Shown piece after piece: positions 1 to 64,000 of a stretch of DNA of 64,000 nucleotides; position 1 is the stretch's first letter, and the number at the start of each line of letters is the position of its first letter. The stretch lies in assembly GCA_018806985.1 (NCBI GenBank), contig JADANN010000203.1, forward strand, positions 1 to 64,000. Reading direction: 5' to 3'. The DNA comes from Angiostrongylus vasorum. Taxonomy: Eukaryota > Nematoda > Chromadorea > Rhabditida > Metastrongylidae. The notes under the pieces are model-generated. The model worked only from the letters and a program-made list of their open reading frames with translations, did no database searches and was not told the DNA's origin. Position numbers and translations under genes: made by a program.

Positions 1-634
1 CACTATCCAGACTGTTCAGCTTAAAGCTTGCATCACCAGCCACCGCGTTGTTCTTCTCAAGCAAACTGAAGTAAACAAGGAAAATAGCCGTCTAGATATA
101 CTACCACCTTTTCAATAGCGATTGTGACGAAGTGGATTCTGCCGCAGGCATTGAACTTAAAGTAGGTGCAGATGGCGACCTGTTCTGAAAGAAGTTGTGA
201 ACCATGTGAAGTGCTCAGCTTTCGCCACTTTCAATTTTCTTTTGTGTAAATTGGATTTTCTACCTCGTACCTCTCCATATAGCTCCAACAAATAGATTAT
301 TTTTAGTTTCAAGAAGAAATTTTGGGAGTTCCAGCGAAGTTTGGTCGCATTTATTAGTGCGAAATAGTACGAAGCCGAGAGAACAAAGGCTATGGATAGA
401 AAATTCTAATCGCTTTCTAGTAAAAGCACGTTTTCCAAAAATTTCTTCAAATCGATGAAGTTTTGCTTATTTTAAAGCATTGTCATTGACAAGATTTGAA
501 TACCCAACACAACATTTTTGAATAAGTGAGACACAAGTCGGGGAAACACGGAAAACATCATATACCAAATTGACATTCGTGTTTGATTGAGTGTTTAATG
601 GTTGCAAACGTTTGAATAAAAAGGTTACTTGCAG
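1..634 (+). other. Intron 3 of gene copy 1 (partial)
   Basis: This stretch matches the part of copy 3's intron 3 at about 50,350-50,846, and it ends in a TTGCAG acceptor at 629-634 just before exon 4. The donor and exons 1-3 of this gene copy would lie left of the window. No reading frame of note is present. A fragment of the same intron (about 420-540) recurs in reverse at 58,955-59,050. Confidence 0.65.
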
Positions 635-977
635 TTATGAGAGGCATGATGATTCCACACTGCATCATCGTTGGAAACACGGTGACATCTTTATGCGCTG
701 CAATGATGGCTAATAATGATTGTGACATAAGTAGGAACATGAATATCGAAGCCATTCCTCCCGAGCCTTTGTCAATTTCTGGAAGCCTCACGGTTTGAAT
801 TGCTTTTTTTCTGTAAAAATTCATTTTAAAAGAAAGAGAATTGTCTAGACCACAAACATCATCATGGCGAACTGGTCGAGAGAGATGTGGCAAAGTGTGG
901 TTGACAGAGCGGTTCGAATGCTGGCATCGGGTCCATTTGGGACGAACTTCTTCTCGGCGGTAGCGACCGTCATCTAA
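635..977 (+). CDS. Secreted-protein family gene, copy 1 (last two exons)
   Basis: Two exons are visible: 635-792, then a 56-bp intron (GTTTGA...GTCTAG, 793-848), then 849-977 ending in TAA. Both are open in the same phase. Exon 4 holds a PHCIIVGNTVTSLC segment and ends PPEPLSISGSLT. Exon 5 begins TTNIIMANWSREMWQ and contains AVRMLASGPFG. The same exons with the same junctions and phases occur in copies 2 and 3, which is strong evidence for a real spliced gene. In copy 2 the first exon encodes a signal peptide, so the full product (about 235 residues) should be secreted. I have an impression of similar nematode proteins but cannot name the family or a function. Exons 1-3 would lie outside the window. 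Within what is visible this copy has no frameshift, so it may be functional. Confidence 0.72.
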
Positions 978-2228
978 AACGTGGACTGAACTGTAAAACC
1001 CGTCTAGAATAAACTGTGCATTTATGTGAATTTCTCCATCTAAACTTTACAAAAAATAATAAACTCGTGAGAAATGTGTTAAATTAAGGGATTCATGTGG
1101 AAAAAAAGAGTTTGCAACATGATAAATAGTTAGTGGTAGCGTTATTGGCCGATTTGAAAATTCCTACTTAAAAAAGTGCCCGCAGGAAAACGTTCTTTTT
1201 CGTAGTTGAAAAAATGCTCACATTCTCGCTTCGCAATTGCCTATAGAAAAACTCGTAAAAAAAGGAATATTAAGACAAAATATTAGAAGTTTGGGAACAA
1301 ATAAAGGTTGATCACCGGTGAACACTTGACTCTCTATCGTTATGGAAATGCTCCACAAATTTAGAAAAAAAAATGCATTCTCGCTTCCGTCGGGAAATTG
1401 TTTTGTGAAGCTGTGACTGTCGTATGGCTGTTCTACAACGCTGATTGGATAACGTTTAGAAAGGATCATGTCTCCTGATATCATTTTCCTCCATCTTTCA
1501 CCGCTTTCCTTTCTTCACTGATCCTTTCGATTTTCTTCGCCCTCGATATTTGTCATGGTGTTAGAAAGAACCTTCCGAAACCATCCACATTTTGGTGCTC
1601 ATGAATTATCATGAACACATATTTTTTTCGTAACAGCCTTTTCCACAAGCGCTGTGGAAAATGATAAGCCAAAAATGGAAGTGAAGAACATTCGACCTTA
1701 GCGTGACGTTATGGTTCGGGTCATATACAAATTTTAAGTGCTCACTGGGAAATCCCTGTTTGACTTAGGCATTTTCTAATGCTTCCATCCTGACAAACTC
1801 AAACATCTTTGTGTGGACAAAAAGTGAGAAATACTAGCATTATGTGCTTTCATGACAGTTCACCTCCCTTTATTTTGTCTCGATATACTTTGCGGTGCAC
1901 CACTTCGCCACTTTCGGTAACATCTCGCCGTTGTTCGGTCTTGTATGGCTTTTTTAGTGATGAGAGAGCATGTCGAACCTCGGATGTTTCAGCTATTTGG
2001 AAAGACACATCCTGCCTGCTGTGAAAAATCACTCATTCTACTCGTTTGCCCATTATTCTTCACGTGTTGTTGTTTTTCGTAAATTGTTAACACCACAGTC
2101 TCTCGTGTGCCTTTTTGAGATTTGCTAATGTATTAAATATGCAAACCACTTAAGTAGCAATGCTTTCAAAATGACTAAAATTTTTGTGGACAGAAAGCTT
2201 TTTTAAAAACGCATTTTAATCCCAACAA
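978..2228 (+). repeat. Downstream block of gene copy 1 (three copies in window)
   Basis: The stretch after the stop codon matches 40,260-41,762 (reverse) and 51,181-52,680 (direct), the sequence downstream of gene copies 2 and 3. Shared landmarks include the segment around 1,370-1,480 and the segment at 1,850-2,035. Short open frames here are not conserved between copies, so I treat it as non-coding. Unlike the other two blocks, this one lacks the SINE-C insertion. Confidence 0.7.
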
Positions 2229-2239
2229 AAGATCAGAAT

Positions 2240-2560
2240 CCTCCCAATGGTTTAGCACTTCATTGTGGCTAGGAGGTGTTCCTGGGTGTGGGACGGTGAT
2301 GTACAGCGGGGGATTCATACCCAAGGCAGGGTCTCACAAGCCGAGAAGGAGTCCTGCGTTTTCACCAATAATCCCATCTAAGAGCAGGGCGGCGACTGGA
2401 TTTGGTGGTGACGACCTGTGGCACATTTTGGCCAGGCTGACATTGGGACTCCCGGGATATTCAATGGCTAAGCTGGCAAAGCTCCAAAAAATGGAGATTA
2501 TTCTGGGGCCCGCACATCCCAGTGATTATGGGCCGTCCAACTCTCCAAATAAGTAAGGAT
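2240..2560 (+). repeat. Interspersed repeat R1
   Basis: This repeat starts near a TCATTGTGGCTAGGAGGTGT head and ends in CCAACTCTCCAAATAAGTAA. Other copies are at 10,889-11,235 (+), 39,886-40,258 (-), 25,000-25,180 (-), 52,681-52,760 (+, head only) and 4,207-4,366 (-, tail only). It may be the leader of one of the RTE LINE families, because the 52,681 copy is followed by RTE-2 sequence. That link is inference. Confidence 0.65.
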
Positions 2561-3310
2561 TAGAGTTACTTATCAGTGTTTCTTCTTCTTCTGATTTCGT
2601 ACCATTTTGTCCTTACGACGACTGTAGCTAGACCTGCCTAGATCTCTTAAAATTGCTTGCTAAAAGTAGAAATAATTTATCTATTAAAGGTGTGTGACAA
2701 GTACCCGGAAGAGTATTCCACTAGTGCAGAAGAAGGTTGAACCAGGCGAAATTTTGAGCTTTTCACTCAGTTCACGATTTGTTCCTGACCACTTCACCGT
2801 CCTCATCTACCGTTTCCACTTTGATATCTTTCGGTGGAATTCATTTTTTCATATATGCTGTTAAAATGCTGTACTAAATCGAAATTGGTTTTTTCTACTT
2901 ATTTGCTTCATTTTGGCTAGGAATAATGAAACGTCGGCTACAGATGCAGGCATTATCCTGGACTGTCTCTACAACAGATTATAGGAGAGATTTTTTTCAC
3001 GATGCGATATCACTCATTGTGCGGATGCTAGCGCTTCCTGCATTCTCTTCCTTTTCCTTGCATCCATAACTGTTGGTCTTTGGATTTCCAATTGACTTTA
3101 ACTGCTGTTCATGGATTTCGTTCCTTTTCCAGGATATCGGTGAGTGCTAGTCAAGGAGACCTTCCCTGGATCGTTGGAATAGCCGTCAAAGGGAGGAACC
3201 CAGATTTTCATTACAAGTAGTGGTCAACTGTTGTGGTAGCAGGGAGTGAGTAAATCCCAGGCAAGCCTGCTGTCAATTTCTCGCGCTTCCAAAGATAGGG
3301 TCCTTGGCAG
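2561..3310 (+). repeat. Segment paired with 39,115-39,885
   Basis: This segment matches the reverse complement of 39,115-39,885, including the paired pieces around the CTCAGTTCACGATT landmark and the AACAGTTGACCAC landmark. It is one link of the long inverted duplication joining 0-7 kb to 35.3-43.4 kb. I see no coding sequence in it. Confidence 0.55.
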
Positions 3311-3419
3311 GCCTCTAGAGGAGGAACGAGGATAGGCCTTAGGTTCATTGAACAATACCACTACCTATGTTGCTCGCGCTCAATAAGGATGCTCCAAACT
3401 AATATTAACTGTCAATATT

Positions 3420-3720
3420 CTTTTTTATTTTACGTGTTCCGTCACCACATATGCTGTGACGATCCCATCACTTCTTGCATTCGATTCGTTTTCACTCTCC
3501 TTCAAGCTTCACGATGGTGTTGGGCAATTTCGTGTGGTTGCGGTTGTTGCCCGAGGATTTCGTCTTCTATGGATGTCGTAACATGCTAGTCGAGTCGACT
3601 CTCCTTGAAATATTGAAGATAACCGCAGTGAGGGTTCCCACGTGGATTGGAGGAAAGCGTTGGAGAAGTGATCGAACGAGAACCTTCGTCTTCTGATCGA
3701 CTACGTCGCTAGCCACTGCG
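3420..3720 (+). repeat. Two-copy interspersed repeat
   Basis: It resembles 13,940-14,245 in the same orientation. Both contain GATCCCA(T/G)CACTTCTTGCATTCG-like sequence and a later GTGGATTGGAG(G/A)AAAGCGTTGG-like sequence. The similarity is interrupted, so both are old copies. No coding content is recognised. The stretch 3,721-4,001 shows nothing I can name. Confidence 0.45.
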
Positions 3721-4001
3721 CTCTTCTCTCCGCATTAATAATTAATAACGATGGCAAAAAACAGTGATTTGAAATACCGGTATATAAATTTCACTCAAAA
3801 CACTTTTTTAAAGGCATCTTAGAACACAAGCAATAAATGCAGAAAACATAGTTTTAAGTCTCTCCCCTCGTATCTAAGCCATTTCCACGTTTCTCACAAG
3901 TGACGTTTTTCGTAACGACATTGAAGGCAACGTAGTTATTCTAAGTGCCCTCTTGCGCCAAATGTGTGCACTACCGAACTTATAGCCGAACTGAAAGTTA
4001 C

Positions 4002-4442
4002 AATTCATATCTGGTCGTTGGTTAACAGCTACTAGCTATCATTCCAGTGTTTCTCGTCCAATCACAACTTTGAGTTGGTCGGAAATTATCGCGAATATGG
4101 CATCAGAGAGGATGGCCCAATTAGCTTGCCCGTTTTAAAACATCGGACACCTGAAGAACGAAATTTTCCACAAGTTTGAAGAGATTCTTTAAAAATGTTT
4201 TCAATCTTACCTACTTGGTTATTAGGACACCCGTCCTCACTGTTTGTGCTTCCCCCAGCATAATCTCCATCTCTCGGAGTAAAGCTGGTTTAGCCATTGT
4301 GTTTCCGTGTAACTCCGATGTCAGCCTGCCCAAACTCTGACCCAGGTCGTTACCACAGCAATCAATAATGTTTGCTGTTTTAGAAAAGGCCGTGGCTTCA
4401 GGCAAAATGAAATCGGGATTACGGTGAAGTTCCTAGTGATTT
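4002..4442 (-). pseudogene. Secreted-protein family gene, copy 4 (decayed exons 2 and 3)
   Basis: On the minus strand a TTGCAG acceptor (4,443-4,448) precedes a decayed exon 2 running from 4,442 to about 4,370. It still reads FILPEATAFSKTANI, matching GFTLPTAMVFSTTASV of copy 2. Exon 2 is then interrupted by the tail of repeat R1 (4,207-4,366). A decayed exon 3 follows at about 4,168-4,002, with LSDAIFAIISDQLKV matching LSDAIIAIILGQLTV of copy 3, and it ends at a GTAACT donor. Stops and indels are present and exons 1, 4 and 5 are not seen. This copy is clearly older than the other three and points away from neighbouring copy 1. Confidence 0.6.
4207..4366 (-). repeat. Repeat R1, 3' part, inside gene copy 4
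   Basis: This is the minus-strand tail of repeat R1, with the landmarks TCTCCATCTCTCGGAG and a CCTACTTGGTTATTAGGACA-like end. It interrupts exon 2 of the decayed gene copy 4. Confidence 0.5.
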
Positions 4443-4499
4443 CTGCAACGAAATTCCTTAGTTCTTGTGGTAAATAATTAAAGATTAAATAAGTCTGTT

Positions 4500-4690
4500 G
4501 AGTGTTGTCACTTTTTGTCTACTGCCTATGGCAGGGTGTTATGTGAAATTTAACCGCAGTGAATCTGAGATGTTTGCAATACTCCGATCGCAGGTGTTTG
4601 TTGCGGCGACCGAACCTCGTTATTACATTTTCTGGGGGCCAACGACTTCACCACCACACAATGCCGGTCTTTGTATCGTCTTTTCTCTCA
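4500..4690 (-). repeat. SINE-B copy (tRNA-derived)
   Basis: Read on the minus strand it has a tRNA-like head with an A-box-like TGTGTGGTGGTGAAG and a B-box-like GGTTCGGTCGCC, followed by a tail resembling the other SINE-B copies (16,750-17,000 and 63,476-63,690). The head recurs in reverse at 37,595-37,672, consistent with the inverted duplication. Confidence 0.5.
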
Positions 4691-4739
4691 CCCGTGTTTA
4701 ACCTATCGCTGCTATAACCGAGCACCTTTTGAATGTATT

Positions 4740-5770
4740 TTTCTAAACGATGACAAGACTCATTGTATCGCGAGAGTTCAAGAGAACGCTTTGTTTCATG
4801 TTCATCGATTTGAAGGAGATTTTTGTCTCATTTGAGATAGAAGCAGTCCTAGAAAGCCCTGGACTGTCAGAATATCTCTGCCCAGTATATTAAATTTTTT
4901 TCGCGGACTATATAAACATTTCGCAACCAAAATATCACCATTCTACAGCGATGTTGATATTGACGTCAAAAGAAGGGTTGTGCAAGGCGATACCACCTCG
5001 CCAAAATTATTTACTGCCAGCTACGAAAACGTCATGTAGAATAGAATAATATCGGAGTGAAAATGGATGGTTGGCGATTGCACCATCTTCGCAATGCTGG
5101 AGACATCGTTCTTATAACCCTCAAACATTATCCAAGCGAAATAAATGCTTGCCCACATTGATCAAAGCCTCTGGAATAGCTTGCCATTGACTAAATCTCA
5201 CAAAAACGACCCTCACCGATCGGTTACTAGAGGTAATGAAGAGAACAAGGAACACCTGACTCAATGCCCACCTTTTTAGTGTCCACGATTCTTTCTGCCT
5301 TAACGTCTCTGTCATAAACCTGGTCGATGCGTAAGCGGTATGAAAGACCACTTAGAGTTGTGCAATGCGCAGTCAAAAGGGCCGTGCTAGGAGTATTCAG
5401 TGTCACACGAGTAATGGAAGAAATCCGAATCTCGGACCTACGTCAGCGATGAAGAACTAGGGACGGAGGTCTATACGCCGAACTACTAAAGGTGGATCGG
5501 ACACGCAATGCGTATAAACGAAAACAACCGATGGACAAGGCCTGTTAATGACTGGATTTCTCGGGATATCAAACATGATGCGGAAAGTCCACCGACTCGC
5601 TGGTAGGAATTCTCTTTCGAAAAACCCTGGAAAGAGTATGATAGACAGCGAGTTTTTAGAGCGAGAAGAACCCACTGGGCTACAGTTGCACGTTACAATT
5701 GAAAATGGAAGATATACTGGCGCCGGCACGAGTCGCTCGGCTATCTGCAGGGGAGACAGGTTATGGGATT
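4740..5770 (+). mobile_element. RTE-1 LINE, C-terminal reverse transcriptase fragment
   Basis: Frameshifted translations carry the order of an RTE-type reverse transcriptase. First comes a degraded palm motif-A region, then a KISPFYSDVDIDVKRRV stretch with VQGDTTSPKLFTASYENVM, then the C-terminal end with a WIGHAMRINENNRWTRPV box and WISRDIK...PPTRWVEF. Many stops and frameshifts are present and the endonuclease is missing, so it is dead. The same segment lies in reverse at 36,481-37,590. Confidence 0.75.
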
Positions 5771-5774
5771 GTTA

Positions 5775-6990
5775 GGCAGAACAAATGATTGCATGCAGTT
5801 CAAAAAACAATCCAATTTGAAGAAGTGCCGTCGAAATATTTGTAGCTATAATGTTCCCTCAATCTGCGCTGTTGAACTAGGCAGGGACTATCATTGCATC
5901 CTGCCATGATATGGAATTGATAACGAAAATGTTATACACCAATCTTTTTTGTTCCATAATCCCCGATAGGGTACCCCGGAACTACCTCTGATGAAAAACT
6001 TACCGGGCTTCTGACCTATAAGGTTGCAATAGCAAACATGAAGAAGGCAAAGCTCTAGGGATCGATAAATCACCGCCGACTTTTCATAGAACTGGAGGCA
6101 ACAAATTACGGGTAGTTGTCGCAACCCGCATAACATCATGCCACTACAAAGGGAAAACCTTCGACTCGCGGAGAGCATCACGCACTTTAATCCTGCCTAA
6201 GAAGGATGGTCATAGAAATCTTCTTAACTGTTGTCCGATCTGCTTGTTTAGTGTAGTTTACGAGCTATTCACGATGATTGTTCTTTGCTCATATAGAAAA
6301 CCTTGGGTGAGACGCAGCTAGTTCAGCAAGCAGGATTCCGGTAGAGGCTCTGTTGCATGAATTACGTCCAAGCCGTGGTCATGGAGTAAGTCGAGAATGC
6401 TATCTCACTTTGTTTTAACCTTTATCGAAAAACGAGAATGGTTTGACTACGCCGAAGCGAATGCGATCCTATCAGCATACGTCGAACAAAGAATGAGTCG
6501 TTTCCATACAAGAACTCTAAGCGCCCGTTATCGGAAATGTTCCACAAAAAATACAGCTTTTCATTGGCTCCTCAGTCTACCCAATAAAAAATGAATTCCA
6601 CAATGTCACACGATTTTAGCAAAAAGCTGTTTATTGCTACACTGCAGTTGATAAAGAAGTAACTCGATTAGGACGAGAAAAGGCATATGTACTGATGGAA
6701 AATTTCTATCAAATCTTCGTTTCGCGCATGAAATCGTCACGTTTTCTACCAGTGAAAGCAGAAACGATACTCAGTGAACTGAAACGGAGTGGGAAGAAAG
6801 TTAGACTGCGCAATGAAACGATGGATATTCAGTTTATCAAGAACGCAGAGGGTGATGACGTACATATCGAACAGGATGAACAGGTATAGGATTACAATAA
6901 ATATAACTCGCAAATCACTTCCAAACGCTGACAGCAATGTATTGGAATGAAGGAACATAGCGAAATATAATAAAGAGTGGTATAAATAAT
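5775..6990 (+). mobile_element. RTE-2 LINE, reverse transcriptase fragment
   Basis: This is a second, different RTE-type family joined directly to the RTE-1 fragment. Frames from 6,165 on read LPKKDGHRNLLNCCPICLF (the family's NYRPICLLS region), then a decayed motif A (LTFIEKREWFDYAEANAILS), then SELKRSGKKVRLR...FIKNAEGDD near 6,770-6,870. The catalytic motif C is not recognisable. The whole unit, including its join to RTE-1, is repeated in reverse at 35,346-36,480, so the fusion predates that duplication. Confidence 0.65.
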
Positions 6991-7003
6991 GGATCTCGGC
7001 CAC

Positions 7004-9372
7004 GGATCTCCCTTATATGAGGGTTTCCGAAAGCCGGTTGGTCTCGAGGCTACGTGGCGTGTCTCCAGGTGGCGGATAAGGAATTAATCGAGGACCAAAA
7101 GCGACCTTTGCTTCTCTGAGACGCAGGTGGATCTAGAGGATGGAGTCCCTGTTTTTGTTGCGCAGATTTGGCACACACTTTCTGTATTTGCTAGGCGTAT
7201 TCATGCATGCGTGTGTGGGTGGCTTTTCGCTTATGCGGATTGTATTCTACGAGTCAATTGGGCCAAAAGCCTGGGACGGAAACGGAGAGACTGACGAAAT
7301 CTCAGGGATATTTTCGCGGTGTCTAGATCTCGATGGGCTAAGGTGGCAATCTGTGCTTACAATGTAAGCTCACTTCTATCTGAACCTTCCACGGAGGACC
7401 TGATCATGCAGGCAAAAAGGATAAGCTATGGACCGGGCGGGGCGACAAGCCGTAGTTCATTCAACTATTTCTATGACACCGGAGAAGAACTGTTCTTCAG
7501 AACATGCCGTAATAAAGCAGTCGGCGACCTCGTTGTTCTCGACAAAACAGCTTTGGGCACGAACATCGATTCACTCGAGCAACTAACAACCATAGTCGGA
7601 CGATTATGGTTGAAGAGGTGTGGATAAATACCGGCTTTGACAGTCTTCGTCATGCACGCACCGACATCTGTGGCGAAAATGAAGTAAGAGCCTTATACAT
7701 GGACTGAGAAGCTCTGAATAGAAGACCGTAAATTTATCAAGAGCACCATCGGAGATTTTAACGCTAAGACTGATCACAGAGTAACGTCTGAAGAACGCCA
7801 CATTAACACCCACGAATTAGAATAGAAGGAGCAGTATGAGCCATTGATTGAGTTTATCATGACGACCAAAACCATCCAAAGAAACTCGCAATTCCAAAAC
7901 GCTCCACCCCTAAACGTTGGGCGTAGGAGTCTCCCAGTGGAGAGTACCATAACGAAATAGACCACATCGTGGTAAACAGAAGGTTTTGCCTAACCGATGT
8001 CGCTGTTGTCTTAAAATTCCACACGGGATCAGAACCGTCGCCTCCGTCGTGCAAGATTCCATTTCTCGCTGAAAGGAGTAAAAGCCGCTAAATTCATAGA
8101 CCGAACTTCCAGAGCCACCACAAACTGGGACTTATTCAAATCAATACTCGGCCGTTGGGAAGATGCCGCTGTCGATAACATCGACGAAGAGTACTATCGG
8201 CTCATCCGACATCTTCACCTTAGCGCTTTGAAAGTTTAGAGTTCGAAAGTCACCGAGAGACATCTCTCTCCAGAAAAAACTTGAGCTGATACTCCAGTGT
8301 GAAGTCGGACGCGCTACATGCATCCGCGCACTAACGTCCGAGCTTGCGAAACAATGCAGACAGACGATAGAAGAAGATCTTCAAGAGAGAAGAGCAGCAG
8401 CAATGGTCGAAAGCTGCAGAGGCTCGGAAAAGCATTCACAAAGCCAGCTGATGTTTTGCCAATTACAAGACCAGAATCATTGCACTCCGACGTCCAGACA
8501 GAACACTTACAGCGTCCAGAAGAGCAATGGAGGAAACCATTAACAAATACTACTCAGATTTCTTCGATACCCATGTCCACCTTCCGTCATATGAAATAAA
8601 GGAGGATGGTTATGCTGTACCACCTGTTCTCCCTTCCCAAATCCGACGTGCCACTTCGTCGGTGAAATATCGAACAACACCAGGTCCGGAGAGGATAAGA
8701 TCTGAATTGCTGAAGAACCTTCCACCAGTCCTCGTAAACACTTTGGCTCGGGTCTTCACACGTTACCTATCTGAATGCAAGGACCCTACTCAATGGAAGA
8801 CAGCAAGATCGTGCTGATGTTTAAGAAGGGTGACCTACATGACATCAGCAACTATCGTCCAATCTGTTTGCTGTCTGTCGTCTACAAACTTTTCGTTGAG
8901 GCATCCTAAACATGAATCAAAAAACACTGGACGAAGGGCAGCCATGTGGGCAAGCAGGGTTTCGAAAAGAATTTAGTACGATGGACCACATCCACACGAT
9001 AACAAGACTCACTGAAGTATCGCGAGAGTACAAAAGACCGCTCTGTCTCACTTTCATCGATTTACAGAAGGCCTTTGATTCAATTGTGATAGAAGCAGTC
9101 ATGGATGCCCTGGATAGTCAAGGAGTCCCCACTCAGTATAAAAAGATTCTTCGTGAGCTGTGAAAAAATTTCACAATCAAAAAAACGATATCACCATTCT
9201 GCAACGATATTAACATCGACGTCAAAAAGAGGAGTTATGCAAGGCGGCACCATCTTGCCAAAATTATTTACCGCCACCCTCGAGAACGCCATGCGAACAT
9301 TCGAATAGGATAATATGGGAGTGAAAATCGATGATCGGTAGTTACACTATCTTCGCTTAGCTGATGGCATCG
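7004..9372 (+). mobile_element. RTE-1 LINE remnant: leader, endonuclease, reverse transcriptase
   Basis: This is the longest LINE remnant in the window. 7,004-7,318 is the leader also seen at 24,296, 27,105, 33,865 and 49,045. The endonuclease start (VAICAYNV..., then STEDLIMQAKRISYG) lies at about 7,335-7,450, and its end (HNEIDHIVVNRRFCLTDVAV) lies near 7,950-8,010. Reverse transcriptase follows: VHLPSYEIKEDGY and TTPGPERIRSELLKNLPPVL (8,560-8,740), then YRPICLLSVVYKLF, GQPCGQAGFRKEFSTMDHIH, LCLTFIDLQKAFDS (motif A) and VKRGVMQGGTILPKLFTATL. Several frameshifts break it. It stops just before the expected FADD box, where the LTR-like element at 9,373 begins. No active protein can be made. 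Confidence 0.85.
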
Positions 9373-10476
9373 TCTTTATAGCAACTATTGCCAGAATAGT
9401 TACTATTCTGTCATCTTGTCGTAGGTTTGTGGTAACCATGTTCGTGGTCCCTCGTGTCGCTCTGCGATCTTGCAGCATTTAAATGTTTTCACATCATTGT
9501 GAGAACTTTGGTTGTCGTAACCATCCTTTGTTTTCAAACTCTTTTTATGCAATCGGAACTCTTTGTGTGTTGTTTCTGTTCCAAAACATCACAATCACGT
9601 TATTACAAAGGGCATGAAGTTGTCCGGGAAATCGTCCTCAGTCATCTGATCTGATCACGAGGGAGCTGGATGCGGAAGTCGACGAGTGTTTTCGATAAAA
9701 GTTCAAGGCCTGTGCCAAAGCACCACCTCCTCCAGAAGACATTTAAACAGCTTCGTCAGCCAATATTGTATCCGTCCCTGTTTATCATATGTGATGCGCC
9801 ACGTAGTTAATCCAAGGCGGTAACTCGTATTGTACGTGGTCACCGATGTATATTAACATTGCGGTGATGTTCCTCTAAACATCTAAACACGCTTACTCTA
9901 TTGTGTGTTCACATTAACCTCGTCGCAGTATGCTCACACGCCTGCATGTATTCTTTAATACGTTAACCTAATCGTAATGTACTTACAAGTTAACACACAA
10001 CGTCATCGCAATTTTATCACAACCTTACATGTCGCCGTTAACGTGTTCATACATCACAAACCTAAATATAGTGTGTAACCCTATAGTATTGTTGTTTGTA
10101 GGTTAGGCATTACGGCCTTATATAAATCCATTAATCTGCCTTAATCTTGTGATACTACTGATGTATTCTAAATGCACATGGCAGTGTTTCAGTAGCCTAT
10201 AGAAAAGATATAAACACCTCTTAACCTCACTTATTGAGCATGACACTATAATGCAGCCTGTATTGTACCGATGTTTACATATCGTTATTGTCGAATTATC
10301 GTGGTTATAAACTGTTTAATCACCCAAGTTTGAGATATTTCTCTGCGACAACTACGAAAAAAGTCCCGCGTGGCATCTTCTACAAAGTCGAGCATTCTGC
10401 TCAAAGCTTGTGATCACAAGGTGCTGAGAACTTACTCAAAGACCTAATTTCCACTAGCAACTACGACAATGCACAT
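9373..10476 (+). mobile_element. LTR-like element E1, copy 1
   Basis: It opens with TATAGCAACTATTGCCAGAA and closes with CACTAGCAACTACGAC, matching the two ends of the well-bounded element at 19,207-20,760. It shares with that element and with the 1.35-kb LTRs a terminal region around 10,320-10,340 (AATCACCCAAGTTTGAG). It appears inserted in the RTE-1 reverse transcriptase. No gag or pol frame is present. I see no convincing target duplication here. Confidence 0.55.
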
Positions 10477-10888
10477 GGTCACGGATCATCTTCCGCGTAG
10501 TAGTCAAGCAAAGCACACTATAAAGCACCGAATCGGCCGTAGGGGATAGAAAATGCTGAGTTGGTTTCAGCAGGCACTGCCGAGTATGCATTTTATTTTA
10601 CGACCTTGAAGGAAGTGGAATGTGGAATGTATTACCGAGGGACAAATCAGCGTTGAGCAAGTTATTCTTTTGTTCTTTATCACTTTGTTAATTCGCTATT
10701 CTGAAAGCACATTTCGTATTCGGACATACTGTACTGTCTCGTAAAGCAAACCATTATTTTTCGATTTTTCCTGTTTTCCAGGTGGTGTATTCTTTTTGGA
10801 TTTGTTTTTTTTAAGATGATATGGAAACTTAATTCTCAATTGTCGCATTATTTCTGGCCATAGTACACATTCCCTCCTGACGATTTAC
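10477..10888. other. Unassigned
   Basis: I see no coding frame, repeat match or structured RNA in this stretch. Confidence 0.4.
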
Positions 10889-11235
10889 TGCCTCATCGTG
10901 GCTGGGAGGTGTTGCTAGGTGTTGTGCCACAATGTAGAGCAAAGGGTATTTATCCTTTTGGTAGGGTCGCTCGAGGTGAGGAGTACGGCGTTTCTATCAG
11001 AAAGTCCAACTGAGAGTAAACCAATACCAGGATCCCACCACCGTCCTGGTATCAAACTAGTTGCATGATGGCAAATCTCCCTCTGATCCGCAATGGTGAC
11101 AGACTTTGGCCTGACTGACCTTGGAGACTCCAGTGAATAACAATAGCTAAATCAAGCAAAACTCCGAAAAATAGAGAAGATGATGGCGCCCGTACAACAA
11201 CTAAGGATGGGTCATGCAAGTATCCAAGAAAGTGT
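10889..11235 (+). repeat. Interspersed repeat R1
   Basis: It has the R1 head (CCTCATCGTGGCTGGGAGGT) and, further in, an AGGATCCCACCACCGTCCTG segment followed by a tail around the AAACTCCGAAAAATAGAGAA landmark. It is divergent from the 2,240 and 39,886 copies. Nothing recognisable follows to 11,655. Confidence 0.55.
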
Positions 11236-11655
11236 AGCGCACCTTTCGTGTACAAGGTACTCCACCTTTGCAAACAGGCGCAGATTGAGATAGATGCCGA
11301 TTCAGTTTTTTTGAGCATTAAATGTTGTGTCCAGAGGTTTCAATATTTCCTCAATTCTATCATTTTCTAATTGTTAATATAAAACCGGTTTCATGAAATT
11401 GTCTGGATCCTAGCACTTTCTTATTTGATCTGTTGTTTCGCGTTGGCCGTCCACATTAATATTGATCTCGCATTTCTTTAATCTCGAAGCTGTTACCGTG
11501 ATAGTCGGCAGTGTGGTCGAGTTGCACCGTTGTCACGAGAATTCCTGTTGCCATGGGCGAACTTAGTTGACTGTGTTCCTTCCGGATCGCGCCATTTCGA
11601 TAGAATGACGTCACCCTCACCATCAGCATATGCGCGTCACTCTGCTTCTTCCAAA

Positions 11656-12005
11656 GAACACGGTATGTTTTAATGAATAAGTGAAAAATGAATAAATAAG
11701 TAAATAAGTAAGTGAAAAGATAAATGGATGAATAAGTGAATAAATAAATAAATAAAAAATTAAAGACAGAAAAGTGTAAATAAGGATATAAATAACACAG
11801 CAAATAAAAAAATTAGAAGTAAATAGAAGATAAAAGAGCGATGAAAAACATAGAAAGGATGGAAAAAAATAAAGGAACAAAGAAATTTAAAAAATGGAAA
11901 AAAAGAAATACCGGTAAAAAAATAAAAGGTTAAGTAAAAAAAATAAAAGAATGATAAATTAGACGATTAAATAAAAATGTAAAAATAAAAAATTTAGTAA
12001 ATAGA
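11656..12005. repeat. A-rich degenerate tandem tract
   Basis: This is a run of variations on AATAAATAAGTGAATAAA with scattered G and C. The long open frames on the opposite strand translate to F, I, L and Y only and are composition artefacts. Confidence 0.7.
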
Positions 12006-12889
12006 AGGAAAGGAACCGGAATTGTATTTCGAAGAAGTGACTCAACATGTCGGTGAGGGCGTACTGGTTCTATGGTTATTCCTGCTTCGTGAGGAATCGT
12101 AGGTATTGCAAGCAGTGAGGTTACCAAGCCAACAAATACCAGCTATATATGTCAACGATTAAATGCATCATATTTCGAATGGGTTTACATCTGTCTATCT
12201 ATGATGTGCTGTTTCTGCAATTCCACAGAGACCACAACGACCCATTTTCTTTCGAAAATATAACCTATGTGGAGACTTTTTTTGATGAAAGATTAATATT
12301 ACACGTATGCACATAACCGAGGTCCACTAACAAACCTCAGAGTACGTCGAATCGTATGAAATGTGCTGGTAGAAAAAAGCACCGAAATACACAGAACAAT
12401 GGCTGCGAAACAGCTTCAAAAGCTCTCAGTAACGTGATTGCGTGATGGGTCATTATAACTTAACATGTAATAAATAGAGGTATACATCGTGCACGCCCAT
12501 AGCGTGGTAGAGCAGCCTCTTCTGCAGTCCTGTCACGTTCAAAACCTCTCAAGTCGTCTATTTGTCGAGAAACTATTGCTTGTTACCTAAAATCCAGCAA
12601 TATCGTAGCCGATAATGCTAACCGTCGTCCGATAAAATAACGCACTGAAATTGAACATTTAGCGTAATGTGTTAGGAAATTAGTAGGAAAGCAAACAAGG
12701 GAGGCCGACAAATGTTAGCTATCGACACGGAAAACACAGCTTAACCCCATGCGTATTGACCTCGATACGTAGCTCTTTCTACATTTAGGAACATGCGTCT
12801 TAAATTCAATTCGTTGGATTTTCTCTGACCTACTTAGCCGCACAGCGCTTTTTTTGACAGACTTTTGTAGACAATCGGCAGCATGTAGA
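12006..12889. other. Unassigned
   Basis: Ordinary-composition sequence between two A-rich tracts. I find no gene, repeat match or RNA here. Confidence 0.4.
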
Positions 12890-13530
12890 ACATAATAAAT
12901 AATAAATAAAACAAAAGGCGAATAAAAACAGGTAAAAAATCAGGTAAAAATAGAAAAAAATTTGTACAAAAATTAAATGAAAATAAACAAAAAATTGGAT
13001 AAAAAATAAGTGAAAGTTCTGTAAAATTGAATAAAAAATAAATAGAGAATGAAAATTGAATGAAAACTAAATAAAAAATAAATAAAAAGCAAGTAGAAAC
13101 TAAATAAAAAATTAAATATGAAATAATAAAAAAGTAAATAAGGGTGAATTAAGAGGTAAATAAAAAATGAAAAAAAATTGAATGAAAATAAATAAAGATC
13201 AATTAAAAATAAACAAAAAATAAGTAAGTTTGAATAAAAATGAATGGAAATAAATAAAAAAATGAATAAAAAACAAGACCAAGTAAAAACCAAGCTGAAA
13301 TAAAATAAAAATTAAATAAAAATTGAAATTAAAAACTAAGCGAAGAAATAGAATGGAATAGAAATCAAACATTCAAACAAAAAATGAATAAAAATTAAAT
13401 ACATATTATTAAAAATGAACAAAATTAAATATAAGGCAAACAAAAGTGATTAGAAAATAAATAAAAAATTATGTTAAAAGTTGAATACAAATAGATAGAA
13501 ATTAAATAAAATTTAAACAAGAAAGTAAAA
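12890..13530. repeat. A-rich degenerate tandem tract (about 640 bp)
   Basis: This is a long run of AATAAAAAATAAATAAAAA-like units with drift. The 106-residue open frame on the minus strand is almost pure F, L, I, S and Y and is not a gene. The tract ends abruptly at the GC-rich island that starts at about 13,533. Confidence 0.75.
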
Positions 13531-13532
13531 CC

Positions 13533-13800
13533 CGTGCGCGAGTACTGCGGCGCGCTAAATATGGCGTTCATGCGCTGAGGTTCTCATTTTCCGGGCGTTT
13601 TTACGGGCAACTCTTCGCGCGGCTACCGTAGCTCGTCCACTTAGTATTCTATTTAAAATTGCGTTTGGATGGTTAAATTTGCGTTTTCCTAGGAGTTACA
13701 GGCAATTTAAGGCGACGTGGGCGTCCCAGTCCCGCAGCTGGCCGTCTCTTCGGGGGACCACGACGCGACTGCCATCGCGCCTCTTAAATTCCTTGGGTTT
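13533..13800. other. GC-rich, CpG-containing island
   Basis: The base composition changes sharply from the A-rich tract to GC-rich sequence with many CG dinucleotides (for example GTGCGCGAGTACTGCGGCGC). No open frame, tRNA fold or repeat match in the window explains it. It could be a promoter, a fragment of a different repeat or a decayed RNA gene. Confidence 0.4.
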
Positions 13801-13939
13801 TTTCAATTTTCTCTCGCATAAACGGTACTTATGAGCAATTTCATTGAGCGTGCTCTCCCACCTCCCCTACCCCACCCACCATATTGCCACTGTGTTCACC
13901 AGCTAACATATAGCACTGACTTCTGCAGGATTTTTTTCT

Positions 13940-14245
13940 TATTTTATTTTATATCACCCGTCATAACATCTACTGTGCGGATCCCAGCACTTCTTCCATT
14001 CGAGTCGTTTACCTCGCATTCACCGAACAAAGTGTTTCTTTCGAATACTTTGTATGTTGTCTCGGCTGCTGCTTGAGCATTTCAACTTCTTTTTATGAAT
14101 GTCGAAAAGTAAAAAAAAGATAGTAATGCTATCTTAGGAATAGCCGGACTAAGGCGATCACTCGTGGATTGGAGAAGAGCGTTGGGGTGAGGATCAAACT
14201 AGTGCTTTTGCTTCCTGAACGACTTCCTGACTGGCTCTATCACCA
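13940..14245 (+). repeat. Two-copy interspersed repeat
   Basis: This is the partner of 3,420-3,720, in the same orientation. Landmarks are CGGATCCCAGCACTTCTTCC and TGGATTGGAGAAGAGCGTTG. No coding content is recognised. Confidence 0.45.
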
Positions 14246-14299
14246 CCTCCTCGATATGGATTGACCAAAGGACAAGCAGATAGGCAGATCAAATCGAAT

Positions 14300-14510
14300 T
14301 ATAGCAAATCAGCATATGCCTTGTATAAGAAGGCGTCGCCGAGTGAGGATACGTCATTCTAGCGATGCTTCACTCTATCGAATCCGACTGAGAGCTGAAA
14401 TGAACAGTCACATCGCAAGGACGAAGGGCTGTGGACAATCGACCAGAATGAATCGGACTCTGAAGGAGACGAAGACGTCGGAAACTTAACCGAATAAAGA
14501 CTTCTATAAC
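14300..14510 (+). repeat. Decayed PLE terminal repeat
   Basis: It resembles the PLE terminal repeat at 16,208-16,425: CTTGTATAAGAAGGCGTCGC is followed by GAGTGAGGATACGTCATTC and later by GAAGGAGACGAAGACGTCGG. The hammerhead-like core is degraded here, with CTGAAGG in place of CTGATGA. 14,511-15,445 holds nothing I can assign. Confidence 0.45.
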
Positions 14511-15445
14511 AGGCTCATGTTAGCTCAGCCAATTAAGAAAGATATTGGAAATGAACATTTACGCAACGACGTGATCTCAATGGCAGTCGTTTGTTAAGTT
14601 ATATTGTGGGCGGTTTGATGTGTACATGTACCACAGTGAGTAGGGCGAAAACGTTAGCCGTCGTCGCATAAGTCTTTGTGAAATCTTTGCCAAACATGGT
14701 CTTGCACAGTCCATATGCCTTCTCCAGAACAAATGATTAATACCTGAGAAGATCTTAGCCATTACTATTAAAGGCAATACATACTTAAAGTAGGAAACAT
14801 AAAGTAACGTAAAAAAATGAAGAATATTAACGAAGAATACACTTTATGCAGAGCTTTCGGTTCCAGCGACAATGCAGGGAATGAGATCTGATGAGCAGTT
14901 ATGGGAAACACCTTCCAGAATAACAAAATGATATGCATTTCAAAGCCGACGGTTATTTAAACTCGCAATACGTTGTCAATATATTTCAAGATTTTTCGGC
15001 TTACACGAGAGAGCCATGGTATTGTATTCGGCTCACGTGTCGACCAATGATCTGTGCCTATTGCCCATAGCGGTTCGTCTTCGCGATATGGTTAATCGTG
15101 GTCGTGTCGAGTCGAATCATATGAGGTGGGTCTCATGTAACATCAGCTTGGTGCGGCGAATAGCCACTACCAGTGGCGACGAAGTAGTGGCTCCTCGGAG
15201 CAAGTTTAGAGGAAGAACCACGCCGCAAACGGTATAATCCCATTTAACCCTACCCTTCATCTTCAAAGTAAGCACGGTTATAGAGAGGTGCTTAAAAACA
15301 GCAGGTCTATAAAATTTGGTAATCGTTAATGAATCGCCACCATACACTCCTAGACGCCAACTAGTTTGTAGCCGCCTGTGTGATCGCCTATACATAGCGC
15401 AAAAACTGCACAATATACCCTAACGGTTTGAGATGGTGATTGAAG

Positions 15446-15625
15446 AGTTGGGGTATAATGCGAAATCAACCACTATGATGCTGATATACTTGCAAAACTC
15501 AGGACAGTAAGTGTCTGCGGTGGAGATCAAACAGGCTATTATTAGCCTTTCTGGGGGCTCACGCTTTCACCACTACACCGTGCACGTCCTTCCTTTCGCC
15601 TTCCTCTCAGGTGTATTGTTTGACC
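15446..15625 (-). repeat. SINE-B copy
   Basis: The minus-strand tRNA-like head has an A box in the CACGGTGTAGTGGTGAAAGC region and a B-box-like GTTTGATCTCC, followed by the family tail. It lies in a cluster of SINE-B copies upstream of the PLE remnants. Confidence 0.5.
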
Positions 15626-15734
15626 TACGACGGCTATCAGCAATCACCCTTCAATGGGATTTGTCTGGGGAAGGGCAAATCTGCATTGAATCAAGTTAAG
15701 CTGAAGCTGTAGTATAAATCATAATGCAATAGTT

Positions 15735-15998
15735 TTTCATTTACTGCCTATCCTTTTTTTTCACGGCAAGATATGATGTGAAATATAGCAGCAATGATGC
15801 GAAAATATTTGCAAAATTGCGGACGTCGAAAATGTGTGGTAGAGAACACGTTAGCCCCCCAGGAAAGGGTTATAGCATGTTCAATCCCAACCACAGACAT
15901 CTACTCTCCGAAGTTTTGCAAATACCTCAGCATCGTTGTGCTTGATTTCGCATGATACCCTGCCGTGAAAAAATGTAGCGAGGCAGTAAATAAAAAAA
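15735..15998 (+). repeat. SINE-B pair: truncated minus tail plus full plus copy
   Basis: 15,735-15,825 is a minus-strand SINE-B tail. It abuts a plus-strand copy (15,826-15,998) with A box TGTGGTAGAGAACACGTTAG and B-box-like TGTTCAATCCC. The plus copy ends in an A-rich run (AGTAAATAAAAAAACT) where PLE endonuclease sequence begins, so it sits inside the PLE. Confidence 0.55.
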
Positions 15999-16000
15999 CT

Positions 16001-16207
16001 ACCTGTAAGGCGTGCGATAATCAACACATTTTCGAAACGGGTAGAGCACTCTGCGTCCACATGAAGGAACACCTAGTCGGTAAACCTAAAGTGAGCTAAA
16101 TACTGCACCAGAGGGCGCATATGGCACACATATATGCTGCGGAAGGTTTTGAAATGGGAGCTAACATCCTCGAACTGGAATCGAAAGCGTCAGCTAACTG
16201 CCTTGTA
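16001..16207 (+). mobile_element. PLE GIY-YIG endonuclease remnant
   Basis: One frame reads CKACDNQHIFETGRALCVHM then KEHLVGKPKVS, a stop, and HMAHIYAAEGFEMGANILEL then ESKASA. This matches the C-terminal GIY-YIG endonuclease of Penelope-like elements (C-x2-C, then the Y-I-G-E-T-G-R-x-L box, then K-E-H-L), here with the Y and G of YIGE replaced (HIFE). The GIY part upstream is lost to the SINE-B insertion. It is followed by a terminal repeat in the expected order. The orientation is opposite to PLE-A, so it is a separate copy. Confidence 0.7.
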
Positions 16208-16425
16208 TAAAATAGCATTGCAGGGTGAGTAAGTCTCATTCGAGATGCTCCGCTGATGAAGATCCGGCTCGATGCGAAGACGAAGACGCCACATCGAGAA
16301 GAGGAAGAACTGTCGATTATCGACACGGGATCGTCGGCTCTGATGAAGACGAAGACGTCGAAACGTCAGGCGAATAAATATCTCTGTCAACGTGCAAGAT
16401 CAACAATATATGCACCATGTCGATT
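16208..16425 (+). repeat. PLE 3' terminal repeat
   Basis: It follows the endonuclease remnant in the same orientation, as expected of a PLE 3' terminal repeat. It holds the TTGTATAAAATAGCATTGCA segment also seen at 16,610 and at 63,840 (reverse), a CTGATGAAGATCCGGCTCGA segment and the hammerhead-like core at 16,340. Confidence 0.6.
16340..16367 (+). ncRNA. Hammerhead ribozyme-like core
   Basis: The order is CTGATGA, then A, then GACG-AAGA-CGTC (a 4-bp stem II with a 4-nt loop), then GAAA, then CGTC. This is the conserved core order of a hammerhead ribozyme, a motif reported in PLE terminal repeats. The extra or unpaired A after CTGATGA and the unclear stems I and III weaken the call. A related but poorer core begins at 16,251. 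Confidence 0.4.
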
Positions 16426-16469
16426 ATTTTATTACCACGGTTAAATAACCGGCGGTTTCAAAATTAATA

Positions 16470-16735
16470 TGTATTCTTTGTTTGTCGGTTTTGAAATATT
16501 TTCTGATCTTTGCTAGCTGATAATGATAGCAGCTTTTGCAGGATGGATTGTCCGGCAAAAGAAGTTGTCGTCACTGTACAATCGCTACTCTCAACAGCCA
16601 GCATCCTGTATAAAAGGGCATCGCTGGGTGAGTATGCATCATTCGAGATGCTCCTGCTCCACTGAGGAAGATCCGGCTCGATAAGAAGACGACCCTGTGC
16701 TGCTGATCTCCACAAAATAAAGTGGAGGGACTTGC
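16470..16735 (+). repeat. PLE terminal repeat, inverted relative to PLE-A
   Basis: It carries GATTGTCCGGCAAAAGAAGT, then TGTATAAAAGGGCATCGCTG, then ACTGAGGAAGATCCGGCTCG. The same unit lies in reverse at 63,700-63,994 after PLE-C, with few differences. Relative to the PLE-A reading direction it is inverted. Confidence 0.6.
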
Positions 16736-16749
16736 AAGGAACAAAATAG

Positions 16750-17000
16750 TAAGTATAACTTTTCGCTTCCTTCTTGTTGTTTTTTATAGCAGAGTATTAT
16801 GTAAAAGGATACCACAACCGCAAAGGTGTAATATACTCACAGTGATGCTGAGCTATTTACTGAACTCCGCAGCCCAGGTGTCTGCAGTGGAAATCGAACA
16901 CGCTATTTCCCCATCCAGGGCTAACGCGTTCACCACCACACCATGCGGGTCTTTCTTTTCGCCTTTCTCTCAGTCGTGTTTTATAAGTGGGTGCCAGTCG
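16750..17000 (-). repeat. SINE-B copy inside PLE-A
   Basis: The minus-strand head has A-box-like TGGTGTGGTGGTGAACGCG and B-box-like TGTTCGATTTCC, followed by a tail ending near TTTTTTATAGCAGAGTATTA (plus strand). It replaces the rest of the PLE-A reverse transcriptase exactly after the RLAP residues. The same junction occurs in PLE-C. Confidence 0.65.
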
Positions 17001-18190
17001 TTGTCCCATTGCCAACCCTCCAATTTGTGCGTAATACCTCCCGGACCATCTGAAGAATGAGCAGTTTAGGTACTTCTTTAAGAGTGTCGTCAACTGCTGA
17101 ATCGAGAAGCCGTACATGTTAGTTGCTCCTTCGTGTTGCTCAAGAAGCTCGCGGATGGCTTGCACTGCGGAGTCATGCGACACGTTAGTGTAAAGGGCGG
17201 TAACGTCGGACGACTCCATAACGCACGCGCTTTTGGGACGTGCGTTGCGCAGACGGTCTAGGAACATTTGGGTGTTCGCGAGATGGGCTGGTATGTGCTT
17301 AAGCAACTGGATGAATATTAGATTTGAAAGCCAAGCAATTCTATCTGTAAGCCCGTTTACACAACTGATGATGGGTCTAACTTTAAAGGTGGAAGGGTCG
17401 GTGGACGCCAGATCATCAGCGGATATTAACTTATGGGTCTTGATGAGTAAGTATAAGACGGGACATGTCGGCACTTCGATCTTAAGATGCGAAATGTCTG
17501 CTGGTTTTAAACCTGCTGCGCTTGCCATTTTAACCCATTCGTTGTTCACTTTTTCGATTTTGGACTTCTGAGTTACTTTTCAGTTGATGCGCGATAAAGA
17601 GATGCGTCTTCAAGATGTTTTTCCTATTTATCAACATCTAACTGGCCAGGAATTACTGCAAACTCTCCACCCTTATCACTAACTGATAGTCTAATACTCT
17701 TTGATTTTATTAGCTCTTGAACCTATCACATAGCAGATTTTTTGCGCAGCTGTAAGGTTCGAACTAAACTTTTTCGCGCGATAGTGGTCAAGGACTTTGA
17801 GAGTTTCGCTCGAAAATATACGAAATTTTATATCGACTTCGTCGTTTGGGTCTTGTTGTCTAAGGAATAACCGAGGAAATGGGGTGGTGGTAGTGCCCCC
17901 TACTTCTCGTTGTTCCTTTTGTCTCGTGTCTCAATTCTAACGTTGCTTCGGAGTCGATCTTGAAGTTCGCGCAGGCAGAAATTCTCTAGTTGGTGGACCA
18001 AGATTTGATATGAATTTTCTAACAGTGTGTGTGCCCTCACTGTACCAATACAGCGACCTAATTCTCCACTGGAATGCGGCCGTGGACAGATTTTTTGCGA
18101 TGGTGTCGCCTAAGAATACACCTTCTTTTACGGTTGATGGCAAAGGTTCAACAGGAGAGCTGCATTTTGTTGTTTTTGCTTGTAACTTAA
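17001..18190 (-). mobile_element. Penelope-like element, reverse transcriptase copy A (truncated)
   Basis: A continuous frame from 17,549 down to about 16,990 gives some 185 residues of PLE reverse transcriptase: CPVLYLLIKTHKL near the start, FKVRPIISCVNGLTDRIAWL, then motif A (SSDVTALYTNVSHDSA), then motif B (GLAMGQRLAP). The upstream part (17,580-18,190) is frameshifted but still shows the N-terminal LSVSDKGGEFAVIPGQLDV region and LSTAAFQWRIRSLYWYSEG. The YxDD catalytic box and GIY-YIG endonuclease are gone because a SINE-B follows motif B directly. It is therefore inactive. It differs from PLE-C by about four residues over this frame, so the duplication is recent. Confidence 0.85.
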
Positions 18191-19019
18191 TTGCAAATAT
18201 ACCCTTTTTTTAAATTCAAAAACAGCCACTGCTCTTATTCAAAGCGCTCGAAGTGAAAATCTAACCAACTAGTCAATAGTCATCACTTGCGCAATCACTA
18301 AATAGTAAATCTTCCTCCAATTACTCACAAGAAGTAGTACGACCTCAGCTGATTAGAGCACTGGTAGGGGAAAGAGCAACTTGAAATGGATTGTTATAGT
18401 TAAAACTAGGCCGTGAAGCATTTAAAGGTCAACAAATTACTCGATTGTTAAATTGGCACAAGGTTAGTAAAAAAAACGCTTACCTAGGCAAAGTCTCAAC
18501 GACTTCGTCTTCCTCAGAGCCGATGGTCACAGTCGATGTCGATGGTCCTCACGCGGTCGTCCGCGCAATGTGAGTATTCGTTGTTGCGTCGAGAAGAATC
18601 CAGTGGAGAGAGAACCCATCGAATGGACAACTTCACTTTGCAGTGCACGCTATAGAGAATGGATATGCATCTATTCTCTCCATCCAATAAGACTTGCTTT
18701 TTTAGTGGCATTTCGTCTTGCAGCAGTTGCTATTTCATTATGGGAGGTTTGCAGTGGTTCAGTGAAAAATAAGAAATTAAGAAAATGGCGACCAATTGGC
18801 CAATGCCAAGCTGAACAGAAAGTTGCTCTCGGAAATTCTTTTTCATGTCATGACCTATCGTCGTCAACGGAATAACTCTTATTTCTAGAGTTGTAAGCCT
18901 ATGATAGAAATTCTACGCAAAAACATCTGTGTTAAGCAAAGCGAGTGCTCGACTTTGCAAACTTACATGAAGAACGTAAGTGTAAATTAAGAAAAATACG
19001 TGTGCACTCACGACTTCTG

Positions 19020-21720
19020 CATTGTTGACTCTCCTGTATTAACATGCGCTTCGAAATTCTTAACACGGCCTACATATAATGAGAAAGTGGTTGGAGTTGT
19101 TGAGCGATCTAAGGAAGTAATTCTAGGCGGACCTCTTCTGATGAAAGAAAGGTAGTATAAGGCAGCTTGAACCCCCATGTCGACAACTACGTATTGGTGC
19201 AGGTTCTATAGCAGCTATTCCCAGAATAGTTTCTATTTTTCTTCTATATCTATTTCTATCTTTGTATGACTGTATGTTTCGGAAAATAAGTGTCATATCC
19301 GTTTTCTCAAGTTACATAGCAAATGTCGTAGAACGTAAATATCTTGATCCCATCCTAAGGAACTTTGATCGCTGTAAACAGTATTGTTATGCAAACCTAT
19401 TCTTAGAATCTGAACTTGTTGTTTGTTATTACTGTCCAAAAAGTTATCGTGCGTACAATAACAAGATGAGAATGAGGATGCTGGCGAGAGCAGTCGTCTG
19501 CCAGCTGACCATAGGATTTTGAGAGGATATGGAGAGGTAGCCGACGGATGTTTTCGGCAATGATGCTGGACCTGTGCCAAATACCGCCTTCTCCAGAAGC
19601 ATATAAATAGCTTCGTGAATTGTTATCTGGTTCGCTCCTGTCAGGGGCTCGTTCGCCTTCTAGACCCGTACCGTATTGATCTCGTGTGTCACCAATGTAG
19701 ATTATCGCAGTTGTTAAGTCATACTGCACATAGTCATTACTGTACATTGGACTCATCATATCATTATTGAATGACAGTTGCAGGTGTACGTTAACTTCGC
19801 ATCATCGTCACTGCGTCACGTTTCCCACCAGCTCAGTGTATCGTCATCATCATCCTGATCCTCATCCCTAGTGTCACTGTTCATTGTTTATCAATTGATC
19901 TACGGTGCGTTGTCAGTAGCGGCGGCTATCTAAAATGCGTTCTGTCTGCAACGCCATCGGTGGCATGTACCATTCCTCCCAGACGGTACGCCATGCGTAC
20001 AAAGGCCGCTGCCCTGCCAACTCGTGCTGTGTATGTGACAAGCCGCTATAGGCTTCTCATTTCTCAGTAGTTATCTTTCTGGACCACGATATTTTAGGCA
20101 ATGGTGGCACCCATCGATGCTCAAACTTCACGTTGCTTACATAGCGTTATCCACGACCAGCCGCCTGACTTTGTTCCGTAGATCACTCATCACTTACTGT
20201 CCTCATTGATCCACTAAAATGCACCTCATCACTATAATGTTGAAATCTTAGCTCAGCCGGAAATACGGCCCATCTGTATCCCTCTCACGCCTCAGCATAC
20301 AGTCTCTGCTTCCTCCGCCCTCAGCATACTGTCTACCTCAGCCGCCGCGCCAGACGCGGATAGACGCGACGCGGCATCGCTCACGGCTAACCAACGGTTA
20401 CTTCTTGGTAATTATTCATTATTACTGTTAATGTAATGGTGTTAGTACTTATTAATGGTATAGTAGTATTCGAATGCCATTATCTCGTTGTTAGCCTCAC
20501 TTCACTACTAGCCTTAGCACCTCATAGCTTTAACTCACGTCATTCCTCTACCATTACTTCTCCATCGTTACTATTATGTTATTAATGTTGTATTTCTGTA
20601 TTAAAGGTTTAATTACCCAAATCTGAGATATTGCTCTGTGGCAACTACTGAAAAGTCCCGCGTGGCGTCTTCTCACGAAGTCGAGCATTCTGCTAAAAGC
20701 TAGTGAATATTCGGTGCCGAGTACTGACTCGAAGGCCTATTTCCCACTAGCAGCTACAATAGGTTCACTCACATGAATAAAAAAAGAAAGCTGGGTATTT
20801 TTCATGCACATCTGGTGCACGGAACTTAGTAGGTATGTTATGGTTGTCAACTGAGAACTTGCTGTAACCTACTCAAACCACATGACATTCAAAGTTGACG
20901 ACTAGCAGGAAAAGTGGCAGTTGATAGTACTTATACTTCTTCAGAAAAGAACATCAAAACAGACTTCACTTCTTAAGCATGTGTGATGATGAGGAGGTCC
21001 CTTTGACAAGACACAACGACAAAACAATGATGGAACTTTCATTCAAGTCAACGTTGAAGAAAACGGATCACCACATCTGCCTTAAGCCTCACCAATGCAA
21101 CACTTCACAAGCAGAGTTATTCTGATGCGTAGAAAGCTCCTTATTCTTAGGTCCGTTGTATCAAAAAATGAAGGTTTGTCGCTGTTGAAAACGAATCAAT
21201 GTTAAGTTAGTGAAGGACTTTTTCCTTTTTGGTTCTTTCCTATCTGAAAGCTGTTGATAGATGCATTGTTAATTCTCCTTTATTAACACGAGCTTCAAAA
21301 TTCTTTAACACTGACTACATATAATGAAAAAATGGTTATAGTTGTTGAGCGATCTAAGGAAGTAATTCTAGGAGGACCTCTTCTGATGAAAGAAAAGAAG
21401 TATAAGGCATTAAAATTCCATGTCGACAACTACGTATTGCTGCAGCTCACTCAGATGCCTAAAAAACAAAGCTGAGTATTTTTTATGCACATTTGGTGCG
21501 CGGAACTTACTAGATTGTTATGGTTGCCAACTGGGAACTTGCTGTAACCTACCAATGGAACAATTCACAAGCAGAGTTATTCTGATGCGTAGAAAGCTCC
21601 TTATTTTTAGGTCCGTTGTATCAAAAATTGAAGGTTTGTCGCTGTTGAAAACGAATCAATGTTACGTTAGTGAACGATTTTTTCTCTTGCTTCTTTCCTA
21701 TCTGAAAGCTGTTAAATTAA
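19020..21720 (-). repeat. Tandem duplication inside repeat X copy A
   Basis: The unit at about 21,252-21,720 repeats the unit at about 19,020-21,247 (ignoring the insertion at 19,207-20,760). Both contain the ATAATGA(G/A)AAA(G/A)TGGTT segment, the GTCGACAACTACGTATTG segment and the GCAGAGTTATTCTGATGCGT segment. Copies B and C have this unit once. Confidence 0.7.
19207..20760 (+). mobile_element. LTR-like element E1, copy 2, with 6-bp target duplication
   Basis: A 1,554-bp element is flanked by AGGTTC at 19,201-19,206 and again at 20,761-20,766. Copy B of repeat X has the empty site with one AGGTTC at 55,307-55,312, so the boundaries are exact: it begins TATAGCAGCTATTCCCAG and ends CACTAGCAGCTACAAT. 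Its central part (about 19,900-20,625) matches the LTRs at 33,079-33,760 and 37,8xx-38,5xx. It has no coding frame. It may be a solo LTR with altered ends or a non-autonomous element; the ends do not show the usual TG...CA. Confidence 0.75.
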
Positions 21721-23975
21721 AACCTGTCTATTCTTCGAAAAATAAAGTTGGTCGAAATTTCGGTCCTCGGCGTTTCAAACACACCTTTGCTGCAATGTCG
21801 TTCAACATTTTTTTAACAGCGTACACTCATATTGATGATTATTAAGGTCGTCCATGAGACTTCATCTTAAAATTTGTTCGGTGGATGTGAACGATTTATG
21901 TGCTTCATTGTGATTGTAATCCACCGTTCATCAGTGGTGGGTAGGTGGTTCTAAAGCGAAGTTGATCCAAGGAGAAGAAGACAGCGCCAATCCGATGATT
22001 TCCTTTGTAATCCTTGCTATGGAGAATGTCACCCACTTGAAGCGAGAAATGGGTTTTAGTTAACTACAAAAACTGGTTTGCTGGCGTCATTTGCCAACTA
22101 ATTAAGAAAAGTACGAATGCTTTTAAAACTAAATCGTCACTGAATTTTTCAAAAATTTGAAGCTCACTTTGCACATTTCCGATCGCTCAAGAAAATTCCG
22201 GCGATAGAAATATGGAAACATTGGCATCATTGTAAGAAATATAGAAAAGTTTAAGGCTCAATTCCCACTCAGTGCAACACTACGGACCTGAACGGGGAGA
22301 ACACCTCAAGCAGCGTAAACCGCGAAAGGTGAGAATATTGGTAAAGCTCACGAACCTTTTTGAGAGCGCTTTTCAGGATTTTTCACTGACTAGACCGTTA
22401 GACAAAACACTTCCAAGCTGCATCGACTTGGTGGTTCTTTAGTCACTCGCACTTTTGATGGGGAGCTGTCTATGTGGAAACACAATACGATCCGCACAAA
22501 AGTGGCAGCCATTTAGTTGTCCACAGGAAGTCATTTAGTAGGCTTCTAGCAGTGAAACGGAATTACTTGTTTATGATGAAATCTCTATTGATGCAACCTT
22601 GGATACAATATTTTTAGAGCTTCGTCCACTTCTACAAGGAGAAATAATGACAAGCAGAATGAAACCTTTTTATGCTTTGCTAAATCGACTCAGTTTGTAC
22701 AATCATAGTCACCGGTCCTTGTTTCTCGTCGGAATGAGAGTTACTTCCTGTTCACAAGATAACAGAAAAATACCCATGGTTTCTGTGTCTTTTCCAGCTG
22801 TAGTTGTTACTTGATTTTAATGAGAATCCGAATTCGTATTTAATTCCGGTATGGTTTCATTCTATCAAAATGAAGAAGTTTTCAGGTCTCCAAGAGCGAT
22901 TTTTGTGCTTCCTAGTAATCCACATGAAATGACATCTTGGCACAATTAGCCCTCACAATCCTAGATAAATCAGTTTCGTAAAGCGGTAAAACTCCAGATA
23001 CACCTCTGAGGTTCTGCGCTTATAAAGTTTACTGGACATTCCGGCATGACAATAACGGTTTCGCAGTGAATTTCTGAAAATGCGAAATCTAGTTGGAAAA
23101 ACAAGAGAGGTACTTTTCAAAAATGAGTCTATCGGAATGCGACCATCTAAATTCTTCAATGATTGAAGCACTGGCAAACGTAGTGTTTCCCTTACATACC
23201 TTCAAATCTTATAACACCACGAAAGTGGACTACAAGTAAATGTGGATCTCCCTCTTAATTATTGCATAATCGTAAGATAAAATTCCACGGATTAACATGT
23301 CAGCAAACCAAAATCGGAAACTTCTATGAAGAGGGCAAAGAATTGGTGCACAGTTGTTTCTTGTTTCGACAGATATGAAGCTATAATCTGCGAGTGGACA
23401 ACATCCGGAGTGGTGAAATGGTGCACGCCAAAGGACACCGACAAAAGGACGACAACTGTCGATCAGTAAGCCGCTAGCACTTTTCGTCTCAACTAGTTTT
23501 GAACACTAGACTTCCTCAACAAGATTAATAGAAACTGGGAGCGAGCGACCATCTTAGAAAGCACAGCGAGGTGTAGTAGTGGGTCGGCGATGCTGGCCCT
23601 TTCCTATTTCCATCTACGTGAAGATGCTTCATCTTGTAGTGATGGAAGCATTCGAATAAGCAGTGGTAAAACAGAAATTTCCTGCTCAGTACTTAAAATA
23701 TGCTTACAAGAAAATCGATTTCTTTTCACTTTCATTTTTGCTAACCAGTTTCCTCAGCGAATGTGAAAAACAATTCATGAGAAACGAACCTGCTCGAAAT
23801 TATTAAACTGTTAGAAATTAAGAAGTAAAAAGCCTCCCAACGACCGTTTAACAACACGATGAAGACCGGGAACGGGACGTAGGGATAGTATAGGGTGGGG
23901 ATTGGGAAAACTGAAGGTGAAAGAAAACGTGGTCTTTTTTAAACGTCATCCGGTTGGTTCACGCTAGTAGACATG

Positions 23976-24295
23976 ACCATTTCGCGACGGGCGGGCAACT
24001 GCTCTTTTTGTTTAAATTTCTAAAGCATTTTCATTACAATGAAGTATTACTTGTTCAGCAATGATAGGTTCTATCGTTCTTCATTTATTTCATTTCATCA
24101 AGCATATAGAGCTTGTTTAGTGCTTATTTAGCCTATGAGATGACATGCGCTGTAGTACTAATAAACCAACTTTTTGTTTTGTATTCTCGCTGAAAATATT
24201 ACACTACTCTACCCACGATGAAGGTGTGAGGTAGAAAAAAGGCAACTCGAGGTGAGGGGGACGACCAATATGAAGCATCAGTTATAGAGCACTAT
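23976..24295. other. Unassigned
   Basis: I see no gene, repeat match or RNA in this stretch. Confidence 0.4.
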
Positions 24296-24985
24296 GCCTC
24301 TAACCCCACGGATCTCCCTCACACTGGGGATCTCGAGCCGGTTAATCACAAAGCTACGCGGCGCGTCCGCAGGTGGCGGCTAGGGGGGTTATTCGCTGAC
24401 CAAAAGCGACCTTTGCTTCCCTGAGACGCAGTTGGATCCAGAAGGTGAACTCCCTGTTGCTAGGCGTATTCATGCATTCCTGTGCGGGTGCGTTCTCGCT
24501 TATGCGGATTGTATTCTACGAATCAATTCGGCGAAAAAGCCTGCAATCAAGTGACTGGGAATTGTGTGGGAGGCGGTTAGGAGTCGCCTCCAACAAACAA
24601 GCTCCATCTCCACTCTGAAAGAACCTGGCAAGTTGCCCGTGGGTAAACACAGCGTCCACGTTTAGATCCCAGCAAGCTCTACGTGGGCATCAAAATGCTA
24701 AACGCAGTGAAAAAAAACGGGTCTCATTCCCCACACCCCGAGAAGAGCCCCCAATTTCGCAGCGTTGGGTAGGACGAGTACTGAGAGGCTGCGAAAAATC
24801 TCAGTGGTAAATGGAAACGGCTTGAATTACGAAGAACTATGGTGATGATCTGTACCTGCAATGCTCGTACACTGCAACCGAGTCCTCGATAGAAGACTTG
24901 CTCATGCGAGCAAGAAGGATAAGATAAGACGTCATCGGCCTGGCCGAGACGAGAAGACGCCATCCATTCAACGTTAGTTTGCTAT
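24296..24985 (+). mobile_element. RTE-1 LINE, leader and start of endonuclease
   Basis: The leader starts at GGATCTCCCTCACACTGGGG and continues through CGACCTTTGCTTCCCTGAGA and AGGCGTATTCATGCATTCCT. The endonuclease start reads ICTCNARTLQ, then, after a frameshift, SSIEDLLMRARRIR, a stop, and DVIGLAETRRRHPFN (24,840-24,985). It is cut off there and followed by repeat R1 in reverse. Confidence 0.75.
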
Positions 24986-24999
24986 TAGTAAGGAGGTGG

Positions 25000-25180
25000 A
25001 TCCTGGTATCGGTCTACTCTCAGCTGGGCTTACTGGTGGAAACGCCGGACTGCTCCTCAGCTTGGGAGACCATGGCGGGAAACGAATCCCCCCACTGTAC
25101 ATCGCAGCCCGACACCCAGGAACAGTTCGCAGCCACGATGAGGTGGTAAACCGTTAGCAGGATGGCTTTTCTATACATAC
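25000..25180 (-). repeat. Interspersed repeat R1, head part
   Basis: This is the minus-strand R1 head, ending (plus strand) in AGCCACGATGAGGTGGTAAA, with GGTGGATCCTGGTATCGGTC at its inner end. It abuts the truncated RTE-1 endonuclease. Confidence 0.6.
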
Positions 25181-27100
25181 CTCTGCTAACCCTGGGTGTT
25201 ATATTGATACTTGCACAATATGCACACCAGATCATTACAAATAATGGCATCTTTATACTTTAATGATGACGACTTCAAATCGAGAGCAATCTTGAAACAC
25301 CAGTTAACATGATTTAATCGGTTTATCTCCGTTGTGCTGTATAGTCCTAAGTAGCACGGCACTACTAGTGACAGACGCTCGAAGAGCATAAAATAGATTA
25401 AACAGTTCAGAAAAAGTTCAAAAAAAAAGTAAAGAACATTCGAGAAAAAAAAGGAGGCAGAAAACAACAAAAGACACACAGAAGACAGAAAATAGAGTTC
25501 AGAAAACGACATATAAATATAATAAGAAAATAGTTACGATTTTCCCCAATGAGAAGATAGTTAAGAATAAGAATCTGTGTTAACAATTCTATAAATCTGG
25601 ATACACGGAACAGCGACGACATCTGTGCACCTTACATAGGCTTGTAATCCAGCTTTGTCCCGAACTGCTTAGCGTCACCAACCTAAAACGTTAAATTCGT
25701 AAACAGAAAAATTTCTGAACATGAAGCACAAAAACCTGTCAAAAAACTTTTTATGATTCAACACCTCATAAGCTGGTACACAAAAAAGCCGTTCTTGTGA
25801 ACAAACCTTGTCGATCACCTATTCTCGCTCAGCTTTAATCGCAAAGGATATGAAATAACCACACAATCTTTGTCGTATTGAAGGCTTACAATACATCTTC
25901 TATGGAAGTGAAGAAAAACAGCAGAAAGAAAACAAACCCGCTGTCGTTAACAGATTACAAATATCATTACAGGAAAAGCCATAGCATAGTCTCACTACGG
26001 CTTCATAATCGACATCACCAAGGTTCGGGATTGGATTTGCGAGAATTTCCAGACCTAATATGGATAAGCGAAGCGAGATTGACAAATGATGTTAATCCGA
26101 ACTAGTCTTATGACTAAAAAATATGATATAAAGTTTGACTTGAAGTGACTTCACCTTAAAAACTTGAGAAGCTGTAATCGACTTTACACCCTAGCGATGA
26201 CTGACACCTATAGAAGCCGTAAGAGTTTGCGAGAGTGATCAGTTCAGTACCTATAGTTCTCGTTTACTTCCCGGTGTTTTATCTTAACACATAGAACCAT
26301 GCTCCTACACTTTTTCTTACCAACTGACAGCTTATAGAACACAGACATTGTGTTGGGCTCGGGGCTCTGGTCGGAATAGACATAAACCCTGTGCTTAGAA
26401 AGATACAAGAAATTTGTGTATTTCAATGCAACACTTCGAAAAGCAGCCAGCAATGTGTTTGCATGAAGGACCACAGTAATAGGAAGTAAGTGGCACTTTA
26501 AATATCATTCATATACGTAAACCGACACAGCTAAATCTTTTTCACACTCCGATCATGTTCACACCCCACGAAGTCCTCTAGTTAACGAAGAATTGACGCT
26601 TATTTTCAAAAAACCACGAAGTCCATCAAGGCTGAAATTTAAGCGTCGTCCAGTCCGTAACGAAACGCAGATAAAGCGTCGTCGCGAGACTGTTGGATGA
26701 AATGTGAATATGTTGTGTCACCCTACAGATTTCACTTACCCGCTCTTTGGGCTCATTTCTGACCATGTCTTTTGCTTTTAAGCGTTTCGAAATGTAATTT
26801 ACAACACGACATAAAACAGCCACCAGAAGCACTCATGATGAGCACGAGTTTTCACCTGGACTCGTAACGAACAACAAAAAACCGTAGCCGGACATTGCCC
26901 ACTGTTTGGCGGCTAACTTTTCGCCAAAAAGAATGGGAAAAGAATGACCTCTTTCAGCAAAGTGTTATCCTCGCCATGATATGGAACTTGCTGGTATCAG
27001 CTCGAGTAGTCCATAGTCGACAAGTTTTTGGTATGATACAGATGCAGGGTTTTCATGTACCGCCCTTAATGGAGGATTCTTAATCGATTAGGCGCTAAGC
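25181..27100. other. Unassigned
   Basis: Mostly A-rich sequence (strongest at 25,380-25,620). Short frames such as those at 25,878-26,105 and 26,626-26,832 have no recognisable domain and no second copy in the window. Confidence 0.4.
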
Positions 27101-27104
27101 TAAA

Positions 27105-27330
27105 TGCACGTCACCAGGCTGAGCATAAGGTGTTCAACGCGGACCAAAACGACCTTGTCTCCTTACGACGCAGGTGGATAAAGAGGAGTAAGTCTCTGTT
27201 TCCACTGAGGCAAGTTGGAACATATCTCCTGTGTTTACATGCTGCGTACATACATACATAACATACACGTGCATACATGTAAGAGTCGGTTATTTCTCGC
27301 ATATGCTGATAGCATTTAGAGAATAGACTC
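27105..27330 (+). repeat. RTE-1 leader fragment
   Basis: A decayed copy of the leader seen at 7,004: GCGGACCAAAACGACCTTGT, then ACGACGCAGGTGGATAAAGA, then TCTCTGTTTCCACTGAGGCA. A short CATA-rich stretch (27,245-27,280) lies inside it. Confidence 0.5.
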
Positions 27331-27344
27331 CACTTCAACTCAGA

Positions 27345-29190
27345 GAAAGCCACTCTTGATGACAATGAATACTGTTCGTTCATTGGTGCAGCATGTCACC
27401 AGCGGAGTTCGAGTGCTGTAGTGAACGTTGGACGAAATGGACGTTGGTAGGGTTTCTGTAAAATAAGTATTCGACTGTACGAAAAAACTTTGTACTCCAG
27501 TTAATTGTGACTGATTAGGATTAGAAGGCTGAACAGAGTTCTTTTGAGGAATCGCGGATTTGAGAGTGATTTACTATTCCAACAAAGCCAAGAGAGTGGT
27601 TTCTGGAATTGTCCATAGTTCGTCGGATTGCCTTCGGTCTTAGTGTTCTTAGTTCAGCAGTGTCTGCGCTCAATAATTTCGTTCACGACAGCCTAGAAAT
27701 GGAGGCGTTGCATTTTCGCACTGAAAGATTTTAAAGGGATTAAGCCATAATTTTTTGGAAGAAATCGTTCTTCAACTTGTTCGTAGGGGGCTACTTGCAG
27801 GTGGAAAGTATCCAGTAATTGTAGGCAAATGATGATTATGCAAAGGATTCTCTGATTCTGGATAATTTGTTAATGATGTCAGTCTTCTTTCAAACGTTGA
27901 GTTTGTCCTTAAGATAGTGAATTCTCTCTTCTTCTGTTGAGGAAAAATTTTTGTCCGTCTCCAAGGATACAGGCTATGAATGATTCTTCTGTTAAGCCCT
28001 TTGAGTTAAGAAATGTGATGCTAAGGTTAATTTCGACGGCCTCTTAATCAAAGTGGGCACATACTGCTACTGGGAAAACTTTTTGCGAATCGATAGAACC
28101 AGAAGCTTGACAAAGCATGCATTTCAAAAGTAAGATAATTTTCAAGAACCTCTCTCCCACATCCCCTCATTTCTAAGTTTACCATCTGACCGGTCCTGTA
28201 AGGTATTACTGGATGGGCACTGTGGCATATAGCTGTTGTTCCGTGTCTATGAAGAAACTATCATAGTTGAGAATGAGTTCGACGTTTTCATCCAGATCTG
28301 CTAATATTAGGCTTATGCCATGGAGAAGTTTTGTGAGTTACCCTTGACTGAGTTCTCACAAATAAGGTATAAATGTGGAGCTGTGTAGTAGAATGTGTAA
28401 TGCTCTTCGCGTTTTTCTTGGTATCTGGTCAGAGGGAGTTAGTGTTGAACAGGATTACGAGATTATATAGGTGAAATCGCACTCTACGAAAAGCATGTTG
28501 TCAATCTATAAGCTGCTAGTCGTTGCGTGGTGTTTTCGGCACCGTTATCAGTTATTGTCAGTTACGTAATTAGGGGCAGTGTCTGTGTGCACATAATGTT
28601 CTACCACTACCACATGTCAGCAGCAATGTTGAGCCTATGATGTGTGCTCAGCTCCTCTGTCTGATGCTTCAATAAGCCTTGGTTGCGGAGTCACGCGTAA
28701 TAACAGGACATTTCTTTATCGTTGGATTCTTAGAATTTACCCGGAATTCGAGAGTTTACAGCAGCGATTTTCCTGCCTTCCTGTGCTGAATTGCTGACTT
28801 CTACTTCAAAATGCTTAGAGTGTTCCACGTTGTCGGCTAGACCAAATTCTTAGATTTTTAGTATGAGATCTGCGTCTGATGATGGCTTTCTTTCAGTCCA
28901 AATAAGGGCATTCGTCTGGCGTAGCTAAACGTCTATTGTTCAGTTGCTCATGCTTGTTAGAGTAGCATTCTTCTATAAAGTTCATTGTGTGAATAATAAA
29001 CAATAAAAAAAACAGTAGGCTGTAAATCCATGGACCGTTTATTCAATTTCCTTCAAATGGCAACTAATGCACCCTCATTTCAAGACGAATGTACCAGTGA
29101 AAATTCGAGTGCTATTGCTGTAGATCTTTTGGTGAATCAGATTCTTAACAGTAAACGGAGTCTAAAGTTTTGCTTTACATTCACTAATTT
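27345..29190. other. Unassigned, possibly decayed coding sequence on the minus strand
   Basis: No domain is recognised. On the minus strand 27,540-28,040 has a fairly open, protein-like frame (including EESFIACILGDGQKFFLNRR). About 28,900-28,990 has another (NFIEECYSNKHEQLNNRRLA). They could be decayed parts of the PLE next to them or of another element. Confidence 0.3.
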
Positions 29191-29199
29191 ATAGACTTT

Positions 29200-30140
29200 T
29201 GAACTATTTTTATTGCCATTTTTCACTACATCTTACTTTTTCCTGTCAAAATCAGCCATTTAATTTCATCGGGTCAAGGAATGTACATCAATATTTAGAT
29301 TTCCTTTCCAGTTTATGTTTATCATTTTGTATTTTTCTTTCTCTTCAGTCAAATTATTCGGAAACGGCAAATATACGTGGTTTTCAATAGCTGCTCAAGA
29401 GAGAATAGTGATGCTGAGTTGACCACTGTGACGTAGAACACCATCACTTCACTTTTCATCGAAATTTTCTCCTCTCCCTCATTCGTTGTTCGTTCGTCAT
29501 CTCTTAGCTTCTTCTTCCATTCTCTCTATTTCGTTTCATACCTTATTTACTTTGCTCTTCTAGTGTATTTAATTTTTCTCATTCTAGGGCATTATCCTAT
29601 GGTCTTATCTATCCGTTAGGCTATTTGCCGAGCCATTTCGCACGATTCTTCCTTTAGCTTCCTACTTACGCACACAGAAGTGGCTGTTTGAACCATGTTT
29701 CTCTCAAGCACCCTCTTTGTGTGAGGGGTGGGCAAGAAAAGGAAATAAACCAGGATGTTCTTGTTACTTGGTTTTCGCTACCACTTTGTCATGTAACCAC
29801 TAGTTGATAAGTTGACTTTGAACGTTGGGAAATGCAAGCCAGCTTTCTTTTGGTTTCTCCTCGGTTAATTTAACGTACTCAGAGTGCTCTTTCAATAATT
29901 CAAACAATTTGTCCATCTACTACTTCGTAGAGAGTATGAAAAAACAATCATCTATGTATCTGCGGCACAGTAGCGGCGTGAGGCCGAGAACCGGTTTTTC
30001 TATTCTAGACATAAACGCAATCTGTTCACCTGTTCATTAAATCACGTAAAAAATGGCCAACTAGAGAGCTAAGGGACTTCCGAAGGCGGCTTATTGGAAT
30101 TCCCGCGACCCACTTTCTATTAACATCGGCATTGATCAAA
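29200..30140 (-). mobile_element. Penelope-like element D, divergent reverse transcriptase fragment
   Basis: Minus-strand frames, with several frameshifts and stops, give FGSPLALQLAIFYVI (motif B, about 30,090-30,040), FMSRIEKPVLGLTPLL and CRRYIDDCFFILSTK (motif C, YIDD, about 29,995-29,930), MDKLFELLKEHS, EYVKLTEEKPKESWLAFPNV, TKWxRKPSNKNILVYFL and LERNMVQTATSVCV. A decayed connector (YLPFPNNLTEEKEK) may lie near 29,370. It keeps the catalytic box missing from PLE-A and C but is clearly older and from a different PLE lineage. Confidence 0.7.
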
Positions 30141-31018
30141 TAATTTTTTATATTCTTGTTGAGTAAACACGAGGACTTATTTTATTGTGTATTCACGAAC
30201 AACCTGGCGTCTCGGCGGATTCTGCTTCCTTTTCCATGCTCTGAGGAAGCCTAGATCCGTCAAGGGAGTCTGTTTTTTCGTGAAAAGAGGATAAAATTAC
30301 ATCTCGCGTTTGCTCAACAGGAATATAAAGACTTATTGTAATGTGTCTCGATGAGGTTTTCTACCTCATGTAACCTCTGGCTTCGTATTGTAACAACTCA
30401 GTAAATGCTATGCAGTCAAAATTGACGCGCGATGACGTTTATGGTGGCAGGTATCATAAACAACGATGACTTAAAAAACTGTTATATAGCTAAAGATCTC
30501 ACTTATCGTAAAACTTGAAGGATGGTATCCTCATTATAAGTCTCACCCAGCTGAATACATGAAAAGCTGTTGCGCACGAACCAGGGCGGTCAGAGGACTC
30601 GTTCTACCTTATGTCGGTCAATGAGACCATCGTTCATGGATGTGTAAATCTGTTTCGTCCATTTCGAGAATATCTGGGAGAACAATCCTCTGATGAAAGT
30701 AGTAGACTGCTAGAAGTACAGCTTGCCGATAAAGATGAAAAGCCCGCTTTTTTTTGTAAGATGTCTACATTGAAGACGATTGTGGTCAAGTACAATCATT
30801 CTACCTTTTCTGGCGATCGTTTAGTCTCGATCATCTGCTTTCACACTAACTTGCCCATAGTTTGCAACTCTCATTACTTTTATAAGTTTATGGCTCAAAA
30901 GTAACGAGAGAAAATTGAGGATTTCGTCGTAATAGTAATAATAGATTTCACATGTTTTTTTCATCTTCCATTGAGGATGAGAAGAACAGCTGATTGTTAT
31001 CCCATATGGTTGATGAAA
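30141..31018. other. Unassigned
   Basis: This may include decayed N-terminal PLE-D sequence on the minus strand, but I cannot identify any motif. The plus-strand frame at 30,611-30,904 has no recognisable domain. Confidence 0.35.
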
Positions 31019-31019
31019 A

Positions 31020-31320
31020 AGGGCGCTTGTGGCGCAATGGTCGAAGGTGCCCTGCAACACACACGTGGAATCGATCCCCGCACCCATAGCCCTAGCAAGT
31101 CTTCCATCCCTCGGGGTTGGCAAATTGGTACCAGACTTGTCTAGGAGGATAGCAGCACTAGCTCAATACATCGGCAGGCCACTGTGAGTCATTGTAAAGC
31201 CAGATATGCATTGAATCACCCCCCAACGATACTTAATGAAATCAAATGCATGGCGCATCCCTCATGGATTAGTCAACGCCGCGAACATTAGCCTTTTTAT
31301 GCTTTTATGGTTGACAAGTG
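31020..31320 (+). repeat. SINE-A copy (tRNA-derived)
   Basis: The head has A-box-like TGGCGCAATGGTCGAAGGTG and B-box-like GGAATCGATCC, in the spacing of a tRNA gene. A shared tail runs through GGCAAATTGGTACCAGACTT, AATACATCGGCAGGCCACTG and GCATGGCGCATCCCTCATGG. Three other copies lie at 46,160, 48,625 and 53,743, all minus. Confidence 0.75.
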
Positions 31321-32110
31321 CACTACCCTACGTCAAAAATTGATGCGAAGATGCTGAGCTAGGTCGCGTGTGACCCATGGACATTCCTCCCTGCTATTCA
31401 TAAGCGTTCTCGGCGTCCATACAAAAAGCCTCAAGAAGTTTGCGTGTTGGTGTTTGGGCATCCTGTGTGAGGATAGTGACTTTTATACTAAAATTGTCTC
31501 CGCTACGCTTTTGTATCCCATGCGTCCCTAGTGGGGTACTAAGTCCTCCTTTTTCGTTTACCATCTAGGTGTTAGTGGGGTCAATTTCGCTATCTGGTTG
31601 TCCTATACAAAGCTTGGAAAAAACGTATTATCGGTAATTCCCCAGTTTGCCTTTCGATACCTAGCATTTCTAGCTTAACCTTATAACGTAGTTGATCTTG
31701 AAATTCTATGGTTGCGCCTATTCTCGGACGAAGTTCTACAAATGCTGAATCACTACCGGCATAGAAAATTAAGCTCGAACCTCACACACGCATAAAAACG
31801 TGGTTTGGGCAAGATTAGAGAGCTTGTAACTCAAAATCTGTCCGTCTATCTGTTAGTAACCAAGGTTAAGAATTTGTAGTTATTCATGGCCAGCTGGATG
31901 TCAAAATATTAGAGGAAAACCTCAACGATGTTTCTCTCTAACGACAATCCACTTAAAAGGAATATATAAGTCAATACCGAAAATTAAATAGGAAGTGGGT
32001 CAACACGGCGAAAACAGCGGTTTAGAACCTCCAATTATTTCTCAGCTAAAAGGTGAACATCTAATTCTCCCTGTCCCTTTGCTTGCGTATCAAAACACAT
32101 AAGCTTATTT
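31321..32110. other. Unassigned
   Basis: I see no gene, repeat match or RNA in this stretch. Confidence 0.4.
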
Positions 32111-32120
32111 CAACTGATGT

Positions 32121-32180
32121 TGAAATGATGATATTGATGACTGAATGATGATGATGATGATATTACGATGATCAACTGAT
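32121..32180. repeat. GAT-rich simple repeat
   Basis: This is an interrupted run of GAT units (for example TGATGATGATGATGATATTA). Confidence 0.7.
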
Positions 32181-32388
32181 GATATTGGTCCACTGATTAG
32201 ACCTACCATCAGCTGTATAGGCGGCCAACGGCTAGAGTAGCGTCGTTCCTAAACCTTATCCTGACCCAGTTGTTAAAATTCATTGCAACCCATCTACCTA
32301 ACATCAAAATATTCCTAGATCTATTTATTTATATGATCTTATAAACGGTTCTTATTGAGTTGATGCGAGGTTGACGTGGGTCTTCTTT

Positions 32389-32390
<2 letters not shown>

Positions 32391-32446
<56 letters not shown>

Positions 32447-32508
32447 GTTGTGTTGTTGTTGTTGGTTGTTCTTGGTTGTCGGTTGTTGTTGTTGGTTGTT
32501 GTTGTTGA
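32391..32508. repeat. TTG microsatellite
   Basis: About 120 bp of TTG repeats, pure at first and interrupted toward the right, run up to the left edge of the LTR at 32,509. On the minus strand it translates as polyglutamine, which is not evidence of a protein. Confidence 0.85.
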
Positions 32509-33858
32509 TATAGAGAACTTCTCTCTGGGAAAATTCTCTATCTTTCTAAACAATAGCATTTGATGTCCATATATGGCCGCCTCACAGTCGCACACCAAAC
32601 ACCGCAATGTAACTTCTATAACCTATTCAGTCAACTATGTTCAGTGTTTCAGGCACGGTAGCGATTTCAGGTTTGACTTCAGTAGCACACCAACAATGGC
32701 TTATCCGAACGAGGAGAAGTAACAGTGGAACAGTTTACTAGTTGCTTTGCGAAACAATGAAGCCAAAGAAGTTGATATTTGAGCCAGTTAGGTACAGTCT
32801 ACTGCAGTCCACGATCAACAATCCAGATTAACCGCGGATGCATACGCATGCGGCCCCCTGCAGCCAATATAAGCCAGGTGCCTTCGACGGCGGCGACATA
32901 CCACCACTCACCATACCCTCCGAGCGGTAACGCGGATAATCCGCTCCTCACAGCATCATTCCCTTGTCATCCTCAATCACCACAACTCATTCACAGTCAT
33001 ACTCACTCATTCTTATCCATTCACATTCATCTTTCAGTAATCAGAAGATTATTGTATCTAGTTTCTTAGCTTGTCTACGGCGCAATGTCAGTAGTGGCGG
33101 GTGTTTCCAAATGCGTTATGTTTGCAACGCCATCGGTGGCATGTACCATTCCTCCCGCATTGTACACCATGCGTACAACGCCGCTGAGCGGCCAACTTAT
33201 GCTGCGTATTCTGTTAAGCCGCTATAGGCTTATCAGTTTCCAGCCATTATCGTACTGGCCGTTGACTCTTAGGCAATGATGGCACTCATCGATGCTTCAC
33301 GTTGCTGACATAGCGTTATCCACGACCAGCCGCCTGACTGTGTTCCGTAGATGACTCATCACTTACTGTTCTCATTGATCCACTAAAATGCACCTCATCG
33401 CTATAGTGTTGAAATCTTAGCTCAGCCGAAAATACGACATGCCTATACCTCTCCGCCCCAGCATACTGTCTCCCTCAGCCGCCGCGCCGGCCGCGGATAG
33501 ACGCGACGCGGCATCGCTCACGGCTAACCAATGGTTACTTCTTGGTAATTATTCATTATTACTGTTAATGTAGTTGTGTTAATTACTTATTAATGCTATA
33601 GTAATATTTGAATGCCATTATCTCGTTGTTAGCCTCACTTCAGTACTAGCCTTAGCACCTCATAGCTTTAACTCACGTCATTCCTCTACCATTACTTCTC
33701 CATCGTTACTACTAGGTTGTTAATGTTATATTTATGTATTAAAGGTTTAGTTACCCAAGTGTGAGGCTGGTAGATCAATACATCAACCAAAAGACCCCCC
33801 GTGGCTTATATTCTACACAAACTGAACCGCTAGTAGCCGCCGCTGACTAGCCGTTACA
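32509..33858 (+). mobile_element. 1.35-kb LTR, plus orientation
   Basis: It matches the reverse complement of 37,746-39,098 almost exactly; an 87-residue frame at 32,964-33,227 is identical to one at 38,378-38,641. In the better-kept right copy the ends are TGTAGAGAAC...GCCGTTACA, the TG...CA of an LTR; here the left end has decayed to TATAGAGAAC. A possible polyadenylation region (TATTAAAGGTTTAGTTACCC, 33,735-33,760) precedes about 100 bp to the end. There is no gag or pol frame and no primer-binding site after GTTACA. It sits between a TTG microsatellite and RTE-1 leader sequence. A solo LTR is the best reading. Confidence 0.65.
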
Positions 33859-33864
33859 CGTACA

Positions 33865-34230
33865 TTGTAAGCACAGATTGCCACCTTAGCCCATCGGGAT
33901 CTAAACAGTGCAGAATGTCCGTGAGATAGCAGCCTCTCCGTACTCATCCTAGGCTTTTGGCCCAATTGACTCGTAAAATACAACCGGCATAATCTTGAAC
34001 GCACCCAAACACGCGTTTATGAACACGCCTCGTAAATTCAAACAGTATGTACCAAATCGGCGCAGAAGAAACAGGAAATCCATTCCCTGGATCCAACTGC
34101 GTCTCAGGGAAGCAAAGGTCGCCTTTGGTCTGCGGCTAAGTCCCTATCCGCCACTTGGGGACGGGCCACTTAGCCTGGCGACCAACTGGCGCGAGATCCC
34201 TCATTTGAGGGACCTCCGTTGTAATGATGA
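33865..34230 (-). repeat. RTE-1 leader and start of endonuclease region
   Basis: This is the minus-strand leader as at 7,004-7,370: CTGCGTCTCAGGGAAGCAAA and AGGGATCTCGCGCCAGTTGG (read on the minus strand for the latter). The LTR at 32,509-33,858 begins just where the endonuclease frame would start. Confidence 0.65.
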
Positions 34231-34429
34231 ATACAGTTGCGTATTAAAACTCATAGTAGAGCTACATAAACGGAAGTTTTCTTTTGAATTGCTGTTTGAT
34301 TATCGTCAAAGGTAGATCTTGGTTGTACTAAAATGCCTCCATATCGTAGTTTGTGTTGTGTTGCTTGCGATTATTCTTCATTACATATGGGAAAATCTAC
34401 GAAGCCATAAAATCGACGTGCTTGAAAAA

Positions 34430-34700
34430 TACCTTATCTGACGGTTTAATTAATATAAAATTCTGGAAGTTCTAGCAAAAATGTTCATGAGCTTCACGGA
34501 TTATCTCACTGGTCGTGGTTTACTCCTGCGACATCTCTCTTCTGAATTTTGTGGTACTCCATCGAGTGAGTAGGCAACAACAGATTCTTTTATATTTCTT
34601 ACAATAGTGCCAATGAGTCAGTGTTTCTGGTGCCCAAGTTGTCAGAAACTACCAAAACATGGACGTAAAATATGCTTGAAATCTAAAACAAATCTGTAGC
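34430..34700 (+). repeat. Fragment of repeat X
   Basis: It resembles the repeat X copy C segment at about 60,150-60,300, with TTATATTTCTTACAATAGTG and, earlier, a TCATGAGCTTCACGGATTAT-like segment. It is more diverged than copies A-C. Confidence 0.45.
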
Positions 34701-34774
34701 TTTCAAGATTAGAACCCGTTTCTACGTTTTCATGTATTTAGTTAATCAGTTGGATGGCCCTTCCTCACTCTCGT

Positions 34775-34990
34775 GAGTGCCACAGTTTGATTTTTTATTT
34801 GTTTTTCCTTGGCACAATCATCGTCCTTGGTGGTGGTCTGCTTCTAACATCGCAACGTCAGCTGGGCCCATTCCTTAATCATGAAATCGTTACCATTTGC
34901 AAGTACAAATGTTTGACGTTAGCCACGCACACGTCCGCCACTTCTTGGATGGTCTTCTAAGAGGACGCTTCCACTTTTTTTGAATTCTCT
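34775..34990 (-). mobile_element. RTE-2 LINE, C-terminal end fragment
   Basis: A minus-strand frame reads KRPLRRPSKKW, like the KRPLGRPPTRW box near the C-terminus of RTE proteins. The rest is frameshifted. A better copy of the same region is at 52,780-53,010. 34,991-35,345 shows nothing I can assign. Confidence 0.5.
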
Positions 34991-35345
34991 CCTACTTTCT
35001 TCGTCGATCTGTTACCTGTTTTTCTTATTATGTGACCGACCTTGCGTTTCGCTATTGATGTGTATTTCCATGGAACCTGAAGACAGAATAGGTCCCGAAG
35101 ATTCGAGATAGCAACACGTTGTGAGTACAAGTTATATTTCAGATGACATTTTTAAGCACTCTGAGGCTGGCACGCAGCCCACGTCTCTGTTGCGAAACAG
35201 AGTGGTGGTAGTTTTGAATCGAAAAGACAGGCATGGAGTCTTAAGTTCGTTATCTGGTCAGCGACTTTCGGGAGAAACAAATGTGGCCCTTGCTGCTCTC
35301 TTTCTTTTTATTTTATTCTCTATCCATCTCGCCCTCCATGTTCAA

Positions 35346-36480
35346 TAAATGCCAAAGGTACACATATGAAGTTTTTTCTGTGAAAGGAGAGCCATCCTGT
35401 TCGATTTGTACGTCATCACCTTCTGTGTTCTTGATGAACTGAATCTCCACTGTTTCTTTGCGCTGTCTAACTTTCTTCTCGCTTCATTGTTCACTGGGTG
35501 TCGCTTCTGTTTCACTGGTAGAAAACGTGACGATTTCATTCGCGAAAAGAAGACTTGATAGAAATTTTCCATCAGCGCATATGCCTTTTCTCGTCCTAAT
35601 TGAGTTACTTCTTTATCCACTGTAGTGCATCAATAAACAGCTTTCTCTAAAGTGTGTGACATTGTAGAATCCCATTTTTATTGGGTGAGACTCAGGAGTC
35701 AATGAAAAGCTGTACTTTTTGTGGAACATTTCCGATAACGGGCGCTTAGAGTTCTTGTACGGAAACGACTCATTCTTTGTTCGACGTATGCTGATAGGAT
35801 CGCATTCGCTTTCGGCGTAGTCAAACCTTTCTCGTATTCGATAAAGGTTAAGACAAAATGCAGATAGCATTCCCGACTTACTCCATGACCCACGGGCTTG
35901 GACGTCATTCATGCAACAGAATCTCTACCGGAATCCTGCTTGCTGAACTAGCTGCGTCTCACCCAAGGTTTTCTATATGAGCAAAGAACAATCATCGTGA
36001 ATAGCTCGTAAACTACACTAAACAAGCAGATCGGACAACAGTTAAGAAGATTTCTTTGACCATCCCTTCTAAGGCAGGATTATCTTACGTGATGTCATCC
36101 GCTAGTCGAGGATTTTCTGTTTGTAACGGCATGATGTTATGCAGGTTGCGACAACTACCCTTTATTTGTTGCCTCCAGTTCTATGGAAGTCGGCGGTGAT
36201 TTATCGATCCCTAGAGCTTTGCCTTCTTCATGTTTGTTATTGCAACCTTTTATGTCAGAAGCCCGGTAAGTTTTTTCATCAGAGGTAGTTCCGGGGTACC
36301 CTATCGGGGATTATGGGACAAAAAAAGATTGGTGTATAACATTTTCGCTATCAATTCCATATCATGGCAGGTTGCAATGATAGTCCCTGCCTAGTTCAAC
36401 AGCGCAGATTGAAGAACATTATAGCTACAAATATTTCGACGACACTTCTTCAAATTGGATTGTTTTTGAACTGCATCCAA
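35346..36480 (-). mobile_element. RTE-2 LINE fragment (inverted partner of 5,775-6,990)
   Basis: Minus-strand frames read ANAILSAYVEQRMSRFRTRT (35,8xx), then LMENFYQVFFSRMKSSRFLP (35,5xx), matching the 6,397-6,760 frames of the left copy. The same point mutations and stops are largely shared, so both copies come from one dead ancestor by segmental duplication, not by two retrotransposition events. Confidence 0.65.
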
Positions 36481-37590
36481 TCATTTTTTCCTGCCTAACA
36501 CTTTCCATAACCTGTCTCCCTGCAGATAGCCGAGCGACTCGTGCTGGCGCCAGTATATCTTCCATTTTCACTTGTACCGTGCAACTGTAGCCCAAAGGGT
36601 TCTGCTCGCTCTAGAAAACTCGCTGTCTATCGCACTTCTTCCAGCGTTTTCTTGGAGAATTCTTACCACCGAGTCGGTGGTCTTTCCGCATCATGTTTGG
36701 CAACCCGAGAAATCCAGTTACTAACGGCCCTTGTCCATCGGTTTTCGTTTACACGCATTACGTGTCCGATCCAACTTTAGCAGCTCGGCGTATAGACCTC
36801 CGTTCTTAGTTCTTGATCACTGACGTAGGTCCGAGATTCGGATTCCTTCCATTACTCGTGTGGCACGGGATAGTCCTAGCACGGCCCTTTTAATTGCGCA
36901 TTGCACAACAATCAGTGGTCTTTCACACCGCTTACGCATCGACCAGGTTTGCGATATATATGTTAAGGTCGAAAGAATCGTGGATGCTGAAAAGGTGGGC
37001 GTGAAGTCAGGTGTTCTTTGTTCTCTTCATTACATCCAATAACCGATTCGTTCCTCATAAAAATCGTTTTGTGAGATTTAGCCGAAAGCCAATCTTTCCA
37101 CAGGCTTTGTCAAAAGTCGGCAAGCATACGTTCCGCTTGGCTAATGTTTGGTGTCATAAGGACGATGTCATTAGCAAAGCGAAGATGGTGTAAATGTTGT
37201 CTATCGAATTTCACTCCCATATTATCTCATTCCAAATTTCGCCTGACGTTTTGGGTGGCGGTAAATAATTTTGGCGAGATGGCATCGCCCTTCGCAACCC
37301 TTCCTTTCACGTCGATGTTAACGTCATTGTAGAATGGTGATATTTTGGTGGCAAAATTTTTTATATTGTCAGCGAAGAAATCTAATATACTGGGTATGGA
37401 CGTCGTGACAGTCCAGGCCTCCCTAGGATTTTTGTCCCAACTAAGACAAAAGCACTCCCTTTAAATCAATGAAAATGAAGCAAAGCGTGCTCTTGTACTC
37501 TCGCGATACAATGAGTCTTGTCATCATTTAGAAAATCCACATTCACAAAGGTGCTCGGTTATAGCAACGATAGGTTAAACACGGGTGAGA
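36481..37590 (-). mobile_element. RTE-1 LINE fragment (inverted partner of 4,740-5,770)
   Basis: This is the C-terminal part of the RTE-1 reverse transcriptase on the minus strand, in the same order and with the same join to RTE-2 as at 4,740-6,990. It includes the region encoding the KYHHF.../INIDVKGRVAKGD-like block near 37,310-37,270 and the C-terminal CVNENRWTRAV-like block near 36,750. Stops and frameshifts throughout. Confidence 0.65.
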
Positions 37591-37594
37591 GAAA

Positions 37595-37672
37595 GACGAT
37601 ACAGAGGACAGCGTTGGTGTGGTGGGGAAGGCGTTGGCCTCCAGAAAGTGTAATAACGAGGTTTGTAATATG
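37595..37672 (+). repeat. SINE-B head fragment
   Basis: GTTGGTGTGGTGGGGAAGGC followed by GTGTAATAACGAGGTT matches the SINE-B copy at 4,500-4,690 in reverse. It breaks off inside the B box, exactly where tRNA-Gly sequence starts. Confidence 0.5.
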
Positions 37673-37743
37673 TTCATTGGCCTAGAATCGAACCCGGATC
37701 GCCCGCGTGGCAGCCGAGCATTCTACCACTGAACCACCAATGC
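37673..37743 (-). tRNA. tRNA-Gly(GCC)-like sequence, probably a pseudogene
   Basis: On the minus strand a 71-nt tRNA-like sequence starts GCATTGGTGGTTCAGTGGTA, has anticodon loop CTGCCAC (GCC, glycine) and T-loop TTCGATT, and ends CCAATGAA. The first pair (G1-A72) and one T-stem pair are mismatched, and no CCA is encoded. Its 5' end is 2 bp from the terminus of the LTR at 37,746. It interrupts a SINE-B at the B box, so it is not in an ancestral position. Confidence 0.6.
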
Positions 37744-37745
37744 CA

Positions 37746-39098
37746 TGTAACGGCTAGTTAGCGGCGGCTACTAGCGGTTCAGTTTGTGTAGAATATAAGC
37801 CACGAGGGGTCTTTTGGTTGATGTATTGATCTACCAGCCTCACACTTAGGGTAACTAAACCTTTAATACATAAATATAACATTAACAACCTAGTAGTAAC
37901 GATGGAGAAGTAATGGTAGAGGAATGACGTGAGTTAAAGCTATGAGGTGCTAAGGCTAGTACTGAAGTGAGGCTAACAACGAGATAATGGCATTCAAATA
38001 TTACTATAGCATTAATAAGTAATTAACACAACTACATTAACAGTAATAATGAATAATTACCAAGAAGTAACCATTGGTTAGCCGTGAGCGATGCCGCGTC
38101 GCGTCTATCCGCGGCCGGCGCGGCGGCTGAGGGAGACAGTATGCTGGGGCGGAGAGGTATAGGCAGGTCGTATTTTCGGCTGAGCTAAGATTTCAACATT
38201 ATAGCGATGAAGTGCATTTTAGCGGATCAATAAGGACGGTAAGTGATGAGTCATCTACGGAACACAGTCAGGCGGCTGGTCGTGGATAACGCTATGTCAG
38301 CAACGTGAAGCATCGATGAGTGCCACCATTGCCTAAGAGTCAACGGCCAGTACGATAATGGCTGGAAACTGATAAGCCTATAGCGGCTTAACAGAATACG
38401 CAGCATAAGTTGGCCGCTCAGCGGCGTTGTACGCATGGTGTACAATGCGGGAGGAATGGTACATGCCACCGATGGCGTTGCAAACATAACGCATTTGGAA
38501 ACACCCGCCACTACTGACATTGCGCCGTAGACAAGCTAAGAAACTAGATACAATAATCTTCTGATTACTGAAAGATGAATGTGAATGAATAAGAATGAGT
38601 GAGTATGACTGTGAATGAGTTGTGGTGATTGAGGATGACAAGGAATGATGCTGTGAGGAGCGGATTATCCGCGTTACCGCTCGGGGGGTATGGTGAGTGA
38701 TGGTATGTCGCCGCCGTCGAAGGCACCTGGCTTATATTGGCTGCAGGGGGCCGCATGCGTATGCAACCGCGGTTAATCTGGATTGTTGATCGTGGACTGC
38801 AGTAGACTGTACCTAACTGGCTCAAATATCAACTTCTTTGGCTTCATTGTTTCGCAAAGCAAAGTAGTAAACTGTTTCCACTGTTACTCCTCCTCCTTCG
38901 GATAAGCCATTGTTGGTGTGCTACTGAAGTCAAACCTGAATCGCTACCGTGCCTGAAACACTCAAATATAATTGACCGAGTAGATTATAGAAAGTTACAT
39001 TGCGGTGTTTGATGTGCGACTGTGACGCGGCCATATATGGACATCAAATGTTATTGTTTAGAAAGATAGAGAACTTTTCCAGATAGAAGTTCTCTACA
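37746..39098 (-). mobile_element. 1.35-kb LTR, minus orientation
   Basis: Read on the minus strand it runs TGTAGAGAACTTCTATCTGG...AACTAGCCGTTACA, with canonical TG and CA ends and a length of 1,353 bp. It is nearly identical to 32,509-33,858 but inverted to it. No internal retroelement genes lie beside it and no matching target duplication is seen (CTGAC on one side, CCA on the other). After its CA end come TG and then tRNA-Gly sequence in sense orientation. Confidence 0.7.
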
Positions 39099-39114
39099 CT
39101 GACGGCGCTCGTTG

Positions 39115-39885
39115 CAACTCGTTGCGATTGCCAAGGACCCAACCCTTTCTGAATGCGAGAAATTGGCACCAGACTTGCCCGAGATTGACCTGCTCCTCGC
39201 AATCCACAACAGTTGACCACTACCTGTAATGAAAATATGGGCTCGCCCTTTGACGGCTACTCCAGGGCTTCAGATAAGATCTCCATGGTTAGCACTCAAC
39301 AATACCGTTGAAGAGCAACGAAATCGATGGACAGCAGTTAAAGTAAGTTGGAAATCCAAAGACCAACAGTTATGGATGCAAGGAAAGAAAGAGAATACAG
39401 GACGTGCTAGCATCCTCACAAGGAGTGATATCGCATCGTGAAAAATGTCTCCTATAATGTATTGTAGAGAGTGTTCAGGATAGTGCTTGTACCTCTAGCC
39501 GACGTTTCATTATTCCTAGGCAAAATGAAGCAAATAAGTAGAAAAACCAATTTCGACTTAGTACAGCATTTTAACAGCATATATGACAAAATAAATTCCA
39601 ATAAATTCCACCGAAGATATCTAAGTGGGAAACGGTAGATGAGGGCGGTGAAACGTTCAGGAAGAAATCGTGAACTAAGTGAAAAGCTAAAATTTCGGCT
39701 GGTTCAACCTTCTTCTGCACAAGTGGGATACTTTTCCCGGTACTTGTCCACACACCTTTAATAGACAAATTGTTTCTGATTTAGTAAACAATTTTAAGAG
39801 ATCTAGGCAGGTGTAGGTGCTGTCGGTAAGACAAAATAGTACGAAACTAGAAGAAGAAGAAACAGGATAAATAATTCCAGTCCTT
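39115..39885 (-). repeat. Segment paired with 2,561-3,310
   Basis: This is the inverted partner of the left-hand segment, as shown by the TCCACAACAGTTGACCACTA and GATATCGCATCGTGAAAAAT landmarks. It is non-coding as far as I can see. Confidence 0.55.
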
Positions 39886-40258
39886 ACTTATTTGGACAGT
39901 TGGACGTTCCGTCCTCACTGGATGTGCGGGCCCCATCATAATCTCCATCTTTGAGGCATTCCTAGCCTAACCATGGTTTATCCCTGGGAGTCCTGATGTC
40001 AGCCAAAGTTCGCCACAGGTCGTCACCACCAGACAGCAGTTGCCGCGTGTGTAAATCAGAGGGAAGATTTGATACCAGGACGGTAGCTGATCTTGGTATT
40101 GGCCTACCCTTAGATGGGTTTCTTGATGAAAACGCCGGACTCCTTCTCGGCTTGTGAGACCCTGCCGCGGTTATGAACCTCCTCGCTCCACATCGCCGCC
40201 CAACATCCCAGGAACATCTCGCAGCCACGATGAGGTGGTAAACCGTTGGGAGAATTCT
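39886..40258 (-). repeat. Interspersed repeat R1
   Basis: A nearly complete R1 on the minus strand, from CTTACTTATTTGGACAGTTG to AGCCACGATGAGGTGGTAAA (plus-strand text). It is the inverted counterpart of 2,240-2,560 but carries an extra inner segment of about 50-60 bp (around 40,030-40,090) absent from the left copy. Confidence 0.65.
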
Positions 40259-40259
40259 G

Positions 40260-41762
40260 ATTTTTATTGGGATTAAAATGCGTTTTTAAAAAACCCTTCT
40301 ATCCAAAAAATTCTTCGTCCTTTTGAAAGCATTGCCACTGAAATGATTTGCCCATTTAATACATTAGCAAATCGCAAAAGTCACACGAGAGACTGTGGTG
40401 TTTACAATTTACGAAAAACAATAACACGTGAAGAATAATGGGTGAACCAGTAGAATGAGTGGTTTTCACAGCAGGCAGGATGTGTCTTTCCAATAGCTCA
40501 ACATCCGAGGTTCGACATGTTCTCTCATCACTAAAATGCCATACAATCAAAGGCGAGATATTACCGAAAGCGGTGAAATGGTGCACAGCAAAGTATATCG
40601 AGACAAAATAAAGGAAGGTAAAGTGTCATGAAAGCACAAGATGCTAGTATTTCTCATTTTCGTCCACACAAAGATGTTTGAGTCTGTCAGCATGAGCACT
40701 AGAGAATGCCTAAGTCAAAGAGGGATGATTTCCAAGTGAGTAATTGAAATTTGTATACGACCCGTGCTATGGCATACGTCCCATCGAAGGTCGAATGTTT
40801 TTCCAGTTCCATTTTTGCTTATCATTTTCCACAGCGGTTGTGGGAAAAGGCAAATTACGAAAAACATATGTGTTCACTGATAATTCATGAGCACCAAAAT
40901 GTGGATGATTTCGAAAAGTTCTTTTTAACACCATGGAAAATATCGAGAGCGAAGAAAAATCGAAGGATCATGAAAAACGGAAAGAGTAAAAGATGGAGGA
41001 AAATGATATAAGGAGACATGATCCTTTCTAAATCTTATCCAATCAGCGTTGTAGAACAGCCATACGACAGTCACAGGTTTATAGAACCATTTCCCGACGG
41101 AAGGGAGAATGCATTTATTTCTAAATTTGTGGAGTATTTCCATAACGATAGAGGGTAAAGTGTTCAGTGCTGATCCATTTCTCCGTGTTTCGCGGAACTG
41201 ATTTCATCAAACATCCCGGAAATGGTTTAATGACTATTTGGCCCATACAATGGCTCGCTTTTTGTCATCGATAAATGAAGGCAGTACTTTAACCTATGCA
41301 GTAAATTTTGGCACCGACTTGCAGACCATGGCAATTCGAGGTGCAGGAACGAACCACGTCTGGCGTGAATTGCCGTGCACCTGCAACCGATGAGCTACGG
41401 CAACCCCGTTTGCATAGAATACCACAAAACAGCAATTTATTTCCAATGTTCTATTATTTTTCTCTTAATAGTACTCTTTTCACGAGTTCCTCTTTAGGCA
41501 ATTGTGAACGGAGGATGTGAGAGTTTTTTTCGGTTATTAACAGGAAAAATTTTTCCTATGACCACTTTTTAAGCAGGAATTTTTAGATCAGCCAATAACA
41601 CCAGCACTTACTATTTATCACAACGCAAACCCTTTTCATCACATGAATGTCCTCATTGAACACATTTGCACATACGAGTTTATTATTTTTGTGGAGTTTA
41701 ATTGGAAAAGTTCAAATAAATGCGCAATTTATTCCAGACGGTTCTGCAGTTCAATTCGCATT
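40260..41762 (-). repeat. Downstream block of gene copy 2
   Basis: This is the inverted counterpart of 978-2,228 and of 51,181-52,680, lying just after the stop of gene copy 2. It includes a SINE-C insertion (about 41,175-41,440) shared with the 51-kb block and absent from the 1-kb block. Confidence 0.7.
41300..41415 (-). repeat. SINE-C head (tRNA-derived)
   Basis: On the minus strand GGGTTGCCGTAGCTCATCGG is followed by the B-box-like GTTCGTTCC, the arrangement of a tRNA-derived SINE head. It is the counterpart of 51,535-51,640. Confidence 0.5.
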
Positions 41763-43357
41763 TTAGGTGACGGTCGCAAATGCCGAGAAGAAGTTCGCTC
41801 CAAATGGACCCGATGCCAGCATTCGAACTGCTCTGTCAACCACACTTTGCCACATCTCTCTGGACCAGTTCGCCATGATGATGTTTGTGGTCTAGACAGT
41901 TCTCTTCCTTTTAAAACGAATTTTTGCAGAAAAAGAACTATTCAAACCGTGAGGCTTCCAGAAATTGACAAAGGCTCGGGAGGAATGGTTCCGATATTCA
42001 TGTTCATATTTATGTTACACATCATAACTCCGTCTCCAGTGCATAAAGAAGTCACCGTGTTGCCGACGATGATGCAGTGCGGCTTCATCATGCCTCCCAT
42101 AACTGCAAGTAACTTTTTATTCAAACATTTGCAAGCATTAAAGGATTAAATCAAACACGAAACATAGGTTCCGTTAGTGATTTTGATTAGTGATTAGAAT
42201 ATTAACGATAATAACAGCAACAAATAAAAAATAATATTAATACTAATAGCATCAATAATAATCGGACAATTAAGTGTATACATTGCTCTGAAGGAACCAG
42301 CTCTTTAGTAAACCTGAAGAAAAAACTACGACGAACGAAGGACACTAAACCTTTTCTTCCACAGCTAATTGATTTCCACATCTCCGCCTAATTCAGACGA
42401 TTTTAGAACCGAATAGAAGAAACTGCGGGCAATCTGAATGCCCTTACGCCTTGCATGTTAAAGGCACAGAATGGTTGTTAGAAGTTAAAGACTCACAATT
42501 CATTGTTGGATCTTGGTCAACGGTTACTTGCTGGCATTCTAACGGATTATAATTGATCTGAACAGTGAGCTGACCCAAAATGATTGCGATTATAGCATCA
42601 CGAGAGGCCCAGCACCACGACCTTGGCGTTCGAGAACATCAATGACCTCAAGAACAAACTTCTTCACTAGATTTGGTAGCATTTGTATTGAAAGCTTTTT
42701 TCAGTCAAAGTTAAACTCATGCAATGCCAAATAAACCGTGTTGAAACTAAAAACGCTGACGAAATTTCTGGGAATTTAAATTTACTTCCTTCACCCATCC
42801 AGAAACAGCGAAAAGAAAGAGCTTGAAAGCTAAGAGATGTTAACTCACCGCTTGCATTACAAATACGTGATACAAATGCCTGAGCTCCTCGCCATGCTAG
42901 TTGCAATGCCAGGAACTCTGGAAGGGACACTGGCTGTGGTGGAGAAAACCATTGCTGTAGGCAAGGTGAAGCCGGTTAAGTTAAAGTTCTTAGTACTTGC
43001 TGCAACAGATTCCGTAGTTTCAATGCGAATAATTAAAATTTATGCAATACTGTTGGACTTATTTCCCTAGGAATCATTTTTCATTTTCTTCTTCTGCGAC
43101 TCAAAAATTAATAGTATTTTTATGAAACAGTTCGTACTAAAACAGTTCCTGAATTGTGATGAAGACCTGGATCTACTCAGTCCGCCTAACGCTGACGAGT
43201 TTAAATCTATGGCTGGAAAGGTGTCTACTCCAATGACAACATTGTAATCAATACCTTGACCGGGTGGCATCACTCCACATCCCAACACTGTCGAAACCAT
43301 GGCTTCCAGCGAAATGAGAAAGGCCAGAATTTTTGCTACGTTTGCAACACCATTCAT
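41763..43357 (-). pseudogene. Secreted-protein family gene, copy 2 (all five exons, frameshifted)
   Basis: Minus-strand exons: 1, 43,357-43,255; 2, 42,999-42,849; 3, 42,666-42,497; 4, 42,102-41,948; 5, 41,891-41,763. All introns are GT-AG. Exon 1 starts MNGVANVAKILAFLISLEAM and continues VSTVLGCGVMPPGQ, a clear signal peptide (short basic start, hydrophobic core) with likely cleavage near G-C-G. Exon 2 reads STKNFNLTGFTLPTAMVFST. Exon 4 holds MGGMMKPHCIIVGNTVTSLC and PPEPLSISGSLT. Exon 5 holds TTNIIMANWSREMWQ. Without errors the exons sum to 705 nt, a secreted protein of about 234 residues. An extra T near the end of exon 2 brings in a stop, and a 2-nt gain in exon 3 brings in another, so this copy looks dead. 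Function unknown. Pairs of cysteines (LGCG, PHC, SLC) could form disulfides. Confidence 0.75.
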
Positions 43358-43359
43358 GA

Positions 43360-45055
43360 TTGGCTCCTAAAATCTACGGAAATACTGCAGACTCGGGTTA
43401 GAACAATGTTCCTGTTTTCTGGATCGAATTATTCACAGAGCAACAACAGATTACACATTCAGCACTTTACGTGAGTGAAGTCAGCCACGCAGATATTTTT
43501 GCAGCTCATTTACTTTACGAAGGCCTTCGTGAATACCGATCTCGTTGAATTTAATACGAAAACCTTCGCAGCACTTTTGGGAGAGATTCTGCTATGACAA
43601 ATCACATGGAATCGGTTAATGAGATGGAATAAATGTCAAATGCTTATTGGTAGCGACGAATGTGAAGGTGACCGCTCTAAAAGAATTCAATGAATGGGCC
43701 AATTATTCAGATGCCACTGCTTAAATTGGGCTCCCACCATCTCGTCTGTGTTGTTGTGGCATAAAATCCTGACTTTCCCACAAATAAATAAATTCACAAT
43801 CGAGAAGGAGCCGTTCTTACAAGTGCAGTTTTGAGAAAAATCTGTCAGAGAACATATCGATTGACAAATCGGAAACAAAACATTCCGTTCTAAGTGTTCT
43901 TGGCAGCAAGTTTCTTAAGCTATCCCAGTCACCACGGCTGTGAAACCTCCTTTGTTGATGGCGACGCTAACTGTTGTACAAAATAAAAGCCCCAAAGAAC
44001 TTAAGGATTCAGAAATAGGAAGTGAGTAACATCGCACCAAGAATCCATTAGTGTAGTTAAAGAAAAGAAAACCTGAATGAGAAAAAAATAGAAAAAAGCA
44101 ACTACATTAAGGCACTTTAAGGCACCAGGTGTTGTCTTAGGGCACAAGGGACACCTCACTGTTTGAATTGCTAATGCATCGAGATGAGAAGAAGGAATGA
44201 ACATTCTGAAGACAGTGACTGATGTTGCAATGACCCTGAGACCTCCATAGTAACCATTTTAGGCGTTCCAAGTTTCTAACAAACGCGGATGTTTATGGAG
44301 CGCTGCTATTTGCGCGAAATTTCTCCACGAAGTACAACCAAACAAAATTCGCTCTGTACCGTTCGTATAGTGAAGTTTCTATGTAATGGTTACAAACTCA
44401 CAACTGGGTGAATTCATTTGGAAAGATGTTCGAGAAGAGAGCTCTGAATGAAATCGGAATGATGTTTTCTTAAAGGAACTGGTCAATTCCATTCATTCAA
44501 TATCAACTGTTTTCAAGTAATACGTATTTGTTTACCCAAAACAGCGTTTGAGAGGATGTTTGGCTACATCTCATCAGAAAACCCCTGCTCTCAACACAAT
44601 AGCAGCATTTTCGGTAGTGGAGGCCAGTAGAACTCGTTCTTCAGTTCACAAAATTGCTGTGTATCGCACAACGTCTTGGACACCGGATTTGAAAAAATGC
44701 TTACTGATGACCGTGCCTAACGAGAGTGGAAAATTGTTCTGCAAAGAATATGCTTTACAAGGTGAAATGCACTACGGTAGTGAACGACTTAGCTGAGGGA
44801 AGTTGAAGATTCCACTCATCACCAAAACGTTGACTCTCCGACATCGAATGTAACAAATCCTGTTTTGTTGTTTACGCGAATGACAAATCGAATGCCATAT
44901 CGGGTCCCGTTATGAGTTTTTTAAATGAAAGCTGAGTAAAGGTGAATAAGCGGTTCCTTGTTGTTTTCGTCGAATTCCAGAGCAACGAGCTACTTTGCCA
45001 CAACATTCCCGCTGCGTTTTCAATGCGATACCCTACAAAGCGAATTTCAGCCGAT
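43360..45055. other. Unassigned region upstream of gene copy 2
   Basis: It should contain the promoter of gene copy 2, but I see no convincing motif. The short frames at 44,548-44,796 and 43,687-43,878 have no recognisable domain. Confidence 0.4.
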
Positions 45056-45059
45056 GTAG

Positions 45060-46090
45060 TAAAATATCTAGGCAGTCAGTTACCTACTACTCACTATACG
45101 AACAATCTTCGCGAGCTCTATAAAAATTTTACAAACAACATACCACGATTTTATAACGACATTAACAGCGAAGTCAAAAGAGGGGTTAGGCAAGGCGATA
45201 ACATCTCGCCAAAATTATATCCCGCCTTGCGCGAGCGGCATCGTTCGTATAGCATCAAACAGTCCGCACGTGGAACTAATGCTTGCCGACTTTGATAAAC
45301 CCTGTGAAAAAGATTAGTCTTCGACTAAAGTATCACAAAAAACGATGTTCATGAGGAACGGATTTGGTTTCTTATGCCACATTCACGCTCAACGGTAAGA
45401 ATCTCTCTTAATTACCCAGTTACGTTTATCTATGTCGGGAAATCAATATGACGAACGACCTAGCTCCAGAATTGAGCAGAAGGAAACGAGCGGCTTGGGA
45501 AAGCTTTTAAGAGCATCAAGCATGTAGTGAAGAAAACAAGGAACGCCGGACTCCGTGCCCACCTTTTCGACTCAACACCAACTTGATGCCTTAAAGTACG
45601 CGTCAGAAACCTGGTCGTTACCTAAGCAGGATGAAAGATCACTCAGCGTTATTGAACAAGTAATTGCAAGGGCGATGTTAAGAGTACTCCAAGTCACACA
45701 AGTTAGGGAAGGGATCGTATCAAATATATCGTTATATACGCTAAGCTATCGAAGATAAGGTGGGCCGGACACGTGGTGCGTATGAGCGAGATCCGAAGGA
45801 CAAGAACCCTTATGGACTGGATTTTCTGGAACGTCAAACGTACTGCAAGAAGACCACAGACCCGATTGCCAGGGTTCTTCTCGAAAAGCTTTAGAGAAAA
45901 GTTGTGATGCTGATCGAGTTCCTGGAGTGAGCAGAACCTGCTTGGCTACTCTTGCACACAATAGAGAAAAGTGGAAAATTTACTGCGCCTGCTCGAGTCA
46001 CTTGGCGATCAACGGGACGATTTTATGGAGTGACTCTAACGCGAATGGGGGAGACCAGTGCGACCAGTGTAGATCAGGGTCAGCAAGGTT
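45060..46090 (+). mobile_element. RTE-1 LINE, C-terminal reverse transcriptase fragment
   Basis: The frame reads NNLRELYKNFTNNIPRFYND, then EVKRGVRQGDNISPKLYPAL (motif B region), and then, after frameshifts, YVYLCREINMTNDLAPELSR, RRTPCPPF...ASETWSLPKQDERSLSVIEQ and a C-terminal end around 45,760-45,990. There is no FADD box and no endonuclease. Its start in mid-domain and its many frameshifts mark an old, 5'-truncated copy. Confidence 0.8.
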
Positions 46091-46159
46091 GAGTCGTTAG
46101 TTTTAATGCTCATAGAGGTCTTTAAAAATGCATTTATGATTTTTTCACTATGTAGGGAA

Positions 46160-46450
46160 AACAAAGGATAAAAAGGGATAAAGCTCTCGACGTTGATCAG
46201 TACCTAAGGGATGCGCCATGCACTCGACTTTATGAGGCATCGTCTGGAGGTGATTGAATGCATATCCGGACTTTAGAACGGCCTGCAATGGCCTACCGAT
46301 GTATCGAACTAATGCTGCTGTCCTCCCAGAAAAGTCTGGTTCCAATTTGCCGACCTTGGAGCGATGGGAGGCTTGGTACGCCATGGGCGCGGGACCAATT
46401 CCACTTGTGTTGCACGGCGCCTCCGACCACTGCGCCACACACGCCCAAAG
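46160..46450 (-). repeat. SINE-A copy
   Basis: The minus-strand head TGTGGCGCAGTGGTCGGAGG with B-box-like GGAATTGGTCC is followed by a tail with CGGCAAATTGGAACCAGACT and CATGGCGCATCCC, ending in AGCTTTATCCCTTTTTATCC. It lies just after the RTE-1 fragment. Confidence 0.75.
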
Positions 46451-48620
46451 AAAGCTTATCTGATCCAAAAGAATCTTTGATTTAAAATGAGAAATTTTTC
46501 ATGTTTATGAAAATGTTTTCTCTCCTTTCTAGGAACTAGAAAAAAATAAATAAACAATCAGCTCACAGCAATCACCCAGTTCTTCACGTTTCTTGTTCTT
46601 TTTTTTTGATGACTTTGACTTCCTTGACTTTAGCTTCTTGACTTGTTTCACCTTTTTGTTGTCCATTACAGAAAGAGAAACGCTAATTTGCAGACTCCGT
46701 TTATCACTGCGGCTAGAATCGGATCATCTGTAGTGATTTTGGTTTTGAACAACTTAGGTTGTTTTTCGCAAAATTATATAGGCTGCTTGAGGCCTCTACC
46801 TCACCAGGCCTGGGGCATCCATTTATTCCAGTTTCGGTCATTGTTGTTATTCAACTGATAGTTATACCAATTTGAAAACAAGGAATTTAATAATGAAGGA
46901 AAATGATTTAATACTATTATATCAGCTACAAATACAGCACCGTACCAAAATGGGTTGAGCAGAAATGAGTTAAAAAAACGTGGTTCCTATCGCCTTCAGT
47001 GGCGTACCACGAAATTCAGTGACCACCACGCCTAAGAGGCTACACATGCACTGGTCTAGCCAATTCCGCAAACAGCAAGTTGAATTCCCATGAGGCCGAC
47101 CAAGATAAAATAATAATGTTGTTTTAAAAGCCGGCTTTCTTCTATCCTTCGTATAACCCAACCAGTACCTGTTTTTTTCATTGATCCACTAACACGAGGC
47201 AACTAAACGTTTCTAGGTCTTTGTCTTCCTCAAAATTGATAGCCTAAGTCGATTTCTACATATGTTCCAACTCTCGATATGGTGTCTTCATCCTGGTATG
47301 GAGTCGGATCTTCATCAGCGTAGCATCGTTTGAATAAGGCAAACTCACCTGGCGATTCTATTCCTTCCTTGTGGAATCGAGAGCAGAAACTTTTCTAGAA
47401 TGTAACTTTCGAGTTGTCCTCTTTTAAACAGCACTTTATTAGACTGATCGACGAGTACTATCTAGCTGAGGCCACAAGGTTCGGACAGCGTCTCTTTCTG
47501 CGCTCTGAGGAGAAGAGAAATCCTTTCAAGTGCGAGCATTTCGGAAGGCTACTATCACAGCTATGTTATTGGTGAGGTCCAGACGAGCGTAGTGTTTTCT
47601 CTTATAAATCTCGCTAACTCCACTCATTACTACGAATATCTAGTTGAAGTTCAAGTGGATCCCCTTCCTTCCCCTTTAGGAGTGCAATTTTAAGTGAAAT
47701 TTTTTGTCTAACACGTTTGCAGCAACAGCTTCATGCTCTGTTGTCTCTGTTGTCAAGACGCTATGGTGCTATAAAAAAAATACAGAACACTTTAACGAAG
47801 AGTGCAAAAACCGGTACTGGGATGCTTCCCAATATAGCAGAAACAAAGTAATAATTCACGCGTTTTATGAATCAGAGAGATGACCACTTGACTGCTACGG
47901 AGTTCTTGAGGTGACTTCAAGAACTCACACTACTCCCACTTGAAAACTTGCTAACAAGGGCATTTTTCTGCATCGGCCGATATTTGCCGACGTTGTAGAT
48001 TGTAGCATTGAAAGAGCAAAGAGATTGCTGTTGTGGAAGAGCTCGTCGCATCACAATTCAACTAATGCGAAACGGAACTGCTACAACGCGGAAATGTCAC
48101 AACACGGAACTGTTATTCATCCTTATTCAGCGTTTTTAGAAAACTCATAACAGGGCCGATAATTCAACAACGCTGACGTTGCTTTCGATTTGTCATCTGA
48201 GCTGTGGAAACATACTGTTTCACATTTAGAGTAGGAAAATTCTCGATAACATACTAGATTAGATGAAGCTTCACATCGTTTTACTGCTGGTATGAAGCAG
48301 TACGCATGGAATAGTAAGTGCTTTGCAGAAAAAATTTTCCTTTCTTTTTTGGTAGAGCGATAAGCAGAGGGTTTTTGAGAATTGCACGCACGAATCACCA
48401 TTACCTGAACGGCGATTCTATAAGCTCGTGAACGGTTGTATCTATTGTTGGAAATGTTGGAACGCTAATGAATCTCAATAATGATGGCTAAATTCTAGGC
48501 ACTGTTATCACACTTGCTCCTAGGTTTTAACATAAACAATCTTATGCAGATGGCTCTTTTGCAGTTAACTGGTAAATAGACTCTAGTCGCACGGCAGCAG
48601 CCGCCAATTCTTGTTTGTGA
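46451..48620. other. Unassigned
   Basis: About 2.2 kb in which I recognise no gene, LINE or SINE. The frame at 46,970-47,161 (minus) could be part of another tRNA-like repeat but lacks clear boxes. Confidence 0.35.
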
Positions 48621-48624
48621 TCAA

Positions 48625-48882
48625 AAGGATAGATTGAAAGATAAAGCTCTCAGCGTTGATCAATCCCTGAGACAGGCACCATGATTTCCACTTCATTACG
48701 CATCGTTGGAGGTGAATGAATGCATACTATGCCTCTACAATGACTCGCGGTGCCTTGTACAAGTGTAGCACCAATTCGGCGACCCCCGAAGGGATGGAAG
48801 GCTTAGTGAATTTGGAGAGCAAGTATTGATACCATGTGTATTGCAAAGTGCCTCACACCACTGTGCTATAAGCGCTTTTTTT
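48625..48882 (-). repeat. SINE-A copy (decayed)
   Basis: A minus-strand SINE-A with its head near 48,880 and tail end near 48,630 (AAGATAAAGCTCTCAGCGTT on the plus strand). More diverged than the 31-kb and 46-kb copies. Confidence 0.65.
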
Positions 48883-49044
48883 AAATCTATGCGTTTGTAA
48901 TGAAAGATACATTTACTACATGGCAACTGTTCCCACCAAAGAGTGCCGACTATTTGGGTGATCTTTTCTCACCGTGGACTTTGAATACAATAAGAGGTTA
49001 TTTTTTTGATTTTAACAGCATAAACCATTGATCTCCTTCATATT

Positions 49045-49236
49045 AGCGATCTCTAGCTGGTTAGTTTCGAGGCCGCGTAGCGCCGACCCGGCTAGAGGAT
49101 AGGGGGTTAACAGCGAGGCAAAAGCGACCATATGATTTCTCTAAGACGTAGGTGGATCCAGAGATTTGACTCCCTGTTTCTGCTGCACCGATTTGACACA
49201 CGCCTTCTTTATCCGCGAGGACGCATTCATTCATGT
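49045..49236 (+). repeat. RTE-1 leader fragment replacing the 5' part of gene copy 3
   Basis: The leader landmarks ATAGGGGGTTAACAGCGAGG, GACTCCCTGTTTCTGCTGCA and GGACGCATTCATTCATG are present. The sequence switches inside exon 2 of the secreted-protein gene at about 49,237, so exon 1 and the first part of exon 2 are missing. Confidence 0.6.
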
Positions 49237-51180
49237 CAGTGTCCCTGCCCGAGTTCCTGGCATTGCCACTAGCATGGGGAGGAGCTCAGGCATTTGTGTC
49301 ACGCATTGTAATGCAAGCAGTGAGTTCATAACTCAGCCTTCATGCTTTTCTTTTAGCTGTTTTCTGGATGGGTGAAAAGGGAAGAAACAAATTTAAATTT
49401 CCAGAATTTTCGTCTGCGTTTTGGTTTCAACACGTTTTGTTACCACTGTTTAGTATAATTTGAATGAAGAAGCGTCCACGTAAATCCTAATGTGCAGTGA
49501 AGAAGTTTGTTCTTGAGGTCATCGATGTTCTGGAACGGCAAGGTCGTGGTGCTGGCCTCTCTGATGCCATAATCGCAATCATTTTGGGTCAGCTCACTGT
49601 TCAGATCAATTACACTCCGTTAGAGTGCAAAGAAGTAGCCGTTAACCAAGATCCAGCAGTGGCTTGTAAGTCTTTAACTTCTAGCAACCATTTGGTACCG
49701 TCAACGTGAAAGGCGTAAGGGCATTTAGATTGCCCACAGTTTGTTAAGTGCTGATTTGAGAGTCGTCTAAATTTAGACAGAGACATGGAAATGAATTAGC
49801 TGTGGGAGGAAAGGTTTAATGTCATTCGTTTGTAGTAGTTTTTTTCAAATTTTCTAAAGAGTAAGTCCCTTCAGAGCAATGTATACAGTGAGTTGTTCGG
49901 TCATTATTATTGCTATTAGTGATACATTATTGTAGTTCTTTGCTGTTATTATTGTTAATATCAATGACAGCGCATTTTTGCGGCTTATTATTCTTACTAA
50001 TGATTAAGATCAGGAGGTGGATTGCACAGAATTAGTGATGATGAGCATCAAGAGCACGATTTTGGCTCGAATACTTCCAGGATCGCAAAGCTTTTCTTTT
50101 CTCCGACGTGAAAAAATTGCTATTAGATTTCTCCTGTCGCAACCACTCGTTGGAATTCACTCAGGAACGCTCTAGCACAACTATCCCAGGATTCGAGGTA
50201 AAAACTGGTTGGCCAGCACTTGACGTTATTCAAGAAAGGGAACAAAAATCGTCAAACAGCAGTGTAAGCTACACTAAAATCCGAATATCTTCGTGGAGAA
50301 ATGTGCTAGCATCCAAGCATTATATGATGTCATGTCCTGTCATTAGTAGTGCACTCTCCAGACTATCCTGCTTAACGCTTGCATCATCAACCGTCGTGTT
50401 GTTCTTTGAAGCAAAATGAAGTGAACAATGTGAAAAACTGTTCAGATATAGTACTACCTTCTCAATATTGACTATGACGTACTTGTCCTTATAGCTCTAA
50501 CAAGTAAATTATTTCTATTTCGAAGAAACAATTTTGGGAGTTCTAGCGAGGTTTGGTGGCATTTATTGCTGCAAAACAGTACGAAGCTAGGAGAACAAAG
50601 GCTACGGATGAGAAATTCCAATCGTCTTTTAGCAAAAGCACGTTTTACGAAAAATTCTTGAGGTCGACGAAGTTTTGTTCGTTTTAAAGCATTGTCATTG
50701 GAACGATTTGAATATTTAGTACAACATTTTTGAACAAGTGGGAAATAATCGGAGAAAAACGGGAAAAATCACTGACGAAAACTAAGTTTCGTGTTTGATT
50801 GACTCTTTAATCGTTGCCAACGTTTGAATAAAAGAGTTACTTGCAGTTCCTGGAGGCAATATGATGCCACACTGCATTATCGTCGGCAACACGGTGACTT
50901 CTTTATGCACTGAAATGGGAGATTGTAACATAAATATGAACATGGGTATCGGCACCATTCCCTGCCGAGCCTTTGTCAATTTCTGGAAGCCTCACGGTTT
51001 GAACTGCTTTTTTCTGTAAAAATTCATTTAAAAAGAAAGAGAATTGTCTAGACCACAAACATCATCATGGCGAACTGGTCGAGAGAGATGTGGCAAGGTG
51101 TGGTTAATAGGGCGGTTCGAATGCTGGCATCCGGTCCATTTGGAGCGAACTTCTTCTCGGCTTTTGCGACCGTCAACTGA
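49237..51180 (+). pseudogene. Secreted-protein family gene, copy 3 (5'-truncated)
   Basis: Exons: partial 2, 49,237-49,319; 3, 49,498-49,665; 4, 50,847-50,996; 5, 51,052-51,180. All junctions are GT-AG (GTGAGT, GTAAGT donors). Exon 2 reads SVPARVPGIATSMGRSSGIC. Exon 3, open throughout, reads KKFVLEVIDVLERQGRGAGL and LSDAIIAIILGQLTVQINYT. Exon 4 keeps MMPHCIIVGNTVTSLC but has one extra base near its end (TIPCRAF in place of TIPPEP), which breaks the frame into exon 5. Exon 5 is intact (WSREMWQGVVNRAVRMLASG) and ends in TGA. The lost exon 1 (signal peptide) and the frameshift make it a pseudogene. Copies 2 and 3 are broken at different places. Confidence 0.75.
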
Positions 51181-52680
51181 AACGCGAACTGAACTTCAAA
51201 GCATTTGGAATAAACTATGCAGTTTATGTGAATTTGTCCACCTCAACTTCACAAAGATAAGAACCATTGCGCGACAAAATGTGTTCAATGGGTAGATCCA
51301 TGTGAAAAAAGAGTTCGCAATGTGATAAGCAGTTAATGCTAGCCTTATTGGCTCATTGGAAATTTCGTGCTTAAAAAGTGGCCGCAAAAAAATTTTCTTG
51401 TTCATAATTGCAAAAATGCTCACATCTTAGATTGACAATTGGCTACAGAGGAACTCGTAGAAAGAGAATATTAGGGATAAAATAATGAAAAGAATGGGAC
51501 TAAATAGTTCTATTGTGAAATTCCTTCAAAATAGGGTTGCCGTAGCTCATCGGTTAGACACGTGTACGGCAATTCACGCCAGACGTTGTTCGTTCCAGCA
51601 CCTCGAGTTGTCGGGTTCAGGAAGTTGTTGCCAAAATTTACTGCATGGGTAAAGTGCTGACCTCATTTATTGATAAGGAAAAAACGAGTCATTGCCTGGG
51701 GCCAAATAAGCATTAAACCATCTATGGGAAGTTTGATGCAAATCAAATGCCCCACACATGGAGAGGTTCATCAACGCTGAACTCTCGATCCCTCTGTCGT
51801 TATGAAGATGCTTCATAAACTTCAAAAAAAATGCATTCTGACCCTGTCGTCGAGAAATGGTTTTATAAAGCAGTGGGTGCTGTATGTCTGTTCTACAACG
51901 CTGATAGGATGACGTCTAGAAAGGGTCATGTCTCCTTATATCATTTTCCTCCATCTTTTACTCTTTCCGTTTTTCATGATCCCGTCGATTTTCCCCTGCT
52001 CTTGATATTTGTTATGGTTTTTAAAAAAAATTTTCGAAGGCATCCACAATGGTGCTCATGAATCATCATAAACACATATGTTTTTCTTAATTATCTTTTC
52101 CTCAGCCGCTGTGGAAAATGAGAAGCAGAAATGGAAGTGAAATACATTCGACGTTCTCTGTGACGTTATGGCATCGGTTATACACAGATTTTAAGTATTC
52201 ACATGGAAACATCTGTTTGACTTAGGCATTTTCCAATGTTCCCATGCTGGCAGAATCGAACGTGATTGTGTTAATGAAAAAAGAAATGGTAGCATCTTGT
52301 GCTTTCATTATACTTCAAATTCCTTTACTTGGTCTCGTCTACTTTGCTGTGCAGCATTTCACCACTTTGAGTATTATCCCTTCCTTGACTAGTGTTGTAG
52401 GACTTACTAGCGATGAGATAGGCTTCGAATGACGAACTGTTGAAAATACACATGCTGCCTGCTGTGAAACATCGTTCATTCCACTCGTTCTGCCATTATT
52501 CTTAACGTGTTTTTTTTTCGTAAATTGTTAACACCATAGTCTCCTGTGGCTTTTGCGATTTGCCATTGTATTAAATATACAAATCATTTCAGTTGATATG
52601 TTTTTTAAAAAAAACTAAAATTTTCTTGGATGGAAAGGTTTTAAAAAATGCACTTTAATTCCAATAAAGATTAGAATCCT
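51181..52680 (+). repeat. Downstream block of gene copy 3
   Basis: The direct counterpart of 978-2,228 and inverted counterpart of 40,260-41,762, carrying an extra roughly 250-bp SINE-C insertion (about 51,504-51,756). Confidence 0.7.
51535..51640 (+). repeat. SINE-C head (tRNA-derived)
   Basis: GGGTTGCCGTAGCTCATCGG then TTAGACACG, with B-box-like GTTCGTTCC, laid out like a tRNA gene. The flanking copy-1 block at about 1,305 shows the empty site. Confidence 0.55.
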
Positions 52681-52760
52681 CCCAACGGTTTGCCGTCTCA
52701 TCGTGACCAGGAGGTGCCCTTGAATGTCGGATGGCGGTGTACAGCTGAGGGATTCATCTG
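52681..52760 (+). repeat. Repeat R1, head only
   Basis: CCCAACGGTTTGCCGTCTCA then TCGTGACCAGGAGGTGCC: the R1 head, cut off after about 80 bp and joined to RTE-2 sequence. Confidence 0.5.
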
Positions 52761-52779
52761 TTTTTACTACTTGGCTTTC

Positions 52780-53010
52780 ACAGATGCCAGATCGATCAAC
52801 GAAAGTGTACTGGAGACATCCAAGAAAGTGCAAAGCGTCCTCTTAGAAGACCACCTGAACGATGGCGGACGTGTTCGTGGCTAACGTCGACCACCTGTAC
52901 AGGCAAATGGTAACGGTTTCAGGGTTATGTAATGGGTCCTGCTGATGTCACGATGTTCGAAGCAGTCCACCGTCATGGAGGACGATTGTGCGAGAGAAAA
53001 ACAAGTCGAA
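52780..53010 (+). mobile_element. RTE-2 LINE, C-terminal end fragment
   Basis: Frames in succession read AKRPLRRPPERW and then, one frameshift on, ADVFVANVDHLYRQMVTVSG. This is the C-terminal GRPPxRWxDVF box region of RTE proteins. A less well kept copy is at 34,775-34,990 (-). Confidence 0.6.
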
Positions 53011-53740
53011 ATTAAATCTGTTGCCCGCACAGCAGTGAAGACCAGCCGTCCAAGTAATTAACTACGCACACGAAAATGAAGAAACGGATTCAAATCTTGG
53101 CAGCTAAATATACATTTTAGATTTCAAGTATATGTGTCCTTCTCTGGTCGTTGTTGACAACCTGGACACAAGAAACATGGACTTATTGCCACCGTTGTAA
53201 GCGGTACAATACCGCACGCCTCTATGGGTAGATCTGCATCGCCAGCGTAAGCCACGACCAGTAAGGTTATTGCGAAAGCTCGTAAACCTTTTTGTGAAAA
53301 CCGTCAGAATTTCACAATGACTAAACCACAAGGTAAGCTTTTTTCCAAGCACGCCGATTTGGTGGTTTCCTTATCCTTTCCATATGCAATGGAAAATAAT
53401 CATGAGCAACACAACCAACACAAACTGCGGATTGGAGACATTTAGTCACGATCTACCGTTGACGATGAAATTCGTCAAACAGTGATTCAGAAGAGAACCT
53501 ACAACTGTTTGCATCATTAATGATTAAGAAGGAGTGAGTATGCAGTGGTAGTTATACCGACCATCTCGTGTACGGTAGTGGTTCAAGCCCCCCGTACCGG
53601 GCTAACTGAGCCTCTCATCCAGTAGAGAAATGCCACACTTACCCAGAAAAGTTAACTAGTTGCAATCCAATGGATACATTCCAACCCTGCTATCTCGGTA
53701 ATCCAGGGAAAGTCAATTGAACTAGCATCCAACAGCAATT
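53011..53740 (+). other. Mostly unassigned; repeat X fragment at 53,270-53,460
   Basis: The part around 53,270-53,460 resembles repeat X copy A near 22,340-22,440 (AAGCTCGTAAACCTTTTTGT, then GATTTGGTGGTTTCCTTATC). The rest shows nothing I can assign. Confidence 0.4.
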
Positions 53741-53742
53741 AT

Positions 53743-54020
53743 AAAAGATAAAGGATAAAGCTCACGGCGTTGGTCAATTCTTGAGGGACGGGCCACGAAT
53801 TGGACTTCATTAAGCATCGTTGGAGGTGAATGAATGAATATTTGGTTTTAACAACGACCTGCAGTGGTTTACCGATGGACCGAGCTGTCATCCGCCCAGA
53901 CAATTCTGGTACAAATTTGCCGATCCAGGAGGGAAGGAAGGGTTGATGAGCCACCGGGGAGGGAATCGATTCCATGTGTGTATTACAGGGCACCTTCGAC
54001 CACTGAGCCACACTCGCCAT
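53743..54020 (-). repeat. SINE-A copy at the PLE-B edge
   Basis: The minus-strand head TGTGGCTCAGTGGTCGAAGG with B box GGAATCGATTCC is the best tRNA-like head of the family. The tail ends in AAGATAAAGGATAAAGC (plus strand). PLE-B sequence starts just right of it. Confidence 0.75.
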
Positions 54021-54044
54021 TCGACATTCATAATGACAAAAAAT

Positions 54045-54340
54045 TCACGAGTTGGTGGACCAAGATTTGATGGGGATTTTCTAGCAGTGTGTATGTGCCT
54101 TTACCGTACCAATACTGCGACTTAATTCTCCACTGGAATGCGGCCGTGGACAGATTTGTTGAGATGGTGATGCTTTGGAGGACAACTTCTTTTACGAAGA
54201 GTGGCGAAGCTTCGATAGAAAAGCTGCATTTTGTTGTTCCTGTTTGTAAATTAATAAAACTTTTTCTCTGAGTTAAAGGTGATGTCAGTTTTCTGCGCAA
54301 TCCAAGGATCGATTGCAAATATAAAGTCTATTTAAATTCA
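54045..54340 (-). mobile_element. PLE copy B, N-terminal fragment
   Basis: A minus-strand frame reads NLSTAAFQWRIKSQYWYGKG, matching NLSTAAFQWRIRSLYWYSEG of PLE-A. The reverse transcriptase core is absent; the copy is cut at about 54,045 beside a SINE-A. Confidence 0.65.
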
Positions 54341-57300
54341 AAAAGTAGCCACTGCTTCTTTTTCAAAGCGCTCGAAGTGAAAATCTAACCAACTAGTCAA
54401 TAGTCATCACTTGCACAATCACTAAATAGTAAATCTTCCTCCAATTACTCACAAGAAGTAGTACGACCTCAGCTGATTAGAGCACTGGTAGGGAAAGAAC
54501 AACTTGAATGGGACTGCTATAGTTAAAACTAGGCCGTGAAGCATTTAAAGGGCAACAAATTACTCGACTGTTAAATTGGCGCAAGGCTAATAAAAAAAAG
54601 GTTTACTTGGCCAACGACTTCGTCCTCCTCAGAGCCGATGGTCCCTAGTCGATGGTCCTCAGGTGGTTGTGCTTGCAATGTGAGTTTTCGCTGTTGCATC
54701 GAGAAGAATCCAGTGGAGAGAGAACCGATCGAATGGGCAATTTCACTCTGCAGTGCCCCCGATAGAGGATGGATGTTCATCTATTCTCTCCATGCAACAC
54801 GACTTTCTTTTATAGCGGCATTTCGTCTTGTAGCAGTTGCTATTTCATTATCTGAGGTTTGCAGTGGTTCATTCAAAAATGAAAAATTAAGCAAAAGGCG
54901 GCTAATTGATCAATGGCGAGCTGAACAGAAACTCGCTCTCGGAAATTCTTTTTCATGTCATGCCCTATCGTCGTCAACGGAATATCTCTTAGATCTAGAG
55001 TTTTAAGCCTATGACACAAAGTTCTACGCCAAAATATCTGTGTTGAGCAAAAGGGAGTGCGTGAATTTGCGAACTTTCACGAAGGACATAAGAATAAATT
55101 AAGAAAAATTGCACCTACGCATTCACGATTGCTTACTCTCCTGTATAACATGCGCTTCGAAATTCTTAACATGGCCTACATATAATGAGAAAGTGGTCGG
55201 AGTTGCTGAGCGAGCTAAGGAAGTAATTCTAGACGTCTCTCTTCTGATGAAAGAAAGGTAGTATAAGGCAGATTGAAACCCCATGTCGACAACTACTTGG
55301 TGGTGCAGGTTCACTCAGATGCCCAAAAAAAGAAAGCTGGGTATTTTTTCATGCACATTTGGTGCACGGAACTTACTAGATTGTTATGGTTGTCAACTGA
55401 GAACTTGCTGTAACCTACTCAAATCACATGACATTCAAGAGGACGACTAACAGGAAAAGTGGCAGTTGATAATACTTATACTTCTTCGAAAAGAACATCA
55501 AAACAGCCTTACTTCTTAAGCATGTGTGATGATGAGGAGGTCCCTCTTTGACAAAGACGCAACGACAAAACAATGATAGAATTCATTCAAGTCAATGTTG
55601 AAGAAAACGGATCACTACATCTGCCTAAAGCCTCACCAATGCAACACTTCACAAGCAGAGTTATTCCGATGCGTAGAAAGCTCCTTATTCTTAGGTCCGT
55701 TGTATCAAAAAAATGAAGGGTTTGCCGCTGCTTGAATATGAATCAATGTTAGGTTAGTGAAGGATTTTTTCTTTTGGTTCTTTCCTAGCTGAAAGCTGTT
55801 AAATTGAGACCTGTCTATTCCTCGAAAAATAATATAGTTGGTCGAAATTTCGGTCCTCGGCGTTTCAAACAAACCTTTACTGCAATGTCGTTCAACATTT
55901 TTTTAACAGCGTACAGTCATATTGATGATTATTCAGGGCGTCCATGAGACTTCATCTTAAAATTTGTTCGGTGGATGTGAGCGATCTACATGCGTCATTG
56001 TGAGTGTAATCCAGCGTTCAGCAGTGGTAGGGTAAGTGGTTCTAAAGCGAAGTTGATCCAAGGTGAAGAACACAGCGCCAATCCAGTGATGTCCTTTGTA
56101 ATCAGTGCTATCGAGAATGTCTCTCACGTGATGCTAAAAATAGGTTTTAGTTAACTACAAAAACTGGTTTTGTGGGGTCTTTTGCCGATTAATCAGGAAA
56201 AATATGAATGCTTTTTAAAACTAAGTCGTCACGGAATTTTCAAAAAATTCGAAGCTGACTTTACACATTTCCGATCGTCAAGAAATTTGCGCAACGGAAA
56301 AATATGAACTCACTGACAGCATTGTAAGAAATATAGAGAAGTTTGTGGCTCAATCCCCACTTGGTGCAACACCGCGGACCTGAATTTTGAGAGCGCTTTC
56401 AGGATTTTCCATTGGCTAGGCCGTGAGTTAAAACCTTTTCAAGAACATCGACTTGGTGGTTCTTCAGTTGCTCACACTTTTGATGGGAGTTCTCTATATG
56501 GAACACAATACAAATCCGAGTGGCAGTCATTTAGTTGTCCAAAGGAAGTCGTTTAGTAAGCTTCTAGCAGTGGAGCAGAATTGTTTGTTTATGATGAAAT
56601 CTCTATTGATGCAACCTTGGATAAAATGTTTTTAGAGGCTCGTCTACTCCCGCAAGGAGAAATAATGACAACGAGAATGAATCTTTCTTACGGCTTCCTA
56701 AATCGACTCACTTGTACAATCACAATCACTTGTCCTTATTGCTCATCGGAATGAGAGTTACTTCCTGTTCACAAGATAACAGAAAAGTACCCACGGTTCC
56801 TGTGCCTTTTCGAACTGTGGTTATTATTTGATTTTAATAAGAACCTGAATACGTATTTAATTCCACTATATTTTCATTGCATCAAAATGAGAAGGTTTTC
56901 AGGTCTCCAAGAGCCAATTTCTTTGTGCTTCCTAGTAATCCACATGAAATGACATCTTGGTAAAATTAGCCCTCACAATCCTAGATAAATCAGTTTCGTA
57001 AAAGCGGTAAAACTCCAGATACACCTCCGAGGTTCTGCGCTTATAAAGTTTAGAGGACATTCTGGAATGGCAACAACGGTTTTGCAGTGAATTTCTGAAA
57101 ATGCGAAATCTAGTTAGAACAACAAGAAAGGTACTTTTCGAAAAACGAGTCTATCGGAAAGCGACCATTTTGGTTCTTCAATGAATGAAGCATTGGCAAA
57201 CGTAGTGTTTCCTCTTGCATACCTTCAAATCTTCATGTAATACCAAAAATGTCTACTACAGGTAAATTTGGATTTCCGTCTTCGCTATTGCATAATTGTA

Positions 57301-57990
57301 AATTAAGATTAAGCATTTATATTGAGTCAGCGGGATTGAGGGGCACCTGCGGTCCTGAGTTTTGCAAATATCTCAGCATCATTGTAGTTATATTTCGCAT
57401 TATACCCTGGCATTAAAAAATAGTACGCAGTGAATAAAAACGGGAAACATTGAGAAATAAAGCTGTAATCTGCGCGGAGATTACATCCGGACTGGTGAAA
57501 TGGCGCACACCAAAGGACACCGACAAAAGGACGACAACTGTCCATCAGTAAGCGTTAGCACTTTCCGTCTTAACTAGTTTTGAACACTAGACTCCCTCAA
57601 CAAGAATAACGGAAACTAGGGGACTAGCGACCATCTTAGAAGCACAGCGAGGAGTAATGGGATTCGGCAATGCTGGCCCTTCCTATTTCCATCTACGTGA
57701 AGATGCTTGATCTCGTAGTGATGGAAGCATTCGAATAAGCATGGGGTGAAACAGAAATTTCCTGTTCAATACTTAAAATAATGTGGAAAACAATTCATGA
57801 GAAACGGACCTGCTCGAAATTATTAAACTGTTAGAAATTAAGGAGTAAAAAACCTTTCAACGACTGTTTAACAACACGATAGACCGGGAACGGGACGGAG
57901 GGGGATAGTATAGGGTGGGGATTGGGAAAACTGAAGGTGAAAAAAAAGACTTGGTCTTTTTTTAAACGTCATCCGGTTTGTTCACGCTTG
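54341..57990 (-). repeat. Repeat X, copy B
   Basis: Same orientation as copy A, inverted to copy C. It lacks the 1,554-bp insertion and the tandem duplication of copy A and so gives the ancestral arrangement. The empty insertion site is at 55,307-55,312. A SINE-B tail sits at 57,330-57,450. Confidence 0.7.
57330..57450 (+). repeat. SINE-B tail fragment
   Basis: GAGTTTTGCAAATATCTCAG then CATTATACCCTGGCATTAAA match the tail of the SINE-B copy at 15,826-15,998. The tRNA-like head is missing. Confidence 0.5.
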
Positions 57991-58034
57991 TAGATATAAA
58001 CAGCAATAACAGGTTCTATCGTTTTTCATTTATT

Positions 58035-58246
58035 TTACTTCGTAACGGTATTTTACTTCGATTGTCCGGAAAAAAAGTTGTTGTCACTGGACAATCACTA
58101 CTATCAACAGCCAACATTTCATATACAAAGGATATCGCCCGATGAGTATGCTCTGTTCGAGACGCTCACTGATGAAGATCCGGTTCGATGCGAAGGCTAG
58201 ACGCTACATCGACAAGAGGAACAATGTGGATCATCGACACGGATCA
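58035..58246 (+). repeat. PLE terminal repeat
   Basis: It has GATTGTCCGGAAAAAAAGTT, then TTCGAGACGCTCACTGATGA, then AGATCCGGTTCGATGCGAAG, matching 16,538-16,700 and 16,208-16,290. It stops exactly at the LTR terminus at 58,247. Confidence 0.55.
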
Positions 58247-58390
58247 TGTAACGGCTCACAGCACAAGAGTATGAAGAGCGTTCGAGGGAGCGAATAATAG
58301 TGGAGAGCCGTTTGTAAAAGCACCGCAAACTTGGGTAATTAAACTTTTATTTGCGTATACATACTATTTACATAAGAATGCAATGAGGTT
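58247..58390 (-). mobile_element. LTR end of a related family (minus)
   Basis: On the minus strand it ends GCTGTGAGCCGTTACA, like the CCGTTACA end of the 1.35-kb LTR, and upstream it has AATAAAAGTTTAATTACCCA, a poly(A)-signal-like site followed by the conserved TTACCCAAGTTTG. The rest of the LTR is missing. Confidence 0.55.
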
Positions 58391-58470
58391 ATGCACAACA
58401 AACTACAAATAAGGTGGTTCAGTGGGTTTCTTATGCACAACAAACTACAAATAAGTGGTTCAATAGGTTT
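58383..58470. repeat. Two tandem units of about 45 bp
   Basis: TTATGCACAACAAACTACAA occurs twice, each followed by a GGTTCA(G/A)T(G/A)GGTTT-like sequence. Confidence 0.7.
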
Positions 58471-58502
58471 TTTTTTCTAATAAAATGCCTTAACAATAAT
58501 GC

Positions 58503-58600
58503 ATGCACCAATGTAACGGCTCACAGCACAAGAGTACGAAGAGCGTCCGAGGGAGCGAATATTAGTGGAGAGCCGTTTGTAAAGTACCTGTGAACGAGGA
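58503..58600 (-). mobile_element. LTR end with primer-binding-site-like sequence (minus)
   Basis: On the minus strand the U5-like end ...GCTGTGAGCCGTTACA (to 58,512) is followed by one T and then TGGTGCAT (58,510-58,503). That is the complement of the last eight nucleotides of tRNA-Gly with CCA, the position and form of a retroelement primer-binding site. The internal region beyond is not recognisable. Confidence 0.5.
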
Positions 58601-58688
58601 AAGCATCGAACTCATGTCAACACGTGTGCGAAAGTCAACGATAACATTAACGTAATAACAATGCAAGAGCTAGCGATAACAATTCCTA

Positions 58689-58875
58689 CTCACGTCATTC
58701 CTCTGCCATTACTTCTCCATCCTTACTATTATGTTATTAATGTTGTATTTATGTATTAGGCGGTTTGATTACCCAAGTTTGAGGCTGGTAGATCAATACA
58801 CCAACTGAAAGACCCGCGTGGCTAATATTCTACACAAACTGAACCACTAGTAGCAGCCGCAAACTAGTCGTTACA
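58689..58875 (+). mobile_element. LTR terminal segment (R-U5-like) fused to tRNA-Gly
   Basis: 187 bp from CTCACGTCATTCCTCTGCC to AACTAGTCGTTACA match the last 187 bp of the LTR at 33,672-33,858. Its CA end touches the CCA complement of the tRNA-Gly sequence with no gap. The abrupt start would fit the transcription start of the element (start of R). Confidence 0.7.
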
Positions 58876-58949
58876 TGGTGCATTGGCCGGGAATCGAACC
58901 CAGGTCCCCCGCGTGGCAGGCGAGCGTTCTACCACTGAACCACCAACTC
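58876..58949 (-). tRNA. tRNA-Gly(GCC) sequence with encoded CCA, likely a retrocopy
   Basis: On the minus strand GAGTTGGTGGTTCAGTGGTA leads into anticodon loop CTGCCAC (GCC) and a fully paired T arm with TTCGATT, ending CCAATGC-A-CCA: 71 nt plus CCA. The acceptor stem has one A-G mismatch at pair 2-71. A chromosomal CCA is not expected in a eukaryotic tRNA gene, so this is best read as a DNA copy of a mature tRNA. A true gene with chance CCA downstream is the alternative. The A and B boxes are intact, so it could still be transcribed. Confidence 0.75.
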
Positions 58950-58954
58950 CGACT

Positions 58955-59050
58955 GTACTCCACTTATTCAAAAAATGTTGTACTAAATATTCAAATGTTT
59001 TCAATAACAATGCTTTGAAGTGAACAAAACTTCGTCGATTTTGAGAATTT
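58955..59050 (-). repeat. Fragment of intron 3 of the secreted-protein gene
   Basis: The minus-strand text (AAATCGACGAAGTTTTGTTC...) matches 420-540 and 50,640-50,740 inside intron 3 of gene copies 1 and 3. It shows that gene-derived sequence lies at the tRNA chimera and repeat X boundary. Confidence 0.55.
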
Positions 59051-59069
59051 TTTGGGAAAAACGTCACTG

Positions 59070-62000
59070 TTAGGAACGGGCCAGCATCACCACTCCGGAT
59101 GTATTCCCCGCTCAGATTATAGCTTTCATATCTGTCGAAACAAGAAACAACTGTGCACCGATTCTTTGCCCTCTTCATAGAAGTTTTCCGATTTTTGGTT
59201 TGCTGACATGTTAATCCGAGGAATTTTATCTTACGATTATGCAATAATTAAGAGGGAGATCCACATTTACTTGTAGTCGACTTTCGTGGTGTTATATGAA
59301 GATTTGAAGGTATGTAAGGGAAACACTACGTTTGCCAGTGCTTCAATCATTGAAGAATTTAGATGGTCGCATTCCGATAGACTCATTTTTTGAAAAGTAC
59401 CTCTCTTGTTTTTCCAACTAGATTTCGCATTTTCAGAAATTCACTGCGAAACCGTTATTGTCATGCCGGAATGTCCAGTAAACTTTATAAGCGCAGAACC
59501 TCAGAGGTGTATCTGGAGTTTCTACCGCTTTACGAAACTGATTTATCTAGGATTGTGAGGGCTAATTGTGCCAAGATGTCATTTCATGTGGATTACTAGG
59601 AAGCACAAAAATCGCTCTTGGAGACCTGAAAACTTCTTCATTTTGATAGAATGAAATCATACCGGAATTAAATACGAATTCGGATTCTCATTAAAATCAA
59701 GTAAATACTACAGCTGGAAAAGACACAGAAACCATGGGTATTTTTCTGTTATCTTGTGAACAGGAAGTAACTCTCATTCCGACGAGAAACAAGGACCGGT
59801 GACTATGATTGTACAAACTGAGTCGATTTAGCAAAGCCGTAAAAAGGTTTCATTCTGCTTGTCATTATTTCTCCTTGTAGAAGTGGACGAAGCTCTAAAA
59901 ATATTGTATCCAAGGTTGCATCAATAGAGATTTCATCATAAACAAGTAATTCCGTTTCACTGCTAGAAGCCTACTAAATGACTTCCTGTGGACAACTAAA
60001 TGGCTGCCACTTTTGTGCGGATCGTATTGTGTTCCACATAGACAGCCCCCATCAAAAGTGCGAGTGACTAGAGAACCACCAAGTCGATGCAGTTGGAAGT
60101 GTTTTGTCTAACGGTCTAGTCAGTGAAAAATCCTAAAAGCGCTCTCAAAAAGTTCGTGAGCTTTACCAATATTCTCACCTTTCGTGGTTTACGCTGCTTG
60201 AGGTGTTCTCCCCTGTTCAGGTCCATAGTGTTGCACTGAGTGGGGAATTGAGCCTCAAACTTTTCTATATTTCTTACAATGATGCCAATGTTTCCATATT
60301 TCTATCGCCGGAATTTTCTTGAGCGATCGGAAATGTGCAAAGTGAGCTTCAAATTTTTGAAAATTCAGTGACGATTTAGTTTTTAAAAGCATTCGTACTT
60401 TTCTTAATTAGTTGGCAAATGACGCCAGCAAAACCAGTTTTTGTAATTAACTAAAACCCATTTTCTCGCTTCAGGTGGGTGACATTCTCCATAGCAAGGA
60501 TTACAAAGGACATCATCGGATTGCCGCTGTCTTCTTCTCCTTGGATCAACTTCGCTTTAGAACCACCTACCCACCACTGATGAACGGTGGATTACAATCA
60601 CAATGAAGCACATAAATCGTTCACATCCACCGAACAAATTTTAAGATGAAGTCTCATGGACGACCTTAATAATCATCAATATGTGCGCTGTTGAAAAATG
60701 TTGAATGACATTGCAGCAAAGGTGTGTTTGAAACGCCGAGGACCGAAATTTCGACCAACTTTATTTTTCGAGGAATAGACAGGTCTTAATTTAACAGCTT
60801 TCAGCTAGGAAAGAACCAAAAGAAAAAATCCTTCACTAACCTAACATTGATTCGTATTCAACAGCGGGCAAACCTTCATTTTTTTGATACAACGGACCTA
60901 AGAATAAGGAGCTTTCTACGCATCAGAATAACTCTGCTTGTGAAGTGTTCCTTTGGTCAGGCTTTAGGCAGATGTAGTGATCCGTTTTCTTCAACATTGA
61001 CTTGAATGAATTCCATCATTGTTTTGTCGTTGCGTCTTGTCAAAGAGGGACCTCCTCATCATCACACATGCTAAGAAGTGAAGCTGTTTTGATGTTCTTT
61101 TCGAAGAAGTATAAGTATTATCAACTGCCACTTTTTCTTGCTAGTCGTCCACTTGAATGTCATGTGTTTGAATAGGTTACAGCAAGTTCTCAGTTGACCA
61201 CCATAACATACCGATAAGTTCCGTCAACCAGATGTGCATGAAAAATACCCAGCTTTCTGGTTCTGGACATCTGAGTGTAACCTGCACTAATATATAATTG
61301 TCGACATGGGGGTTCAAGCTGCCTTATATTTCCATGCTTTCATCAGAAGAGGTACGCCTAGAATTACTTCCTTAGCTCGCTCAACAACTCCAACCACTTT
61401 CTCATTATATGTAGTCCTGTTAAGAATTTCGAAGCGCATGTTAATACAGGAGAATGAACAATGTTTAAGTCGTGAGTGCACACGCGAGTATTCTTCTTAA
61501 TTTACCCTTACGTTCTTCTTGTAAGTTTTCAAATTCACGCTCTCCCTTTTGCTGAACACGGATGTTATTGAGTTGAATTTCTGTCATACGTTTGTAACTC
61601 TAGAACTAAGAGATACTCCGTTGACGAGGATAGGTTATGACATGAAATTTCCCGGGAGCCTTCAGTTCGCCATTGATCAATTATTCGCCGTGTTCTTAAA
61701 TTTTTCATTTCTCACTGAACCACTGCAAACCTCAGATAATGAAATAGCAACTGCTGCAAGACGAAATGCCGCTATAAAAAAAAGTCGTGTTGCATGGAGA
61801 GAATTGATGAGCATCCATCCTCTATAAGGCGCACTGCAAAGTGAAGTTGCCCATTCGATCGGTTCTCTCTCCACTGGATTCTTCTCGACGGCGAAAACGC
61901 ACATTGGAAGCACGACCACCTGAGGACCATCGACTGAGGCCATGAGGAGGACGAAGTCGTTGAGGCTTTGGCCAGGTAAACCTTTTTTAATAACCTTGTG

Positions 62001-62285
62001 CCAAATTAACAATCGAGTAATTTGTTGACCTTTAAATGCTTCACGGCCTAGTTTTAACTATAACAATCCATTTCAAGTTGCTCTTTCCCCTACCAGTGCT
62101 CTAATCAGCTGAGGTCGTACTACTTCTTGTGAGTAATTGGAGGAAGATTTACTATTTAGTGATTGTGCAAGTGATGACTATTGACTAGTTGGTTAGATTT
62201 TCACTTCGAGCGCTTTGAATAAGAGCAGTGGCTGTTTTTGAATTTAAAAAAAAACGTTATATTTGCAATTAAGTTAGAAGCAAAA
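59070..62285 (+). repeat. Repeat X, copy C
   Basis: Inverted relative to copies A and B. The sequence from 59,200 to 60,700 follows 23,300 down to 21,850 of copy A closely, and 61,300-62,000 follows 19,190 down to 18,500. It leads directly into PLE-C. Confidence 0.7.
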
Positions 62286-62289
62286 ACAA

Positions 62290-63475
62290 CAAAATGCAGC
62301 TCTTCTGTTGAGCCTTTGCCATCAACCGTAAAAGAAGGTGTATTCTTAGGCGACACCATCGCAAAAAATCTGTCCACGGCCGCATTCCAGTGGAGAATTA
62401 GGGTCGCTGTATTGGTACAGTGAGGGCACGCACACTGTTAGAAAATTCATATCAAATCTTGGTCCACCAACTAGAGAATTTCTGCCTGCGCGAACTTCAA
62501 GATCGACTCCGAAGCAACGTTAGAATTGAGACACGAGACAAAAAGGAACAACGAGAAGTAGGGGGCACTACCACGACCCCATTTCCTCGGTTATTCCTTA
62601 GACAACAAGACCCAAACGACGAAGTCGATATAAAATTTCGTATATTTTCGAGCGAAACTCTCAAAGTCCTTGACCACTATCGCGCGAAAAAGTTTAGTTC
62701 GAACCTTACAGCTGCGCAAAAATCTGCTATGTGACAGGTTCAAGAGCTAATAAAATCAAAGAGTATTAGACTATCAGTTAGTGATAAGGGTGGAGAGTTT
62801 GCAGTAATTCCTGGCCAGTTAGATGTTGATGAAATAGGAAAAACATCTTGAAGACGCATCTCTTTATCGCGCATCAACTGAAAAGTAACTCAGAAGTCAA
62901 AATCGAAAAGTGAACAACGAATGGGTTAAAATGGCAAGCGCAGCAAGTTTAAAACCAGCAGACATTTCGCATCTTAAGATCGAAGTGCCGACATGTCCCG
63001 TCTTATACTTACTCATCAAGACCCATAAGTTAATATCCGCTGATGATCTGGCGTCCACCGACCCTTCCACCTTTAAAGTTAGACCCATCATCAGTTGTGT
63101 AAACGGGCTTACAGATAGAATTGCTTGGCTTTCAAATCTAATATTCATCCAGTTGCTTAAGCACATACCAGCTCATCTCGCGAACACCCAAATGTTCCTA
63201 GACCATCTGCGCAACGCACGTCCCAAAAGCGCGTGCGTTATGGAGTCGTCCGACGTTACCGCCCTTTACACTAACGTGTCGCATGACTCCGCAGTGCAAG
63301 CCATCCGCGAGCTTCTTGAGCAACACGAAGGAGCAACTAACATGTACGGCTTCTCGATTCAGCAGTTGACGACACTCTTAAAGAAGTACCTAAACTGCTC
63401 AATCTTCAGATGGTCCGGGAGGTATTACTCACAAATTGGAGGGTTGGCAATGGGACAACGACTGGCACCCACTTA
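62290..63475 (+). mobile_element. Penelope-like element, reverse transcriptase copy C (truncated)
   Basis: The N-terminal part (62,290-62,900) shows NLSTAAFQWRIR and LSVSDKGGEFAVIPGQLDV with frameshifts. A continuous frame from 62,910 gives VPTCPVLYLLIKTHKL, FKVRPIISCVNGLTDRIAWL, motif A (SSDVTALYTNVSHDSA) and motif B (GLAMGQRLAP). After that the frame runs into SINE-B sequence, so the YxDD box and endonuclease are absent. It is nearly identical to PLE-A, including the SINE junction, and cannot be active. Confidence 0.85.
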
Positions 63476-63690
63476 TAAAACACGACTGAGAGAAAGGCGA
63501 AAAGAAAGACCCGCATGGTGTGGTGGTGAACGCGTTAGCCCTGGATGGGGAAATAGCGTGTTCGATTTCCACTGCAGACACCTGGGCTGCGGAGTTCAGT
63601 AAATAGCTCAGCATCACTGTAAGTATATTACACCTTTGCGGTTGTGGTTTCCTTTTACATAATACTCTGCTATAAAAAAACAACAAGAAG
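63476..63690 (+). repeat. SINE-B copy inside PLE-C
   Basis: Head TGGTGTGGTGGTGAACGCGT with B-box-like TGTTCGATTTCC, then the tail to CTCTGCTATAAAAAAACAAC. It joins the PLE at the same residue as in PLE-A. The last 45 or so residues of the long frame starting at 62,910 are SINE translation. Confidence 0.7.
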
Positions 63691-63699
63691 GAAGCGAAA

Positions 63700-63994
63700 A
63701 GTTATACTTACTATTTTGTTCCTTGCAAGTCCTCCATTTATTTTGTGGAGATCAGCAGCACAGGGTCGTCTTCTTATCGAGCCGGATCTTCCTCAGTGGA
63801 GCAGGAGCATCTCGAATGAGGCATACTCACCCAGCGATGCCCTTTTATACAGGATGCTGGCTGTTGAGAGTAGCGATTGTACAGTGACGACAACTTCTTT
63901 TACCGGACAATCCATCCTGCAAAAGCTGCTATCATTATCAGCTAGCAAAGATCAGAAAATATTTCAAAACCGACAAACAAAGAATACATATTAA
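63700..63994 (-). repeat. PLE terminal repeat after PLE-C, inverted
   Basis: The reverse complement of 16,464-16,735, with few differences: GAGCCGGATCTTCCTCAGTG on the plus strand corresponds to CACTGAGGAAGATCCGGCTC there. The window ends within or just after this copy. Confidence 0.65.
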
Positions 63995-64000
63995 TTTTGA

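Follow-up and report, generated by a model that had tools for sequence, protein, structure and literature searches.

The genome of Angiostrongylus vasorum (280 Mb) carries at least 24 junctions, about 21 of them independent, where the end of a long terminal repeat (LTR) of group A, B or C is joined to an antisense copy of tRNA-Gly(GCC). Palindromic relatives of these fusions exist besides the antisense junctions, and one of them lies inside the analysed stretch of 64,000 nucleotides (the window), at 32509–39096. The fusions are very probably the result of primer read-through past tRNA position 58 in plus-strand strong-stop synthesis, followed by a template jump and then by integration.

At 58689–58946 of the window, the LTR end GTTACA passes without a gap into TGG and an antisense copy of tRNA-Gly(GCC). 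The original prediction of an LTR end fused to antisense tRNA-Gly(GCC) with CCA was borne out by alignment and by both ARAGORN (58876–58949) and Rfam (RF00005, 55.6 bits), which called a tRNA here. The same prediction counted all 71 nt of the tRNA; the CCA end and the body as far as base 4 were recovered, but bases 1–3 were not. The copy, with TGG from 58876 and then T ahead of the tRNA body, comprises 71 of the 74 nt of mature tRNA-Gly(GCC)-CCA (identity 68/71) and ends at tRNA base 4; the alignment gave no match for G1-C2-A3 in 58876–58946. The locus 58247–58949 is composed as follows:

58247–58510, minus strand: small LTR-B element, inverted, consisting of the 3' LTR-B end (GTTACA at 58247) and a short internal part; the same blocks occur in L067/L079, L066/L078 and L065/L077
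58512–58688, minus strand: inverted LTR-B end, cut off at 58688, with LTR-A from there on; 58584–58675 is 89–93% identical to LTR-B of L065, L067, L069, L077, L079 and L080
58689–58875, plus strand: last 187 bp of LTR-A, ending in GTTACA (matches to other LTR copies)
58876–58946, plus strand: DNA copy of tRNA-Gly(GCC), with TGG (the complement of CCA) and then tRNA bases 71 to 4 as the reverse complement (ARAGORN, Rfam, alignment)

The LTR-A part is 87–88% identical to the LTR-copy ends at 33671–33867 (plus strand) and 37934–37737 (minus strand) of the window. The small element of family B extends over 58247–58583; its PBS, TGGTGCAT, occupies 58503–58510 and is separated from the inverted LTR-B end by a one-base spacer at 58511, and the LTR-B of L078 also matches part of 58512–58688. 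Since 58512–58688 is inverted LTR-B and 58247–58583 a small B element, the locus is an A/B mosaic (inverted B, A U5, tRNA), and base 58689 is the joint of LTR-A with inverted LTR-B, not a free end. A search of the window for a second terminus of the fusion did not reveal a repeat of GATCA, which lies to the left of 58247, beside an LTR terminus, the only hit being one poor match at 42013. The surroundings contain copies of one large repeat (16458–23974, 54041–57997 and 64000–59087), two of which are inverted around the 58689 locus; this repeat has RT-like open frames at 16857–17579 and 62889–63602, with no Pfam match, and a Penelope-like origin is a guess.

The locus had been taken for an integrated minus-strand strong-stop duplex. 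Integrated minus-strand strong-stop DNA (tRNA-U5-R), with an R end at 58689 that jumped onto LTR-B, agrees with the restriction of the LTR next to the tRNA to its final 187 bp and with the window break being a single joint with LTR-B; for this locus alone, such a jump is possible. As an account of the fusions it is improbable: at least 10 of the 24 junctions contain the whole LTR from its first bases, U3 included, as judged by the start motif and in L061 also by alignment, other break points vary (L043 breaks at −135, L056a at a few dozen bases, L056b at about −970), and the 273-bp short LTRs do not have the LTR-A stretch around 58689. The presence of whole LTRs in so many junctions points to plus-strand strong-stop DNA as the usual precursor. 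A break at the LTR position of 58689 was absent from every other fused copy read; a second break in L049 had been considered as support for 58689 as the start of R, and the L049 piece aligns elsewhere (at about 1063), so there is no recurrence. The A/B joint itself may go back to a minus-strand strong-stop jump onto LTR-B, to a plus-strand DNA jump or to a rearrangement at a later time.

Genome-wide searches with the LTR-specific joints, which are kept in fusions and PBS copies alike (GTTACA-TGG in A, GTTACA-T-TGG in B), indicated how frequent the fusions are. The family A joint GTTACATGGTGCATTGG, with at most one mismatch, occurs at 33 sites (control 0), all of which were read: 13 are antisense tRNA fusions, two are sense tRNA fusions, 17 are element-internal PBS copies and one is unrelated. 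Continuation into internal sequence at those 17 sites reveals a tRNA-complementary PBS after the 5' LTR of family A; since 15 of the 33 PBS-type junctions are tRNA fusions, fusion is no rare accident in this family. In family B, where the joint has a one-base spacer, 172 LTR–PBS sites were found with up to two mismatches (control 1), nine of them with an antisense tRNA fusion, and group C is represented by two joints on contig C286 (L070, L086). Flanks or whole segments are common to three pairs (L043/L061, L084/L085 and L070/L086), and the 24 junctions were therefore reduced to about 21 independent ones; L056a and L056b are two junctions within one insertion. The tRNA copies were taken from 100 of 149 places, and further junctions may exist. 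The original view of the tRNA as the reverse-transcription primer, copied with its post-transcriptional CCA and joined to U5 at the PBS, was right, and the pattern recurs throughout the genome. L043 carries the flank that it shares with L061 a second time, in inverted orientation on the opposite side (about 3 kb, 93–98% identity).

A gag open reading frame of family A (L058:1505–2446, minus strand) contains DUF1759 (Pfam E-value 3.7e-13) and is closest to a protein of Angiostrongylus costaricensis (72% identity, covering 75% of the query). DUF1759 in gag is a mark of BEL/Pao elements, and because of it family A was taken as a putative BEL/Pao-type LTR retrotransposon; for family B, LTRs and short internal pieces were read. 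LTR-A copies differ in length but have both ends in common: there is a long form (1405 bp in L009), a short one (273 bp in L052) and a very short one (101 bp in L050), the long form having about 1.1 kb extra in the middle. In L028 (contig C434, about 46.3 kb), an LTR-A end is followed by about 10 nt of PBS and then by GCCGTTACA, a short circuit from the PBS to the U5 end without a tRNA body.

The possibility that LTR elements merely landed beside tRNA genes, or that tRNA retropseudogenes made by LINEs lie beside LTRs, was weighed against the structure of the joints. Dispersed TGG-tRNA copies without a recognisable LTR do exist: one is L042, and five more are distributed over four loci (L068, L071, L072, L073), their neighbouring sequence being assigned to no LTR. 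The original prediction had named the same tRNA with CCA and no LTR as evidence against itself, and these four loci partly provide it, elsewhere in the genome. L073 (contig C467:1719200–1719900) contains a pair of tRNA-Gly copies, each with CCA, in facing orientation and separated by about 75 nt of non-LTR sequence. Nevertheless, a chance association of neighbours is highly improbable, as the CCA, the fixed PBS joint in families A and B and the zero control matches all oppose it, and the 5-bp target duplications at L050, L077, L078, L080 and L056 surround LTR termini, not the tRNA. In a chance test, the 30-mer TTACATGGTGCATTGGCCGGGAATCGAACC gave 12 matches with up to three mismatches in the 280-Mb genome and none in the backwards control, which excludes a chance origin of these matches.

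Contig C86 contains, at about 423–452 kb (L074 being 452000–452500), a large tandem array with a unit of about 235 bp and one tRNA-Gly(GCC) gene per unit; it holds 83 of the 100 tRNA-copy places listed (149 in all), with the same reading. The one unit tested has the exact 71-nt body, followed by GCG after the discriminator base. Since the C86 genes encode GCG where the fusions carry CCA, the template was the mature tRNA. Copying ended at tRNA bases 1–5 in 16 of the 23 junctions counted (L045 was left out as ambiguous), at bases 7–10 in four (L003, L048, L077, L070) and at bases 25–26 in three (L043/L061 and L056b, two events). The first group includes L049, L050, L056a, L082 and L083, which end at base 1 and do not continue into the leader that precedes G1 in the C86 genes, and ten more ending at bases 2–5 (the window, L047, L059, L062, L078, L079, L080, L081, L084/L085 as one, and L086). 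Position 26 is a known modification site; stops there from two events prove nothing about an effect of modification. Position 58 is covered by all 21 scored copies, with no mismatch, which may be a weak sign of a primer without the stop modification; a count of 0/21 also fits the mean mismatch rate of 3.7%. For the repeated CCACCA ends, trimming in the manner of integrase after the CA at the end of the tRNA was considered and rejected, since L047 did not show the duplication that it predicts.

Fused copies arose many times. In a tree of 33 LTR ends, including ten fused ones, a single clade of fused copies was rejected (AU test, p = 2.5e-7), and at least eight changes are required, three of them forced by starred branches; the tree is based on 187 columns, is poorly resolved in detail, with 17 of its 25 inner branches open, and was made after four fused and seven PBS rows had been dropped as too short. 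It is thus very unlikely that one ancestral fusion spread as a SINE- or TRIM-like family, a reading to which the three pairs with common flanks or segments lend something, as do L050 and L080, in which the tRNA lies between two LTRs and which might, in principle, be mobile again; the rejected clade speaks against it, and so do the differences in LTR families, tRNA end points and post-tRNA sequences, with 21 different joints. Among the copies compared, neither a single spreading clade nor a common tail after the tRNA-U5 unit, as in SINE2 elements, was found. The suggested link to SINEs did not stand, as no tRNA-headed family with a LINE-like tail was seen spreading.

The genome search for LTR-end/tRNA-Gly fusions with the TGG joint, which the original prediction had proposed, led to 24 junctions read; at five loci, the LTR termini of an insertion that encloses the tRNA are flanked by exact 5-bp target duplications:

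L050: 101-bp LTR, tRNA, 3' internal piece, 100-bp LTR; duplication ATCTT
L077: 688-bp LTR-B, 66 nt of tRNA, 29 nt identical to its own U5 end (the minimal product); duplication GTAAG
L078: U3 through to inverted U3; duplication ATTAG
L080: LTR-B, tRNA, internal sequence, LTR-B; duplication GGTAA
L056: insertion of 1360 bp that holds two tRNA copies and is bounded on one side by an inverted U5 end and on the other by an inverted U3 end; duplication ACACC

Because LTR termini and exact 5-bp duplications bound these insertions, they were placed by integrase. L055 has an inexact duplication (4/5, ACTGT/ACTAT), and none was found for L003; for the remaining fused loci, including the one at 58689, a second terminus was not found in the sequence searched. 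The sequences beyond the tRNA differ: L049 and L080 continue into internal sequence (for L049, judged by its similarity to the L052 reading frame), the jump of L050 lies at a shared GC ahead of the pol end, and that of L003 lies where CTGAACC is common to tRNA and U5.

Normal plus-strand strong-stop DNA consists of U3-R-U5 and the first ~18 nt of the primer; copying stops at tRNA position 58, and the product pairs with the PBS. LTR retrotransposons A (with BEL/Pao-type gag) and related B would prime with tRNA-Gly(GCC), and in the fused copies the reverse transcriptase would have copied on to, or near to, the tRNA 5' end. Such an overlong 3' end would not pair properly with the PBS, would be unusable there and would jump elsewhere, to be extended on another template. 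The targets of the jump would be internal sequence (L049, L050, L078, L080), the U5 end (L003, L077) or, via the tRNA acceptor stem, the strand's own PBS, giving inverted LTR-tRNA-LTR dimers (L045, L046 and 32509–39096 of the window). Products that regained two LTR termini would be inserted by integrase with 5-bp duplications, and 58689–58946 would be such a junction, with LTR-B cDNA joined on the left. Missing methylation at position 58, the order of strand transfers and co-packaging of A and B would be parts of this scheme that we infer.

The palindromes offer a check of the pairing. The 3' end CCAATGC would fold back on GCATTGG at the PBS and be extended, which would give LTR-TGGT-GCATTGG-TGGTTCAG on one strand; the predicted TGGT-GCATTGG-TGGTTCAG is exact in L055 and has two mismatches in L046. 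Two pairing checks, on a palindrome and on the minimal LTR-tRNA-U5 product, agree closely with the model. Overall, palindrome arms are 97.9–98.1% identical; in L046 the identity is 97.9% for the LTR and 98.0% for a further 866 bp beyond it. The joint of L045 is CACCA/TGGTG, and its right arm is 99.8% identical to L009 versus 98.1% to its own left arm, therefore two templates may have been involved and a snap-back of one molecule is not established there. The palindrome of the window has the following parts:

32509–33858, plus strand: left arm, a complete LTR-A (TATAGAG...GTTACA), by sequence comparison
33859–33867, plus strand: remnant of the PBS/tRNA 3' end, CGTACATTG, with CATTG that recurs at 37675 (sequence)
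33868–37674, no strand assigned: later transposable element inside the copied tRNA, with the 5-bp repeat CATTG on either side; a related copy lies at 4613–7366
37675–37743, plus strand: remaining part of the copied tRNA-Gly (minus-strand tRNA), then CA (ARAGORN, Rfam, sequence)
37746–39096, minus strand: right arm, an inverted LTR-A with 97.85% identity to the left arm in pairwise alignment

This is an inverted LTR-tRNA-LTR dimer of the same design as L046. The second of the two tRNAs predicted in the window, at 37672–37743, is located here, at the end of another LTR-A copy. The arms are more similar to each other than to any of the 11 other LTRs compared (at most 93.1%), and no target duplication was found around 32509–39096. 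A DNA transposon with terminal inverted repeats was ruled out for this segment once its tRNA joint, its LTR/PBS surroundings and the CATTG-flanked inserted element were recognised. Palindromes are also a known read artefact, and chimeric or fold-back reads in the assembly could have produced them; the arms differ by about 2%, one palindrome contains a later insertion and the joints recur on separate contigs, so that the probability of an artefact is close to nil.

Products of this kind resemble the 'P1' read-through product of HIV-1, a full copy of unmodified tRNA-Lys3 seen in vitro and in TRMT6-mutant cells; copying of unmodified tRNA runs through to the 5' end, which m1A58 normally prevents, and only shorter products support transfer (PMC13191261). 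In both cases the primer tRNA is copied to the 5' end without the position-58 stop and the product is unusable for normal second-strand transfer, but here, unlike P1, the copies are integrated in a genome, belong to nematode-type LTR elements, contain tRNA-Gly and often follow a further template jump. Helenus and TRIMp3, described in Kojima 2024 (PMC10886601), are likewise small LTR elements with tRNA-like sequence, 4–5 bp duplications and reliance on other elements. The tRNA of Helenus, however, lies within the LTR in promoter orientation and was proposed to derive from SINE insertion (PMC10886601), whereas the tRNA here comes from the primer, lies in antisense orientation at the PBS after the LTR end and has CCA; the Helenus / TRIMp3 feature of tRNA-like sequence inside the LTRs is absent from the fusions. 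Chimeras of tRNA and LINE-1 also combine a tRNA with a retroelement insertion from one reverse-transcription event; they have half-length tRNAs and 9–19 bp duplications (PMC13174262), in contrast to the LTR elements, the 49–74 nt from the CCA end and the 5-bp duplications observed here.

Like BEL/Pao LTR retrotransposons, the present elements have a family-A gag with DUF1759 and 5-bp duplications; ordinary BEL/Pao-type copies have a PBS of 11–14 nt, and the fused copies up to 74 nt of tRNA. The strong-stop/primer-tRNA model for the origin of SINEs, put forward in the 1990s reportedly by Ohshima, Okada and colleagues, joins the primer tRNA to R-U5; in contrast to that model, U3 is present in most of the whole junctions here, and none was seen to have given rise to a SINE family. 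A literature search through titles and abstract openings, with subscription papers mostly outside its range, revealed no account of a whole primer tRNA within integrated LTR elements.

The position-58 stop on the tRNA is treated as essential for the replication of LTR elements. Whole-primer copying, otherwise known from HIV experiments, is found here repeatedly as integrated fossils, and the loci are a genomic record of the failed stop, including the sites where the enzyme stopped on the tRNA and those to which the misplaced end jumped. Speculatively, and rather doubtfully, the primer tRNA-Gly(GCC) may be poorly methylated at position 58 in this lineage, so that whole-primer copying would be frequent; the elements would tolerate it through microhomology or acceptor-stem snap-back, and some two-LTR tRNA products (e.g., L050 and L080) would be new mobile elements scattering tRNA-gene-like sequences and palindromic LTR pairs. 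Integrase still accepts products with a copied-in primer tRNA, and the process is a source of CCA-bearing tRNA-like sequences and LTR palindromes, which annotation would call tRNA genes or unrelated repeats.
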